Positions 1 to 45,709 of a DNA stretch of 45,709 bases are shown here, one piece after another. Positions within the stretch are counted from its first letter, which is position 1. Each line of letters starts with the position of its first letter. The notes under the pieces are model-generated. The model was not told the DNA's origin. It did not search any database and saw only the letters and a program-made list of their open reading frames with translations. Both the position numbers and the translations under genes were made by a program. The DNA comes from Chlorobiota bacterium. Its GTDB lineage: Bacteria; Bacteroidota; Bacteroidia; Bacteroidales; F082. The stretch lies in NCBI GenBank assembly GCA_013151215.1, contig JAADIS010000032.1, positions 1-45,709 on the forward strand, in the 5' to 3' direction.

Positions 1-1813
1 CCATGCCGATAACAGAGAACTTACCGAATGTCTTATTGAAATTCAGCATGATGTCTGTATTTGTCTCCAGATAATTTTTCCTGTAGTTTGTAAAATCAGA
101 TAAATCCAAGCTACCAACTGCAATTCTTTCATTTTGCTCAGTAGCATAGCTATCCAGTCCAAATCGCGCTGTTGCGTTCAAATAATCAGTGAATTCCCAT
201 TTGGCACTTGCATAACCAAATACCCTGTTGCGCTCATCGTCCTGATAGTTCTTGCGACGCACCCAATAAGGATTGTCGAAATATGCTGGCTTAAGGTGAT
301 CGACACCTTCCATTACGCGGTTGCCGTCAGAATCAAATGTGCCCCAATAGCGTGAGTTCCATGAAAGCTGGGTTCCGTCGCCGCGAAGGTAGTTGTCATC
401 GAGTTTCTTAAGGTCAACATTCCTCTCGAACCATTGTCCGAACGACTGCATCGGGTTGCTTCCGTCATAACCGGTACCTGCACGACCTTGTGCCTTGGTA
501 TTGTTATATGTGAAATTGGCCATTACGGAAATCTTCTTGGTAATATTATAGCTACCGGCGAAGTTTATGATATTCTTCTTGATCCAAGAGTTCACCAACA
601 TTCCTTTTTCATCGAGGTTGGTATATGACAAACGGAAAGTTCCATTTTCATTTGCACCGTCGATTGAAACGTTGTTAGTCCATTTAACTCCTGTGTTAAA
701 GAAATAATCAAGTCCGTTCGCACCAGCTACCCAAGGACGCTCCTGACCGAATTCCGGACGGGTTGGGTCGATGTTTGTCCACTGGATCACTCCAAGGTCA
801 GGATTGAACTTTTCTCCCCAGGAAGCATCTTCCGAAGAAGTTGTTATAAGGTGCATAACGCCGTCGTTATTGAAATCGCCGAAGAAGAAGTTTCCTGCTT
901 CCACACCATGGGCAGCATTGAAATCATCGTCGAAGTTCTCATAAAACGGGCCATAGCCGGCACCATAAGTATTCTGCCACTGAGGGGCAGTTGACATATC
1001 AGCACTGGTGAATGTAACACCTGAGTTGATAGTAACCCCAAGTCTTTTCTGTCCTGCTTCGGTTGTTTTTCCTTTTTTTGTTGTGATTAACACAACACCA
1101 TTGGCTGCACGCGAACCATAAAGCGCTGATGCGGCAGCACCTTTAAGGATACTTACAGACTCGATGTCGTCAGGGTTGATGTCCATGGCTGTGTTACCAT
1201 AGTCATAACCACCCCAACCATTTTGGTTTGTACTGGTATTACTATTGTCGATAGGAACACCATCAATAACAAACAAAGCCTGGTTGTTCTGAGTCAAGGA
1301 AGCCGTACCTCTGATAAGGATGTTCGCCGAACCTCCCATCGTTGCAGACTGCTTGATGTCAACACCGGCTGCTTTACCCGACAATGAGTTAACGACGTTT
1401 GTTGACCTAATGCGGTTTACAGCGTCGCCATCAAGTTCCTGAACAGCATAACCCAGCGATTTTTTCTCGCGGGATATACCAAGTGCAGTAACAACCACTT
1501 CATCCATCAGCGTTGATTCCGTTTCCAATACTACATCGATAGTGTTGCTATTGCCGAGCTCTATCTCAACAGTAGTCATACCAACGAAGGAGAAAACCAA
1601 AACCTCTGCTGAAGGTTCTACGTTTAAGGTGTACAGCCCGTCGAGGTCGGTGGTTGTTCCTTGTGTTGTGCCTTTTACGACAACTGTTGCACCGGGAATT
1701 CCCATACCATCGTCACCACTGGTAACCTTACCACTAATTGTCCTTGTTTGTGCGTTGGCCATATTTGCTCCAACGAAAAACAAAAACGATAGTAAAATTG
1801 TAATTTTTCTCAT
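1..1813 (-). CDS. SusC-like TonB-dependent outer-membrane receptor, C-terminus outside the window
   Basis: About 604 residues are visible, running from the ATG at 1813 off the left edge. A signal peptide ends near residue 22 (ANAQ). It is followed by a carboxypeptidase-like regulatory domain (GKVTSGDDGMGIPGATVVVKG, residues about 28-110) and then a TonB plug with the SusC-type signatures VVVTALGISREKKSLGYAV, NILIRGTASL, LFVIDGVPIDNS and LYGSRAANGVVLITTKKG. The first part of the beta barrel follows. Proteins of this family form a lidded channel with a SusD lipoprotein and import oligosaccharides or peptides using TonB energy. The SusD partner would lie beyond the left edge, so the substrate cannot be told. 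The gene has its own promoter at 1889-1920. The family call is firm. Confidence 0.93.
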   Translation of the reverse strand, partial: MRKITILLSFLFFVGANMANAQTRTISGKVTSGDDGMGIPGATVVVKGTTQGTTTDLDGLYTLNVEPSAEVLVFSFVGMTTVEIELGNSNTIDVVLETESTLMDEVVVTALGISREKKSLGYAVQELDGDAVNRIRSTNVVNSLSGKAAGVDIKQSATMGGSANILIRGTASLTQNNQALFVIDGVPIDNSNTSTNQNGWGGYDYGNTAMDINPDDIESVSILKGAAASALYGSRAANGVVLITTKKGKTTEAGQKRLGVTINSGVTFTSADMSTAPQWQNTYGAGYGPFYENFDDDFNAAHGVEAGNFFFGDFNNDGVMHLITTSSEDASWGEKFNPDLGVIQWTNIDPTRPEFGQERPWVAGANGLDYFFNTGVKWTNNVSIDGANENGTFRLSYTNLDEKGMLVNSWIKKNIINFAGSYNITKKISVMANFTYNNTKAQGRAGTGYDGSNPMQSFGQWFERNVDLKKLDDNYLRGDGTQLSWNSRYWGTFDSDGNRVMEGVDHLKPAYFDNPYWVRRKNYQDDERNRVFGYASAKWEFTDYLNATARFGLDSYATEQNERIAVGSLDLSDFTNYRKNYLETNTDIMLNFNKTFGKFSVIGM

Positions 1814-1888
1814 AATGATAATTTTTGGTTAATGAATTACTAATTTTAATTTACATTTTAATATTATGATATTTTAAGAAATTTTTTA

Positions 1889-1920
1889 CAAACTTAACAA
1901 TAATATAATAAGTATGTCAA
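1889..1920 (-). promoter_or_regulatory. Bacteroidota-type promoter of the partial susC-like gene
   Basis: Read on the minus strand there is TTG (1918-1920), a 21-base spacer and TAAGTTTG (1889-1896). This matches the Bacteroidota TTG-N19-23-TAnnTTTG promoter. It lies about 75 bases upstream of the ATG at 1813, leaving an AT-rich leader. Confidence 0.65.
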
Positions 1921-2056
1921 CAAAAGTTAATTTTTAACCTTCAAACATACTTTTTTATAACAATACGTCTTGATTTTTATGTTTAATGAATCCCAAACTT
2001 TAAATTTCTACCAAAAAAGGATGCAATTTATAACAAAATCCTGTGCTGGCAAGCAA

Positions 2057-2470
2057 TTATCGCATTTTTTTTGCGCTAAAACCCATAATTAACAAAATAA
2101 TAAGAAAAACAACTAAGTTCAAATAGTCGAGGCGGCTGTAATAAAGATAGTTTAAGCCAAGGAGCAGCGTCAGGGCAAAAACAATAATGATGGCACCCGG
2201 CTTCGACAGCTTAAGTAGCAGTACAGCACCAACTATTAAAAGAACAAATAGTAAATACTCTAGAATCACATAAGTGCTTATGCTTATGAATGGATTTACA
2301 ACGACACTGATGTTCCCGCTCAGCAAATCGTAGTTGAAAAACAGCAGGTAGGAATAAAAAACTATCGCCAATGCAGAACTTAGTATTATGAAGAACGAAG
2401 TGGCCTTTATAATATAAGGTGTGCTTTGTGAATTTTTATCAACAATAATCTTGCCTTTAGATTCTTCCAA
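2057..2470 (-). CDS. Small four-helix integral membrane protein of unknown function
   Basis: The protein has 137 residues. After a polar N-terminus (about 20 residues) there are four hydrophobic stretches, near residues 22-45, 60-80, 85-105 and 112-133, ending in a short basic tail (SAKKMR). I recognise no family motif. Its start overlaps the 3' end of the upstream membrane-protein gene by 14 bases, so the two are almost certainly co-transcribed and translationally coupled. It may interact with that neighbour or be a distant paralogue of it, but no function can be assigned. Confidence 0.75.
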   Translation of the reverse strand: MEESKGKIIVDKNSQSTPYIIKATSFFIILSSALAIVFYSYLLFFNYDLLSGNISVVVNPFISISTYVILEYLLFVLLIVGAVLLLKLSKPGAIIIVFALTLLLGLNYLYYSRLDYLNLVVFLIILLIMGFSAKKMR

Positions 2471-2903
2471 CCGATCTCAAATTTTTAAAGTATAAAAGTA
2501 TAAAAACTAATGAAAGCAGGATGTCCATTATCGGAAAGGGAATTCCGGGAAGATAAACTTCAGGAATCAATATCAAAATAATTTGAGAAATGGCGTAAAT
2601 GTGAAACCCTGTCGAATTCAGCTTCCACATCAAGAGAACGCCTATAATGGAGGTGGCGTTTGCTATGAGCTGCCATAAAAAAAAGTTGGGGCTAACATCC
2701 CTCAAAAAATCCAAAGTTATATTGCCATCAAGGAATTGCTGAAAAAACCCACCTTCGACCAATGTAACTATCTGATCCTGAAAAGCATAAAAATAGAGGT
2801 TCCCAAGTATGGAGAAGCCGCCGGCAATAAAGCTCAAGATACATAACAGCGTAAGTTGTGCCGGTCGCTGGAGATCTTCTTTTATATCGTTTTTATCGTT
2901 CAT
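2457..2903 (-). CDS. Small integral membrane protein of unknown function
   Basis: The protein has 148 residues, with a charged cytoplasmic-looking N-terminus (MNDKNDIKEDLQRPAQ) and hydrophobic segments near residues 17-38, 72-92, 100-115 and 120-140. The loop between the first two helices is acidic and aromatic. It overlaps the next gene downstream by 14 bases and lies 85 bases after the end of hutH on the same strand. It may therefore be the second gene of a hutH transcript, although the gap also allows an independent promoter. I do not recognise the family. Confidence 0.75.
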   Translation of the reverse strand: MNDKNDIKEDLQRPAQLTLLCILSFIAGGFSILGNLYFYAFQDQIVTLVEGGFFQQFLDGNITLDFLRDVSPNFFLWQLIANATSIIGVLLMWKLNSTGFHIYAISQIILILIPEVYLPGIPFPIMDILLSLVFILLYFKNLRSVGRI

Positions 2904-2988
2904 TATCTTTATGTTTTAGGGGTTTGGGGCTAAGGAGTTATTTGTTTTATTCAAAACATCCGGCATCCGGTAAGCAGCAGTTCCTTCC

Positions 2989-4512
2989 TTAACCCATGCC
3001 TCCTATTTCTTTTTCCACTTCATCCAATATCTCGCATGATTTCACCAACTCCTTCATAGTGTTGTGATCCTTATAAAGAGGCCTGTCCGTTTCCAGGAAC
3101 TCCACATGTTTTCTAACAACCTCATGGGCCTTTTTAGTTCCTTTGCCAAAATTATAATCCCTGAAATCAAGTGCCTGCGCAGCTGCCATGAACTCTATCC
3201 CAAGGATTCCATAAGCATTGTCCAGAATCTGGAAATTTTTAATGGCCGTATTCATTCCCATAGAAACAAAGTCCTCCTGGTCGGCAGCGGCCGGTATCGA
3301 CTGTATTGATGCCGGGGCTGACAAGATCCGCTGCTCGACGATCTGCATATCAGCAGTATATTGGCTTAACATCAAGCCGGAGAACATTCCCGCGCCCTTT
3401 GTTAAAAAGGCTGGCAAGCCAACGCTCAAGGCCGGATTGTTCAACCTGTTCAAACGGCGTTCCGAGAGAACGCTGACCATTGTAATCGCAATTCCGGCCA
3501 TATCCATTGGCAACGAAACAGGCGTTCCCTGGAAATTTGCCCCCGAAAGGGCTATGTCCTCGTCAGGGAAAAAGATGGGGTTATCACCAACACCGTTCAG
3601 CTCGATCTCTACCTGTGATCTTGCATAGGCGAGCGCATCACGCGCTGCACCAACAACTTGTGGCGTCGAGCGCATGGAATACGCATCCTGGACTTTATGT
3701 GCAACTTTTCCTTCCTTCAAATCGCCGCCACTTACCATTTTAGCAATTGCCCTGGCACTTTCCACAGCACCTTTAAAGCCCCTTACCTCATGCAAGCGGG
3801 ATGTATAAGGCCCCATATTTGCCTTTAAGGCTTCCAACGACATGGCGGCGGCGATCTCGGACTGCTTCAGCCAGTTGCTGGCGTCGTTGATAAAAATGGC
3901 GCTCATGGCCGTAAGGACGTTCGAGCCGTTAATAGTCCCCAGGCCATCCCTGGCCATTAAGCCCGGTACGGTAATGCCTGCTTTTTCCATGGCATCCTTT
4001 CCTTCAAGCAAATCGCCTTTATAAAAGGCTTTCCCCTCGCCCATCAGCAAAAGTGCGATTTGCGACATGGGAGCCAAATCACCCGATGCCCCAACAGAGC
4101 CTTTCTGGCACACAAACGGTGTTACACCCTTATTCAGCATTTCAACCAAGGTCAGCGTAATTTCCTGACGAATGCCCGAGTTTCCATGTGCATGGACGTT
4201 AATCCTGCCAAGCATGGCCCCGCGAACATATTCCTCCGACATGGCATCGCCCATGCCTGCGGCATGATTGTATATGAGGTATTTCTGGAATTCCTTCACC
4301 TGATCATCGTTTAAAACCACTTCCGAGAACTCTCCTATTCCGGTGTTGACACCATACATAATCTCATGAGCATCAATTTTTTTCTCCAACATGGCCCTGC
4401 ATTTCTTAATGCGTTCCAATGCTTCCGGGTGAAGTTCGACTTTCTCTCTCTGGCGGGCAACTTTTACTACATCTTCTACAGTTAATCCGCTACCTTTTAT
4501 AATCAATGTCAT
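2989..4512 (-). CDS. hutH: Histidine ammonia-lyase (MIO-dependent aromatic amino acid lyase family)
   Basis: The protein has 507 residues, the usual length of the family. The Ala-Ser-Gly triplet that cyclises into the MIO electrophile is at residues 142-144 in GSVGASGDLAPM. Tyr53 (YGVNTGIG), His83 (YNHAAGMG) and Glu413 (DQEDFVSM) correspond to catalytic or substrate-selective residues of Pseudomonas HutH. His83 and the Glu of QED favour histidine over tyrosine or phenylalanine as substrate. Two neighbouring positions differ from classical HutH: DQEDF instead of NQEDH, and APMSQ instead of APLAH. The reaction is L-histidine to urocanate plus ammonia. No hutU, hutI or formiminotransferase gene is in the window, so pathway membership is not shown. 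The start ATG at 4512 gives the normal N-terminus. Confidence 0.85.
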   Translation of the reverse strand: MTLIIKGSGLTVEDVVKVARQREKVELHPEALERIKKCRAMLEKKIDAHEIMYGVNTGIGEFSEVVLNDDQVKEFQKYLIYNHAAGMGDAMSEEYVRGAMLGRINVHAHGNSGIRQEITLTLVEMLNKGVTPFVCQKGSVGASGDLAPMSQIALLLMGEGKAFYKGDLLEGKDAMEKAGITVPGLMARDGLGTINGSNVLTAMSAIFINDASNWLKQSEIAAAMSLEALKANMGPYTSRLHEVRGFKGAVESARAIAKMVSGGDLKEGKVAHKVQDAYSMRSTPQVVGAARDALAYARSQVEIELNGVGDNPIFFPDEDIALSGANFQGTPVSLPMDMAGIAITMVSVLSERRLNRLNNPALSVGLPAFLTKGAGMFSGLMLSQYTADMQIVEQRILSAPASIQSIPAAADQEDFVSMGMNTAIKNFQILDNAYGILGIEFMAAAQALDFRDYNFGKGTKKAHEVVRKHVEFLETDRPLYKDHNTMKELVKSCEILDEVEKEIGGMG

Positions 4513-4543
4513 TCTGTTAACCTTTGGTTTGTAAATTAAGCAG

Positions 4544-4551
4544 CGAAATTA
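4544..4551 (-). promoter_or_regulatory. Possible -7 element of hutH
   Basis: TAATTTCG on the minus strand lies 31 bases upstream of the hutH ATG. It fits TAnnTTTG with one change (T to C at position 7). No TTG is present at the expected upstream distance, so support comes mainly from the recurrence of TAnnTTCG ahead of other genes here. Confidence 0.3.
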
Positions 4552-4604
4552 TTAAAATCTGTTAAATAAAAAGGCTTAAAAAATTTATGTTGTTGTAAAA
4601 TTCC

Positions 4605-4612
4605 TATTTTCG
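4605..4612 (+). promoter_or_regulatory. Possible -7 element of the DUF2723 gene
   Basis: TATTTTCG lies 33 bases upstream of the ATG at 4646, in the 133-base region shared with divergent hutH. It is the same one-base variant of TAnnTTTG as on the other strand. No convincing -33 element was found. Confidence 0.3.
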
Positions 4613-4645
4613 CTATTTAATTTTCTTGCAGGAAATCTCAATAAA

Positions 4646-7600
4646 ATGAAGAATTATAAAAACCTCAACAATCTCATCGGATGGATTGTGTTCGGCATTG
4701 CCACTATCACTTATTTATTAACCTTGGAACCAACTGCCAGCTGGTGGGATTGCGGGGAGTATATAGCTACAGCCTATAAACTTCAGGTGGGCCACCCCCC
4801 GGGAGCCCCGCTGTTTCAATTGTTGGGTCGCTTTTTCTCGATGTTCGCCATTGGCGACGCATCGAATACGGCTATGATGGTCAATGTAATGTCTGCATTA
4901 TCAAGTAGCTTTACTATTTTATTCCTTTTCTGGTCCATAACCATGCTGGCAAAAAAATTATTTGTCCATTCTGCCGACGGAGAAATTTCCGTGGCTGACG
5001 GATGGGCAATATTAGGTGCCGGTATCGTGGGTTCGCTTGCTTATACATTCTCTGATTCATTTTGGTTTTCCGCCGTTGAAGGCGAAGTATATGCCATGTC
5101 CTCATTTCTGACCGCCGTGGTTTTTTGGGCCATTCTCCGATGGGAAGAGGTTGCTGACAAACGATCGGGCTTTAGGTGGATATTGCTGATAGCATATATC
5201 ATCGGATTGTCTATCGGGGTTCACTTATTGAATTTATTGGCTATTCCGGCAATAGTTTATGTCTATTATTTCAAGAAATATAAATTTACCAACAAAGGTT
5301 TTATCACAGCGGGCATAATCTCGATAATCCTCCTTTCGATAGTTATGTTTATCATAATTCCTTGGACGGTTGCTCTTTCGGGTAAGGTTGAGTATTTCTT
5401 TGTGAACGGCATAGGCCTTCCATTTAATTCGGGAACGATATTCTTTTTTGCAGCCCTCATTGCACTGATAGTTTTTGGTTTACGATATACGCGCAAAAAC
5501 GGAAAAGTGATACTTAACACTTCGATTTTAGCGTTTACTTTTATATTGATTGGTTACTCTTCTTTTGCCATTTTAGTGATTCGGGCCAATGCCAACACAC
5601 CTATCAACGAAAACGATCCCAAGGATGCACTTAGCCTTCTTTCGTATCTGAACCGGGAACAATACGGTTCATGGCCCTTGGTTTACGGACAATATTACAA
5701 TGCACCCGCTATCGATTCGAAAGACGGGTCCCCAATCTATATGAAAGATAAAAAAAAGGGTAAATATGTTATAAAGGATGACCGTAAGGGAACTAAACCT
5801 GTTTATGACCCTCGTTTTACCGGTTTTTTCCCCCGTATGTGGAGCAACCAAAAGCCGTCGCATATTTCACTATATAAAAAATATGGTGGTGATAAAGGTA
5901 AGCCTATAAAAGTTGACAAAGGCGATGGTACCAGCGAGATAAGATATAGACCTACCTTTGGCGAGAATTTAACTTTCTTTTTTACCTACCAACTCGACCA
6001 TCTGTATTTCCGCTATTTTCTTTGGAATTTTGTCGGACGGCAAAATAATATCGAGAGCCAGGGAGAAATACAAAACGGTAACTGGATCAGCGGTATCAAC
6101 TTTTTGGACAGGATGCGACTTGGCGACCAAACAAACTTGCCTCCCAGCATGAAAAACCCTGCCCACACGAAATTTTATTTCCTTCCTTTGTTGCTCGGTA
6201 TTCTCGGACTGGCATTTCATCTTAAGAAAAGCAAAAAGGACAGTTGGGTAGTATTCCTGTTGTTTTTCATGACGGGTATAGCTATTGTGATATATCTGAA
6301 CCAAACGCCTATGCAACCCCGGGAGAGGGATTATGCCTATGCCGGGTCTTTCTATGCCTTTTCAATCTGGATAGGCCTGGGAGTCCTTGCCCTATTCGAC
6401 ATTTTCAGGAAATTTATGGGAAATACCAAAATAACCGCTATTACGGTTACTGCCTTGAGCGTTCTGCTGGTCCCTACCATAATGGCTTCCCAAGGTTGGG
6501 AAAGTCATGACCGCTCCGGAAAATATGCAGCCCCCGACTTTGCTAAAATGTATCTGGCCTCTTGCGCCCCTAATGCGATATTGTTCACAAACGGCGACAA
6601 CGACACTTTCCCCCTATGGTATGTTCAGGAAGTTGAAGGATTCAGGACTGACGTAAGAGTTGTTAACTATATGCTTTCGTCAGGCGACTGGTATGTAAAC
6701 CAGATGGGCAAAAAAGTTTACGATTCCGACAAATTACCACTAAGCATCCCTCCTGAGTTTTATTTAAAAGGAGATCAGAACTACTTGCCCGTATTCGCAA
6801 GGGTTGAAGATAGATTCGACGTTCGCGATGCCGTTGACTTTGTGAAAAATGAGGACAAGCGAACAAAAGTTCCGTTGCAAAACGGCCAATGGGTAAATTA
6901 TATGCCCGTAAAAAAACTGAAACTAATAGTTGATGCGGAGCAAGCCGTAAAATCAGGAACCGTGGCGCCCGAAGATGCGGACAAGATAGTGGACGAGATA
7001 GATTGGGACATAAAACAAAGCGGTATGTACAGAAACGACCTCATGCTCCTGGACCTTATTGCCACAAACAACTGGCAGAGACCGATATATTTTGCTAATC
7101 CCAATTCAAGCTCAAAGATTTTCGGTGTTGATAAATATTTGCACCTCGAAGGCGTTGCATATCGTTTGAGGCCTACGCCAGCACCATCGTATCGCAAAGG
7201 AATGGGTGGTGTTGACGCCGATAAAACTTATGCTGCGCTCATGAACGAAAATGCCAGATGGGGAAGACTTAATCAGGACGATGTTGTTGTTGACCGCGAA
7301 AGCGACAGGAATGTGATGATGACTAAACAAAACTATATGCGATTGGCCGAGGCACTGCTCACCGAGAACAAAAAGGATTCGGCTATAAGGGTTTTGGACA
7401 AAGCACAGGAGTTTTTCCCCAACGAGAAGTTTCCTTTTGACTATTTTATGATTACATGGACAGATATTTATTATAGGGCAGGCGCCACCGACAAAGGCAA
7501 TGAACTTACTCAAAAAATATTTGACCGCTATTCGGAAGACCTTTATTATTATGACGGGTTGGACCAGAAATTTAAAAATGCTTATCAAAACGAAATAAAA

Positions 7601-7720
7601 ATGGCTCTTACCGGTTTGCAGGGCATGGGTCAGATAACCCGCGAGTACAAGCAGGAGGATCTAGCCAATAAAATAGATAGTGTATTCTATGAACAGATAA
7701 AAAACCTGAATATCCGATAA
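4646..7720 (+). CDS. DUF2723 / TMEM260-like polytopic glycosyltransferase (putative protein O-mannosyltransferase)
   Basis: The protein has 1024 residues. It begins with a transmembrane helix followed by TLEPTASWWDCGEYIATAY (Asp35, Glu38) and GHPPGAPLFQLLGR, the conserved first loop of the DUF2723 family. About ten or more hydrophobic helices continue to roughly residue 610, interrupted by a charged extracytoplasmic loop (residues about 330-490). A soluble domain follows, starting near FTNGDNDTFPLWYVQEVEG, and the C-terminal 150 residues are helical and TPR-like. Human TMEM260 of this family O-mannosylates receptor ectodomains (CAZy GT117). Bacteroidota carry long homologues, presumably using a polyprenyl-phosphate sugar to modify exported proteins. 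The fold and family are clear; the sugar and acceptor here are inference. Confidence 0.85.
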   Translation: MKNYKNLNNLIGWIVFGIATITYLLTLEPTASWWDCGEYIATAYKLQVGHPPGAPLFQLLGRFFSMFAIGDASNTAMMVNVMSALSSSFTILFLFWSITMLAKKLFVHSADGEISVADGWAILGAGIVGSLAYTFSDSFWFSAVEGEVYAMSSFLTAVVFWAILRWEEVADKRSGFRWILLIAYIIGLSIGVHLLNLLAIPAIVYVYYFKKYKFTNKGFITAGIISIILLSIVMFIIIPWTVALSGKVEYFFVNGIGLPFNSGTIFFFAALIALIVFGLRYTRKNGKVILNTSILAFTFILIGYSSFAILVIRANANTPINENDPKDALSLLSYLNREQYGSWPLVYGQYYNAPAIDSKDGSPIYMKDKKKGKYVIKDDRKGTKPVYDPRFTGFFPRMWSNQKPSHISLYKKYGGDKGKPIKVDKGDGTSEIRYRPTFGENLTFFFTYQLDHLYFRYFLWNFVGRQNNIESQGEIQNGNWISGINFLDRMRLGDQTNLPPSMKNPAHTKFYFLPLLLGILGLAFHLKKSKKDSWVVFLLFFMTGIAIVIYLNQTPMQPRERDYAYAGSFYAFSIWIGLGVLALFDIFRKFMGNTKITAITVTALSVLLVPTIMASQGWESHDRSGKYAAPDFAKMYLASCAPNAILFTNGDNDTFPLWYVQEVEGFRTDVRVVNYMLSSGDWYVNQMGKKVYDSDKLPLSIPPEFYLKGDQNYLPVFARVEDRFDVRDAVDFVKNEDKRTKVPLQNGQWVNYMPVKKLKLIVDAEQAVKSGTVAPEDADKIVDEIDWDIKQSGMYRNDLMLLDLIATNNWQRPIYFANPNSSSKIFGVDKYLHLEGVAYRLRPTPAPSYRKGMGGVDADKTYAALMNENARWGRLNQDDVVVDRESDRNVMMTKQNYMRLAEALLTENKKDSAIRVLDKAQEFFPNEKFPFDYFMITWTDIYYRAGATDKGNELTQKIFDRYSEDLYYYDGLDQKFKNAYQNEIKMALTGLQGMGQITREYKQEDLANKIDSVFYEQIKNLNIR

Positions 7721-7749
7721 TACCTGCTATTTCAGGATAGTATTTTAGT

Positions 7750-7762
7750 GAGGCTTTGCCTC
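7750..7762. terminator. Weak hairpin between convergent genes
   Basis: GAGGC-TTT-GCCTC forms a five-pair stem in the 60-base gap between the convergent DUF2723 and lgt genes, followed by CCTTATTTTAT on the plus strand. It could act as a modest terminator for the upstream gene. The stem is short, so confidence is low. Confidence 0.35.
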
Positions 7763-7780
7763 CCTTATTTTATACGGTAT

Positions 7781-8602
7781 TTACGCCTTCGATTTCCTTG
7801 CACGGTACAATAAATAAAGTCCGGCCAAAACAAACGGGATGCTCAATAACTGTCCCATGTTCAAAATCATGTTTTCCTCAAAACCAACTTGCGGCACTTT
7901 AATAAACTCTATTAAGAACCTAACGCTGAACAAAAGGCTTAAAAAATACCCGAAAATTTCACCGTCAGTAGTTTTACCCTTTGATTTCCAATAAGTTCTA
8001 TAAAGAAATATAAATATCAGCAAATATGACAAAGCCTCGTAAATCTGAGTGGGGTGCCTAGGGTCGATGGCAAGTGCCGGGTCATAATACCTTGTGAAGA
8101 TAAAACCCCATGGCAAAGTGGTTACGTCACCAAATATCTCTGAGTTCATCAGGTTGCCTGTCCTGATAAAGAAGCCTGCCAGGGCAACCACTATAACAAT
8201 ACGGTCGAGCACCCATAAATAAGGCTTTTTATTTGCCTTAGCGAAGAAAAACAGGCCGAGAAGTATTCCGACAGCCGCTCCGTGGCTTGCCAGCCCACCT
8301 TCCCATACTTTTAATATCTCGATTGGGTTTGATAAATAATATCCCGGCTCATAAAACAAACAATGACCTAAACGGGCCCCTACAATGGTGAATATCAACA
8401 TATAGGTTGAAAGCTGGTCGAGAACCTTCTCGCTTATGTTTTCGTTGTCGAATATTTTTTTCATGATGATATAACCAAAAACAAACGACATGGCAAATAA
8501 TAGCCCATACCACCTTACTGATAGTCCGCCAACAAGAAACCAATCAGCAGGAAGGGTGAATATTTCAGGAGTTACGTCCCAGGTAATAAAACTTAATATC
8601 AT
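7781..8602 (-). CDS. lgt: Prolipoprotein diacylglyceryl transferase
   Basis: The protein has 273 residues from the ATG at 8602; a TTG two codons upstream is also in frame but less likely. It is an inner-membrane enzyme that transfers diacylglycerol from phosphatidylglycerol to the lipobox cysteine of prolipoproteins. Visible signatures are LSVRWYGLLFAMSF, VGARLGHCLFYEP, GGLASHGAAVGIL, the near-canonical Lgt motif IRTGNLMNSEIFG (residues about 146-158) and HPTQIYEAL near the C-terminal part. Seven hydrophobic helices fit the family. It would process the many lipoproteins encoded here (SusD, SusE-like, the GH13 lipoprotein, M23, DUF3179). A -7 box lies 20 bases upstream. Confidence 0.96.
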   Translation of the reverse strand: MILSFITWDVTPEIFTLPADWFLVGGLSVRWYGLLFAMSFVFGYIIMKKIFDNENISEKVLDQLSTYMLIFTIVGARLGHCLFYEPGYYLSNPIEILKVWEGGLASHGAAVGILLGLFFFAKANKKPYLWVLDRIVIVVALAGFFIRTGNLMNSEIFGDVTTLPWGFIFTRYYDPALAIDPRHPTQIYEALSYLLIFIFLYRTYWKSKGKTTDGEIFGYFLSLLFSVRFLIEFIKVPQVGFEENMILNMGQLLSIPFVLAGLYLLYRARKSKA

Positions 8603-8622
8603 TATCAATAAATTTTAAAAAG

Positions 8623-8630
8623 CAAAAGTA
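8623..8630 (-). promoter_or_regulatory. -7 promoter element of lgt
   Basis: TACTTTTG on the minus strand matches TAnnTTTG exactly and lies 20 bases upstream of the ATG at 8602. A TTG at the usual -33 distance is missing. Confidence 0.45.
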
Positions 8631-8738
8631 AGGAAATTGTGTGCATAAATAAAAAATGCCAAAAAGCATTTGCAAAAGGGTTTGCTTTAATTTCAAAATG
8701 AAATCCGGATAAGGGGAGGCAAACCTCTGACGGCAGCC

Positions 8739-9746
8739 TTAGCTTGAGCCTCTTACGATTAATTCCGTCTTGAGCTTCAGTCTGATAGGTTCATAGTCAT
8801 AGGTGCCTTCCTTGATTCTTTTCAGGAGCAGTTCGGCCGACTTTTTACCAAGGTTATATCCAAATTGATCAACGCTCGTGAGTTCCGGCTCACTAATAGT
8901 CGAGCTTCTGCTATTCTCGAACCCAACTACTTTTAAGTCTTCAGGAACTCTGATCCCCAAGTGTTTGGCTACTTTCATCACGCCTATGGCAGTAAGGTCG
9001 TTTACGGCAAAAATGCCATCGGGCCTATCTTGTTTCTTAAGTACGCTTCTTGATATTTTCATGGCCGAATCAATGGTGTCGCAGGCATAAACAAGATCTC
9101 TGTTAAACGTCAAGCCGTTTTTCTCAAGGGCATCCTTATAGCCTTCAAATCTGTTTTTCCCTATTAGCATGTGCTGTGGCGACGAATATATAGCAATACG
9201 TCGGCAACCTCTTGATATTAGATGATTTACTGCGCTGAACGCTCCCGAATAGTCGTCAACGACAACACCGTCGGCATGGAAATCCTCGATTACCCTGTCG
9301 AAAAAAACCATAGGGATCTCGTAGTCAACCATTTGCTGAAAATGCGAATAATCCTGCGTTTCCTTTGAAAACGAAACCAAAACACCATCAACTCGGTTGG
9401 CTATAAGCGTTTGTGTATTAAGTACTTCACGCATATAAGATTCGTTGGATTGAACCACCAAAACATTATAATTGTTCTCGTAAGCAACTTCCTCGATCCC
9501 ATTTATTATTTTTGAAAAGAAGTGGTGTTCGACTTCGGGAACAATTAAACCAATTGTATTTGTTTTACTATGTTTTAAATTAAGCGCAATAAGGTTTGGT
9601 TTATAGCCAAGAAGTTTTGCAAGTTCTTTTACTGCCTGTCTGGTTTTCAAACTAATATCCGGATGGTCTTTAAGTGCCCTGGAAACTGTGGAAACACTTA
9701 TCCCTAGTTTTTCGGCTATATCTTTTATGGTTACCTGACGCTTCAT
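8739..9746 (-). CDS. LacI-family transcriptional regulator, probable regulator of the starch locus
   Basis: The protein has 335 residues, standard for the family. The N-terminal helix-turn-helix and hinge are complete (TIKDIAEKLGISVSTVSRAL, residues 6-25, then the hinge helix near NLIALNLKHSKT). The C-terminal periplasmic-binding-protein-like effector domain includes TIGLIVPEVEHHFFSKIINGI, RVDGVLVSFS, PDGIFAVNDLTAIGVM and EPELTSVDQFGYNLGKKSAELL. It would bind a palindromic operator and respond to a sugar. It is the only regulator next to the GH13/Sus genes, and three matching operator-like sites occur upstream of those units (12900-12913, 15632-15645, 24835-24848). Whether it represses or activates is not shown. 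Confidence 0.92.
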   Translation of the reverse strand: MKRQVTIKDIAEKLGISVSTVSRALKDHPDISLKTRQAVKELAKLLGYKPNLIALNLKHSKTNTIGLIVPEVEHHFFSKIINGIEEVAYENNYNVLVVQSNESYMREVLNTQTLIANRVDGVLVSFSKETQDYSHFQQMVDYEIPMVFFDRVIEDFHADGVVVDDYSGAFSAVNHLISRGCRRIAIYSSPQHMLIGKNRFEGYKDALEKNGLTFNRDLVYACDTIDSAMKISRSVLKKQDRPDGIFAVNDLTAIGVMKVAKHLGIRVPEDLKVVGFENSRSSTISEPELTSVDQFGYNLGKKSAELLLKRIKEGTYDYEPIRLKLKTELIVRGSS

Positions 9747-9781
9747 TTTTTATTCTGAAATATGGATGATCTTACAGTTTA

Positions 9782-9789
9782 CGAAAATA
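9782..9789 (-). promoter_or_regulatory. Possible -7 element of the lacI-type gene
   Basis: TATTTTCG on the minus strand lies 35 bases upstream of the ATG at 9746, another TAnnTTCG. A short palindrome AACTTAAGTT lies just upstream of it and could be an autoregulatory site, but it does not resemble the putative LacI operators. Confidence 0.3.
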
Positions 9790-9900
9790 AGCTTTTTTAA
9801 CTTAAGTTTACAGTTGCAACATTTTTTAAGATTTAACCGTATTAAATTATACTAATTTTTACGTTTCTTTTAAACTTGAAACTGAAAACCGGTACAATTT

Positions 9901-9915
9901 GGTCGTGTTGCGACC
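9901..9915. other. Short perfect hairpin in the amylase-lacI gap
   Basis: GGTCG-TGTTG-CGACC lies in the 249-base gap between the 3' end of the T9SS amylase gene and the start of the LacI-type gene, both on the minus strand. No T-tract follows on the minus strand, so it is not a standard terminator. Its role is unknown. Confidence 0.3.
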
Positions 9916-9995
9916 TGCAATTAATTCAACACAAAACTCCTCATAAATAAGAATGCGAATATTGTTTAACCGCTAAAACACTCTTGAAATTGTTT

Positions 9996-12791
9996 TCAGT
10001 TTATCAAAAGTTTTTTGGAAATCATATTTCCTCCAATCTCAATATTCAGAATGTAAAGTCCTTTATTATAATACTTTGTGTCGAGAGAAAAATTGTTTTC
10101 CCTAGTAAGAAACTTTTTTAATACTTTTCCCTGCATATCATAAAGCTTAATTGAGGCCTCAAAATTTCCCTCATTTGCAATATCGATGTTTACATTCCCG
10201 GAAGCAGGGTTTGGATAAATATTAATATTGTTGCCAGAATGATCTTCCAAGTTGTTGACACCAACAAATTCCGGTATCTGAAGACGCTTGGTCGTATAAA
10301 TATGATATTCTCCTGCTTGAAGGCCGATGTTCTCGCTTGTATTGGTTATGATCAGCGAATCGCCGCTGAAATAGTCGTACCACGTTCCGGCAGTTTGAAA
10401 ACTTGGATTTACATAGCCTTCCTTTACATCAAAGTTTCCAATTATAGTAACATCCATATCATCATTATTAAGATGCATGCTCTTGGCTGCTCCGTTTACG
10501 GTCAAAGTAAAATCGCTCGTTGAGAATGCCGCTTGATTTTCTTTAAGGTCGATAAGTGCTTGATAAACATAAAATAAGCGCCTTCTGTTCAGATCATTAT
10601 AATAAGCCCATTTTACCGGTTTTGGTGATAAACGGCAATTGTCGTTAATAGTTCCGTCCTCGCAAGTATTAATTGAATAATCATATCCAAGTTCACCGAA
10701 CTGCCAAATCATTTTCGGGCCGGGAACAGTAATAAAGAAGGCTGCTGCCATCTCATTTCTTCTTAAAGCAGTATTGAGCTGAGTGATATCGTAATCCACT
10801 CCATTTGAATTTCCATATTGTAGATTTTTATACATAAGCCTTTCCTCGTCGTGGCTTTCCATATAACCAACAAGGTTCGGCTCGCTAAAACCCCTTGATT
10901 TATAGGATATTCCTGAAAAATTGGAATTGTTGACATAGCCCATTGTTGCTTCGTTATAATTATAGTTCATATTTCCCCAGAGCATGATCCCATGATTGGC
11001 CAGCACTTTTTCTTCGGTATTAACCGATAGATGCTCCATGATAACATATGCATCCTGTTTGGTTTCCCAGATACGGTCGCTCATGCGCTCGAGAATACTG
11101 ATGCGTGCTGCATCGTAATTCCAGCCATCGCCCGGCGTGTTTGTAAATCCCTTTGTGAAGTCGAAACGGAAACCATCAATCTTGTATTCCTGTATCCAAT
11201 ATTTGTTCACCCTATCAACAAAATCCTTGGTGTCCTGGCTTTCATGGTTGAAATCGTTGCCCCAGGCAAAAACCGGGTTGGGAGACACGGTATTGAACCA
11301 GGGGTTGTTTGCTGCGGGGCGGTTGTTTTCCGAATCCCAATACATCATTACCATCGGGTTTGTGCCATAAGCATGGTTTAAAACCAAGTCCATAATAACC
11401 GCTATACCCCTTGAATGAGCTTCATCAATAAATTGCTTAAAAGTATTTTTCGGGCCGTAGTATTTATCAACGGCAAAATAATAATTCGGGTTATAACCCC
11501 ATGAATTATTTCCCTCGAACTCATTAACGGGCATCAGTTCAATGGCATTTACACCCAGCCTGTCGAGATAGTTGAGCGTATCTATCAAATCCTCATAAGT
11601 CCTACCGCTCGTAAAGTCGCGCATCAGCAATTCGTAAACAACGAGTTTTTCCTTATCAGGAGACTGGAAATCATTTATTTGCCAATTATAAGGGGTTTGA
11701 GCCGTTTGAAACACGGTGGCAATACCGGAGGTTTTTCCTTCCGGATACGAAATCAAGCCGGGATAATTGGATGAAGGAATATATTTATCGTTCCACGGGT
11801 CGCTGACTTTATCGGCATAAGAATCGCCTACCCTGATGGAACCGTCGATAAAATACTGATAAATATATTCTTTTCCGGCCTCAAGGTTGTTTAACTGTAT
11901 CCAATAACGATTTCCGTCAGAGGATCGTTTCATATAGTTGTCGTCGTTAACCTGCCAATCGGAGAAATCCCCAATGGCGAAAACATAATCTTTTTCCGGA
12001 GCGTAAATGCATAGTATGACGGTATTGTCATCAATATAATTTATACCGTCGACAACTCCTTCCGGTACGTCTTCAATAGTGATCTCCGGGCGGGTATAAT
12101 ATGAAAAAGAATCGGCCACCATCATCTCTCCGCTCTTTGCCACTGCCTTAAACCAATTAGTTCCATTTTCACCAACGTTTAAATCATACTGAAAAACACT
12201 TCCTGTATCGGCATAAACCAGATTATCATTGTTAAACAAGAATGTGGAGTCGGCATCGCTGGAAGAACCTTCAATATAGATGTTGTCGTTTAACTGAACA
12301 ATTAAGGGGGAAGTTTCGGGGAGAGTTATTTGGATTGCCAGTCCCCCCTCCGACAGGTCGTAAAAAATATCGCCTCCTGACTCTGTTTTCCCTGTCAAAC
12401 TTCCATCAGACGAGCGAAAAACAAATGCAAGCTGCAGAATAATTTCCCCGGAAGGAACTCCATAATAGTCTCTTATCGACGGGTCGATGGTAAGTTCCCA
12501 AAGATCGTTGCCGAGACTTGTCATTTTGCAGGACGGGATATTCTCGTTCCATCCGGCTTTTACGTATTTCCAGTCGGTGCCAGAGGTGGAGTTGTTTGTT
12601 ATTACACCCGTATGTGCATAAACGCTACCGGAATAGCCTGCAAGGCCGGCACTCCCCAGACTTGCGTCAAAAGTTACCACTACCTCGTCCTGGTCAACGG
12701 GAAATGGGGGATCAACAGTAATTAGCTGAGCGGTTGATTGCTGTACTGCGAATGATAATATTGCGAATGATAGTAATAGATTCTTAAACAT
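9996..12791 (-). CDS. T9SS-secreted GH13 alpha-amylase/pullulanase-like enzyme
   Basis: The protein has 931 residues. A signal peptide ends near residue 21 (STAQ). Residues about 22-240 are beta-rich, with one or two Ig/CBM-like modules. Residues 250-345 look like an E-set/CBM48 module (FAIGDFSDWQ, YIYQYFIDGSIRVGDSYADK). The GH13 barrel starts at about 383 (VVYELLMRDFT). Its conserved regions are DLVLNH (468-473), nucleophile Asp544 in DGFRFDFTKG, acid/base Glu586 in VIMEHL and Asp648 in MESHDEERL. The last 80 residues form a T9SS type A sorting domain (IYPNPASGNVNI through YNKGLYILNI to KKLLIN). The enzyme should hydrolyse starch-like glucans at or outside the cell surface. A candidate LacI operator lies upstream at 12900-12913. 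Exact bond specificity is unknown. Confidence 0.92.
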   Translation of the reverse strand: MFKNLLLSFAILSFAVQQSTAQLITVDPPFPVDQDEVVVTFDASLGSAGLAGYSGSVYAHTGVITNNSTSGTDWKYVKAGWNENIPSCKMTSLGNDLWELTIDPSIRDYYGVPSGEIILQLAFVFRSSDGSLTGKTESGGDIFYDLSEGGLAIQITLPETSPLIVQLNDNIYIEGSSSDADSTFLFNNDNLVYADTGSVFQYDLNVGENGTNWFKAVAKSGEMMVADSFSYYTRPEITIEDVPEGVVDGINYIDDNTVILCIYAPEKDYVFAIGDFSDWQVNDDNYMKRSSDGNRYWIQLNNLEAGKEYIYQYFIDGSIRVGDSYADKVSDPWNDKYIPSSNYPGLISYPEGKTSGIATVFQTAQTPYNWQINDFQSPDKEKLVVYELLMRDFTSGRTYEDLIDTLNYLDRLGVNAIELMPVNEFEGNNSWGYNPNYYFAVDKYYGPKNTFKQFIDEAHSRGIAVIMDLVLNHAYGTNPMVMMYWDSENNRPAANNPWFNTVSPNPVFAWGNDFNHESQDTKDFVDRVNKYWIQEYKIDGFRFDFTKGFTNTPGDGWNYDAARISILERMSDRIWETKQDAYVIMEHLSVNTEEKVLANHGIMLWGNMNYNYNEATMGYVNNSNFSGISYKSRGFSEPNLVGYMESHDEERLMYKNLQYGNSNGVDYDITQLNTALRRNEMAAAFFITVPGPKMIWQFGELGYDYSINTCEDGTINDNCRLSPKPVKWAYYNDLNRRRLFYVYQALIDLKENQAAFSTSDFTLTVNGAAKSMHLNNDDMDVTIIGNFDVKEGYVNPSFQTAGTWYDYFSGDSLIITNTSENIGLQAGEYHIYTTKRLQIPEFVGVNNLEDHSGNNINIYPNPASGNVNIDIANEGNFEASIKLYDMQGKVLKKFLTRENNFSLDTKYYNKGLYILNIEIGGNMISKKLLIN

Positions 12792-12810
12792 AAGTGACTG
12801 ATATTTCTGG

Positions 12811-12818
12811 CGAAAATA
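12811..12818 (-). promoter_or_regulatory. Possible -7 element of the T9SS amylase gene
   Basis: TATTTTCG on the minus strand lies 19 bases upstream of the ATG at 12791 and is the same variant as ahead of the lacI-type gene. No TTG lies at the -33 distance. Confidence 0.3.
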
Positions 12819-12899
12819 CCACTAATTAGTACTTTAGAAGTTAAATATTAACAAAATAACACATTTACGAGCTAATATAAATGACTATTATCCAGTTGT

Positions 12900-12913
12900 A
12901 ACAAACGATTGCA
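12900..12913 (-). promoter_or_regulatory. Candidate LacI-family operator upstream of the T9SS amylase
   Basis: On the minus strand the site reads TGCAATCGTTTGTT. It has the dyad and central CG typical of LacI-family operators. It differs at one base from the site at 15632-15645 and at two from that at 24835-24848. It lies about 82 bases upstream of the proposed -7 box. Confidence 0.55.
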
Positions 12914-13187
12914 CCAGTTGAGTTTATTATCGCCTTCGAACCCTTTATTATTAGTGTTATTAAGCATTTTTTCACTTTAATCCGAAATTTGTATTAAAGC
13001 AGGATTTTGATTTACAATACAGATAAAGAAGAATGGTTTTTTAATAATTGCTTCACATCAAGGTTTTCAAAGTTGTTTTTGCGATAAAGATTTTCTGAAC
13101 AGACTCGTAAGCTATACTTTATGATAATATAATCCGGTCTAGAAATAATGAAATATCGGAACTCACTTTAAGCTAACAAGAAGGTCA

Positions 13188-15254
13188 TTAGATTTTTTTT
13201 ATGGCAATAGAAATATTATTCAGGTCTTCCCAGTTTTTGAACAAGTTTTTTAATTCCGGATATTTATCCGGCTGATAGATCAGATTAGCCGATTGCAAAA
13301 CAAATATAATTTGTAAGTTGCCATTTGAATATTGATAGATAGCATCAACAGCAGCAGTATTATCAGACATGATATACCTACGGTTCTCCGGTATGCCGGC
13401 AATTTCATATCCCTCAGGAATAATAATATTATACCTGAATGTTTGTTTAAACGAATAATTAAACTCGACGGGGAAACTCCTGCTTCCACTTATAAACGGG
13501 TTTTTGTTAATTTCTTGAAATAGAGATGAAGGTTCTATCAGCAATAAAGAATCTAATTTGATAATTGCGTTAACAGGCTTGCAATTAAATGATGCCAAGA
13601 AACTTTTATTCAGATCCGAATAGTTAAATAACTTCAAGTCGCTAATTTCAAAATCGGTATTATCAACTTCAAAGTAATAATCGATGAAAGAGTTATCGTT
13701 AGCAGTAAACCCGTTTCTTGCCATTAAAGCAAAATAGCCATTCAGTTTTAAATTAACGTTATTAACAAGTTGGCCATCTATAATTTCAGAATTAACAACA
13801 ATAGTTTGCGAACTGGGCCTTTTTTCGGATACTTTTACAAGCCTGGGGTTCACCATATCAACAGGGAATATTTTAGTGCCTATTAAATTTATCGGATTGT
13901 TCCTGTAATACTGGTTTTTATTGCTGGCATCAAGCACATAATCAACACCTTGGTATTGTATATAGCAAACTGTTGTATTAAACTGGCCTATAAACGGATA
14001 ATTGGGATTTACCAAGCCATGGCCCCGTGTGCTTGCAAAAGCCGCTTTTGCATTAATTCCAAATTCACGCAAAAGGCGTGTTAGGAAAAGGTTTATTTCG
14101 GCTGAAGATGCTTCTGTTTCATTAATCAACTGATTAAGCTTTCGTTCAGGGATTCGTTTATAAAACCCATTCCAGTTAAACTTGTTTTTTACATAATTGA
14201 AACAAATCTCTATTTTCTCATCCGTTGTGTTTACGTCAGGCAGTCTGTTTTTTATTTCCTCAAACTGTGCTGAGCTCCTAAAAAGTTGCTTTCCGTAGGC
14301 AGGGTCTTTAGTATATTTTTCGGCAAGTTCTTCCCAGGTACTAATAATTGTCTTGTATTTTCCTCTGCGCTTATCATAATATCTGTTCAACTGCAACATC
14401 AATCCGGCCCTGTAATTATCCATACTCGAAATAAATGGCTGCCATTTCATGCCCGGTATGTCCTCAAGGATAAATTTATTTGTTTTAGTTTTATATTTAA
14501 TAAATTGCTGGCTAGTTATACTACTTTCAACAGGTTTCATATCCATTTCCATCAATCCTGTGGTTATAATTGCGTAAGAATCCGTTTCATTATACGCAAA
14601 CCTGAATTCACTGTGCAAACACGGTAGCTTATGTTGAAAATACCATTTTATCGCAAGAAGCGAAAACTCACCTACTTCAGTGATTGTATATTCAATAATA
14701 CTACCTACTTTAACTGCCGGTATGGAGAAAACAATTTTGTTGTTTTTAATGAGTTCACTGGCATCCAACAAATGAATATCTTCTTTTTGAAGATCCAACT
14801 TTGTGATACTACCGTCTTCCTCAAGGAAATACGAACTGGCTTTGATTCTAAAAACACCGCTTCCTTTACCAGTAACCCAAAACGAACCATATTTGCCGCT
14901 CATGTTTTCCAGCATATCCGACGAATTTGATTTCTTAACGGAATGGAACCCATATTCCACATTGGCTTGTGAGAGACCCTTCTTGTTAAGTATCAACATT
15001 CTTCGGTGCATAACTGTCCTAGTTTGAAAAAAACTACCATAAACACCTGAGAATTCCTGTCCGTAATCACAAAGTATAACGGCTTCGGCATTTTTGTCGA
15101 ATTCAGGGTGGTCATTGATGTCGAACACAAAATCGGATGCTGTGAGCTCACCGAACTTCATCGGTGGCGGGTCTTTTTTTGCAGTTGCATAAGTAGCAGA
15201 CAACAAGAGCATTACAATTAAAATGGCGGCTTCTGGATTAATATAATTTTTCAT
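13188..15254 (-). CDS. DUF3857 / transglutaminase-like exported protein, catalytically degenerate
   Basis: The protein has 688 residues with a signal peptide ending near residue 25 (ATYATAKK). The N-terminal half resembles DUF3857 (MHRRMLILNKKGLSQANVEY, VGSIIEYTITEVGEF). A central transglutaminase-like core follows, with EICFNYVKNKFNWNGFYK, ASSAEINLFLTRLLREFGI and DYVLDASN. The position of the nucleophilic Cys is Ser/Ala and the usual His position (FNTTVCYIQ) is Thr, leaving only the Asp. That is common in this Bacteroidota family and argues for a structural or binding role. The C-terminal beta-rich part resembles DUF3858. It lies inside the starch locus but shows no carbohydrate-related motif. 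Confidence 0.8.
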   Translation of the reverse strand: MKNYINPEAAILIVMLLLSATYATAKKDPPPMKFGELTASDFVFDINDHPEFDKNAEAVILCDYGQEFSGVYGSFFQTRTVMHRRMLILNKKGLSQANVEYGFHSVKKSNSSDMLENMSGKYGSFWVTGKGSGVFRIKASSYFLEEDGSITKLDLQKEDIHLLDASELIKNNKIVFSIPAVKVGSIIEYTITEVGEFSLLAIKWYFQHKLPCLHSEFRFAYNETDSYAIITTGLMEMDMKPVESSITSQQFIKYKTKTNKFILEDIPGMKWQPFISSMDNYRAGLMLQLNRYYDKRRGKYKTIISTWEELAEKYTKDPAYGKQLFRSSAQFEEIKNRLPDVNTTDEKIEICFNYVKNKFNWNGFYKRIPERKLNQLINETEASSAEINLFLTRLLREFGINAKAAFASTRGHGLVNPNYPFIGQFNTTVCYIQYQGVDYVLDASNKNQYYRNNPINLIGTKIFPVDMVNPRLVKVSEKRPSSQTIVVNSEIIDGQLVNNVNLKLNGYFALMARNGFTANDNSFIDYYFEVDNTDFEISDLKLFNYSDLNKSFLASFNCKPVNAIIKLDSLLLIEPSSLFQEINKNPFISGSRSFPVEFNYSFKQTFRYNIIIPEGYEIAGIPENRRYIMSDNTAAVDAIYQYSNGNLQIIFVLQSANLIYQPDKYPELKNLFKNWEDLNNISIAIKKI

Positions 15255-15267
15255 AGCAAGTTTTTTT

Positions 15268-15275
15268 CAAATATA
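15268..15275 (-). promoter_or_regulatory. -7 promoter element of the DUF3857 gene
   Basis: TATATTTG on the minus strand matches TAnnTTTG and lies 13 bases before the ATG at 15254. No TTG occurs at the usual -33 distance. Confidence 0.4.
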
Positions 15276-15390
15276 TATAAATATTCAAAATAATATCGTT
15301 TTCAAACAAACTTAAATGTTTATCAGGCAGAATTTCGATGCACAGGCAAGAAGACAAAAGAACAGTTTGGGCATTTAAGATTGAGCTCCA

Positions 15391-15430
15391 TATAAATAAA
15401 AAGACCCTCCCGGATTAAACCGGAGGGGCC
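15391..15430 (-). terminator. Rho-independent terminator of the degraded gene
   Basis: On the minus strand a GC-rich stem (CCCCTCCGG, loop TTTAAT, CCGGGAGGG; one bulge) is followed by TCTTTTTATTTATA. It lies directly after the stop codon at 15444-15446 of the pseudogene remnant. That is good evidence that the remnant was once a real minus-strand gene. Confidence 0.75.
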
Positions 15431-15631
15431 CTTGAATAGAGAATTATGTAAATAGAAGATTACCGATACCTTCAACATAATAAGGGCTTCCTGCTAGCTC
15501 AAAATCACCTAGAAGCGAGTTGTCGCTACAGTTATTTCCGTTTCCGTACCATACTGTTTGATACTCGCGTCCTACTCAAAGTCGGAATCGTTATTGCCAA
15601 GGCTCCATCCGATTGCACGAACATTATCAGG

Positions 15632-15645
15632 TGCAAACGTTTGTT
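15632..15645 (+). promoter_or_regulatory. Candidate LacI-family operator upstream of the CBM/amylase unit
   Basis: TGCAAACGTTTGTT contains the perfect palindrome CAAACGTTTG. It matches the sites upstream of the T9SS amylase (13 of 14 bases) and of susC (11 of 14). It lies about 87 bases upstream of the -7 box at 15733 and 140 bases before the ATG, inside the pseudogene remnant. Confidence 0.55.
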
Positions 15646-15708
15646 TACTGTACTTTCCAAAGAAAACAATATTTTAGATATTATCTGAGATTTGCGAAAG
15701 GGCTATAA

Positions 15709-15740
15709 TTTGAGATTTCTCATTAAATTGAGTATCTTTG
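15709..15740 (+). promoter_or_regulatory. Bacteroidota-type promoter of the secreted CBM-protein gene
   Basis: TTTG (15709-15712), a 20-base spacer and TATCTTTG (15733-15740) form an almost ideal Bacteroidota promoter. The ATG follows 45 bases later. Confidence 0.75.
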
Positions 15741-15785
15741 TAAGCAAACAAAAAATATTTTTATTTACTAACAAAAAATTTTAAT

Positions 15786-16763
15786 ATGAAAAAATTTACA
15801 TTTCGTTTTTTTGCAATTGCTGCCATAGTCATGATTGGCTCGTTGGCTTTTGCTCAAACGCAGTTTAACGCAACATTCAATGTTGACATGACCAATGCCG
15901 ACTCCTTTGACCCGGCAGTTGATGAAGTATGGATGTCAGGCAGTTTTGCCGGCTGGGCGGAACCCGGTCAGGACGAAGCCTACAAAATGGCGCCTGCCGA
16001 AGCAGGCTCTTCTGTTTTTACCTTAACGGTCGCCATCGACTCGGGTGAGGTACAGTACAAGTATTTCAGGACTATAGACGGTGCCACGGGATGGTCCAAC
16101 GGTGAATGGGACGGCGATCCCAACCGCAAGGTTTATCTGACAAAAGAAACAACCTATGACAATGTTTGGGCCAACAAACCACAGGATATTACTTTTAACG
16201 TGGACATGACCAATGCCGATCCTTTTGACCCTGCAACCGATGCAGTATTTATAGGAGGAAGCCTTGCCAACAACTGGGAAACGCCTGGTTCCCTGAGCCC
16301 ATATATGATGACCCCTACGGAAGCTGACGAAAACATCTATACGATAACTTTATTGTTGACCCCCGGCGATTACCAGTTTAAATATTTCAGGATTATCAAC
16401 GGCGAAGCCAGTTGGGATAATGGCGAGTGGGACGGAGACCCCAATCGCGACATAACAGTTGACACTCTTGCCGCTACCGTGGATGATGTATGGGCCGATA
16501 TCAATGCCGGTATCTTTGACAGACATGCTACATTTACCTACAGCATGTATCCAAACCCGGTAAACGACAATCTTAACCTAAGTAATATCTCAGGTGTTAA
16601 CGAGATTGCTATTTATGATATTGCCGGAAAATTAGTTAAAAGAATTGATGTTCAGCTGGCTAATGATATAACTATTGGCGTTTCCGACTTAAATACCGGA
16701 ATTTACCTCATAAATGTTACTAATCAAAAAGGTATTCAAACCAGTAAGTTTATAAAAAACTAA
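15786..16763 (+). CDS. T9SS-secreted protein with two tandem putative starch-binding modules
   Basis: The protein has 325 residues. A signal peptide ends near residue 24 (LAFAQ). Two homologous modules follow (about residues 28-130 and 135-240). Each has FNVDMTNADxFDPAxDxV, an aromatic W-containing loop, a YKYFR/FKYFR strand and NGEWDGDPNR, a pattern like carbohydrate-binding beta-sandwiches (E-set/CBM20-like). The modules are similar even at DNA level, suggesting a fairly recent duplication. Residues about 250-325 are a T9SS type A sorting domain (SMYPNPVNDNLNL, LNTGIYLINV, SKFIKN). There is no catalytic domain. It probably tethers starch at the surface or assists the GH13 enzymes. A terminator follows directly, then the GH13 gene. 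Confidence 0.82.
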   Translation: MKKFTFRFFAIAAIVMIGSLAFAQTQFNATFNVDMTNADSFDPAVDEVWMSGSFAGWAEPGQDEAYKMAPAEAGSSVFTLTVAIDSGEVQYKYFRTIDGATGWSNGEWDGDPNRKVYLTKETTYDNVWANKPQDITFNVDMTNADPFDPATDAVFIGGSLANNWETPGSLSPYMMTPTEADENIYTITLLLTPGDYQFKYFRIINGEASWDNGEWDGDPNRDITVDTLAATVDDVWADINAGIFDRHATFTYSMYPNPVNDNLNLSNISGVNEIAIYDIAGKLVKRIDVQLANDITIGVSDLNTGIYLINVTNQKGIQTSKFIKN

Positions 16764-16784
16764 AGAAATAACATTTCAACCTTG

Positions 16785-16813
16785 GAGCCGACAGTTCACT
16801 GCCGGCTTTTTTT
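16785..16813 (+). terminator. Intrinsic terminator between the CBM gene and the GH13 gene
   Basis: The stem AGCCGaCAG-TTCA-CTGcCGGCT (16786-16807) is followed by seven T. It ends 21 bases before the ATG of the downstream amylase. It would end or attenuate transcription, giving more CBM mRNA than amylase mRNA. Confidence 0.8.
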
Positions 16814-16833
16814 ATAAGAATTAAATTTGCATT

Positions 16834-18669
16834 ATGGTAAAATTTAGATTTTTTATATTAATGCTATCGCTGTTCAGCTTAAATGCAAGCGCACAGCATA
16901 TTGCAACTGCCGCCCCCCCTGCCTGGGCCCCGGAGGTGGTTTGGTATCAAATATTCGTCGAACGCTTCAATAATGGCGACCGTACCAACGATCCCACAGC
17001 AGAAAGCATATATGCACGGAGTGATTATTATAAGGTTCCGGCAAACTGGACTGTTACCCCATGGGCCGGCAATTGGTATAAAGAAGACGACTGGGCCGAA
17101 AACCTTGAAGGTGATTTCTATTCTAAATTGCAACTGCGTAGATATGGCGGCGATTTACAGGGCGTTATGGACAAATTGGATTATCTTGAAGAACTTGGGG
17201 TTACTGCCATATATTTTAATCCTTTGAACGATGCACCTTCGCTTCATAAATTTGATGCAAGAAACTGGAGGCATATCGATATTAATTTCGGTCCTGACCC
17301 TGAAGGTGATATCAGGATTATTTCAGAGGAAGATCCGTCTGATCCGTCAACATGGAAATGGACCTCGGCCGACAAGCTTTTTCTCAAGCTTGTTGACGAG
17401 ATGCATAAAAGAGACATGAAAGTCATAGTCGATTATTCATGGAATCACACAGGCGTAGAATTTTGGGCGATGAAAGACATAATGGAAAACCAGCAAAAAT
17501 CAAAGTTTGTTGATTGGTACGACATAGAATCATTTGATGATTCCGGCACTCCGGAAAACGAATTTAAATATCACGGCTGGTTTGATTTAGAAAGCCTCCC
17601 GGAGATTAAAAAAGTAAATATTACAACAACAAGACGACCGGGCCACCCCTACGAAGGTGATATTAACAAAGCTGCCAAGAAGCACATTTTTGCCGTCTCG
17701 AAACGCTGGCTGTCGCCTGACGGGGATACGGACAAGGGAATTGATGGCTATCGCCTGGATGTTGCCGACCATATAGGCCTGGGGTTTTGGCGCGACTACA
17801 GAAAATTTGTGAAATCGGTTAAACCCGATGCGTATCTAATAGGTGAGATATGGTGGGAATCATGGCCCGACAAACTTATGAACCCGGCACCTTATATGCA
17901 AGGTGATATTTTTGATGCCGTGATGTTCTATCATCTTTATCGTTCGGCGCGTTATTTCTTTGCAAATACCGAACTAAAACTTAATGCACAACAACTAACT
18001 GACAGTTTGAACTCTCAGTGGAACAGATTGCCCAAGCCTATGCGCTATTCCATGATGAACACCGCAGCCACCCATGATTCTCCGCGGCTTCTGACATCTT
18101 TTTACAACAGAGGCCTTTATAAATATTGGGCCAAGCCAAACGACGACCCTGCTTACAAAACCGGCAAACCCGACAAAGAAACATATAAAAGGCTTAAATT
18201 ATATTTGATACATCAGTTTAGCATACCGGGGGCGCCACAAATATGGAACGGGGATGAAATGGGCATGTGGGGCGCCGACGATCCTGATTGCCGTAAGCCT
18301 TTATGGTGGGGCGATATGCATTTTGACGACGAGTTCAGGAACAATTTCCAGCCGGGTGAAAAGACATTTGACAAAGTAGGGTTTAATCAGGAACTCTTCG
18401 ATTTCTATAAAAAAATTATTTCCATAAGGAAGCAAAACAAGGTTTTGAGCACAGGAGATATTGAATTTGTTTTTGCCAAGGATTTCAAACTCGCCTATAA
18501 ACGTTTCGACGACGAAAGCGAAATACTGATCTTGTTCAATTTGGATACTGACGGATTTGATTACCCCCTGGAAAAAGACAAAACTTATACCGACTTGCTC
18601 AGCGGAAAGAAATACAAGGATATCATTGAAATAAAAGGGCTTGATTCTGCAATGTTAAGGCGCGAATAA
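16834..18669 (+). CDS. Periplasmic GH13 alpha-amylase family enzyme (neopullulanase/cyclomaltodextrinase-like)
   Basis: The protein has 611 residues with a signal peptide ending near residue 21 (NASAQ) and no lipobox or T9SS domain, so a periplasmic location is likely. GH13 conserved regions are VIVDYSWNH (197-205), nucleophile Asp309 in DGYRLDVADH, acid/base Glu338 in LIGEIWWESW and Asp415 in NTAATHDSPRLL. Inserted loops include GDLQGVMDKLDYLEELGV. The C-terminal beta domain begins near VLSTGDIEFVF. Overall size and motifs recall SusA-type neopullulanases, which cleave imported malto-oligosaccharides. It follows the CBM gene on the same strand after a terminator, so it depends on read-through or on its own weak promoter (a TAAATTTG box lies just before the ATG). 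Confidence 0.9.
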   Translation: MVKFRFFILMLSLFSLNASAQHIATAAPPAWAPEVVWYQIFVERFNNGDRTNDPTAESIYARSDYYKVPANWTVTPWAGNWYKEDDWAENLEGDFYSKLQLRRYGGDLQGVMDKLDYLEELGVTAIYFNPLNDAPSLHKFDARNWRHIDINFGPDPEGDIRIISEEDPSDPSTWKWTSADKLFLKLVDEMHKRDMKVIVDYSWNHTGVEFWAMKDIMENQQKSKFVDWYDIESFDDSGTPENEFKYHGWFDLESLPEIKKVNITTTRRPGHPYEGDINKAAKKHIFAVSKRWLSPDGDTDKGIDGYRLDVADHIGLGFWRDYRKFVKSVKPDAYLIGEIWWESWPDKLMNPAPYMQGDIFDAVMFYHLYRSARYFFANTELKLNAQQLTDSLNSQWNRLPKPMRYSMMNTAATHDSPRLLTSFYNRGLYKYWAKPNDDPAYKTGKPDKETYKRLKLYLIHQFSIPGAPQIWNGDEMGMWGADDPDCRKPLWWGDMHFDDEFRNNFQPGEKTFDKVGFNQELFDFYKKIISIRKQNKVLSTGDIEFVFAKDFKLAYKRFDDESEILILFNLDTDGFDYPLEKDKTYTDLLSGKKYKDIIEIKGLDSAMLRRE

Positions 18670-18686
18670 GCGATTCTCCGAAAAAT

Positions 18687-18725
18687 AAAAAAGCCCGGCA
18701 TGCCTTTAGCATACCGGGCTTTTGT
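18687..18725. terminator. Strong bidirectional terminator between convergent starch genes
   Basis: AAAAGCCCGG-c-ATGC, loop CTTTA, GCAT-a-CCGGGCTTTT forms a long stem with an A-tract on one side and a T-tract on the other. It serves both the GH13 gene and the convergent susC-D-E operon. Confidence 0.88.
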
Positions 18726-18737
18726 TTTTATATAATT

Positions 18738-19853
18738 TTAATTCTTGATCAAGTCATATCTAGGGACCTCCTGGCTCATATCCAGCACGAAAGTATAGTT
18801 TCCGGCACCTTCGGGAATGGGGATGTCAGATCCGCCATAAGACAGTTTTTTACCGTCTTGGGGATCCATGAGGCCAAGGTTGATGTCCCAGCCGTCGTTG
18901 GCCCTGAACTTAAACCTTAAATCGCCACCATCCTGGGACTCAGTAACATCGATAGTTGCCGAAAGAACCCCGTTTAGGTCGTCCCATTCCAGGTTTACAT
19001 CTTCGCTCCAATCACCGTTAAGTATCCCTGAACCTATAATGCCCCAGCTTTGGGCTTCAAACTCCCAGGATAAGTTTAAGGTGTCGCATATAAGCTTATA
19101 GAACCCGAAGTCAGGAACGCTAAGGTTTCCTGCACCCGGATCGGTGTCAAGCAGCCCAAGGCTTGTTCCGGCACCAAAGTTCGTGTGGTTCCAGTCGGGG
19201 GCCGAAGTAAACTTGAATTCATAAGTTCCTCCATCAGGAAAATAAACAAAGCCTGTATAAACGCCATCGTTGTCAACCGACCATGCATTAGGTGCTTCTC
19301 CCGGGCTCCATCCCTGATAATCGCCCGGAATCCACAACCGCGGGGTTTCGGCAGGAGGAGGCGGTGCAGCCGTGGCATAGGTTGTGAAAGTAGTGATTAT
19401 TGTTTTAGAAGTATCGTTGATATAATCAGCCCCGCTAATTCCGCTGACAACCCTAATGGCAATGTTAGCTGTCGAGTCGGGTTCAACACCCAACTGCAGC
19501 AATTTAGTGTTCATGTCGTAAACAATTATGCTAAATGATGTCTCGTTCGAGCTTTGCAATTCCTTGGCATGAGCAAAATTACTGTCGGCGATATCTATTT
19601 GCAATGAATAGGTTGGCAAAGGCAGCTCGGCTCCATCTGAAATTGAATATGAGGCCGCATTCCATGTATAGCTTATCAAGCTGGCCGAATCCTCCTCGGT
19701 AAGCACAAAAACACTTCCATCCTCCGGGCCGGTTATCGAAGCCGGCGCGGATTTGCTAATATTGAGAACAGGGTCTTTCTTATCTTTCTTACATGAGCTC
19801 AGCAGGATGCCGGAGCCAATTAAAAACAAAAGTATTAAAGTTATTTTCTTCAT
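18738..19853 (-). CDS. SusE/SusF-like surface starch-binding lipoprotein
   Basis: The protein has 371 residues. A lipoprotein signal ends at Cys21 (ILLSSC), followed by charged KKDKKDP, similar to surface-export signals. Residues about 30-165 resemble the N-terminal SusE domain (a Trp-containing ITYTW-like strand, Ig-like). Two further beta-sandwich modules follow at about 170-265 (LWIPGDYQGWSPGEAPNAW, WNHTNFGAGTSLG) and 270-371 (WGIIGSGILNGDWSEDVNL, LRFKFRANDGWDINLG). These are typical of SusE/F starch-binding domains, whose aromatic residues stack on glucose rings. It is the third gene behind susC and susD, with a 19-base gap, and ends at a strong shared terminator. No catalytic function is expected. 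Confidence 0.85.
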   Translation of the reverse strand: MKKITLILLFLIGSGILLSSCKKDKKDPVLNISKSAPASITGPEDGSVFVLTEEDSASLISYTWNAASYSISDGAELPLPTYSLQIDIADSNFAHAKELQSSNETSFSIIVYDMNTKLLQLGVEPDSTANIAIRVVSGISGADYINDTSKTIITTFTTYATAAPPPPAETPRLWIPGDYQGWSPGEAPNAWSVDNDGVYTGFVYFPDGGTYEFKFTSAPDWNHTNFGAGTSLGLLDTDPGAGNLSVPDFGFYKLICDTLNLSWEFEAQSWGIIGSGILNGDWSEDVNLEWDDLNGVLSATIDVTESQDGGDLRFKFRANDGWDINLGLMDPQDGKKLSYGGSDIPIPEGAGNYTFVLDMSQEVPRYDLIKN

Positions 19854-19872
19854 GATATCTTATTTTATAACA

Positions 19873-21462
19873 TTAATAATTAGGATTTTGAGTAAGGTTG
19901 GGGTTGCCGTTCACATCAGCAGCAGGCAGAGGGAACAGATTATACTTGGCATCCGTTGACCTTCCTTCTTTGGAATGTCCCTTCCACGACCAGACATAAT
20001 CACCACCCGTAAATTTATTAAAGCGGATGAGGTCGGTACGGCGATGTCCTTCCCAACAAAGCTCTCGCGCCCTTTCGTCGAGGATGAAATCGAGAGTCAG
20101 GTCGGAATCGCTGATCTGCGATGCCCCTGCCCTTGTCCGCAACATATTCACATATTCAGTGGCAGTGCTGAGGTTTCCGCCCCCACCGCGAACTACGGCC
20201 TCGGCATACATTAAATAAACATCCGCAAGGCGGAACATGGGAAAGTCAGTATCGGGGAAGGTAAGGCTAAAGCCCGGAGTTCCGTTTCCTTGTTCGTCAT
20301 ACGACATATTGCGGAATTTTGTTACTGCATAACCGTTTTGAAAATCGCTGATATTGTCTATATCTATTGATTGCCCGTCAGTAAAAAACATTTTACGGTT
20401 ATCGTTATCAGTGAATTTCTCCACTAGTTGCCTGGTAGTGCGGGTTCCGCCCCAGCCACCATCTATTCCGTAGTCGCCGGGGACCATGTCGCCACCAACC
20501 GAGGCATGGATGATAAAAGTCGTGCCACCCCATGTCTGGGTTTTCTCCCCATCGTACCTGATCGCGAAAATAATCTCCTGCATAGTCTGTGCATCGGCAT
20601 CATTGTCGGCCCAGAACAATTGTTGGAAAGTAGGCGCCAATGAATAACCGGCATTAATTATTTTATCGCAATAATTAATGCATTCCGAATATTTGTTGGC
20701 TCCAACATAGACTTCCGAGTTCAAATAAAGCTTGGCTAGCAACATCCAGGCTGCTGCCTTGTCGGCACGGCCATATTCATTTTGACGAGGCTCCATCAAC
20801 AAATTCCCGATATCGAGAAGTTCCGATTCTATAAAAGCGTAAATCTCTTCTTTGCTTTTTTGCGGAGGGAAAAAATCCCCTATGGGATCATCTTCGGTAA
20901 CGAAAGGAACACTTCCGAACATATCAAGCGCATGCCAATAGCTCAGTGCGCGCAACCATCTGGCTTCGGCCCGATAATAAGCCACTTTGTTCTTCCACTC
21001 ATCACTTAGGCCTCGCTCGCTTAGCTTAGTGTCCGTGGTTTGACGGAGGAACTCGTTCACAAGCGATATCTGATAATAAATACGATAATACATGGCGGCT
21101 ATAAAAGTATCCCCATCTCCCCATTCCTGATAGTGGAAATCTTTTATGGTAGCATCGTCCCATCCGATAACGGCCTCATCAGTAGTTAGTTCCTGATGAT
21201 ACCAATATTGACGTAGATATTGGCTAAAACCACCATCGATACCACTTATATCGGGCATTCCGTCTTGCCCTTGTTGTCCGCCAACTGCAAGGCCGGCATA
21301 GCATTTGGCCATGAACTGGGTATATGATTCCGGGTTGTCGAAAACCGTAGCCGAAGTAATCTCGTCAGGGTCGATAGGTTTCGTGTCCAGAATTTTGCTA
21401 CAGGAGCTTAGTACCATAAAGAGCCCTAAAGCAATCGTTGTTATATATAAAAACTTTTTCAT
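19873..21462 (-). CDS. susD: SusD/RagB-family outer-membrane lipoprotein
   Basis: The protein has 529 residues. The lipoprotein signal ends at Cys21 (MVLSSC), followed by SKILDTKP, the usual SusD N-terminus. Family signatures include an alpha-helical TPR-like N-terminal half (YRAEARWLRALSYWHALDMFG, YAFIESELLDIGNLL, AAWMLLAKLYLNSEVY). The C-terminal part has MFRLADVYLMYAEAVVRGGG, YVNMLRTRAGA and FILDERARELCWEGHRRTDL, ending PLPAADVNGNPNLTQNPNY. SusD is the lid of the SusC channel and binds the oligosaccharide. It lies 18 bases downstream of the susC gene, in the same operon. The neighbouring GH13 and SusE-like genes point to an alpha-glucan ligand. Confidence 0.96.
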   Translation of the reverse strand: MKKFLYITTIALGLFMVLSSCSKILDTKPIDPDEITSATVFDNPESYTQFMAKCYAGLAVGGQQGQDGMPDISGIDGGFSQYLRQYWYHQELTTDEAVIGWDDATIKDFHYQEWGDGDTFIAAMYYRIYYQISLVNEFLRQTTDTKLSERGLSDEWKNKVAYYRAEARWLRALSYWHALDMFGSVPFVTEDDPIGDFFPPQKSKEEIYAFIESELLDIGNLLMEPRQNEYGRADKAAAWMLLAKLYLNSEVYVGANKYSECINYCDKIINAGYSLAPTFQQLFWADNDADAQTMQEIIFAIRYDGEKTQTWGGTTFIIHASVGGDMVPGDYGIDGGWGGTRTTRQLVEKFTDNDNRKMFFTDGQSIDIDNISDFQNGYAVTKFRNMSYDEQGNGTPGFSLTFPDTDFPMFRLADVYLMYAEAVVRGGGGNLSTATEYVNMLRTRAGASQISDSDLTLDFILDERARELCWEGHRRTDLIRFNKFTGGDYVWSWKGHSKEGRSTDAKYNLFPLPAADVNGNPNLTQNPNY

Positions 21463-21480
21463 GATTTCTTGTTTTTTAAA

Positions 21481-24400
21481 TTAGAACATTAAGTTAACGC
21501 CGAACATCCAAACCCTCGACCTGGGATATACGCTGTTGTCGATCCCAAGGTTTACCTCGGGGTCCAGGCCTTCGTAATTCGTTATTACAAACGCATTGTT
21601 CACAGATACCGACAACACCATCTTTAGACGGTTATGTACCAGATTGTTAAAAGTATAGTTTAAGGATATCTCGTCCATTCGGAAGAAAGAAGCATTCTGG
21701 ACATAGTAGTCGGAGTGGTATTGGGCTGTCTGGAAACCGGTATTTGAAATTGCCGAGACAACATTGCTGATGTATGGGCCTTCGGGTCGGTACATCCTGC
21801 TATACCAGCCGTTTTCCGATTCTACGTTATTGTACATATAATTTCCGAAGTTTGCCCTTCCTGAGAAATAAAATGTCCAGTTCTTATAGCTGAGATTTGA
21901 TGAAATGCCAAAATAAAGGTCGGCATTGGGGTCGTGATAATAATATTTGTCAGCGGTAGTTATTTCACCATCCCCGTTGCGGTCAACATAAAGGCCTTCG
22001 ATGGGCTTGCCGTTCTCGTCATAAACCTGTTCGTAAACATAAAAAGAGTTTCTTGCCTGGCCAACGGCTTGCTCCTGAATCAGGTTGCCCACACCTCCTG
22101 CTATACCACCGGTTGGAATACTGGCGCCATCATAAAGCTCGGTAATTTCGTTTTGGTTATATGTTGCATTGAAGCCCAGTTCCCAAAACATGTCCTTCGT
22201 CGATAATATCTTGCCGTTAACTGCAAATTCCACACCTTGGTTTTGGAGTTTGCCGATATTGCGGTTCACATAGTTGCTCAGGTTGGAGCCTGCGACTGCC
22301 GGCACCCAGCTAAGCAGGTCTTTGGTGTTTCTTTGGTAAATGTCGATAGTACCATAAACCCTGTCTTTGAGGAATCCATAATCCAGGCCGATATTCCATG
22401 TCGTTGTTTCTTCCCACTTTAAATTCTGATTATATCCTTCAGGGCGAAGAGTATAATTGTAGTTGTTCCCGAACGGGTACATGGCATACTGGTTTCCATA
22501 AGTATATCTGCCCATATAATCATAATATCCGCCAATGTCCTGCTGTCCGGTAATTCCCCAGCCTATCCTTAGCTTCAACAATGAAATTGTTTTGGAATCT
22601 TTTAAGAATGATTCCTCGTTTATTTTCCAGCCCAGTGCAACTGCGGGGAAAATCCCCCAGTGGTTGTCGGCGCCGAACCTTGAAGTACCATCGGCACGAA
22701 CAGTGGCAGTTAACAAAAACCGATCGTCAAAAGTATAGTTCAACCTTCCGAAATACGACAGTAAATAATACTCGCCCTTGTCGATAACGGTATCCCTGAT
22801 ATACTCCTGCCCCGAACCTTCTTCCAGGTTGGGTATATTACTGTTGTTGTTGGTTGAGCTATTATAGAAATGCTGCAAGGAAGAACCGGCCATTAAGCTG
22901 AAATTGCTTTTGATGCCATCAATATCTTTTATGTAATTCAAGTAAAAGTCAACAAGCTCATTATCGTTACGATTGCTATATGCGTTATCGGTGCCGCCAC
23001 CTTGGGCAGCGTTATACGACCATGAAGCGTAAGGAGGAATATAAACCGTGCCATTTCCCCTTGTCTTATCAAGGCTTAAATTCAAGTTGGCATGTAGTTC
23101 AGGAAGAAAATGCATTTGATAATCCAGTTGAAGGTTACCATAAACCCTGTTAACATTTGATTTGTCGTTGGTCAAGCCAATATATGCCATCGGGTTGGTG
23201 GTTCCCTGGGTAACAGGGTCGCCATTGTTTTGCCTCCATGCCCAGTATCCGCCATAAGAACCGTCGTTGCTGTTAACGGGCTTTGTAGGATCCATTTGTG
23301 TAGACGCGTTAATGGCCCCCCTGTTTGCAAATTGATTGTTTATGAACGAGGTGCTGATATTAAAATTGATTTTTAAATGATCCTTGAACAAGGAAGGGTT
23401 TAATGATGCAGCAAACGAGGTCCTTTGGAAATTTGAGGTTTCCATTATCCCGTCCTGGCCTGTATAACCCAGCGAGAAACGATAAGGAACGTTATTGAAG
23501 GCTCCTGTCGCACTAAGTGAATGATCCATGGCAAAAGCATTGCGATATATCTCATCCTGCCAGTTTGTGTTATAAATTGTTTGATTATAACCAGTCCTGT
23601 CATCAGGAAGGGATGAATAAGGAACCTCATTGCCTTGCGGGTCGGTCCATATTCCCAACATGTCAACCCGCTTGGGGAAACGTGTAGTTATTTTATCAAC
23701 AAACTCCGAGGAAGACAAGATGCCCACTGTCCTGGGAACTTCGTAATATGAGAATTTCCCTGAGTAGTTAATCTTCAACGGCTGGTTTTGCTTGCCTCTT
23801 TTGGTGGTGATCAAAATAACACCGTTAGATGCCCTGGAACCATAAATAGCCGTTGCCGAAGCATCTTTTAAAATCGTGAAGGTTTCTATATCGTTTGGGT
23901 TTATGCTGTTTAACGGATTACGGCTACCGCCGGGGACATCGTTGCTCAGCGGAACCCCGTCAACAACGATAAGAGGGCTGTTGGAAGCGCTTAAGGAAGA
24001 CCCGCCCCTAATTAAAATATTTGATGAGCTTCCGGGGGCGCCGCTGGAACTGGTGATCTGGACCCCGGCAACTTTGCCTGCGATCAGGCTCATCGGCGTC
24101 AGTACAGTACCTTTGTTGAAGCTGCCTTGGTCGATAGCTGTAACAGCACCTGTAACATCCTTTTTCTTTGCTACGCCATAACCAATTACTACAACTCCTT
24201 CGAGCGATTGCGCAGACGATTGCATAGAAATGTCAAGTTTTGTATCTGGTTGAACGATACGCTCTTGCGTTGTGTAACCAACATAAGAGAAAACTAATAT
24301 CCAATCCTTTTCAACCTTGATGCTAAACTTGCCGTCCAAGTCGGTAGTAGTTCCTTGTGTGGTCCCCTTGATAACAATTGTTGCCCCGGGCAAGGGTAAG

Positions 24401-24519
24401 CCGTCGGCAGCATCTGTTACAATACCGGTAACAGCACCTCCTTGCGCATAAGTGCTTAGAGTACCGCTTAACAATAATACAAGGAAAATCAGTGATTTAA
24501 AAAATAATTTTTTTCCCAT
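21481..24519 (-). CDS. susC: SusC-family TonB-dependent oligosaccharide transporter
   Basis: The protein has 1012 residues. A signal peptide ends near residue 26 (STYAQ). A carboxypeptidase-like regulatory domain (GIVTDAADGLPLPGATIVIKG, residues about 31-110) is followed by the SusC plug with VVVIGYGVAKKKDVTGAV, LIAGKVAGVQITSSSGAPGS, NILIRGGSSL, LIVVDGVPLSND and IYGSRASNGVILITTKRGK. A 22-strand barrel follows and ends with Phe (MFGVNLMF), the signal for barrel insertion. With SusD it should import malto-oligosaccharides. It is the first gene of susC-susD-susE. The -7 box at 24585-24592 and the candidate LacI operator at 24835-24848 lie upstream. The substrate is inferred from the neighbours. 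Confidence 0.96.
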   Translation of the reverse strand: MGKKLFFKSLIFLVLLLSGTLSTYAQGGAVTGIVTDAADGLPLPGATIVIKGTTQGTTTDLDGKFSIKVEKDWILVFSYVGYTTQERIVQPDTKLDISMQSSAQSLEGVVVIGYGVAKKKDVTGAVTAIDQGSFNKGTVLTPMSLIAGKVAGVQITSSSGAPGSSSNILIRGGSSLSASNSPLIVVDGVPLSNDVPGGSRNPLNSINPNDIETFTILKDASATAIYGSRASNGVILITTKRGKQNQPLKINYSGKFSYYEVPRTVGILSSSEFVDKITTRFPKRVDMLGIWTDPQGNEVPYSSLPDDRTGYNQTIYNTNWQDEIYRNAFAMDHSLSATGAFNNVPYRFSLGYTGQDGIMETSNFQRTSFAASLNPSLFKDHLKINFNISTSFINNQFANRGAINASTQMDPTKPVNSNDGSYGGYWAWRQNNGDPVTQGTTNPMAYIGLTNDKSNVNRVYGNLQLDYQMHFLPELHANLNLSLDKTRGNGTVYIPPYASWSYNAAQGGGTDNAYSNRNDNELVDFYLNYIKDIDGIKSNFSLMAGSSLQHFYNSSTNNNSNIPNLEEGSGQEYIRDTVIDKGEYYLLSYFGRLNYTFDDRFLLTATVRADGTSRFGADNHWGIFPAVALGWKINEESFLKDSKTISLLKLRIGWGITGQQDIGGYYDYMGRYTYGNQYAMYPFGNNYNYTLRPEGYNQNLKWEETTTWNIGLDYGFLKDRVYGTIDIYQRNTKDLLSWVPAVAGSNLSNYVNRNIGKLQNQGVEFAVNGKILSTKDMFWELGFNATYNQNEITELYDGASIPTGGIAGGVGNLIQEQAVGQARNSFYVYEQVYDENGKPIEGLYVDRNGDGEITTADKYYYHDPNADLYFGISSNLSYKNWTFYFSGRANFGNYMYNNVESENGWYSRMYRPEGPYISNVVSAISNTGFQTAQYHSDYYVQNASFFRMDEISLNYTFNNLVHNRLKMVLSVSVNNAFVITNYEGLDPEVNLGIDNSVYPRSRVWMFGVNLMF

Positions 24520-24584
24520 AAGACAAATTATTTGTTGTGTGTTTACACCATGAAATTAAAAATATAAAGTGTTAATTATCAGGT

Positions 24585-24615
24585 CAAAAATAATATTAAT
24601 ATTTAGTTTTTTTAA
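24585..24615 (-). promoter_or_regulatory. Probable promoter of the susCDE operon
   Basis: On the minus strand TATTTTTG (24585-24592) matches TAnnTTTG. A TTA rather than TTG (24613-24615) lies 20 bases upstream of it. The palindrome TTACGTAA at 24619-24626 sits immediately upstream and may be a further regulator site. The leader is about 60 bases long. Confidence 0.5.
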
Positions 24616-24834
24616 CATTTACGTAATATTATTGATCCTGGTTGATGTTGAGGTCGTAGAATTTTTGCGGCAACAAGCCCCCTATTTATCGAATTTCTTG
24701 GCAGGGATATGTTAATTTAAACATCAAAGAAAATAATCACAAGCATATTGTTCTCATCCACAGTACATTATATGTATCGTGCTTAATGGCGGTGTTTTAT
24801 CGGCGCTTAGATTATTGCTATTGAAGCCTGAAAT

Positions 24835-24848
24835 TTCAAACGATTGCA
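24835..24848 (-). promoter_or_regulatory. Candidate LacI-family operator upstream of susC
   Basis: On the minus strand it reads TGCAATCGTTTGAA. It shares the core TGCAATCGTTTG exactly with the site upstream of the T9SS amylase. It is about 243 bases upstream of the susC -7 box, far for a simple repressor site. Confidence 0.45.
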
Positions 24849-24935
24849 TGTCCTTTGAAATTTAATATTAATTTCATAAAAATCGTATAAGCAGAAAAAA
24901 ACACCAAAAGGCTCCCGCCGGACTTTATCCTGATT

Positions 24936-25226
24936 AATTATATAACTGAAGTTTCGCATACCAACACTAGGCCTTAATATATTTGTTGTCAGATGGTTAT
25001 ACATTATATAAATTGCTTAGTGAAACTTCGTGCCTTAGTGCCTTAGTGGCAAGGTGTTGATAATTAGCCACTAAGACTCTAAGACACTAAGGAAACACAA
25101 TTATGATATTACTTATTATGGAATTTATATACTATTGTTATTCAATATGTTAACACATTTCAATATTTAATAAGTCGCAGCTTGTCAACTGTTTATTAAT
25201 AAATGCGAAACTTGAGTTATATAATT
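24936..25226. repeat. 291-bp inverted-repeat element (MITE-like)
   Basis: A 24-base sequence at 24936-24959 recurs inverted at 25203-25226 with one mismatch; its inner part is AAGTTTCGCAT. Between the arms lies a second inverted repeat made of octamers (25022-25096). No open frame fits a transposase and no clear target duplication was seen, so it may be a MITE or another structured non-coding element. Confidence 0.55.
25022..25096. repeat. Octamer-repeat hairpin
   Basis: The left arm (25026-25050) consists of CTTCGTGC, CTTAGTGC, CTTAGTGG. The right arm (25067-25096) is the imperfect complement, CACTAAGA-, CTCTAAGA- and CACTAAGG-like units. The innermost ten bases GTCTTAGTGGC/GCCACTAAGAC pair almost perfectly. 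A related arrangement occurs at the right end of the window (45602-45709), so this looks like a dispersed genome repeat. Confidence 0.6.
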
Positions 25227-25337
25227 GTAAATAAGCTTCCCGGTTTGGGGGAATAATTAATAAATCTTAAAAAAACAAGCCTGGAGTAACAATATACATA
25301 CATTTACGTCAGAGTTAATATTCTTGGTTATTCACCC

Positions 25338-25355
25338 TTCTCCTCAAAAGGAGAA
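25338..25355 (+). other. Hairpin just before the start of the 25371 gene
   Basis: TTCTCCT-CAAA-AGGAGAA forms a seven-pair stem ending 15 bases before the ATG at 25371. The AGGAGAA arm resembles a Shine-Dalgarno sequence locked in a stem. It could affect translation or be the end of an upstream transcript. Bacteroidota rarely depend on Shine-Dalgarno pairing, so the role is open. Confidence 0.35.
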
Positions 25356-25370
25356 AACAAAGTTTGCTTT

Positions 25371-26897
25371 ATGAAGGTAACATTCATGCTCCTCGTTCTT
25401 TTTGTTTCTTTTATTACAAAGGCACAAGTAAAAACCGATATAACTCCCGAAACAGATAATTATATTCACGGATACGTTCTCGACAACATGAGCAAGTCGG
25501 CATTGCCATACGCAAATATTTATATTATAAATTCGAGTGTTGGCACAATAAGCAATGAAACAGGTTATTACGCAATAGATATAACAAATTTCGATGATGA
25601 TGACTCCATCCGCTTTCAGTATATCGGGTATAAAACCATAGTGCTTGGTATCAACGAGTTAAAATCATCACCAACAGTTTATTTGAACGAGGATATAACA
25701 AATCTTCGCGAAACGCTCATTTTTGGCGACGCGCCCGATGCCGAGTATATTGTAAAACAAATTATCAGAAACAAGGATTCGAATTACAGAAACACCTGCA
25801 GCAAAAAGACATCATTCATACGAGAGAGATATACAAACGACATAGACGAATTAAAGTTCGACATTAAAAAGAACTCAATCGAAGAACTGAACGAAGATAT
25901 GGCAGTGATTGCCGAAAACTCGATACCCAGGCATTCGACTTCATATACCGACTTTTTAGGTTATTTTTATATGTCGGACAAGCAGGATGATTCAGTAAAA
26001 TTTAAAACCGAGCCCATCAGGGTGGTGTCGTTAAAGGAAAAAAACATTGCCGCATTGGATGATATGGAGAAGATATTCAATGACTTGTTCATAGGCTCAG
26101 GCGAAAAGGAATATTGGAAGGTAAGAACCGGCATCCTTAGCCAAACGCTCGACATAGATGACGAAAGCGATACGACGGCAAGCGACTCCGTCCCCGACAA
26201 TCAAAGAAAGATGTCGTATTACAACAGGAATATATCAAACAAACTTAAATACAGCTTGATGGACAACAAGGATGATTGGGAATTCTTATATAAAACCTCC
26301 AGATATAAATATACCATCATGGGCGGCACCAGCGTAAACGGCGTCGATGTTTATATAATCGATTTCGCACCTGGCAATAGCGGCCTCTATCAGGGCAGGA
26401 TATATGTTTCAACAAGCTCGTTTGCATTGGTCAGGGCCGATTACGGCTATGCACCGAACAAGAATGGGAAGGATTTTAATATGTTTGGCGTTGGCTATTC
26501 GGAAAATCGTTTTTACAGATCTATTTATTTTGAAAACACAGTTGACGGATATGCCTTGAGATATCTTTCCAAGAGAGATGGCGCGTCTGTCAGCTTCAGG
26601 CGTAAGGTCTCGCTTCTTAAAAAAAGAAAACGGTTTCTGTTCGACAAAACGCTGAAAGAAATCAAAGTAGGGCTGAATATATCCCTTGAATCCGAATCCT
26701 CTTTCGAGATACTGATCATGGAAGACAAGGCGATCACTCACGAACAGTTCGCCAACATAAAACAGGCCGAAAACATGGATGTCATTTTCGTGGATCAGTT
26801 CGACGACAGTTTATGGAAGGGGTATTCAATAATAGAACCCACGGAGCAAATGAGGATGTATAAAAAGCATGATGTTGCCAATGATGGCGAGGAATGA
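25371..26897 (+). CDS. Exported protein with carboxypeptidase-like regulatory domain
   Basis: The protein has 508 residues. A signal peptide ends near residue 19 (TKAQ). Residues about 32-105 form a CarboxypepD_reg-like beta-sandwich (GYVLDNMSKSALPYANIYII, NETGYYAIDI, FQYIGYKTIVL). The remaining 400 residues carry no motif I know. They hold charged helices up to about 260 and then a beta-rich part (YKYTIMGGTSVNGVDVYIID, GRIYVSTSSFALVRADYGY) similar in style to outer-membrane-associated Bacteroidota proteins of this class. The gene stands alone and is convergent with the oligopeptidase gene. A role in envelope assembly or surface binding is possible but unproven. Confidence 0.72.
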   Translation: MKVTFMLLVLFVSFITKAQVKTDITPETDNYIHGYVLDNMSKSALPYANIYIINSSVGTISNETGYYAIDITNFDDDDSIRFQYIGYKTIVLGINELKSSPTVYLNEDITNLRETLIFGDAPDAEYIVKQIIRNKDSNYRNTCSKKTSFIRERYTNDIDELKFDIKKNSIEELNEDMAVIAENSIPRHSTSYTDFLGYFYMSDKQDDSVKFKTEPIRVVSLKEKNIAALDDMEKIFNDLFIGSGEKEYWKVRTGILSQTLDIDDESDTTASDSVPDNQRKMSYYNRNISNKLKYSLMDNKDDWEFLYKTSRYKYTIMGGTSVNGVDVYIIDFAPGNSGLYQGRIYVSTSSFALVRADYGYAPNKNGKDFNMFGVGYSENRFYRSIYFENTVDGYALRYLSKRDGASVSFRRKVSLLKKRKRFLFDKTLKEIKVGLNISLESESSFEILIMEDKAITHEQFANIKQAENMDVIFVDQFDDSLWKGYSIIEPTEQMRMYKKHDVANDGEE

Positions 26898-27008
26898 GCT
26901 TTGTTTGTGCGGCAGGGAGGGGCTTTATAAACCAGTTTGCGTCAATGGCCAATACAATATTTCGTCAAAGCATTTTACGCCAGGGGCATTCATGAAAAGC
27001 AAATCCCT

Positions 27009-29126
27009 TTATCGTCTCATCATCAACAAGAAGGCATACTCCAGGGCCGTATCCTTGTGAACCTCAAAACGTCCGGATGCACCAGCGTGGCCAAAATCCA
27101 TGTTCGTTTTCAGCAAAAGCGGGTTTTTATCGGTTTTTAAGTCGCGAAGCTTGGCAACCCATTTGGCTGGCTCCCAATACTGCACCTGGCTGTCGTGCAG
27201 CCCGGTTGTTACAAGCATGGCCGGATAATCTCTTGCTTCAACATTATCGTATGGCGAATAGCTAAGCATATAGTCATAATACTTTTCCTCGTTCGGGTTT
27301 CCCCATTCGTCGTATTCGCCGGTCGTCAGCGGAATGCTTTCGTCGAGCATTGTGGTCATAACATCAACAAAAGGAACGGCAGCAATTACGGCTTTGAACA
27401 AATCGGGTCGAAAATTTATCACTGCACCAATCAACAGCCCACCTGCACTTCCGCCATAGGCGAAGATGTTTTCTTTTGAGGTGTATTTTTTTTCTATCAA
27501 AAAATCGGCAACATCGATAAAATCAAAGAAGGTGTGCTTTTTGTGCAACAGTTTACCGTTTTGATACCATTTGCGGCCTAATTCCTCACCACCCCTGATA
27601 TGGGCTATGGCAAAGGCGAACCCCCTGTCGAGCAAACTTAGCCGCGGCGAACGGAAAGATGATTCGATACTGTAGCCATAGGATCCGTAGCCATAGAGCA
27701 ATAGAGGTTGATGTCCATCTTTTTTAAAGCCCTTCTTATACACTATGGATACCGGAACCTTAAGTCCGTCGCGCGATTCGGCATATAGTCGTTCCGTAAC
27801 ATAATCATCCGGATTATACCCGCCCACAACCTCTTCCTCCTTAAGCAATTGCCTTTTACCGGTTTCCATGTCAAAGTCATATATCGAGCGCGGGGTTTTT
27901 AAGGAAGTATATCCAAAACGGAACCTATTGCTTTTGTATCCAGCATTTGTTGAACCAAAAGCATAATAATCCGGCTCACCGAAGCTTATATAGTTTTCCT
28001 TATTGTTTTTTAAATCGACTATCCTGAAGAAGATCAAGCCGTTTTTGCGCTCGCTTACAACATAAAAGTCCTCGAAAACATCAATATCCTCGATAAGGAC
28101 ATCCTTGTAGTGAGAACTCAGCCCCGTCCATTTATCAATGTTTGTGGCAGTCTCGGAACATTCCATTATGCGGAAATTCCTTGCTTTATAATTTGTTTTA
28201 ACAAGAAAACGGTTTCCCTGATGGTAGATACTATACTCGACACCTTTTTTCCTGGGGCTAAAAACCTCGAATCCACCCTTTGGGTCATTGGCGTCGAGTA
28301 TCCTGTATTCATCTGTTGTAGTGCTCTCGCAGCCAATGACAATGAATTTTTCTGATTTCGTCTTATAGACGTAGGTGGTGAAGGTCGGGTCGGCTTCGTG
28401 ATAGATTAATTCGTCGTCGCCAACATTATCGCCCAAGACATGTTTATATATTTTATAAGGTCTAAGCGACTCATCCTTAACAGTATAATAAATCGTTTTA
28501 TTGTCGTTGGCCCAACAAATATTGCCCGAGGTATTCTTGATATTATCTTTTAATATTTCCCCTGTTTCCAAGTTTTTGAAATGTATGGTATATTTTCGGC
28601 GGCTAAGGCTGTCGATACAATAGGCCAGGATATTATTGTTTTCGCTGATTTCCCACCCGCCGATATTAAAAAACGCCAGTCCTTCAGCCATTTTGTTGCC
28701 GTCAAGCATAATCTGCTCAGTAGGGTTTCCATGGTTTTTTATCCGGCAATAAACAGGGTGCTCGCCACCTTTTGCGTAGCGGTTATAATATTTGTATCCT
28801 TTCAGCAAAAATGGCACTGATTGGTCGTCTTGTTTTATCCGCCCGACAATTTCATCGAAAATGGTTTCTTGCAGATTTTCGGTATCCTTCATAAACTCCT
28901 TGGTATAAGAGTTTTCCGTCTTAAGGTATTCTATTACTTCAGGGTTCTCCCTCTCGTTAAGCCAATAATAGTTATCAATGCGCTGATTACCGAATTCATT
29001 GAATATTTTAGCTTGTTTCTTTGCGATAGGTGCGCTCATGGTATTTTTATTTGTTGTTTGACAAAGCATGATGTTTCGTCCAAACATGGCGAGGACAATA
29101 AACGACATGATAATATTTTTATGCAT
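27009..29126 (-). CDS. ptrB: Oligopeptidase B / S9 prolyl oligopeptidase family serine peptidase
   Basis: The protein has 705 residues. The N-terminal seven-bladed propeller starts after DNYYWLNERENPEVIEYL. The C-terminal alpha/beta-hydrolase domain has LLLYGYGSYGYS, IAHIRGGEELGRKWY, nucleophile Ser560 in YGGSAGGLL, Asp645 in TGLHDSQV and His680 in MDFGHAGASGR, a complete triad. The family cleaves short peptides after basic residues. The first 22 residues look like an export signal, unlike cytoplasmic PtrB. An internal Met30 start (MSAPIAKKQAK) would give a cytoplasmic form. The gene starts 11 bases after the TonB receptor gene, so the two form an operon. Periplasmic digestion of imported peptides is a reasonable inference. 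Confidence 0.9.
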   Translation of the reverse strand: MHKNIIMSFIVLAMFGRNIMLCQTTNKNTMSAPIAKKQAKIFNEFGNQRIDNYYWLNERENPEVIEYLKTENSYTKEFMKDTENLQETIFDEIVGRIKQDDQSVPFLLKGYKYYNRYAKGGEHPVYCRIKNHGNPTEQIMLDGNKMAEGLAFFNIGGWEISENNNILAYCIDSLSRRKYTIHFKNLETGEILKDNIKNTSGNICWANDNKTIYYTVKDESLRPYKIYKHVLGDNVGDDELIYHEADPTFTTYVYKTKSEKFIVIGCESTTTDEYRILDANDPKGGFEVFSPRKKGVEYSIYHQGNRFLVKTNYKARNFRIMECSETATNIDKWTGLSSHYKDVLIEDIDVFEDFYVVSERKNGLIFFRIVDLKNNKENYISFGEPDYYAFGSTNAGYKSNRFRFGYTSLKTPRSIYDFDMETGKRQLLKEEEVVGGYNPDDYVTERLYAESRDGLKVPVSIVYKKGFKKDGHQPLLLYGYGSYGYSIESSFRSPRLSLLDRGFAFAIAHIRGGEELGRKWYQNGKLLHKKHTFFDFIDVADFLIEKKYTSKENIFAYGGSAGGLLIGAVINFRPDLFKAVIAAVPFVDVMTTMLDESIPLTTGEYDEWGNPNEEKYYDYMLSYSPYDNVEARDYPAMLVTTGLHDSQVQYWEPAKWVAKLRDLKTDKNPLLLKTNMDFGHAGASGRFEVHKDTALEYAFLLMMRR

Positions 29127-29137
29127 AAAATATTTTG

Positions 29138-31477
29138 TCAGAAATAAAGGCTTATTCCCAAACTTGGCATAAATGGCAGCTGATAAACTATTTCGCTGGT
29201 AACAAGGTCAACATAAAAGATATTCTTTCTGTCGTAAACATTTGTTATACTGATATTTGTAACAAGCTTGGTATGTGCGGCAAGGAAGAAGTTCTTTTTT
29301 ATATCTATATCGAGGCGGTGGTATGTCGGCAAACGGCCTTTGAAGATATCATCGTAAATTACCCCCAGCTGGCCGTTTTCGTTTATGTAATCGGCGTTTA
29401 TGCCTCCCGGAAACGTAAGGTGCTCATAAAAACCCTGAACCTGTGTAAAAGGGAAGCCGGTACCGAAATTCCAACGTGCGCTGAACTCCCATTGTTTTTT
29501 TTCGCCTGCTATATACGACAAAATCACATTTACGTTATGACGGCGGTCGAAGTGGGGGTTATAGGTATGAAGCCGGCCATTCTTATCTTCGTATTGGCGT
29601 TCAACGTAGCCCAAGGAATATACAAACCAAAAGTAAAGTCTTTTATAATCATATTTGACAACCATATCTACTCCGTAAGCCTGGCCCTTTTCAATAATAA
29701 AGTCCTTGGTTTCCACGTCGGAGGCTCCGGCAGGCGGCTTATTGCTTTCGTCGTAGATCTTAAATCTATTTATATTTGTAAGCTGGGGGAAATATTTATA
29801 ATAACCTTCAAGGTTTAAGCTCAAGGTAGGCGTGAGGTCAATTTCGGTCCCTAAAATCAAATGCGATGCTTTTTGAAGCTTGCTGCTAACTTCTTTTCCG
29901 TTAAAGGTGGAAGGCAAGTTGGTGGGGCCCGAAAGAAAACCGGAGAATAAATTAACGACATCCCTGTCGGAAGAAGCAGAAATAAGGTTTTGCGAATACA
30001 TTCCTGCGGCCAGTTTGAACCTTAGGTTTTTAGTAGCGTTATATTTGACCGCCAAACGTGGTTCTGGCGAAATCTCTGCCAAGGACGCATACCATTGAAG
30101 TCGCAGGCCCGGCTCGATAATAAATTTCCCGAGTATTGATTTATACTTAAAATAAATACCCAGCTGGGTAGTGTTCTCAATTTGCTCTATTTTGCTGCCG
30201 ACGAAGTTAGTAAGCTGATATTCTGTTTTATAACCCTCTACCTCGATACCATATTTAAATACGTCCTTACCAATAAAATAAGTAAAGTCAAGACCCCCGT
30301 TGAAGCCTCCTATCGAACTCGACCGATCGGAAAGCGTCGTAGAGTTTATTTTGCTGTCATAAACGGAATAAGCAAACCTGCCTTCAAGCAACACCGGCGA
30401 TTTTCCCGGGATAACAACAAAATTCGCACCTCCGCCATACGACTTCCAACCAAAGTCTGAAATGGATTTGTAATTATTCACATTATCGGTGAAGTTAAAA
30501 CCGAACAGGCTAACTTTGGATCCGTTTGCCGCATTTATCGAAATTTTTCCATAAACATCCATAAAGTTGAACGGGAGGCCGTCATCATCGATATAATCAT
30601 AAAATATTTTCGAGCTTTGCTCTAGATAGGAGTTTTTTACGGATAGAATCAAGGTTGAGCTCCCCTTGTCGGGCGCTGTTTGCTTAACAATGGGGACTTC
30701 GAGGACGGCCTTGGCGCCAAAAGTGGATGCGCTCACCGAGCCTGCAAACCGCTTTTTATTGCCATCTTTGGTCGTTATGTCCATTACCGAGGATATCCTG
30801 CCGCCATGTTCGGCATTAAAGCCACCGGTATAAATATCGGCAGTTCTAATAAGCTCGGTCTCGAAGACCGAGAAGAGCCCAATTGAATGAAAGGGATTAT
30901 AGATCATCATCCCGTCCAGCATAACCTTGTTTTGTATTGGTGAGCCACCACGGATATAAAACTGCCCGCCTTGGTCGCCTGTAAAAACAACCCCGGGTAT
31001 AACTTGCAGATACTGAGCAATATCCGCCTGCCCTCCTATTGAGGGTATTGATTTTATTTCCTTAGGGGTGATCTTGACAACAGAGGTCCTGGTTTCCGTC
31101 CTGGCAGCAATGCGCTCGCCGCTAATGGTAACGGTCTCCAGCTGTACGCTTGATTTCTCAATAAATATCTTTTTATCTAGGATCTTATTTCCTTCGAGCA
31201 GAACCGGAACATTTATGGTGTCGAAACCCAGATAGGTTACCTGAAGGGTATAACTGCCCGGTTTCACCTTGCTTATCAAGAAATAACCGTTAACATCGGT
31301 AGAAGCACCAAAAGTAGTGCCTTTGAGAACAACGTTCGAGAACATTGCAGGCTCGCCGGACTCCTCCTCATATACAAAACCGCGAACTGTGGCATCTTGG
31401 GAGAAACCCGAAAAAGGCGAGGCAAGCATTCCCAGCAATAATATTAACAACAACTTAGATATATTTCTCATTTTCAT
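29138..31477 (-). CDS. TonB-dependent receptor with carboxypeptidase-like regulatory domain
   Basis: The protein has 779 residues. A signal peptide ends near residue 27 (SGFSQ). A regulatory beta-sandwich (ATVRGFVYEEESGEPAMFSN, FLISKVKPGSYTLQVTYLGF) covers about 30-115. The plug follows with VTISGERIAARTETRTSVVK, DIAQYLQVIPGVVFTGDQGG, QFYIRGGSPIQNKVMLDGM and HGGRISSVMDITTKDGN. The barrel ends with Phe (LGISLYF). It is shorter than SusC proteins, and no SusD follows, so it is a simple TonB receptor. It lies directly upstream of, and in operon with, the oligopeptidase gene, which suggests a peptide or peptide-linked ligand; this is inference only. Confidence 0.92.
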   Translation of the reverse strand: MKMRNISKLLLILLLGMLASPFSGFSQDATVRGFVYEEESGEPAMFSNVVLKGTTFGASTDVNGYFLISKVKPGSYTLQVTYLGFDTINVPVLLEGNKILDKKIFIEKSSVQLETVTISGERIAARTETRTSVVKITPKEIKSIPSIGGQADIAQYLQVIPGVVFTGDQGGQFYIRGGSPIQNKVMLDGMMIYNPFHSIGLFSVFETELIRTADIYTGGFNAEHGGRISSVMDITTKDGNKKRFAGSVSASTFGAKAVLEVPIVKQTAPDKGSSTLILSVKNSYLEQSSKIFYDYIDDDGLPFNFMDVYGKISINAANGSKVSLFGFNFTDNVNNYKSISDFGWKSYGGGANFVVIPGKSPVLLEGRFAYSVYDSKINSTTLSDRSSSIGGFNGGLDFTYFIGKDVFKYGIEVEGYKTEYQLTNFVGSKIEQIENTTQLGIYFKYKSILGKFIIEPGLRLQWYASLAEISPEPRLAVKYNATKNLRFKLAAGMYSQNLISASSDRDVVNLFSGFLSGPTNLPSTFNGKEVSSKLQKASHLILGTEIDLTPTLSLNLEGYYKYFPQLTNINRFKIYDESNKPPAGASDVETKDFIIEKGQAYGVDMVVKYDYKRLYFWFVYSLGYVERQYEDKNGRLHTYNPHFDRRHNVNVILSYIAGEKKQWEFSARWNFGTGFPFTQVQGFYEHLTFPGGINADYINENGQLGVIYDDIFKGRLPTYHRLDIDIKKNFFLAAHTKLVTNISITNVYDRKNIFYVDLVTSEIVYQLPFMPSLGISLYF

Positions 31478-31499
31478 AAAGAGTTTTTGAAAGAATCGT

Positions 31500-31507
31500 C
31501 GAAATTA
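31500..31507 (-). promoter_or_regulatory. Possible -7 element of the TonB receptor operon
   Basis: TAATTTCG on the minus strand lies 22 bases upstream of the ATG at 31477, directly after the terminator of the upstream gene. It is again a TAnnTTCG variant without a good -33 TTG. Confidence 0.3.
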
Positions 31508-31541
31508 AAAAAAACCAGAATGCAAAAACTAGTATATAGAT

Positions 31542-31573
31542 AAAAAAAAGAGGGCTGAAGTTGCAGCCCTCTT
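31542..31573 (-). terminator. Intrinsic terminator after the PspC / toast-rack operon
   Basis: On the minus strand AAGAGGGCTGC-AACT-TCAGCCCTCTT is followed by a T-tract. It lies 35 bases after the stop codon of the toast-rack gene and before the TonB receptor promoter. Confidence 0.85.
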
Positions 31574-31607
31574 CGTAAAAGAATTCGGAATTTATTTAGG
31601 CAGATAC

Positions 31608-32555
31608 CTAGTACCTGAGAATAGTAAAGCTGGACACTGCCGCTTCGGCATCGATATACACTTTGTTAACGGCTTCGTCGAAGTTGGGCGTTTCATATTC
31701 ACCCCTGTCGGTCTTGTCGAAACCCTGAAGGGTCTTCCCCGACAAAACTGACTCGAGCGAAAGCTTGCAGCCGGAAGTCTCCGGGACTTTGATCACTATG
31801 GAGGATGCCCCGGCATCCAGATTAAGAGTTGTATATTTATATTCATCACCAAGCTTGATATTAATGGATGCCGCGCCACCTTCAACGTTCAGCAATTTGA
31901 TCTTATATCTTGAAAGATCGAAATCGATGGCCGCGGCGCCGGCGTCCAAAGAAACCGTCCAAACAGGAAAGGTGTTTAAGCTTATGTCCACATTGTTTTT
32001 GTGTTTTCTCCCGATGCTAACGGAAGTGCTCTCCATTTCAATGTTGATTGTTGATGAACTGTCGGCAGTTTTAAGGATATAGCTATATTCGGAACTGTTG
32101 CCTCTTCTGTCGAAGCTAAGCAGATCCATAGTCTCGTCCTCTATGGTGAACTTCCCGGCAGCAGCTTCGAGATTCAAGCTGACATACTTGGAACTATCAT
32201 CGTAAGGTATGGCAAACGACTGGGTGGAAAACCTGCGCGAATGACTGCCCGAGCTATCGTTGTCGTCCCAATTACCCCAATCCCTATCGCTAAAGAGCTC
32301 AAAACTATGCGGGCCTCCGCTGAATTCTGTCCTGTTGAGCATAAACGTCAGCGAAGCCCCAAGTATTACTAGAACCAACATAACTTTTATCCATTCGTTG
32401 ACAGGAATTATAGAAACCCCCCAAAGGACCAGGAAAACAGGCCACAACCTCCATAGCGACACCCAGTCGAAACTTGCGAGTCCGAGATTTTGAAGTATGA
32501 ACAGCACTCCTGCGAATATTAGCATAACTCCCCAAAAAATATTTCTGAATTTCAT
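31608..32555 (-). CDS. Membrane protein with LiaF-like / toast-rack adhesin C-terminal domain
   Basis: The protein has 315 residues. Three to four hydrophobic helices occupy the first 75 residues (FWGVMLIFAGVLFILQNLG, LWPVFLVLWGVSIIPV, VMLVLVILGASLTFML). The rest is a soluble beta-rich domain with repeated strands of the type LDAGAxxIxxxL (about residues 135-315). This matches the arrangement of LiaF / DUF4097-like proteins, in which a beta-solenoid senses or scaffolds envelope stress. It follows the pspC gene after 35 bases on the same strand, so the two form an operon. The family call is moderate and the function is inferred. Confidence 0.72.
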   Translation of the reverse strand: MKFRNIFWGVMLIFAGVLFILQNLGLASFDWVSLWRLWPVFLVLWGVSIIPVNEWIKVMLVLVILGASLTFMLNRTEFSGGPHSFELFSDRDWGNWDDNDSSGSHSRRFSTQSFAIPYDDSSKYVSLNLEAAAGKFTIEDETMDLLSFDRRGNSSEYSYILKTADSSSTINIEMESTSVSIGRKHKNNVDISLNTFPVWTVSLDAGAAAIDFDLSRYKIKLLNVEGGAASINIKLGDEYKYTTLNLDAGASSIVIKVPETSGCKLSLESVLSGKTLQGFDKTDRGEYETPNFDEAVNKVYIDAEAAVSSFTILRY

Positions 32556-32590
32556 TTTAGTAGTATTTTATGATTATCGATTTTATTTAA

Positions 32591-33100
32591 TTATTCGGAC
32601 TCTTCGTCAGTTCCTGTCTCGCTCACGACAAAACCCTCGTCGGCCTTATTCTCAGAAGCTGTTGATTTGAACAGCTCAGGTTTAATAAGCATGGCGCCCA
32701 GCACGATTAACACTAAGGGCCAAAAGTCAATTATGTCGTAAAATGGGAAAAGCCTGTCGAAAAGAATTATCAATCCGATAAAAATAAGGACAATTCCGGC
32801 AATGAGGCTGGTGTTGTTCTTTTTCCTGTTGTCAGCACCGGTTTCGATATTAGGTTTTTTGTCCTTTGAATCAAAACCTTTCCTTGTATTGCCGGTTACC
32901 GTAAAACCCAATGGCTCGGAAGGTATTACTATCCATAAAATCACATAAGCCAGGAATCCGCCGCCACCAAAAACGAGCAGCAGAACAAAGGCAATCCTAA
33001 TTAAGGCTATGTCAACATCAAAATAGTTTGCCAGACCTCCGCAAACACCGCCTATCATCTTATCGTGCACTGATCTGTAAAGTCGTGATGAATTTTCCAT
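32591..33100 (-). CDS. PspC-domain envelope protein
   Basis: The protein has 169 residues. The N-terminal PspC domain is plain (LYRSVHDKMIGGVCGGLANYF, DVDIALIRIAFVLLLVFGGGGF, LAYVILWIVIPSEP, residues 6-62). A charged linker and two further hydrophobic stretches follow (about 95-113 and 120-140), then an acidic C-terminus. PspC proteins act at the inner membrane in envelope stress responses. The downstream toast-rack protein suggests a small stress-sensing unit. The promoter at 33129-33162 precedes it. Confidence 0.88.
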   Translation of the reverse strand: MENSSRLYRSVHDKMIGGVCGGLANYFDVDIALIRIAFVLLLVFGGGGFLAYVILWIVIPSEPLGFTVTGNTRKGFDSKDKKPNIETGADNRKKNNTSLIAGIVLIFIGLIILFDRLFPFYDIIDFWPLVLIVLGAMLIKPELFKSTASENKADEGFVVSETGTDEESE

Positions 33101-33128
33101 TTTATTATTTTTTCGTTAAAACTTCCGG

Positions 33129-33162
33129 CAAATATATGCCTGCCCAGGTAGCCGTGGAACAA
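33129..33162 (-). promoter_or_regulatory. Promoter of the pspC operon
   Basis: On the minus strand TTG (33160-33162), a 23-base spacer and TATATTTG (33129-33136) match the Bacteroidota promoter. It lies 29 bases upstream of the ATG. Confidence 0.5.
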
Positions 33163-33619
33163 AAAATCGGTGAACGGCGGAATAGGGTCGGTAAAAAGCG
33201 ATATAAAATATACGATTAACTAATTTTGATATTCCGGGAAATTCAGCCCTTTTTCGCAAAAACCGCTATTTTATCCAAGAAAGCATTTTCATGCACAAAT
33301 ATATGAATGTTAGTTTGTTTATGTCAAAACCGGCAACAGAAAACAATTATTTGTGATTTAATTAACAGTCAATTAAGCAAATAAACTATTTATAAGGGAT
33401 TTAAATTGAGAAAAATCAATTAAAAACATTAAACATATTGCATAAAATTTACTACTTTTACCCCCCTTTAAAAAGGGGCATTTCAAGAACTGATAAAATG
33501 GTAAAACAACCTCCGTATTGGTATCTGAAAGTAGGGAGTCCTGTTTAAGAGGATAAATTTACTGAAATGTGGCGGCCATGGCGGCCCCAATTAAGAATAT
33601 TAATTAAATGCATAGATTT

Positions 33620-33636
33620 TCATCCGTTTCGGATGA
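33620..33636 (+). promoter_or_regulatory. Leader hairpin of citrate synthase
   Basis: TCATCCG-TTT-CGGATGA is a perfect seven-pair stem ending 38 bases before the ATG. It is followed by purine-rich ACCGGAAAAAAGAGGAG rather than T, so it is not a terminator. It may stabilise the mRNA or bind a regulator. Confidence 0.35.
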
Positions 33637-33674
33637 CCGGAAAAAAGAGGAGTTAATATAAACCAAGATATACG

Positions 33675-34979
33675 ATGAGTAAATTAAAAGATAAATTAAA
33701 CAATAAGATAGAGGCGCACCGTCCCCGAATAAAGAAATTACTTAGCGATCATGGGGAAACAGTTGTTACCGACGTAACCGTTCAGCAGATTATTGGCGGT
33801 ATGAGAGGCATAAAAAGCCTGGTAACCGACATATCATATCTGGATCCTTACGAGGGGATCAGGTATAGGGGTTTTACGCTTGAGGAGGTTTTCAACCAGC
33901 TCCCGAAACCACCCAATGCAAAAATGCCCTATGTTGAAGGTTTGTTTTATTTATTGCTTACAGGAGATATTCCTACACAGGACGAAGTCAACGAACTTAT
34001 TTACGATTGCGTAAACAGAAGGCAGCTCCCGAAATATGTTTATGAAGTTATCGATGCTTTTCCCAACAACAGCCATCCCATGGTTATTCTTTCGGCCGCG
34101 GTTATGTCCATGCAGAGAGAATCGATCTTCAACCTGAAGTACCAAAGAGGCCTGAACAAGCTGGACTATTGGGAATCGACCTATGAAGATGCGCTTAACT
34201 TGATCTCGAAAATGCCTGTGATCAGCGCATATATCTATAATAAGCTATATTCCAAAAGAACTGGCATATATCAGGATCCGACCTTGGATTTCGGGGGCAA
34301 CTTTGCTTATATGATGGGGATGGACTCTCCTTACGATGAAGTTTCAAGGATGTATTTCATCCTTCATGCCGATCATGAGGGAGGAAACGTGAGCGCACAT
34401 ACGGGACATCTTATCGCCAGTTCCCTTTCGGACGTTTATTATGCCACATCAGGTATGATCAACGGCCTCGCAGGGCCGCTTCACGGCCTTGCCAACCAGG
34501 AGGTCCTGAGATGGATTCAAGACCTGAGGTCGAAAATGGGGGATAAAGTCCCGAGCGAGGAGATAATGAAAAAATTTGTTTGGGACACCCTGGAAGGAGG
34601 ACAAGTGGTCCCGGGATTTGGTCATGCCGTTCTTCGCAAAACCGACCCGCGCTACCAAATCCAAAGGGAATTCTGTCTGGAAAACTTTCCTGACGATGAT
34701 TTATTCAAATATGTTGACATGCTATACCGAATTGTTCCCCCGATTTTACAGGAACAAGGAAAAGCAAAAAACCCATGGCCTAATGTCGATGCTCAATCAG
34801 GCGTGGTCCAATGGTATTACGGCGTAACTCAATACGACTTCTACACCGTGCTGTTCTCAATCGGAAGGGCTTTGGGAGTGCTGTCGAACATTATCTGGGA
34901 CAGGGCCCTGGGATTCCCTCTGGAAAGGCCCAAGTCGATCACTACTGATATGCTTGAGCAGATAGTTGGAATAAAATAA
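33675..34979 (+). CDS. gltA: Citrate (Si)-synthase, eukaryotic/mitochondrial-like type
   Basis: The protein has 434 residues. It condenses acetyl-CoA and oxaloacetate to citrate. Signatures are GMRGIKSLVTDISYLDPYEG, IRYRGFTLEEV, HADHEGGNVSAHTGH, GPLHGLANQEVLRW with His270, PGFGHAVLRKTDPRY with His317 and NVDAQSGVV with Asp372, the complete catalytic triad. The sequence is of the mitochondrial-like type known from Bacteroides rather than the E. coli hexameric NADH-regulated type. It stands as its own transcription unit with a leader hairpin and a strong terminator. Together with iorAB it belongs to central carbon and 2-oxoacid metabolism. Confidence 0.95.
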   Translation: MSKLKDKLNNKIEAHRPRIKKLLSDHGETVVTDVTVQQIIGGMRGIKSLVTDISYLDPYEGIRYRGFTLEEVFNQLPKPPNAKMPYVEGLFYLLLTGDIPTQDEVNELIYDCVNRRQLPKYVYEVIDAFPNNSHPMVILSAAVMSMQRESIFNLKYQRGLNKLDYWESTYEDALNLISKMPVISAYIYNKLYSKRTGIYQDPTLDFGGNFAYMMGMDSPYDEVSRMYFILHADHEGGNVSAHTGHLIASSLSDVYYATSGMINGLAGPLHGLANQEVLRWIQDLRSKMGDKVPSEEIMKKFVWDTLEGGQVVPGFGHAVLRKTDPRYQIQREFCLENFPDDDLFKYVDMLYRIVPPILQEQGKAKNPWPNVDAQSGVVQWYYGVTQYDFYTVLFSIGRALGVLSNIIWDRALGFPLERPKSITTDMLEQIVGIK

Positions 34980-35000
34980 GTTGTTTTTTATATATTTGAG

Positions 35001-35029
35001 GCCCTGCCATTCAAGCGGCAGGGCTTTTC
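35001..35029 (+). terminator. Intrinsic terminator of citrate synthase
   Basis: The stem GCCCTGCC-ATTCAAGC-GGCAGGGC is followed by TTTTCT. It ends 11 bases before the ATG of the yjbQ gene. Confidence 0.88.
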
Positions 35030-35039
35030 TAATTGTATT

Positions 35040-35450
35040 ATGATAATTCAAAAGGAAATAGTCTTAAAGCCGATGCACAAAGGTTTTCACAATATCGACA
35101 ACCTGATTATCAACGAATTGGGCAAATTACCGGAAACGGCATTATTGAATATCTTCGTAAAACACACCTCTGCGGCACTTATGATCAACGAGAATGCCGA
35201 CCCCGATGTCAGATACGATATAAATTCGCTGTTGGAAATAATGGCGCCCGGGTCGGCTAGCTTTTACCGGCACACCATGGAAGGGGACGATGATATGCCG
35301 GCTCATTTCAAGACCGCCGTATTAGGAAGTTCCATAAACATCCCCATCAGCAATCACAAGCTTAATATGGGAACCTGGCAGGGCTTGTTTTTTTGCGAGT
35401 TCAGAAATTATGGTGGCAGCCGCAAAATCGTATTAAGCCTTTATTATTGA
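35040..35450 (+). CDS. yjbQ: YjbQ family protein (UPF0047, secondary thiamine-phosphate synthase-like)
   Basis: The protein has 136 residues, normal for the family. The signature KHTSAALMINENADPDVR and the C-terminal MGTWQGLFFCEFRN are clear. Homologues have weak thiamine-phosphate synthase activity in vitro, but the physiological role is not settled. The gene begins only 11 bases after the citrate synthase terminator, so it may rely on read-through. Confidence 0.9.
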   Translation: MIIQKEIVLKPMHKGFHNIDNLIINELGKLPETALLNIFVKHTSAALMINENADPDVRYDINSLLEIMAPGSASFYRHTMEGDDDMPAHFKTAVLGSSINIPISNHKLNMGTWQGLFFCEFRNYGGSRKIVLSLYY

Positions 35451-35518
35451 ACTGTTCCCTCCTTATTGCCTTTGAGCGGCATCAAATACTTTCCCCTGCT
35501 AAGTTCAATTTCCTAAGT

Positions 35519-35754
35519 AGGGTCTGCTGAAAAACGCCTAACAACGTGAGATATATATTGTTACACGATTTTTGTTAATCACGAATGCGAGCTTTTTTCA
35601 AGGATTTATAAAAAAAGCCAGCATTTTTTCTAAAAATCTTGTTTGCTAGCCAGTAGTACATCATCTACTTCATTGCGGCGGCTCGCAGTATTATTATACA
35701 TCTTCGCCTTGCGGCTTCGTATATGATGCACTACAGACTTTTTCAGCAGACCCT
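35519..35754. mobile_element. MITE-like element with terminal inverted repeats and AAGT target duplication
   Basis: Perfect 16-base terminal inverted repeats (AGGGTCTGCTGAAAAA at 35519-35534, inverted at 35739-35754) bound 236 bases. AAGT is present on both flanks (35515-35518 and 35755-35758), as expected for a target-site duplication. Inside are an inner inverted repeat (TAGTACATCAT / ATGATGCACTA) and no open frame. The ends resemble those of IS-type transposons. It is a non-autonomous element or solo remnant. Confidence 0.75.
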
Positions 35755-35880
35755 AAGTATCAGGACAAACCGAAATATACTGCTAAAGTATGGCCGCAAG
35801 CCTAAGTTCCTTTTTTATCCTTTTCATCATGGATAAAAATGCCGCTAAGCCTGCTTGTTCAACGGAATCCCTGCCTCAGC

Positions 35881-36474
35881 TTAGCCCTTGTTCAAGATTC
35901 GGACCTCACTTTCGACATATTCCCGTAATTGAGGATAAAACTCAGTAAAATGGCTTTTAAGCTCGTCATAGTTTTCAATTAGCTGGTCAACTGCGTTTCT
36001 CATGCCCGAGATATTTGACGTCCTCCGGTCCATTCCGTAAAAAACCTTCTTTAAATCATCGGTGCCCGCATAAGCGCCCAGCCAGTCTTGTGCAATCATA
36101 AATGGCAAAATCCTCTTGCTCCGGGCAGGTAGCATTAAAAAATTCCGCTTTAAAAGCGAATAAACATCATGAACGTAACCATCATAACTCTCAGAACTGT
36201 AATCACTCCAGTTTGCCGCCAAAAAATGATCGTAATAAATATCGACGATAATCCCCGAGAACTTAGCATAGGCCGGGCGGATCAAATTCATGCTTTTCCC
36301 GACAATTATATGCTTATCAGTAAAATAGTCTATCTTACGGTGCAGGATAATCCCGTCGCTTATGCCCTCCGGGAAGTTTTTATATTTTTTACCCTTTACC
36401 GCATCAGCGATGAAATTTCCTATCAATAGGTTTTTATTGTTGCCCGAAAGGTGGGAATGCGCCAAAAAGTTCAT
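35881..36474 (-). CDS. ACP phosphodiesterase-like protein (AcpH/DUF479 family)
   Basis: The protein has 197 residues from the ATG at 36474, which gives the canonical family N-terminus MNFLAHSHLSG. A start 13 codons upstream is in frame but adds an atypical leader. Further signatures are LLIGNFIADAVKG, GIILHRKIDYFTDKH and IVVDIYYDHFLA-like IIVDIYYDHFLAANW, whose His/Asp residues probably bind metal. E. coli AcpH removes the 4'-phosphopantetheine group from acyl carrier protein. Bacteroidota members are annotated by similarity and their substrate is untested. The gene stands alone between the MITE-like element and divergent iorAB. Confidence 0.85.
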   Translation of the reverse strand: MNFLAHSHLSGNNKNLLIGNFIADAVKGKKYKNFPEGISDGIILHRKIDYFTDKHIIVGKSMNLIRPAYAKFSGIIVDIYYDHFLAANWSDYSSESYDGYVHDVYSLLKRNFLMLPARSKRILPFMIAQDWLGAYAGTDDLKKVFYGMDRRTSNISGMRNAVDQLIENYDELKSHFTEFYPQLREYVESEVRILNKG

Positions 36475-36628
36475 GATGCAAATTAATAAACAATGATCGA
36501 CAAAGTGAAGCATATATACGATTATTATGTGAATTAATTCATAAAAACACAGAAATAAACAAAAAAATAATTCAATTTATAATGATTATATATTGCTTTT
36601 GCAGAGGTTCTACAAATGGTTTATTTAA

Positions 36629-36636
36629 TAATTTTG
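36629..36636 (+). promoter_or_regulatory. -7 promoter element of iorAB
   Basis: TAATTTTG matches TAnnTTTG and lies 37 bases before the ATG at 36674. No TTG occurs at the right distance upstream (a TTC lies 18 bases upstream). Confidence 0.4.
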
Positions 36637-36673
36637 CAAACGATTTCGTATATTTATTAAAAAGGTAAATAAC

Positions 36674-38287
36674 ATGCAAAATTTATTATTATTAGGTGAC
36701 GAAGCCATTGCCCAGGGCGCCATTGATGCCGGCATTTCCGGTGTTTATGCGTATCCGGGCACTCCTTCCACCGAAATTACAGAATATATACAAGCATCTA
36801 AGGATGCTCAGCAAAGAGGGATTAGATCGATGTGGTCGGCAAATGAAAAAACCGCAATGGAAACCGCTATCGGCATGTCGTATGCCGGGAAAAAATCATT
36901 GGTATGCATGAAGCACGTCGGGTTGAACGTTGCAGCAGACGCTTTTATAAACTCGGCTATTACCGGGGCCAACGGTGGCCTGGTAGTTCTTTCCGCCGAC
37001 GACCCGTCCATGCACTCCTCGCAAAACGAACAGGATTCCCGTTTTTACGGCAAGTTTTCGTTGATCCCGGTAATGGAGCCATCCAATCAGCAGGAAGCTT
37101 ATGATATGACAAGATATGCTTTTGAACTTTCCGAAAAATTCGAGATACCGGTATTGTTGAGGGTTACGACACGTTTGGCCCACTCAAGGGCGGGTGTCAA
37201 AAGGCTTGGCATGGCAAGCGAAAACGAATTGCACCTGCCATCTAACCTACGTCAATTTGTACTGCTTCCGGCTATTGCCAGAGTACAATACAATCAACTT
37301 CTCGATAAACAAAACGCTATCGAAGAGGATGGAATTACTTCAGGATACAATAGATATATCGACGCTGACAACAAATCGCTGGGCATAATTGCCTGTGGCT
37401 TAGGCTATAACTATTTAATTGAGAATTTCGAGGGAGGAAAAGTCCCTTACCCGGTACTGAAAATAAGTCAGTATCCCGCCCCCAGGGCAATGATTCAGAA
37501 ACTTTATGATTCGGTGGACGAAATATTGATATTGGAAGAAGGATACCCTATACTTGAAGAGTTGCTGAGAGGTTATTTAAATCTTGACAAAAAGGTTTTG
37601 GGCAGGATGAGCGGCGACATCCCGAGAGCAGGGGAGCTAAACCCGAATATCGTGGCAAAAGCCTTGGGAATGGAAATAGCCCGGGGATTCGATACGGCTG
37701 CCACGGTCAAGCCACGCCCGCCACAGCTTTGCGACGGTTGTGGGCACTGGGATTCCTTCGGCGCATTGAACGAAGCCTTGAAACCATATTCGGGAGGAAG
37801 GGTTTTAAGCGATATCGGATGCTATACCTTGAGTGCCCTTCCGCCATTGCAGTCGATAAACAGCTGTGTTGACATGGGTGCTTCGATAACTATGGCAATT
37901 GGGGCTTCGGAAGCCGGTCTAGTGCCTGCTGTGGCCGCAATCGGCGACTCCACTTTTACGCATTCGGGCATGACTGGCCTCCTCGATGCGGTAAACCGCA
38001 AAGCAAAAATCACGGTTATCATCAACGACAACTCTACTACCGGCATGACAGGCGGCCAGGATTCCTCAGCCTTCGGAAAAGTGGAAGACATCTGTCGCGG
38101 CCTTGGTGTTGAGGAAGAGCATCTTAAAATAATGAAGCCTTTGCGCCGCAATTTTGAGGAAAACGTAAAAATAATCAGCAAGGAACTTGAGTACGACGGG
38201 GTTTCCGTTATCGTCTCACGCCGCGAATGCGTTCAGACATTGGCCAGGAGGATGAAGCTAAAGCATCTTAAAAAAACAGATGCCTGA
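36674..38287 (+). CDS. iorA: Indolepyruvate ferredoxin oxidoreductase alpha subunit, lacking the ferredoxin domain
   Basis: The protein has 537 residues. The N-terminal pyrimidine-binding domain has GVYAYPGTPSTEITEYI and WSANEKTAMETAIGMSYAG. The thiamine-diphosphate domain follows with CDGCGHWDSFGAL (353-365), GDSTFTHSGMTGLLDAV (424-440) and NDNSTTGMTGGQDS (451-464). The enzyme converts aryl-pyruvates to aryl-acetyl-CoA with ferredoxin as acceptor, in aromatic amino acid breakdown or, in reverse, synthesis. Archaeal-type IorA ends in a two-cluster ferredoxin domain. This one stops after VIVSRRECVQTLARRMKL, with no CxxCxxC cluster, so electrons must leave by another protein. iorB follows after 28 bases. 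Confidence 0.92.
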   Translation: MQNLLLLGDEAIAQGAIDAGISGVYAYPGTPSTEITEYIQASKDAQQRGIRSMWSANEKTAMETAIGMSYAGKKSLVCMKHVGLNVAADAFINSAITGANGGLVVLSADDPSMHSSQNEQDSRFYGKFSLIPVMEPSNQQEAYDMTRYAFELSEKFEIPVLLRVTTRLAHSRAGVKRLGMASENELHLPSNLRQFVLLPAIARVQYNQLLDKQNAIEEDGITSGYNRYIDADNKSLGIIACGLGYNYLIENFEGGKVPYPVLKISQYPAPRAMIQKLYDSVDEILILEEGYPILEELLRGYLNLDKKVLGRMSGDIPRAGELNPNIVAKALGMEIARGFDTAATVKPRPPQLCDGCGHWDSFGALNEALKPYSGGRVLSDIGCYTLSALPPLQSINSCVDMGASITMAIGASEAGLVPAVAAIGDSTFTHSGMTGLLDAVNRKAKITVIINDNSTTGMTGGQDSSAFGKVEDICRGLGVEEEHLKIMKPLRRNFEENVKIISKELEYDGVSVIVSRRECVQTLARRMKLKHLKKTDA

Positions 38288-38315
38288 TTTTATTATATAA
38301 AAAAGAAATAAGGAC

Positions 38316-38906
38316 ATGAAAAAAGATATTATACTGGCTGGTGTTGGGGGCCAGGGAATTTTAACAATAGCGACCATTATCGGTACGGCTGCGTTATCAG
38401 AGGGTCTTCAACTGAAACAGGCCGAAGTTCACGGAATGAGCCAAAGGGGTGGCGATGTCCAGTCGCATTTAAGACTTTCATCGTCAATGATAGCCTCCGA
38501 CTTAATCCCTGAGGGAAAGGCAGATATGATCATTTCAGTGGAGCCAATGGAGTCGTTGCGATATGTAAACATGCTGAACCGCGAGAGTGGGTGGCTGGCA
38601 ACAAGCATAAACCCGTTCAACAATATGGCAAACTACCCTGACCTTGAAGATATTTTAAGCGATATCTGGAAACTGCCAAACTATGTTACCCTCGACGCAA
38701 ACAGGATTGCCAAGGATTTGGGATCGGTGCGCGCGGCTAATATTGTTGTTCTAGGGGCTGCATCGCCTTATCTGGACATTAAATATAAATCGCTTGAAAA
38801 AGCTATTGACACTATATTCGGCCGCAAAGGCGAAGATATGGTAAAGCTTAATCTAAAAGCATTGAAAGCCGGACGTGATTATGCCGAAAAACACAGCAGG
38901 AACTAA
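38316..38906 (+). CDS. iorB: Indolepyruvate ferredoxin oxidoreductase beta subunit
   Basis: The protein has 196 residues, the normal size. It is the gamma-type (POR) domain partner of IorA, with ILAGVGGQGILTIATIIG, AEVHGMSQRGGDVQSHLR and ADMIISVEPMESLRYV. The gene begins 28 bases after iorA, so the two subunits are made together. There is no cysteine cluster in it, so neither subunit here carries an iron-sulfur motif. Confidence 0.93.
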   Translation: MKKDIILAGVGGQGILTIATIIGTAALSEGLQLKQAEVHGMSQRGGDVQSHLRLSSSMIASDLIPEGKADMIISVEPMESLRYVNMLNRESGWLATSINPFNNMANYPDLEDILSDIWKLPNYVTLDANRIAKDLGSVRAANIVVLGAASPYLDIKYKSLEKAIDTIFGRKGEDMVKLNLKALKAGRDYAEKHSRN

Positions 38907-38969
38907 GGGGGGCTTCCTTACCTGATTAATCCTTAACATAATCTTTTACCGACCAAAAGTTGTTTTATC

Positions 38970-38977
38970 TATTTTTG
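38970..38977 (+). promoter_or_regulatory. -7 promoter element of the M23 lipoprotein gene
   Basis: TATTTTTG matches TAnnTTTG and lies 15 bases before the ATG at 38993, giving a very short leader. This supports the ATG at 38993 over a TTG at 38960, which lies upstream of this element. Confidence 0.4.
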
Positions 38978-38992
38978 GCAAAATTTTTCGCT

Positions 38993-40222
38993 ATGATCAA
39001 ACAGCTTGTTTTTCTATTGTTTGTTATTGTCTTTTTCGGGGGCTGCACAAGCTCTTCGCACAAAGAGAACAATAAGGAAGGCGAAAATGATATCCGTATT
39101 CCTAAAACGGAATATGGTATAATTGTAGATAGCCTGTATGTTGTAAAAGACAAGGTTAAGAAAAACGAGTTTTTGGCCGACATACTCCTGAGATACGGTG
39201 TTAGTTACTCAGATATAGATTACATTGCCCGCTTTACCCGCGACACTTTTGATGTCAGGAAAATCAGGAGCGGGAATAATTACACCCTTATTTGCGATAA
39301 TGACAGCTCGTTGAAGGCCTTGTATTTTGCCTATGAGATAAACCCCTACCGCTATGTACTGTATGATTTTCAGGACAGCTTAAGCGTTAGTAGGGGAGCC
39401 AAGGAAATAGTTGTCAGGACTGACACCTTGTGCGGGGAGATAACTTCCTCGCTTTGGAATTCGATAGCTGCTGCCGGGGGCGACCCGAACCTAGCAAACA
39501 AGCTCTCGGAGGTTTACGCCTGGACAATCGACTTCTTCGGACTTCAAAAGGGCGATAGATACATAGTCTATTACGAAAGGCAATATGTTGATAATAAGTA
39601 TATTGAGCTAGGTAAAATTATTGCGGCCAATTTTTATCACGGCGGAACGGATAACTATGCTTTTTATTTTCTGCAAAACGACAAGGGGGATTATTTCGAC
39701 GAAAAGGGAAACAGCCTTCAACGGACTTTTTTAAAAGCACCTTTGCGGTATTCGCGGATCAGCTCGGGTTTCTCAAACTCGCGCCTGCATCCCGTCCTTA
39801 AAATCCGCCGGCCTCATCACGGCCTTGACTATGCCGCCCCTTCCGGGACACCGGTGCATTCAGTCGGCGATGGCATAGTTGTTAAGAAAGGATACCAGAA
39901 AAGAGGGGGGGGCAATTATGTGAAGATAAAGCATAACGGAACCTATTCAACAACATATATGCACCTTAGAGGCTTTGCCAGAGGCATCAAAGTGGGCAAA
40001 CATGTTAACCAGGGCGACCTTATAGGTTATGTTGGCAAAACAGGACTCGCCACAGGCCCTCATCTTGATTTTCGCTTTTACAGGAACGGCAAAGCAATAA
40101 ACCCCCTAAAGGTTGAATCGCCCCCGGCAAAACCTATCGACAGCGCCTATGTGGCCTTGTTCGATTCCGTTGTAAAGCGGTTTCAGCCATTGGTAAAGTA
40201 TAAAACATTTAAGCCTTTATAA
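38993..40222 (+). CDS. M23 peptidase-family lipoprotein (LytM-like)
   Basis: The protein has 409 residues from the ATG at 38993. The lipoprotein signal ends at Cys18 (VFFGGC). The middle region (about 50-260) is a membrane-proximal domain with a LysM/OapA-like start (LLRYGVSYSDIDYIARF). The C-terminal M23 fold has SSGFSNSRLHPVLKIRRPHH, GLDYAAPSGTPV (metal-binding His and Asp) and SVGDGIVVKKGY. The closing HxH motif reads ATGPHLDFRF, with Asp where the second metal His of LytM would be. As I recall this is common in Bacteroidota homologues, so the protein may still bind zinc or act as a regulator of amidases. It would act on peptidoglycan in the periplasm. Confidence 0.87.
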   Translation: MIKQLVFLLFVIVFFGGCTSSSHKENNKEGENDIRIPKTEYGIIVDSLYVVKDKVKKNEFLADILLRYGVSYSDIDYIARFTRDTFDVRKIRSGNNYTLICDNDSSLKALYFAYEINPYRYVLYDFQDSLSVSRGAKEIVVRTDTLCGEITSSLWNSIAAAGGDPNLANKLSEVYAWTIDFFGLQKGDRYIVYYERQYVDNKYIELGKIIAANFYHGGTDNYAFYFLQNDKGDYFDEKGNSLQRTFLKAPLRYSRISSGFSNSRLHPVLKIRRPHHGLDYAAPSGTPVHSVGDGIVVKKGYQKRGGGNYVKIKHNGTYSTTYMHLRGFARGIKVGKHVNQGDLIGYVGKTGLATGPHLDFRFYRNGKAINPLKVESPPAKPIDSAYVALFDSVVKRFQPLVKYKTFKPL

Positions 40223-40230
40223 ATCAAGTG

Positions 40231-40256
40231 CTGTTAAATAATTGTTATTTAGCATC
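40231..40256 (+). terminator. Weak hairpin after the M23 gene
   Basis: TGCTgttAAATAA-TTG-TTATTTAGCA folds with a small bulge but has few GC pairs and no T-tract. It is at best a weak terminator. Confidence 0.25.
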
Positions 40257-40443
40257 TTCCATTTAAGCAGGCAATTTGCTTATGAGGCCTGGGCTGTATC
40301 CTTGTAAAGCATTTAAAACCAGGCTGCTTGCTTTTCAGCAATAGCTTTAAACACAAGCATGGCGATGAAGCCGGGCATTTTGGGGAAACTTTAATCAGTA
40401 ATATTTATTGTTTTGGGCCGTCTATATTAAAAAACGATATAAT

Positions 40444-41469
40444 ATGAGACTTTTCATTCTAACAATATTTGCAATAGTTCTGTCATTTTCCTCATGTACT
40501 AAAAATGAGCTACTCAATACGAACGACAGCAGCAAGGGTTTCTGGCTTGTTGACATAAACGATATAATTCATTTCAACTCAAGTTACAATAAAATTAAAT
40601 CGCTTGACAGCCCGTATTTTTTGCCTATTACGGATTTCAACATCGATGAAAGCACTGAGGTAATAGCTTATAGTTATAATAACATTGTTCACGCTTACCC
40701 GCTGAGCGCTCTCTCGATCCACGAAATTATAAACGACAGCATCGGGGACAACTATTTTGCGGTTTCCCATTGCCCCCTGACTTCAAGCACCTTGGCCTGG
40801 AACCGGTTTTTGGATGGAAAAGTAAATAGCTTTGGGGTTTCCGGCAAACTATATAAAGAAAACCTCATACCTTATGACCGCAATACGGAAAGTCATTGGT
40901 CGCAGATGCTTTCATTGTGCATAAACGGTGATTTTGTCGGGGAGACTTCTCAAACGAGCCAGTTGGTGCGCACTAAATTCTCCACTTTGAAAGCGGCCTC
41001 TCCAGATGCGCTGTTTTTATTTCATACCGAATGTGATTCAACATCATGCACGCCCAATCTTAAAAGTGTTGAGGACAATCCTGTTGATGGCGGCAATAGC
41101 GGGATTGTTGCTTCGGAAAGATATTTTGGTGTCGTCGATAGGAACAGCGCTGTTTTAATTCCGCTGTCTGGAACATCCGACGCTCTTTCGCTGAACACAT
41201 TTACCGCTTTCAGCAAAAACCTCATTTACGTATCCGGCACCGACTACGACTTACACCTGGTATTTGAGACCGGGGGCCGTTCGTTTATTGTGGCCCAGAA
41301 CAGCTTGCCCGTGATAATGAAAGACAATTCCGGGAACGAATATGACATCTTCGGCAATGTTATTGCCGGCCCCGATAAAGGGAGACGGCTTAGCTCACCA
41401 ACAGCATATTCCGCGCATACTTTTGCCTGGGAAGACTTGTTCGATAAAAAAGAAGTGATTAAGTTCTGA
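40444..41469 (+). CDS. DUF3179-domain lipoprotein
   Basis: The protein has 341 residues from the ATG at 40444; an in-frame TTG at 40408 would add an atypical leader. The lipoprotein signal ends at Cys18 (LSFSSC). The DUF3179 pattern is plain: FWLVDINDIIHFNSSYNKIK, then VIAYSYNNIVHAYPLSALS, IHEIINDSIGDNYFAVSHC, SFGVSGKLYKENLIPYDRNT, ESHWSQM and, near the end, SAHTFAWEDLF. The function of the family is not known to me. It carries two neighbouring Cys near residues 200-205 (CDSTSCTP). It is an isolated gene and is convergent with the two-component pair. Confidence 0.85.
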   Translation: MRLFILTIFAIVLSFSSCTKNELLNTNDSSKGFWLVDINDIIHFNSSYNKIKSLDSPYFLPITDFNIDESTEVIAYSYNNIVHAYPLSALSIHEIINDSIGDNYFAVSHCPLTSSTLAWNRFLDGKVNSFGVSGKLYKENLIPYDRNTESHWSQMLSLCINGDFVGETSQTSQLVRTKFSTLKAASPDALFLFHTECDSTSCTPNLKSVEDNPVDGGNSGIVASERYFGVVDRNSAVLIPLSGTSDALSLNTFTAFSKNLIYVSGTDYDLHLVFETGGRSFIVAQNSLPVIMKDNSGNEYDIFGNVIAGPDKGRRLSSPTAYSAHTFAWEDLFDKKEVIKF

Positions 41470-41533
41470 TACAGGTTCGGGCGGAGGAAAGTGCGACAAT
41501 CGATTAATTTAATCCCTGCTTGACAAGCTCACG

Positions 41534-42253
41534 TCAATCATTGATCTCAAGCTTGAAACCTATACCATGTATATTGGTGATTTTTACTTTTGGGTCTGCT
41601 TTTAGATATTTCCTGAGTTTTGCTATAAAAACATCCATGCTTCTGCCGATGAAGTAATCGTTTTCGCCCCAAACGGTTTCCAGGGCAACCTCGCGCGCGA
41701 GCAGCTCGTTTTTGTTTTCACACAAAAGCTTCAGCAAAGCCGACTCCTTTCTCGTGAGCCTACGTTCGCCCTCGTCTGACTTCAAGGTGAGATTGGTTGA
41801 GTCGAATTCAAAAACACCTATGTCAAACTTCTCTATAACAGGGGCATTCGACATACTTTGATTATAGCACCTTTTCAGAATGGCCTTTATCCTAAGGTTC
41901 AGCTCTTCAGTGCTAAAAGGTTTTGTAATATAATCATCGCAACCATAATTGAAACCTTCAAGCTTATCTTCTTTTTGATTTTTTGCAGTCAAGAAGATAA
42001 GAGGGATATCCGGTTGCATCTCTTTGATTTCCGTTGCCAGTGTAAATCCGTCTTTTTTCGGCATCATAATGTCCAGGATGGCAATATCATACTTGTTCGA
42101 TTTAAATAATTGCGCGCCTTCCTCACCGTCGCGTCCATGATCTACATCATAACCTATCATTTCAAGGTAGTCCTGCAAAACCATGCTCAGGTTCGAATCA
42201 TCTTCAACAAATAATATTTTCACTTTGTTTTTTCCTTCCTCTATTTCTATCAT
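41534..42253 (-). CDS. rprY: OmpR-family response regulator (RprY-like)
   Basis: The protein has 239 residues. The receiver domain has acidic pocket FVEDD (16-19), phospho-acceptor Asp61 in AILDIMMPKKDG, the conserved Thr in FLTAKNQ and Lys in ITKPFS. The C-terminal winged helix covers about 140-236 (LTRKESALLKLLCENKNELL, MDVFIAKLRKYLKADPKVKI, NIHGIGFKLE). The kinase gene lies 43 bases upstream on the same strand, so they are one operon. TTAACAG direct repeats upstream of the operon (43637-43665) are plausible targets, implying autoregulation and control of the divergent small secreted gene. Confidence 0.93.
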   Translation of the reverse strand: MIEIEEGKNKVKILFVEDDSNLSMVLQDYLEMIGYDVDHGRDGEEGAQLFKSNKYDIAILDIMMPKKDGFTLATEIKEMQPDIPLIFLTAKNQKEDKLEGFNYGCDDYITKPFSTEELNLRIKAILKRCYNQSMSNAPVIEKFDIGVFEFDSTNLTLKSDEGERRLTRKESALLKLLCENKNELLAREVALETVWGENDYFIGRSMDVFIAKLRKYLKADPKVKITNIHGIGFKLEIND

Positions 42254-42296
42254 ACCGTGTGTCCTTTTCTATTTTGTCGCTCAGACTTAAAAAAAC

Positions 42297-43583
42297 TTAC
42301 AATTTCTTTAACCTTTTGATTGGCAAAAATACCATAAAAACAGAGCCCTTTCCCCTTTCACTGTCAAGTGAGATACTTCCGCCCAGGCTTTCAACAACAT
42401 ATTTCGAGTAATACAAGCCTAGTCCAAACCCCCTAACTTCCTGAATATTCCCAGTCGGGATGCGAAAAAGGTTCTTGAAAACATCTTTGTGATATTGCCT
42501 GGATATACCAACTCCTTTATCCTTGACAGAAATAAGAATCCCTTTCTTGACATTTTTAGTCTCGATGGTGATCTCCGGGATTTTTAATGAATATTTTATG
42601 GCGTTGTCCATTAAGTTGTAAATAACATTGGTTATGTGGGCTAAATCTGTGTTAACAGTAAAATCAAATGCATTGAGCCTGATATTTATTAATGCTTTGC
42701 TTTTCTCTATCCTCAGCTCGAAACTGACAATAATATTATTGATCAATTGGTGCATATCAACTTTCTCGAACTTGAAGTCGAAGTTGCCTTTCTCAAAAGA
42801 GGCTATTTGCAATATCTGCTCCACTTGCGATTGCAGGCGCATATTCTCGTAAAGAATCACATTGGCATATTTTTCCACCTTTTTAGGAAGTGTGTTGATG
42901 TTTTCCTTCACAAGCATCTCAGCGGCGAGCGATGTTGTAGCGATAGGGGTCTTGAACTCGTGGGTCAGGTTGTTTATGAAGTCGTTTTTTATCTCCGAGA
43001 CTTTTTTCTGCCTTAGGATAGCATAAACGACAAAGATGTGCAGGCTGATCAATACAATGAGGAACAAAGCCGAGACAACTATCATGCTCATCATTTTTTT
43101 GGCAATTATGCCCATGCTGTTCGGGAAATAGACACCCAAATAATAATCAGCAGGTTTATAAATGCTGTAAAGCGAAAACTGAAATATGGAATTGCGTATT
43201 TCTTTTCTGTGGGAATCGTAGTTGCCGCCCACGAATTTACCGCTCAAATCGTTATAAATGCCATAAAAATAGGGGCTGTTTATGTTCATGCAGGCAAATT
43301 CGGCTTCCAATAGCGAATCAAGTACATCTACCTGAACATAATCGGTAACTTCAAGATGGACCTTCCTGCACGAGAGCAAATACAAATAATGCCTATATGC
43401 AGAATCGTTTTTCTGGTCGTAAAACTGATTTACAATGCCTTTGGTGGCTAACCTCACACTATTGTCGAACTGCTCCGTTTTTAAATCAACGGCTTGTTTA
43501 ACCCAATATACCTGGGAGAACACTATTCCCGCCAAGGCAATTGTGCTTAATATGATTATTATTCTTAAAGTCCTTTTCTTCAC
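42297..43583 (-). CDS. rprX: Sensor histidine kinase (RprX-like)
   Basis: The protein has 428 residues from a GTG at 43583. A TTG at 43595 is in frame but overlaps the -7 box, so GTG is preferred. A transmembrane helix near the start and one near residues 165-190 enclose a sensor domain of about 130 residues. No HAMP domain is obvious. DHp and ATPase domains are complete, with phospho-acceptor His near 208-212 in NNLTHEFKTPIATTSL, N-box NVIYNLMDNAIKYS, G1 VKDKGVGISRQYHK and G2 RGFGLGLYYSKYVVESLGG. It is co-transcribed with the response regulator. The signal sensed is unknown. Confidence 0.92.
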   Translation of the reverse strand: MKKRTLRIIIILSTIALAGIVFSQVYWVKQAVDLKTEQFDNSVRLATKGIVNQFYDQKNDSAYRHYLYLLSCRKVHLEVTDYVQVDVLDSLLEAEFACMNINSPYFYGIYNDLSGKFVGGNYDSHRKEIRNSIFQFSLYSIYKPADYYLGVYFPNSMGIIAKKMMSMIVVSALFLIVLISLHIFVVYAILRQKKVSEIKNDFINNLTHEFKTPIATTSLAAEMLVKENINTLPKKVEKYANVILYENMRLQSQVEQILQIASFEKGNFDFKFEKVDMHQLINNIIVSFELRIEKSKALINIRLNAFDFTVNTDLAHITNVIYNLMDNAIKYSLKIPEITIETKNVKKGILISVKDKGVGISRQYHKDVFKNLFRIPTGNIQEVRGFGLGLYYSKYVVESLGGSISLDSERGKGSVFMVFLPIKRLKKL

Positions 43584-43592
43584 TTTGAAAAT

Positions 43593-43600
43593 CAAAAGTA
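43593..43600 (-). promoter_or_regulatory. -7 promoter element of the two-component operon
   Basis: TACTTTTG on the minus strand matches TAnnTTTG. It lies 10 bases before the preferred GTG start, so the leader is very short. The TTAACAG repeats begin 37 bases upstream. Confidence 0.45.
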
Positions 43601-43636
43601 GTACTTTGAATGCGCTATTTCGGAAATTAACCTTTT

Positions 43637-43665
43637 GTTAACAGTTATTAACAGCAGGTTAACAG
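43637..43665 (+). promoter_or_regulatory. Three TTAACAG direct repeats, probable response-regulator boxes
   Basis: TTAACAG occurs at 43638-43644, 43648-43654 and 43659-43665, spaced 10 and 11 bases, about one helical turn. OmpR/PhoB-family regulators bind direct repeats with this period; Bacillus PhoP boxes are TTAACA-like. The last box ends 20 bases before TAGTTTTG of the plus-strand promoter, replacing its missing -33, and the first lies upstream of the minus-strand promoter. Confidence 0.6.
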
Positions 43666-43685
43666 TCGTAATTTTACAAACAACT

Positions 43686-43693
43686 TAGTTTTG
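43686..43693 (+). promoter_or_regulatory. -7 promoter element of the Cys/Lys/Asp-rich secreted gene
   Basis: TAGTTTTG matches TAnnTTTG. No TTG lies at -33; instead the third TTAACAG box ends 20 bases upstream, the layout of an activator-dependent promoter. The leader to the ATG at 43790 is about 90 bases. Confidence 0.5.
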
Positions 43694-43789
43694 TACAATT
43701 ATAAAAATAAACGCAATTCGTTGAATTTATTATAATTAGTAAAAATATAAAAAGAAATTAATTTCTCGAACAGAATCTAAATAAAGAAT

Positions 43790-44056
43790 ATGAAAAAAAG
43801 AATTATTGCCCTTAGTTTGAGCCTTTTGTTTTTAGGTGGTATTAGTATGAACACTTATGCACAGGTAACGAACACCGTAAGTATCACCAAAGTGAAAGAC
43901 AATGATGATAAGAACAAGAAGAAATCGAAGTCGAAGAAAGAGTGCGATACAAAGAAAGCGTGTGATACAAAGAAAGCATGCTGCAGCCAGGATTTTGACA
44001 GCAAATCATGTTCCGACAAAAAAACTAAGGACGACAAAAAAGATGGAAGCAAATAA
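43790..44056 (+). CDS. Small secreted Lys/Asp/Cys-rich protein
   Basis: The protein has 88 residues. A clear signal peptide ends near residue 25 (NTYAQ). The mature part of about 63 residues is almost all Lys, Asp, Ser and Cys, with Cys at 52, 58, 64, 65 and 74 and a tandem CDTKKA repeat. The repeat is encoded by two 18-base units at 43943-43978. I know no named family. The composition suggests a metal-binding or redox-active periplasmic peptide, which is a guess. A strong terminator follows, so it is a single-gene unit, divergent from the two-component operon and with putative regulator boxes at its promoter. Confidence 0.82.
   Translation: MKKRIIALSLSLLFLGGISMNTYAQVTNTVSITKVKDNDDKNKKKSKSKKECDTKKACDTKKACCSQDFDSKSCSDKKTKDDKKDGSK
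43943..43978 (+). repeat. Two 18-bp tandem repeats inside the small secreted gene
   Basis: Two adjacent 18-base units differ at two bases and encode CDTKKA twice. They show the cysteine array grew by in-frame duplication. Confidence 0.75.
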
Positions 44057-44089
44057 AAATAGCTTTTTCATTAATTAATTTGGTTTGAA

Positions 44090-44118
44090 CCCTTCCTCTC
44101 CAAGGAAGGGTTTTTTTT
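44090..44118 (+). terminator. Intrinsic terminator of the small secreted gene
   Basis: CCCTTCCT-CTCCA-AGGAAGGG is followed by eight T, 34 bases after the stop codon. Confidence 0.9.
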
Positions 44119-44179
44119 ATGTTATAAAAGCCCCACCCGACTTGCCGGATGGAGCTCTCTTCTCTGATTTGCTCAATAA

Positions 44180-45556
44180 TCAATTAGTAAAGACCAAATA
44201 ATCCCAAGCTGCTAGGTCAATCTTTTTTCCCAACCCGAGATTGTTTTTCTGATTGGTAAAATAATTGGTATATTCACCGTTTACAAAATCACCTTCTATG
44301 GTAAATTCCTGTGGTTCAGGGCTTAAATTTAAAATAACAATAATCTGATCCCCATCTTTTTCACGGCTAAAGGCCACGATGTCTTCATTTTGCCCTTCTG
44401 AGATCTGTTGCATCATCCCCCCTTCTTTTCCCGCAAGCAGGGCTGCATTGCTTTCTTTAAGCTTGTTTAGCTTTTTATAAAAATCAGCATAAACATAATT
44501 GCCCCAGTTAATAGAGTCCTTGTCGAAAAACTTCAATCGCTTGTTCAGGCCGGCTTCCTGGCCAGAATAAATCAAAGGCATTCCGGGGATAGTCCAGCAT
44601 AAAACGGCAAATGCTTTACTGCCATCACCAAGGCGCTCTTCAACAGTACCGTTCCATGAGTTTTCATCGTGATTGGTGATAAAGTTCATTCTGTAGGCAT
44701 CTTCGGGGAAAGTAGTTCCGCTCCACAAAATATAATCCCAAAGTTTAACGGCTTTTTTATCTCCTTTCGCAATCTCGTTCATCAGGTGGAGGAGCTTCCA
44801 GCTATAGTTCATGTCGAAGGCCTTTTGAACCAATGCCACCTGGTCTTCATCCTCGGCCAACATAAACACCGGTTTTATTTCTTCCATGGAAGTTCTGGCA
44901 TTTTCCCAGAAATCCACAGGGACCATACCGGCAACATCACAACGATAGCCGTCTATATCGGTTTCCGTCAACCAATATCTTAGCGCATCGATCATGGCAG
45001 CCCTCATTTCGGGATTGTCGTAATTGAACGAGATCACATCCGTCCAGTCGAAAGGGGAGATAAAATTGCCCTTGTCGTCCTTTTCATAATAATCCTCGTG
45101 CCCGTCAAGCCAAACATTGTCCCAGGAAGAATGATTAGCAACCCAATCTATAATAACTTTCATGCCCAAGTTATGGGCCTCGTTTACCAACTCCTTGAAA
45201 TCCTCCAAGTTGCCAAACTCCGGGTTTACTGATTTATAATCTCTTACAGCATAATAACTGCCAAGTGTGCCCTTGCGGTTTAATTCGCCAACCGGGTGTA
45301 TGGGCATTATCCACAGTATGTCAACCCCCATTTCTTTCAGCCGGGGCAAATGTGCCCTGAAGGCGTTGAAAGTTCCTTCGGGCGTATATTGCCTGATGTT
45401 TAGCTCGTAGATATTGGCATTTCTGCTCCAATCGTAATGTGATGTTACCGTCATTTCTTCTTTAGTGTTTTTTTCTTTTTTATCGCTGTGCTGTTTACAT
45501 GAAACAAACAATACCGCAAGACTTAAAACGATCAGCGAAAATAATTTTTTATTCAT
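44180..45556 (-). CDS. GH13 alpha-amylase family lipoprotein
   Basis: The protein has 458 residues. The lipoprotein signal ends at Cys20 (VLFVSC), followed by a charged linker (KQHSDKKEKNTKEE). The GH13 barrel begins near residue 48 (IYELNIRQYTPEGTFNAF). Conserved regions are VIIDWVANHSSWD (134-146), nucleophile Asp207 in DGYRCDVAGMVP, acid/base Glu235 in FMLAEDEDQ and Asp297 in FITNHDENSW. There is a short C-terminal beta domain (VILNLSPEPQEFTIEGDF). No binding modules are present, unlike SusG. It should hydrolyse alpha-glucan oligosaccharides at the outer membrane or periplasm. It lies 20 kb from the Sus operon, and no LacI-type site is seen in the short upstream stretch available. Confidence 0.92.
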   Translation of the reverse strand: MNKKLFSLIVLSLAVLFVSCKQHSDKKEKNTKEEMTVTSHYDWSRNANIYELNIRQYTPEGTFNAFRAHLPRLKEMGVDILWIMPIHPVGELNRKGTLGSYYAVRDYKSVNPEFGNLEDFKELVNEAHNLGMKVIIDWVANHSSWDNVWLDGHEDYYEKDDKGNFISPFDWTDVISFNYDNPEMRAAMIDALRYWLTETDIDGYRCDVAGMVPVDFWENARTSMEEIKPVFMLAEDEDQVALVQKAFDMNYSWKLLHLMNEIAKGDKKAVKLWDYILWSGTTFPEDAYRMNFITNHDENSWNGTVEERLGDGSKAFAVLCWTIPGMPLIYSGQEAGLNKRLKFFDKDSINWGNYVYADFYKKLNKLKESNAALLAGKEGGMMQQISEGQNEDIVAFSREKDGDQIIVILNLSPEPQEFTIEGDFVNGEYTNYFTNQKNNLGLGKKIDLAAWDYLVFTN

Positions 45557-45601
45557 AGTATTTATATTTTAATATTAATCTTTTCAAAGTTTGGATAAAT
45601 T

Positions 45602-45709
45602 CCTTAGTGCTACTTAGCGTCCCGGTCTTTGCCGGGATTGTGGCTTTGCGGCATTCTTTTTTGGCCTCAAGCCGAGCCATCTTCTTTCGCCACCAAGGCT
45701 CTAAGGCTC
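45602..45709. repeat. Octamer-repeat element at the right edge
   Basis: CCTTAGTGCTACTTAGCG (45602-45619) and, inverted at the far end, CACCAAGGCTCTAAGGCTC (45691-45709) resemble the octamer arms at 25022-25096. A small hairpin CCCGG-TCTTTG-CCGGG lies between them (45621-45636). The element probably continues past the window edge. Confidence 0.5.

Follow-up and report, generated by a model that had tools for sequence, protein, structure and literature searches.

Predicted operators of a single LacI-family protein point to global carbon control in a family of Bacteroidales

In Bifidobacterium breve, the LacI-type regulators AraQ and MalR1 are described as binding at maltodextrin and glycogen genes and also in central metabolism, where gap, eno, pyk and pfl are among the targets. 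Most of the central genes are tabled there as activated, sites are reported at fixed helical distances to the start site, and the activating position of CcpA is also remarked on (PMC6882875). CcpA of Firmicutes is a global LacI-family carbon regulator, while in Proteobacteria regulators of this kind govern glycolysis and gluconeogenesis, namely FruR/Cra and those of the predicted PckR, GapR and GluR regulons (PMC4052901). According to the same source, glycolysis is repressed and gluconeogenesis activated by Cra and PckR, and the mode of PckR was predicted from site position. In Bacteroides, starch control is attributed to SusR, which in Bacteroides thetaiotaomicron is a membrane protein with a periplasmic sensor, direct-repeat motifs and a local regulon; the CRP-family BT4338 is listed for multiple sugars (PMC3878776). 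For B. fragilis and B. uniformis, predicted LacI regulators are mentioned in sus loci that lack SusR and contain an MFS transporter (PMC11633381). The open-licence literature covered here yielded no description of glycolysis under a global LacI-family regulator in Bacteroidota.

The window is the whole stretch of DNA that was analysed, 45,709 nucleotides from a Bacteroidales genome. Three 14-bp sites are exactly where the original prediction had placed them, and the neighboring genes match its description: a LacI gene, a T9SS amylase, a CBM/GH13 pair and susCDE, each starch unit with an upstream site. The features are as follows.

8739 to 9746, minus strand: lacI, a 335-aa LacI-family regulator (Pfam LacI and Peripla_BP_3) with orthologs in family genomes
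9996 to 12791, minus strand: T9SS-secreted GH13 amylase-like protein, target 1 (Pfam Alpha-amylase and Por_Secre_tail)
12900 to 12913, minus strand: predicted operator 1, TGCAATCGTTTGTT, centre 116 bp 5' of the amylase ATG
15632 to 15645, plus strand: predicted operator 2, TGCAAACGTTTGTT, centre 95 bp 5' of the CBM-GH13 -7 box
15733 to 15740, plus strand: -7 box TATCTTTG of the CBM-GH13 unit, 95-bp spacing class
15786 to 16763, plus strand: T9SS protein with an AMPK1_CBM starch/glycogen-binding module, target 2
16834 to 18669, plus strand: GH13 amylase/maltodextrin glucosidase-like protein, second gene of target 2
18738 to 19853, minus strand: SusE-like starch-binding lipoprotein (Pfam SusE)
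19873 to 21462, minus strand: SusD-like lipoprotein (Pfam SusD_RagB; NF033071 SusD match below cut-off)
21481 to 24519, minus strand: SusC/RagA TonB-linked receptor, target 3 and first gene of susCDE (TIGR04056 above cut-off)
24585 to 24592, minus strand: putative susCDE -7 box, TATTTTTG, at a distance of 250 bp to operator 3
24835 to 24848, minus strand: predicted operator 3, TGCAATCGTTTGAA, centre 323 bp 5' of the annotated susC ATG

Judged from sequence, these sites are quite likely operators of the adjoining LacI protein, acting as a global carbon regulator and not as a local starch regulator. One genome-wide circuit, run by the sole LacI-type protein, probably joins the three. Like AraQ and MalR1, this would be a LacI-type system with maltodextrin/glycogen and central-metabolism targets and helical spacing; unlike that actinobacterial pair of paralogs, it would involve a single regulator at Bacteroidota promoters, with outer-membrane Sus genes among its targets. 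As for PckR, we read the mode of the regulator from site position, although here, in another lineage, the positions suggest a polarity opposite to that of Cra and PckR. Control of starch use via susCDE-type genes is shared with SusR, which is, however, membrane-bound and local. A LacI-type gene within a sus locus recalls B. fragilis and B. uniformis, where the published account mentions such genes as genes only.

The LacI gene does adjoin the sites, as claimed, and a profile search found it to be the sole PF00356 gene in the genome. Its product has the LacI domain architecture (PF00356, 51 bits against a cut-off of 27; PF13377, 113 bits against 26.5). It does not have the make-up of a SusR-like membrane regulator: the HTH (residues 6-51) and sugar-binding domains (63-335) fill the protein length. 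The global LacI-family carbon control proposed here resembles that of CcpA, but the protein scores far under the CcpA equivalog cut-off (TIGR01481, 187.9 vs 442.35 bits), and likewise under that of Cra/FruR (NF008452, 120 vs 385 bits). Named LacI models, among them CytR, RbsR, PurR, GalR and MalI, gave 18 NCBIfam matches, all below cut-off, the highest-scoring being CytR (223 vs 436). The nearest solved structure by sequence is 1rzr (CcpA).

The sites have the predicted look of LacI-family operators, with a CG dyad in the palindrome TGCAAWCGWTTGCA. A central-CG palindrome is found across 122 distinct sites, in which the search pattern preset the core and demanded one full TG/CA flank, so that the second flank is the sole free part of this comparison. 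Exact counts used the 12-base core TGCAAWCGTTTG in a genome of 3.72 Mb, of which the window makes up 1.2 %. The core occurs three times in the window against 0.013 expected, and eight times in the whole genome against about 1.0; the probability that at least three of the eight fall inside the window is about 1e-4. The backwards control motif has no exact match across the genome. With up to two mismatches, 217 strand hits compare with 149 expected, a modest excess, and thus the near-perfect sites alone are informative; the chance mean of 3.9 for the 14-mers likewise allows up to two mismatches and does not refer to the exact core. In an alignment count against the near relative (L036), operator 1 has one changed base and the adjacent 60 bases have 18, and operator 3 is conserved in the near relative as well (L115).

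Many such 14-mers at random positions was the outcome that the original prediction had named as fatal to it; instead, the sites are few and lie mostly 5' of carbohydrate and central-carbon genes. Further targets in the same genome are phosphofructokinase (PFK), GAPDH, PPDK, membrane pyrophosphatase, glycogen debranching enzyme, a GH13 pair and an MFS transporter, while the genome's own PEPCK has a one-mismatch core only. Sites thus stand 5' of many operons in several carbon pathways, as in regulons of the global central-carbon type. Among the matches listed, the targets include GAPDH in at least 11 genomes, GH13 in at least 9, the SusA-like GH13, the membrane pyrophosphatase and the T9SS amylase (window included) in at least 8 each, PPDK and the MFS transporter in at least 5 each, and the debranching enzyme in at least 4; two places of genome G048, three of G096 and all of G070, G095 and G098 were left out of the relatives' tally. 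Starch genes are therefore targets as claimed, but a “starch regulon” is too narrow a description, since most targets lie elsewhere, including glycolysis and fermentation. The gap gene has an upstream site in 11 of 12 family genomes (G000 included), in coding position in 10 of these. All four codons of the GAPDH site are invariant in 10 genomes, which were picked for carrying the exact site, against 4 of 56 other codons.

Conservation at orthologous loci, which had also been proposed as a check, likewise favors the original prediction, though it is partial. Many loci retain sites, but 13 of 27 lacI-homolog loci have no exact one in the sequence covered. Together these loci (402 kb) hold 19 strand hits at 16 places; 200 column-permuted motifs gave a mean of 0.125 and a maximum of 3 in the same sequence.

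Across genomes, the spacing between operator centre and -7 box (TAnnTTTG) clusters at 52, 62-64, 95, 104-106 and 178 bp, near whole turns of the helix (5, 6, 9, 10 and 17 at 10.5 bp per turn). The earlier figure of 80-240 bases to the box was only rough: the distance is 95 bp for the CBM unit and 250 bp for susC, and the amylase promoter has no perfect TAnnTTTG, only one-mismatch boxes, the closest to the ATG at 89 bp. Clean phased architecture is seen at one of the three window sites. The activation that had been suggested gains support from the clustered, near-helical spacing across genomes, whereas distance alone is insufficient. Our preferred spacing test was scripted to take every box 40-130 bp from the site; at loci for which the site was the sole selection criterion, there are 41 distinct boxes, and 27 of them occupy 13 of the 91 positions (R(10.5) 0.49; p by simulation 5e-5, overstated, as are all these p-values, because orthologous promoters are not independent). 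The other 14 boxes have spacings outside the series, for example 69, 78, 82, 89, 97, 108, 113, 121 and 127. An earlier period test used 28 distances, kept a single box where there were two and omitted 121. The clustered distances agree marginally better with a period of 8.4-8.5 than with 10.5, so the helical reading is not unique. Among rows from genomes outside the discovery set, 40 of 91 lie at 94-96 or 104-106 bp (6 of 31 positions), and the range of 61-63 bp holds 38 of the 77 rows that have a TTGC half-site against 8 of the 71 that have none. We left out as spacing evidence a set of loci chosen mostly for spacing, and set aside the 178-bp GAPDH spacing as evidence of phasing because its interval is partly coding and held in length anyway.

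Spacing also varies within single targets, at 52, 62 or 95 bp for PFK and 62, 95 or 106 bp for the SusA-like gene. Each of the 13 PFK sites found falls in the series (13 of 30 PFK loci have site and box), and all eight PEPCK sites with a -7 box lie at 22-28 bp (7 of 30 PEPCK loci have both), although many rows of this by-gene comparison were already in earlier listings. The PEPCK sites belong to a second class, mostly from other genera, located 18-28 bp from the -7 box and over the -33 element. Its genes encode PEPCK, an aminotransferase, isobutyryl-CoA mutase and indolepyruvate oxidoreductase; lacI itself has this position in two of three cases. Sites of the membrane pyrophosphatase lie 31-33 bp 5' of the ATG, an interval devoid of a -7 box, and no such box was found for sites of the MFS transporter.

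Site number also follows the presence of lacI, which is widespread across the family. Sites average 9.5 in the 52 family genomes whose LacI match is strong and 3.6 in the remaining eight. In genus g14 none of 80 genomes gave a LacI match, and operator-plus-promoter pairs number 30 in 75 g14 genomes (0.40 per genome) against 312 in 74 others (4.22 per genome), a drop that is partly compositional because backwards control pairs fall as well, with 6 (0.08 per genome) against 33 (0.45 per genome). Binding of these sites by a regulator other than the LacI protein could account for the sites that persist in genomes with no LacI match: g14 retains 30 pairs against 6 in the control, five of its genomes have 13 sites against 0, and counts above control are likewise seen in three further genomes of this kind (G085, 7:0; G082, 4:0; G092, 8:2). 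We nevertheless consider this highly improbable. Sites are fewer where LacI is missing, they adjoin lacI orthologs and precede lacI itself in three relatives, and no second PF00356 gene was found in the genome. Moreover, none of the four g14 pairs examined (of 30) stands before recognized starch or glycolysis genes, and three of the four are without TG or CA flanks. Only marginally more credible is a LacI protein that governs starch use alone, as a MalR- or SusR-like regulon of the PUL, with all other matches as noise. It would fit the three sites flanking starch units beside lacI and the frequency of starch and glycogen genes among all targets, but the sites of PPDK, PFK, GAPDH and membrane pyrophosphatase are conserved in spacing in more than one genus, and the backwards control, again, is empty.

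Most characterized LacI-family proteins are repressors. The protein could likewise be a pure repressor, bound in its apo form and freed by maltodextrin or a sugar phosphate, with starch use and glycolysis repressed by looping or hindrance, in the manner of Cra at glycolysis genes. Looping would need helical phasing too, and the pyrophosphatase sites fit repression. Yet the in-series sites, 52-178 bp from the -7 box, are far for simple blocking, while the blocking positions (18-28) carry a different gene set that includes PEPCK. We therefore regard pure repression as unlikely, if less so than the two alternatives above.

Instead, we infer a CcpA/Cra-like global regulator that activates in phase and blocks on overlap. 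LacI bound at in-series sites would contact RNA polymerase on the same helix face and activate starch import and glycolysis, while sites observed over the -33 element should block polymerase. The DNA-binding form may be sugar-loaded LacI; if so, sugar use would thereby be on and other carbon use off. Starch uptake and sugar breakdown appear to be turned on jointly by this circuit, which in some relatives also seems to turn off genes for other foods. For the broader proposal, that this single LacI is the master carbon switch of the whole family with a position-coded output, we see slightly better than even chances. In such a code, operators about 5, 6, 9, 10 or 17 turns 5' would turn on starch import, glycogen breakdown and glycolysis, and operators on the -33 element would turn off gluconeogenesis and amino-acid carbon use. 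Spacing would evolve by whole-turn jumps, so that the helix face is kept. If this is true, the largely uncultured Bacteroidales gain a readable carbon switch, and the distance from site to -7 box would predict on and off genes from raw genomes. The loci would also provide a natural spacing series in which the helical phasing of Bacteroidota promoters could be tested.

Several candidates were discarded. A weak -33 element does not mark activator-dependent promoters (TTG in 19 of 74 vs 33 of 130 controls). Assignment of the PFK as PPi-type was rejected, because the PPi models fall below cut-off and the ATP-dependent subfamily NF002872 lies above it. Sites within coding sequences named by eye as PMM, RND-pump, RNase E/G-like and PNPase (C68, C38, C121 and C153, respectively) were dropped as chance, as were the contig-end sites C73 and C82, which are probably a single locus. 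Motif sites also neighbor LemA and MFS2.

The best reading of our data is a LacI-family global carbon regulator, an activator from in-phase upstream sites and a blocker from the -33 region. It builds on observed sites, their co-occurrence with lacI, and their spacing to promoters, from which we infer LacI as the binder, the sign of its action, and a sugar-bound DNA-binding form.

The three near-identical 14-bp sites that the original prediction placed upstream of three starch units, and took for LacI operators, are all present exactly, arranged as follows:

8739-9746, minus strand, lacI (335 aa)
9996-12791, minus strand, T9SS GH13 amylase gene
12900-12913, minus strand, operator
15632-15645, plus strand, operator
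15786-18669, plus strand, CBM and GH13 genes
18738-24519, minus strand, SusE, SusD, and SusC genes
24835-24848, minus strand, operator

The window contains three of the genome's eight exact copies of the core TGCAAWCGTTTG, against an expectation of 0.013. Between the amylase and CBM genes, at 13188-15254, a DUF3857/DUF3858 protein is encoded, both of its matches falling slightly short of cut-off. A near relative (locus L036) has about 1.5 kb of additional sequence at the position corresponding to window 14370.

Across the whole genome (3,718,370 bases, 154 contigs), the eight exact cores compare with about 1.0 expected and 0 for the control, a backwards motif. For the shorter core GCAAWCGWTTG there are 24 strand hits genome-wide versus 1 in the control. 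They occupy 20 places, which become 19 if the matching copies at the ends of contigs C73 and C82 represent a single locus. With two mismatches allowed, the genomic excess is modest (217 versus 149). Fourteen of the 19 places precede a gene start, and five lie within coding sequence without a nearby start. The original prediction had proposed a genome-wide scan. Downstream of 12 of the 14 pre-start sites are genes of carbohydrate or central-carbon metabolism, namely those of the three window units, a divergent GH13 pair (contig C6), glycogen debranching enzyme (C122), a sugar-type MFS transporter (C109), 6-phosphofructokinase (PFK; C5), GAPDH (C97, the site itself within the divergent gene), PPDK (C131), membrane pyrophosphatase (C21), phosphate butyryltransferase followed by butyrate kinase (C13), and a 2-oxoacid:acceptor oxidoreductase (C128). 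The remaining two sites stand before another MFS gene (C54) and a gene of the LemA family (C29).

We fetched 100 regions around exact sites from G000 and 14 relatives and, with loci from the window's own genome, examined 110 site places, clustering proteins whose starts lie near a site. Recurrent targets are GAPDH (11 genomes), GH13 (9), SusA-like GH13 (8), membrane pyrophosphatase and a bifunctional-nuclease-domain gene divergent from it (8 each), T9SS amylase (8, window included), SusC (7, including the window and two other families), PPDK and MFS transporter (5 each), and debranching enzyme and indolepyruvate oxidoreductase (4 each). Recurrent clusters without a carbon link are DegT-type (by eye), LemA, and uncharacterised groups. 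Forty more regions, most picked by spacing class, add enolase, a PDH-E1-like protein, methylglyoxal synthase, PEPCK, an aminotransferase, and isobutyryl-CoA mutase.

Alignment of orthologous loci shows that relatives retain the window sites. The L036 amylase operator has one base changed versus 18 of 60 neighbouring bases, and the susC site is retained in L115. A full site is present in 11 of 20 amylase-like rows, several of these loci having been fetched for carrying it. Among CBM-like rows, the full palindrome stands at two distinct loci (L047, the same locus as L101, and L049), 102-103 bp before the -7 box, and L050/L242 has a half-site at 104; the remaining rows have no full site.

The original prediction took the adjoining LacI gene to encode the binder, and site counts follow this gene, except that genus g14, without a LacI match, still exceeds its control. 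The window's lacI is the only PF00356 gene found in the genome (98.6% complete), and its product is the predicted binder. A scan of named genomes with lacI gave 27 homologous loci. All but one belong to MAGs that carry the label Bacteroidetes, Bacteroidales, or a relative of these (Chlorobiota in two cases); the remaining locus, a distant one, is from Lachnospiraceae. Across the 401,707 bases of these loci there are 19 strand hits to the core TGCAAWCGWTTG, at 16 places in 14 loci, whereas 200 column-permuted motifs average 0.125 hits and never exceed 3; the core was not found in the sequence covered for the other 13. Among the relatives examined, three have a site before lacI itself.

Site number also tracks LacI match across 100 relatives (averages per genome, palindromic sites counted twice). 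The 52 family genomes that match at 1e-90 or better average 9.5 sites (control 0.7), against 3.6 (control 0.1) in the eight with no or weak match (Mann-Whitney p 5e-5). Outside the family, the averages are 7.8 with a match (n = 17; control 0.6) and 2.4 without (n = 23; control 0.9; p 0.002). In g14, LacI is matched in 0 of 80 genomes, while the same query gives 52 strong matches among 60 family genomes. Operator-plus-promoter pairs number 30 in 75 g14 genomes (control 6), and 74 genomes from the rest of the family have 312 (control 33), so that the excess is about twelve-fold lower in g14, where the control is lower too. The five g14 genomes of the 100-relative scan have 13 sites (control 0). 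The four g14 pairs among the matches listed have no recognisable starch or glycolysis gene downstream, and three of these lack TG or CA flanks. Operator-like counts also exceed control in relatives G085, G082, and G092, with no LacI match detected. These sites and those in g14 may reflect a different regulator, or LacI genes that were missed or split between contigs.

Operators tend to stand at particular distances from the promoter. According to PMC7366714, primary promoters of Bacteroidota carry TAnnTTTG at -7; B. fragilis has TTTG near -33, and a -33 motif was not found in F. johnsoniae. We measured from the operator centre (the C of its CG step) to the T that opens TAnnTTTG. Distances are 95-96 in 9 of 9 genomes for GH13 (one with an additional box at 79), 95 for the window CBM gene, 95 in five of the seven amylase regions fetched (the other two have 97 and 99), 62-63 in 5 of 5 for PPDK, 104-106 for debranching enzyme and four smaller groups, and 177-178 in 10 of 11 for GAPDH (152 in G014). 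The eight SusA-like promoters include 94, 95, 95, 106, 108, and 121. Membrane pyrophosphatase differs from other targets: its operator always precedes the ATG by 31-33 bp, an interval that contains no -7 box (L001, L105, L117, L123, L151, L164, L168, L177, L182), and G048 has two such genes.

A composite search (CAAWCGWTTG-N-TAnnTTTG, gaps 80-110) of 149 family genomes gave at least 150 rows. Among the matches listed, 91 came from previously unused genomes, and 40 of these fall at 94-96 or 104-106 (6 of 31 positions). For gaps of 36-66 in 61 relatives, discovery genomes included, rows with the TTGC half-site fall at 61-63 in 38 of 77 cases and at 52 in six, versus 8 of 71 at 61-63 where it is absent, an internal control. 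Distances of 52, 62.5, 95, 105, and 178 bp correspond to 4.95, 5.95, 9.05, 10.0, and 16.95 turns if one turn is 10.5 bp. When loci were picked by site alone and all boxes at 40-130 bp were taken, 27 of 41 distinct boxes fell on this series (13 of 91 positions). For the 10.5-bp period, this site-only test gives an R of 0.49 (simulated p 5e-5); R is 0.61 with one median per cluster and genus (n = 28), and 0.59 with one per cluster (n = 22; p 4e-4). In every version the fit is slightly better with a period of 8.4-8.5, and the data thus do not fix the helical period. The most telling observation is that a given gene uses different members of the series in different genera. Bound upstream in phase with the promoter, the regulator would activate.

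We searched upstream of PFK and PEPCK by protein (30 loci each, a few with little upstream sequence). PFK has a core with 0 or 1 mismatch in 13 of 30, and in 13 of 13 a -7 box stands at 52, 62-64, or 95 (one with a second box at 47, two with poor flanks). PEPCK has a site and -7 box in 7 of 30, all at 22-28; three further loci have a site without a perfect box, and G034 provides an eighth case, at 27. Four of the 13 PFK and seven of the eight PEPCK rows were already in the composite-search lists, so that novelty there is mainly gene identity; nine of the PFK promoters had not appeared in those lists. The window genome's PEPCK has only a one-mismatch core, 13 bp before a -7 box (manual count). 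In seven PFK upstream regions (L311, L313, L314, L315, L319, L321, L322; genera g4, g6, g9, g13; 62-64 bp), CAACCG replaces CAAWCG in the operator core, a lineage-specific variant.

A second class of promoters, at 18-28 bp, places the operator over -33. Gaps of 5-35 peak at 19 and at 27-28 bp, the latter in genera g4, g6, g8, g9, g12, and g13. All 14 family rows at 27-28 with the TTGC half-site were inspected (one member per family scanned, others matched by sequence): eight precede genes of one aminotransferase family, two isobutyryl-CoA mutase (IcmF), two a MarR-type regulator, one a CBM48 protein, and one PEPCK. Indolepyruvate oxidoreductase lies at 19-21 (g11), a biopterin-dependent aromatic amino acid hydroxylase at 28 (G004, the window's own genus), and lacI's own sites at 18 (G016) and 26 (G080), with a third at 102. 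Most of these promoters have TTTG or TTG at the expected -33 position, often belonging to the operator. Bound protein and polymerase should therefore exclude each other, and the regulator would block from this position.

The protein passes domain tests for the LacI family; it matches 18 NCBIfam models, all under cut-off, and its nearest solved-structure sequence is the CcpA entry 1rzr. In mode, the candidate would resemble CcpA, Cra, or AraQ/MalR1 (PMC4052901, PMC6882875). AraQ/MalR1 likewise activates central genes at set helical distances (PMC6882875), whereas Cra and PckR have the polarity opposite to that read here (PMC4052901). LacI regulons listed for Bacteroides in PMC3878776 serve uronates, with starch under SusR, and PMC11633381 mentions that sus loci of B. 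fragilis and B. uniformis include LacI genes. We found no description of a LacI-family global regulator of glycolysis in Bacteroidota in the open-licence papers searched.

Immediately upstream of the susC operator lies an element of about 290 bp (24936-25226) with 24-bp terminal inverted repeats (96% complementary). The genome has a second copy, 92% identical, upstream of its PEPCK gene (L324, 443-718), in the manner of a MITE. At window 25026-25091 the element contains an inverted repeat of 25 bp (84%) whose loop is 16 nt long.
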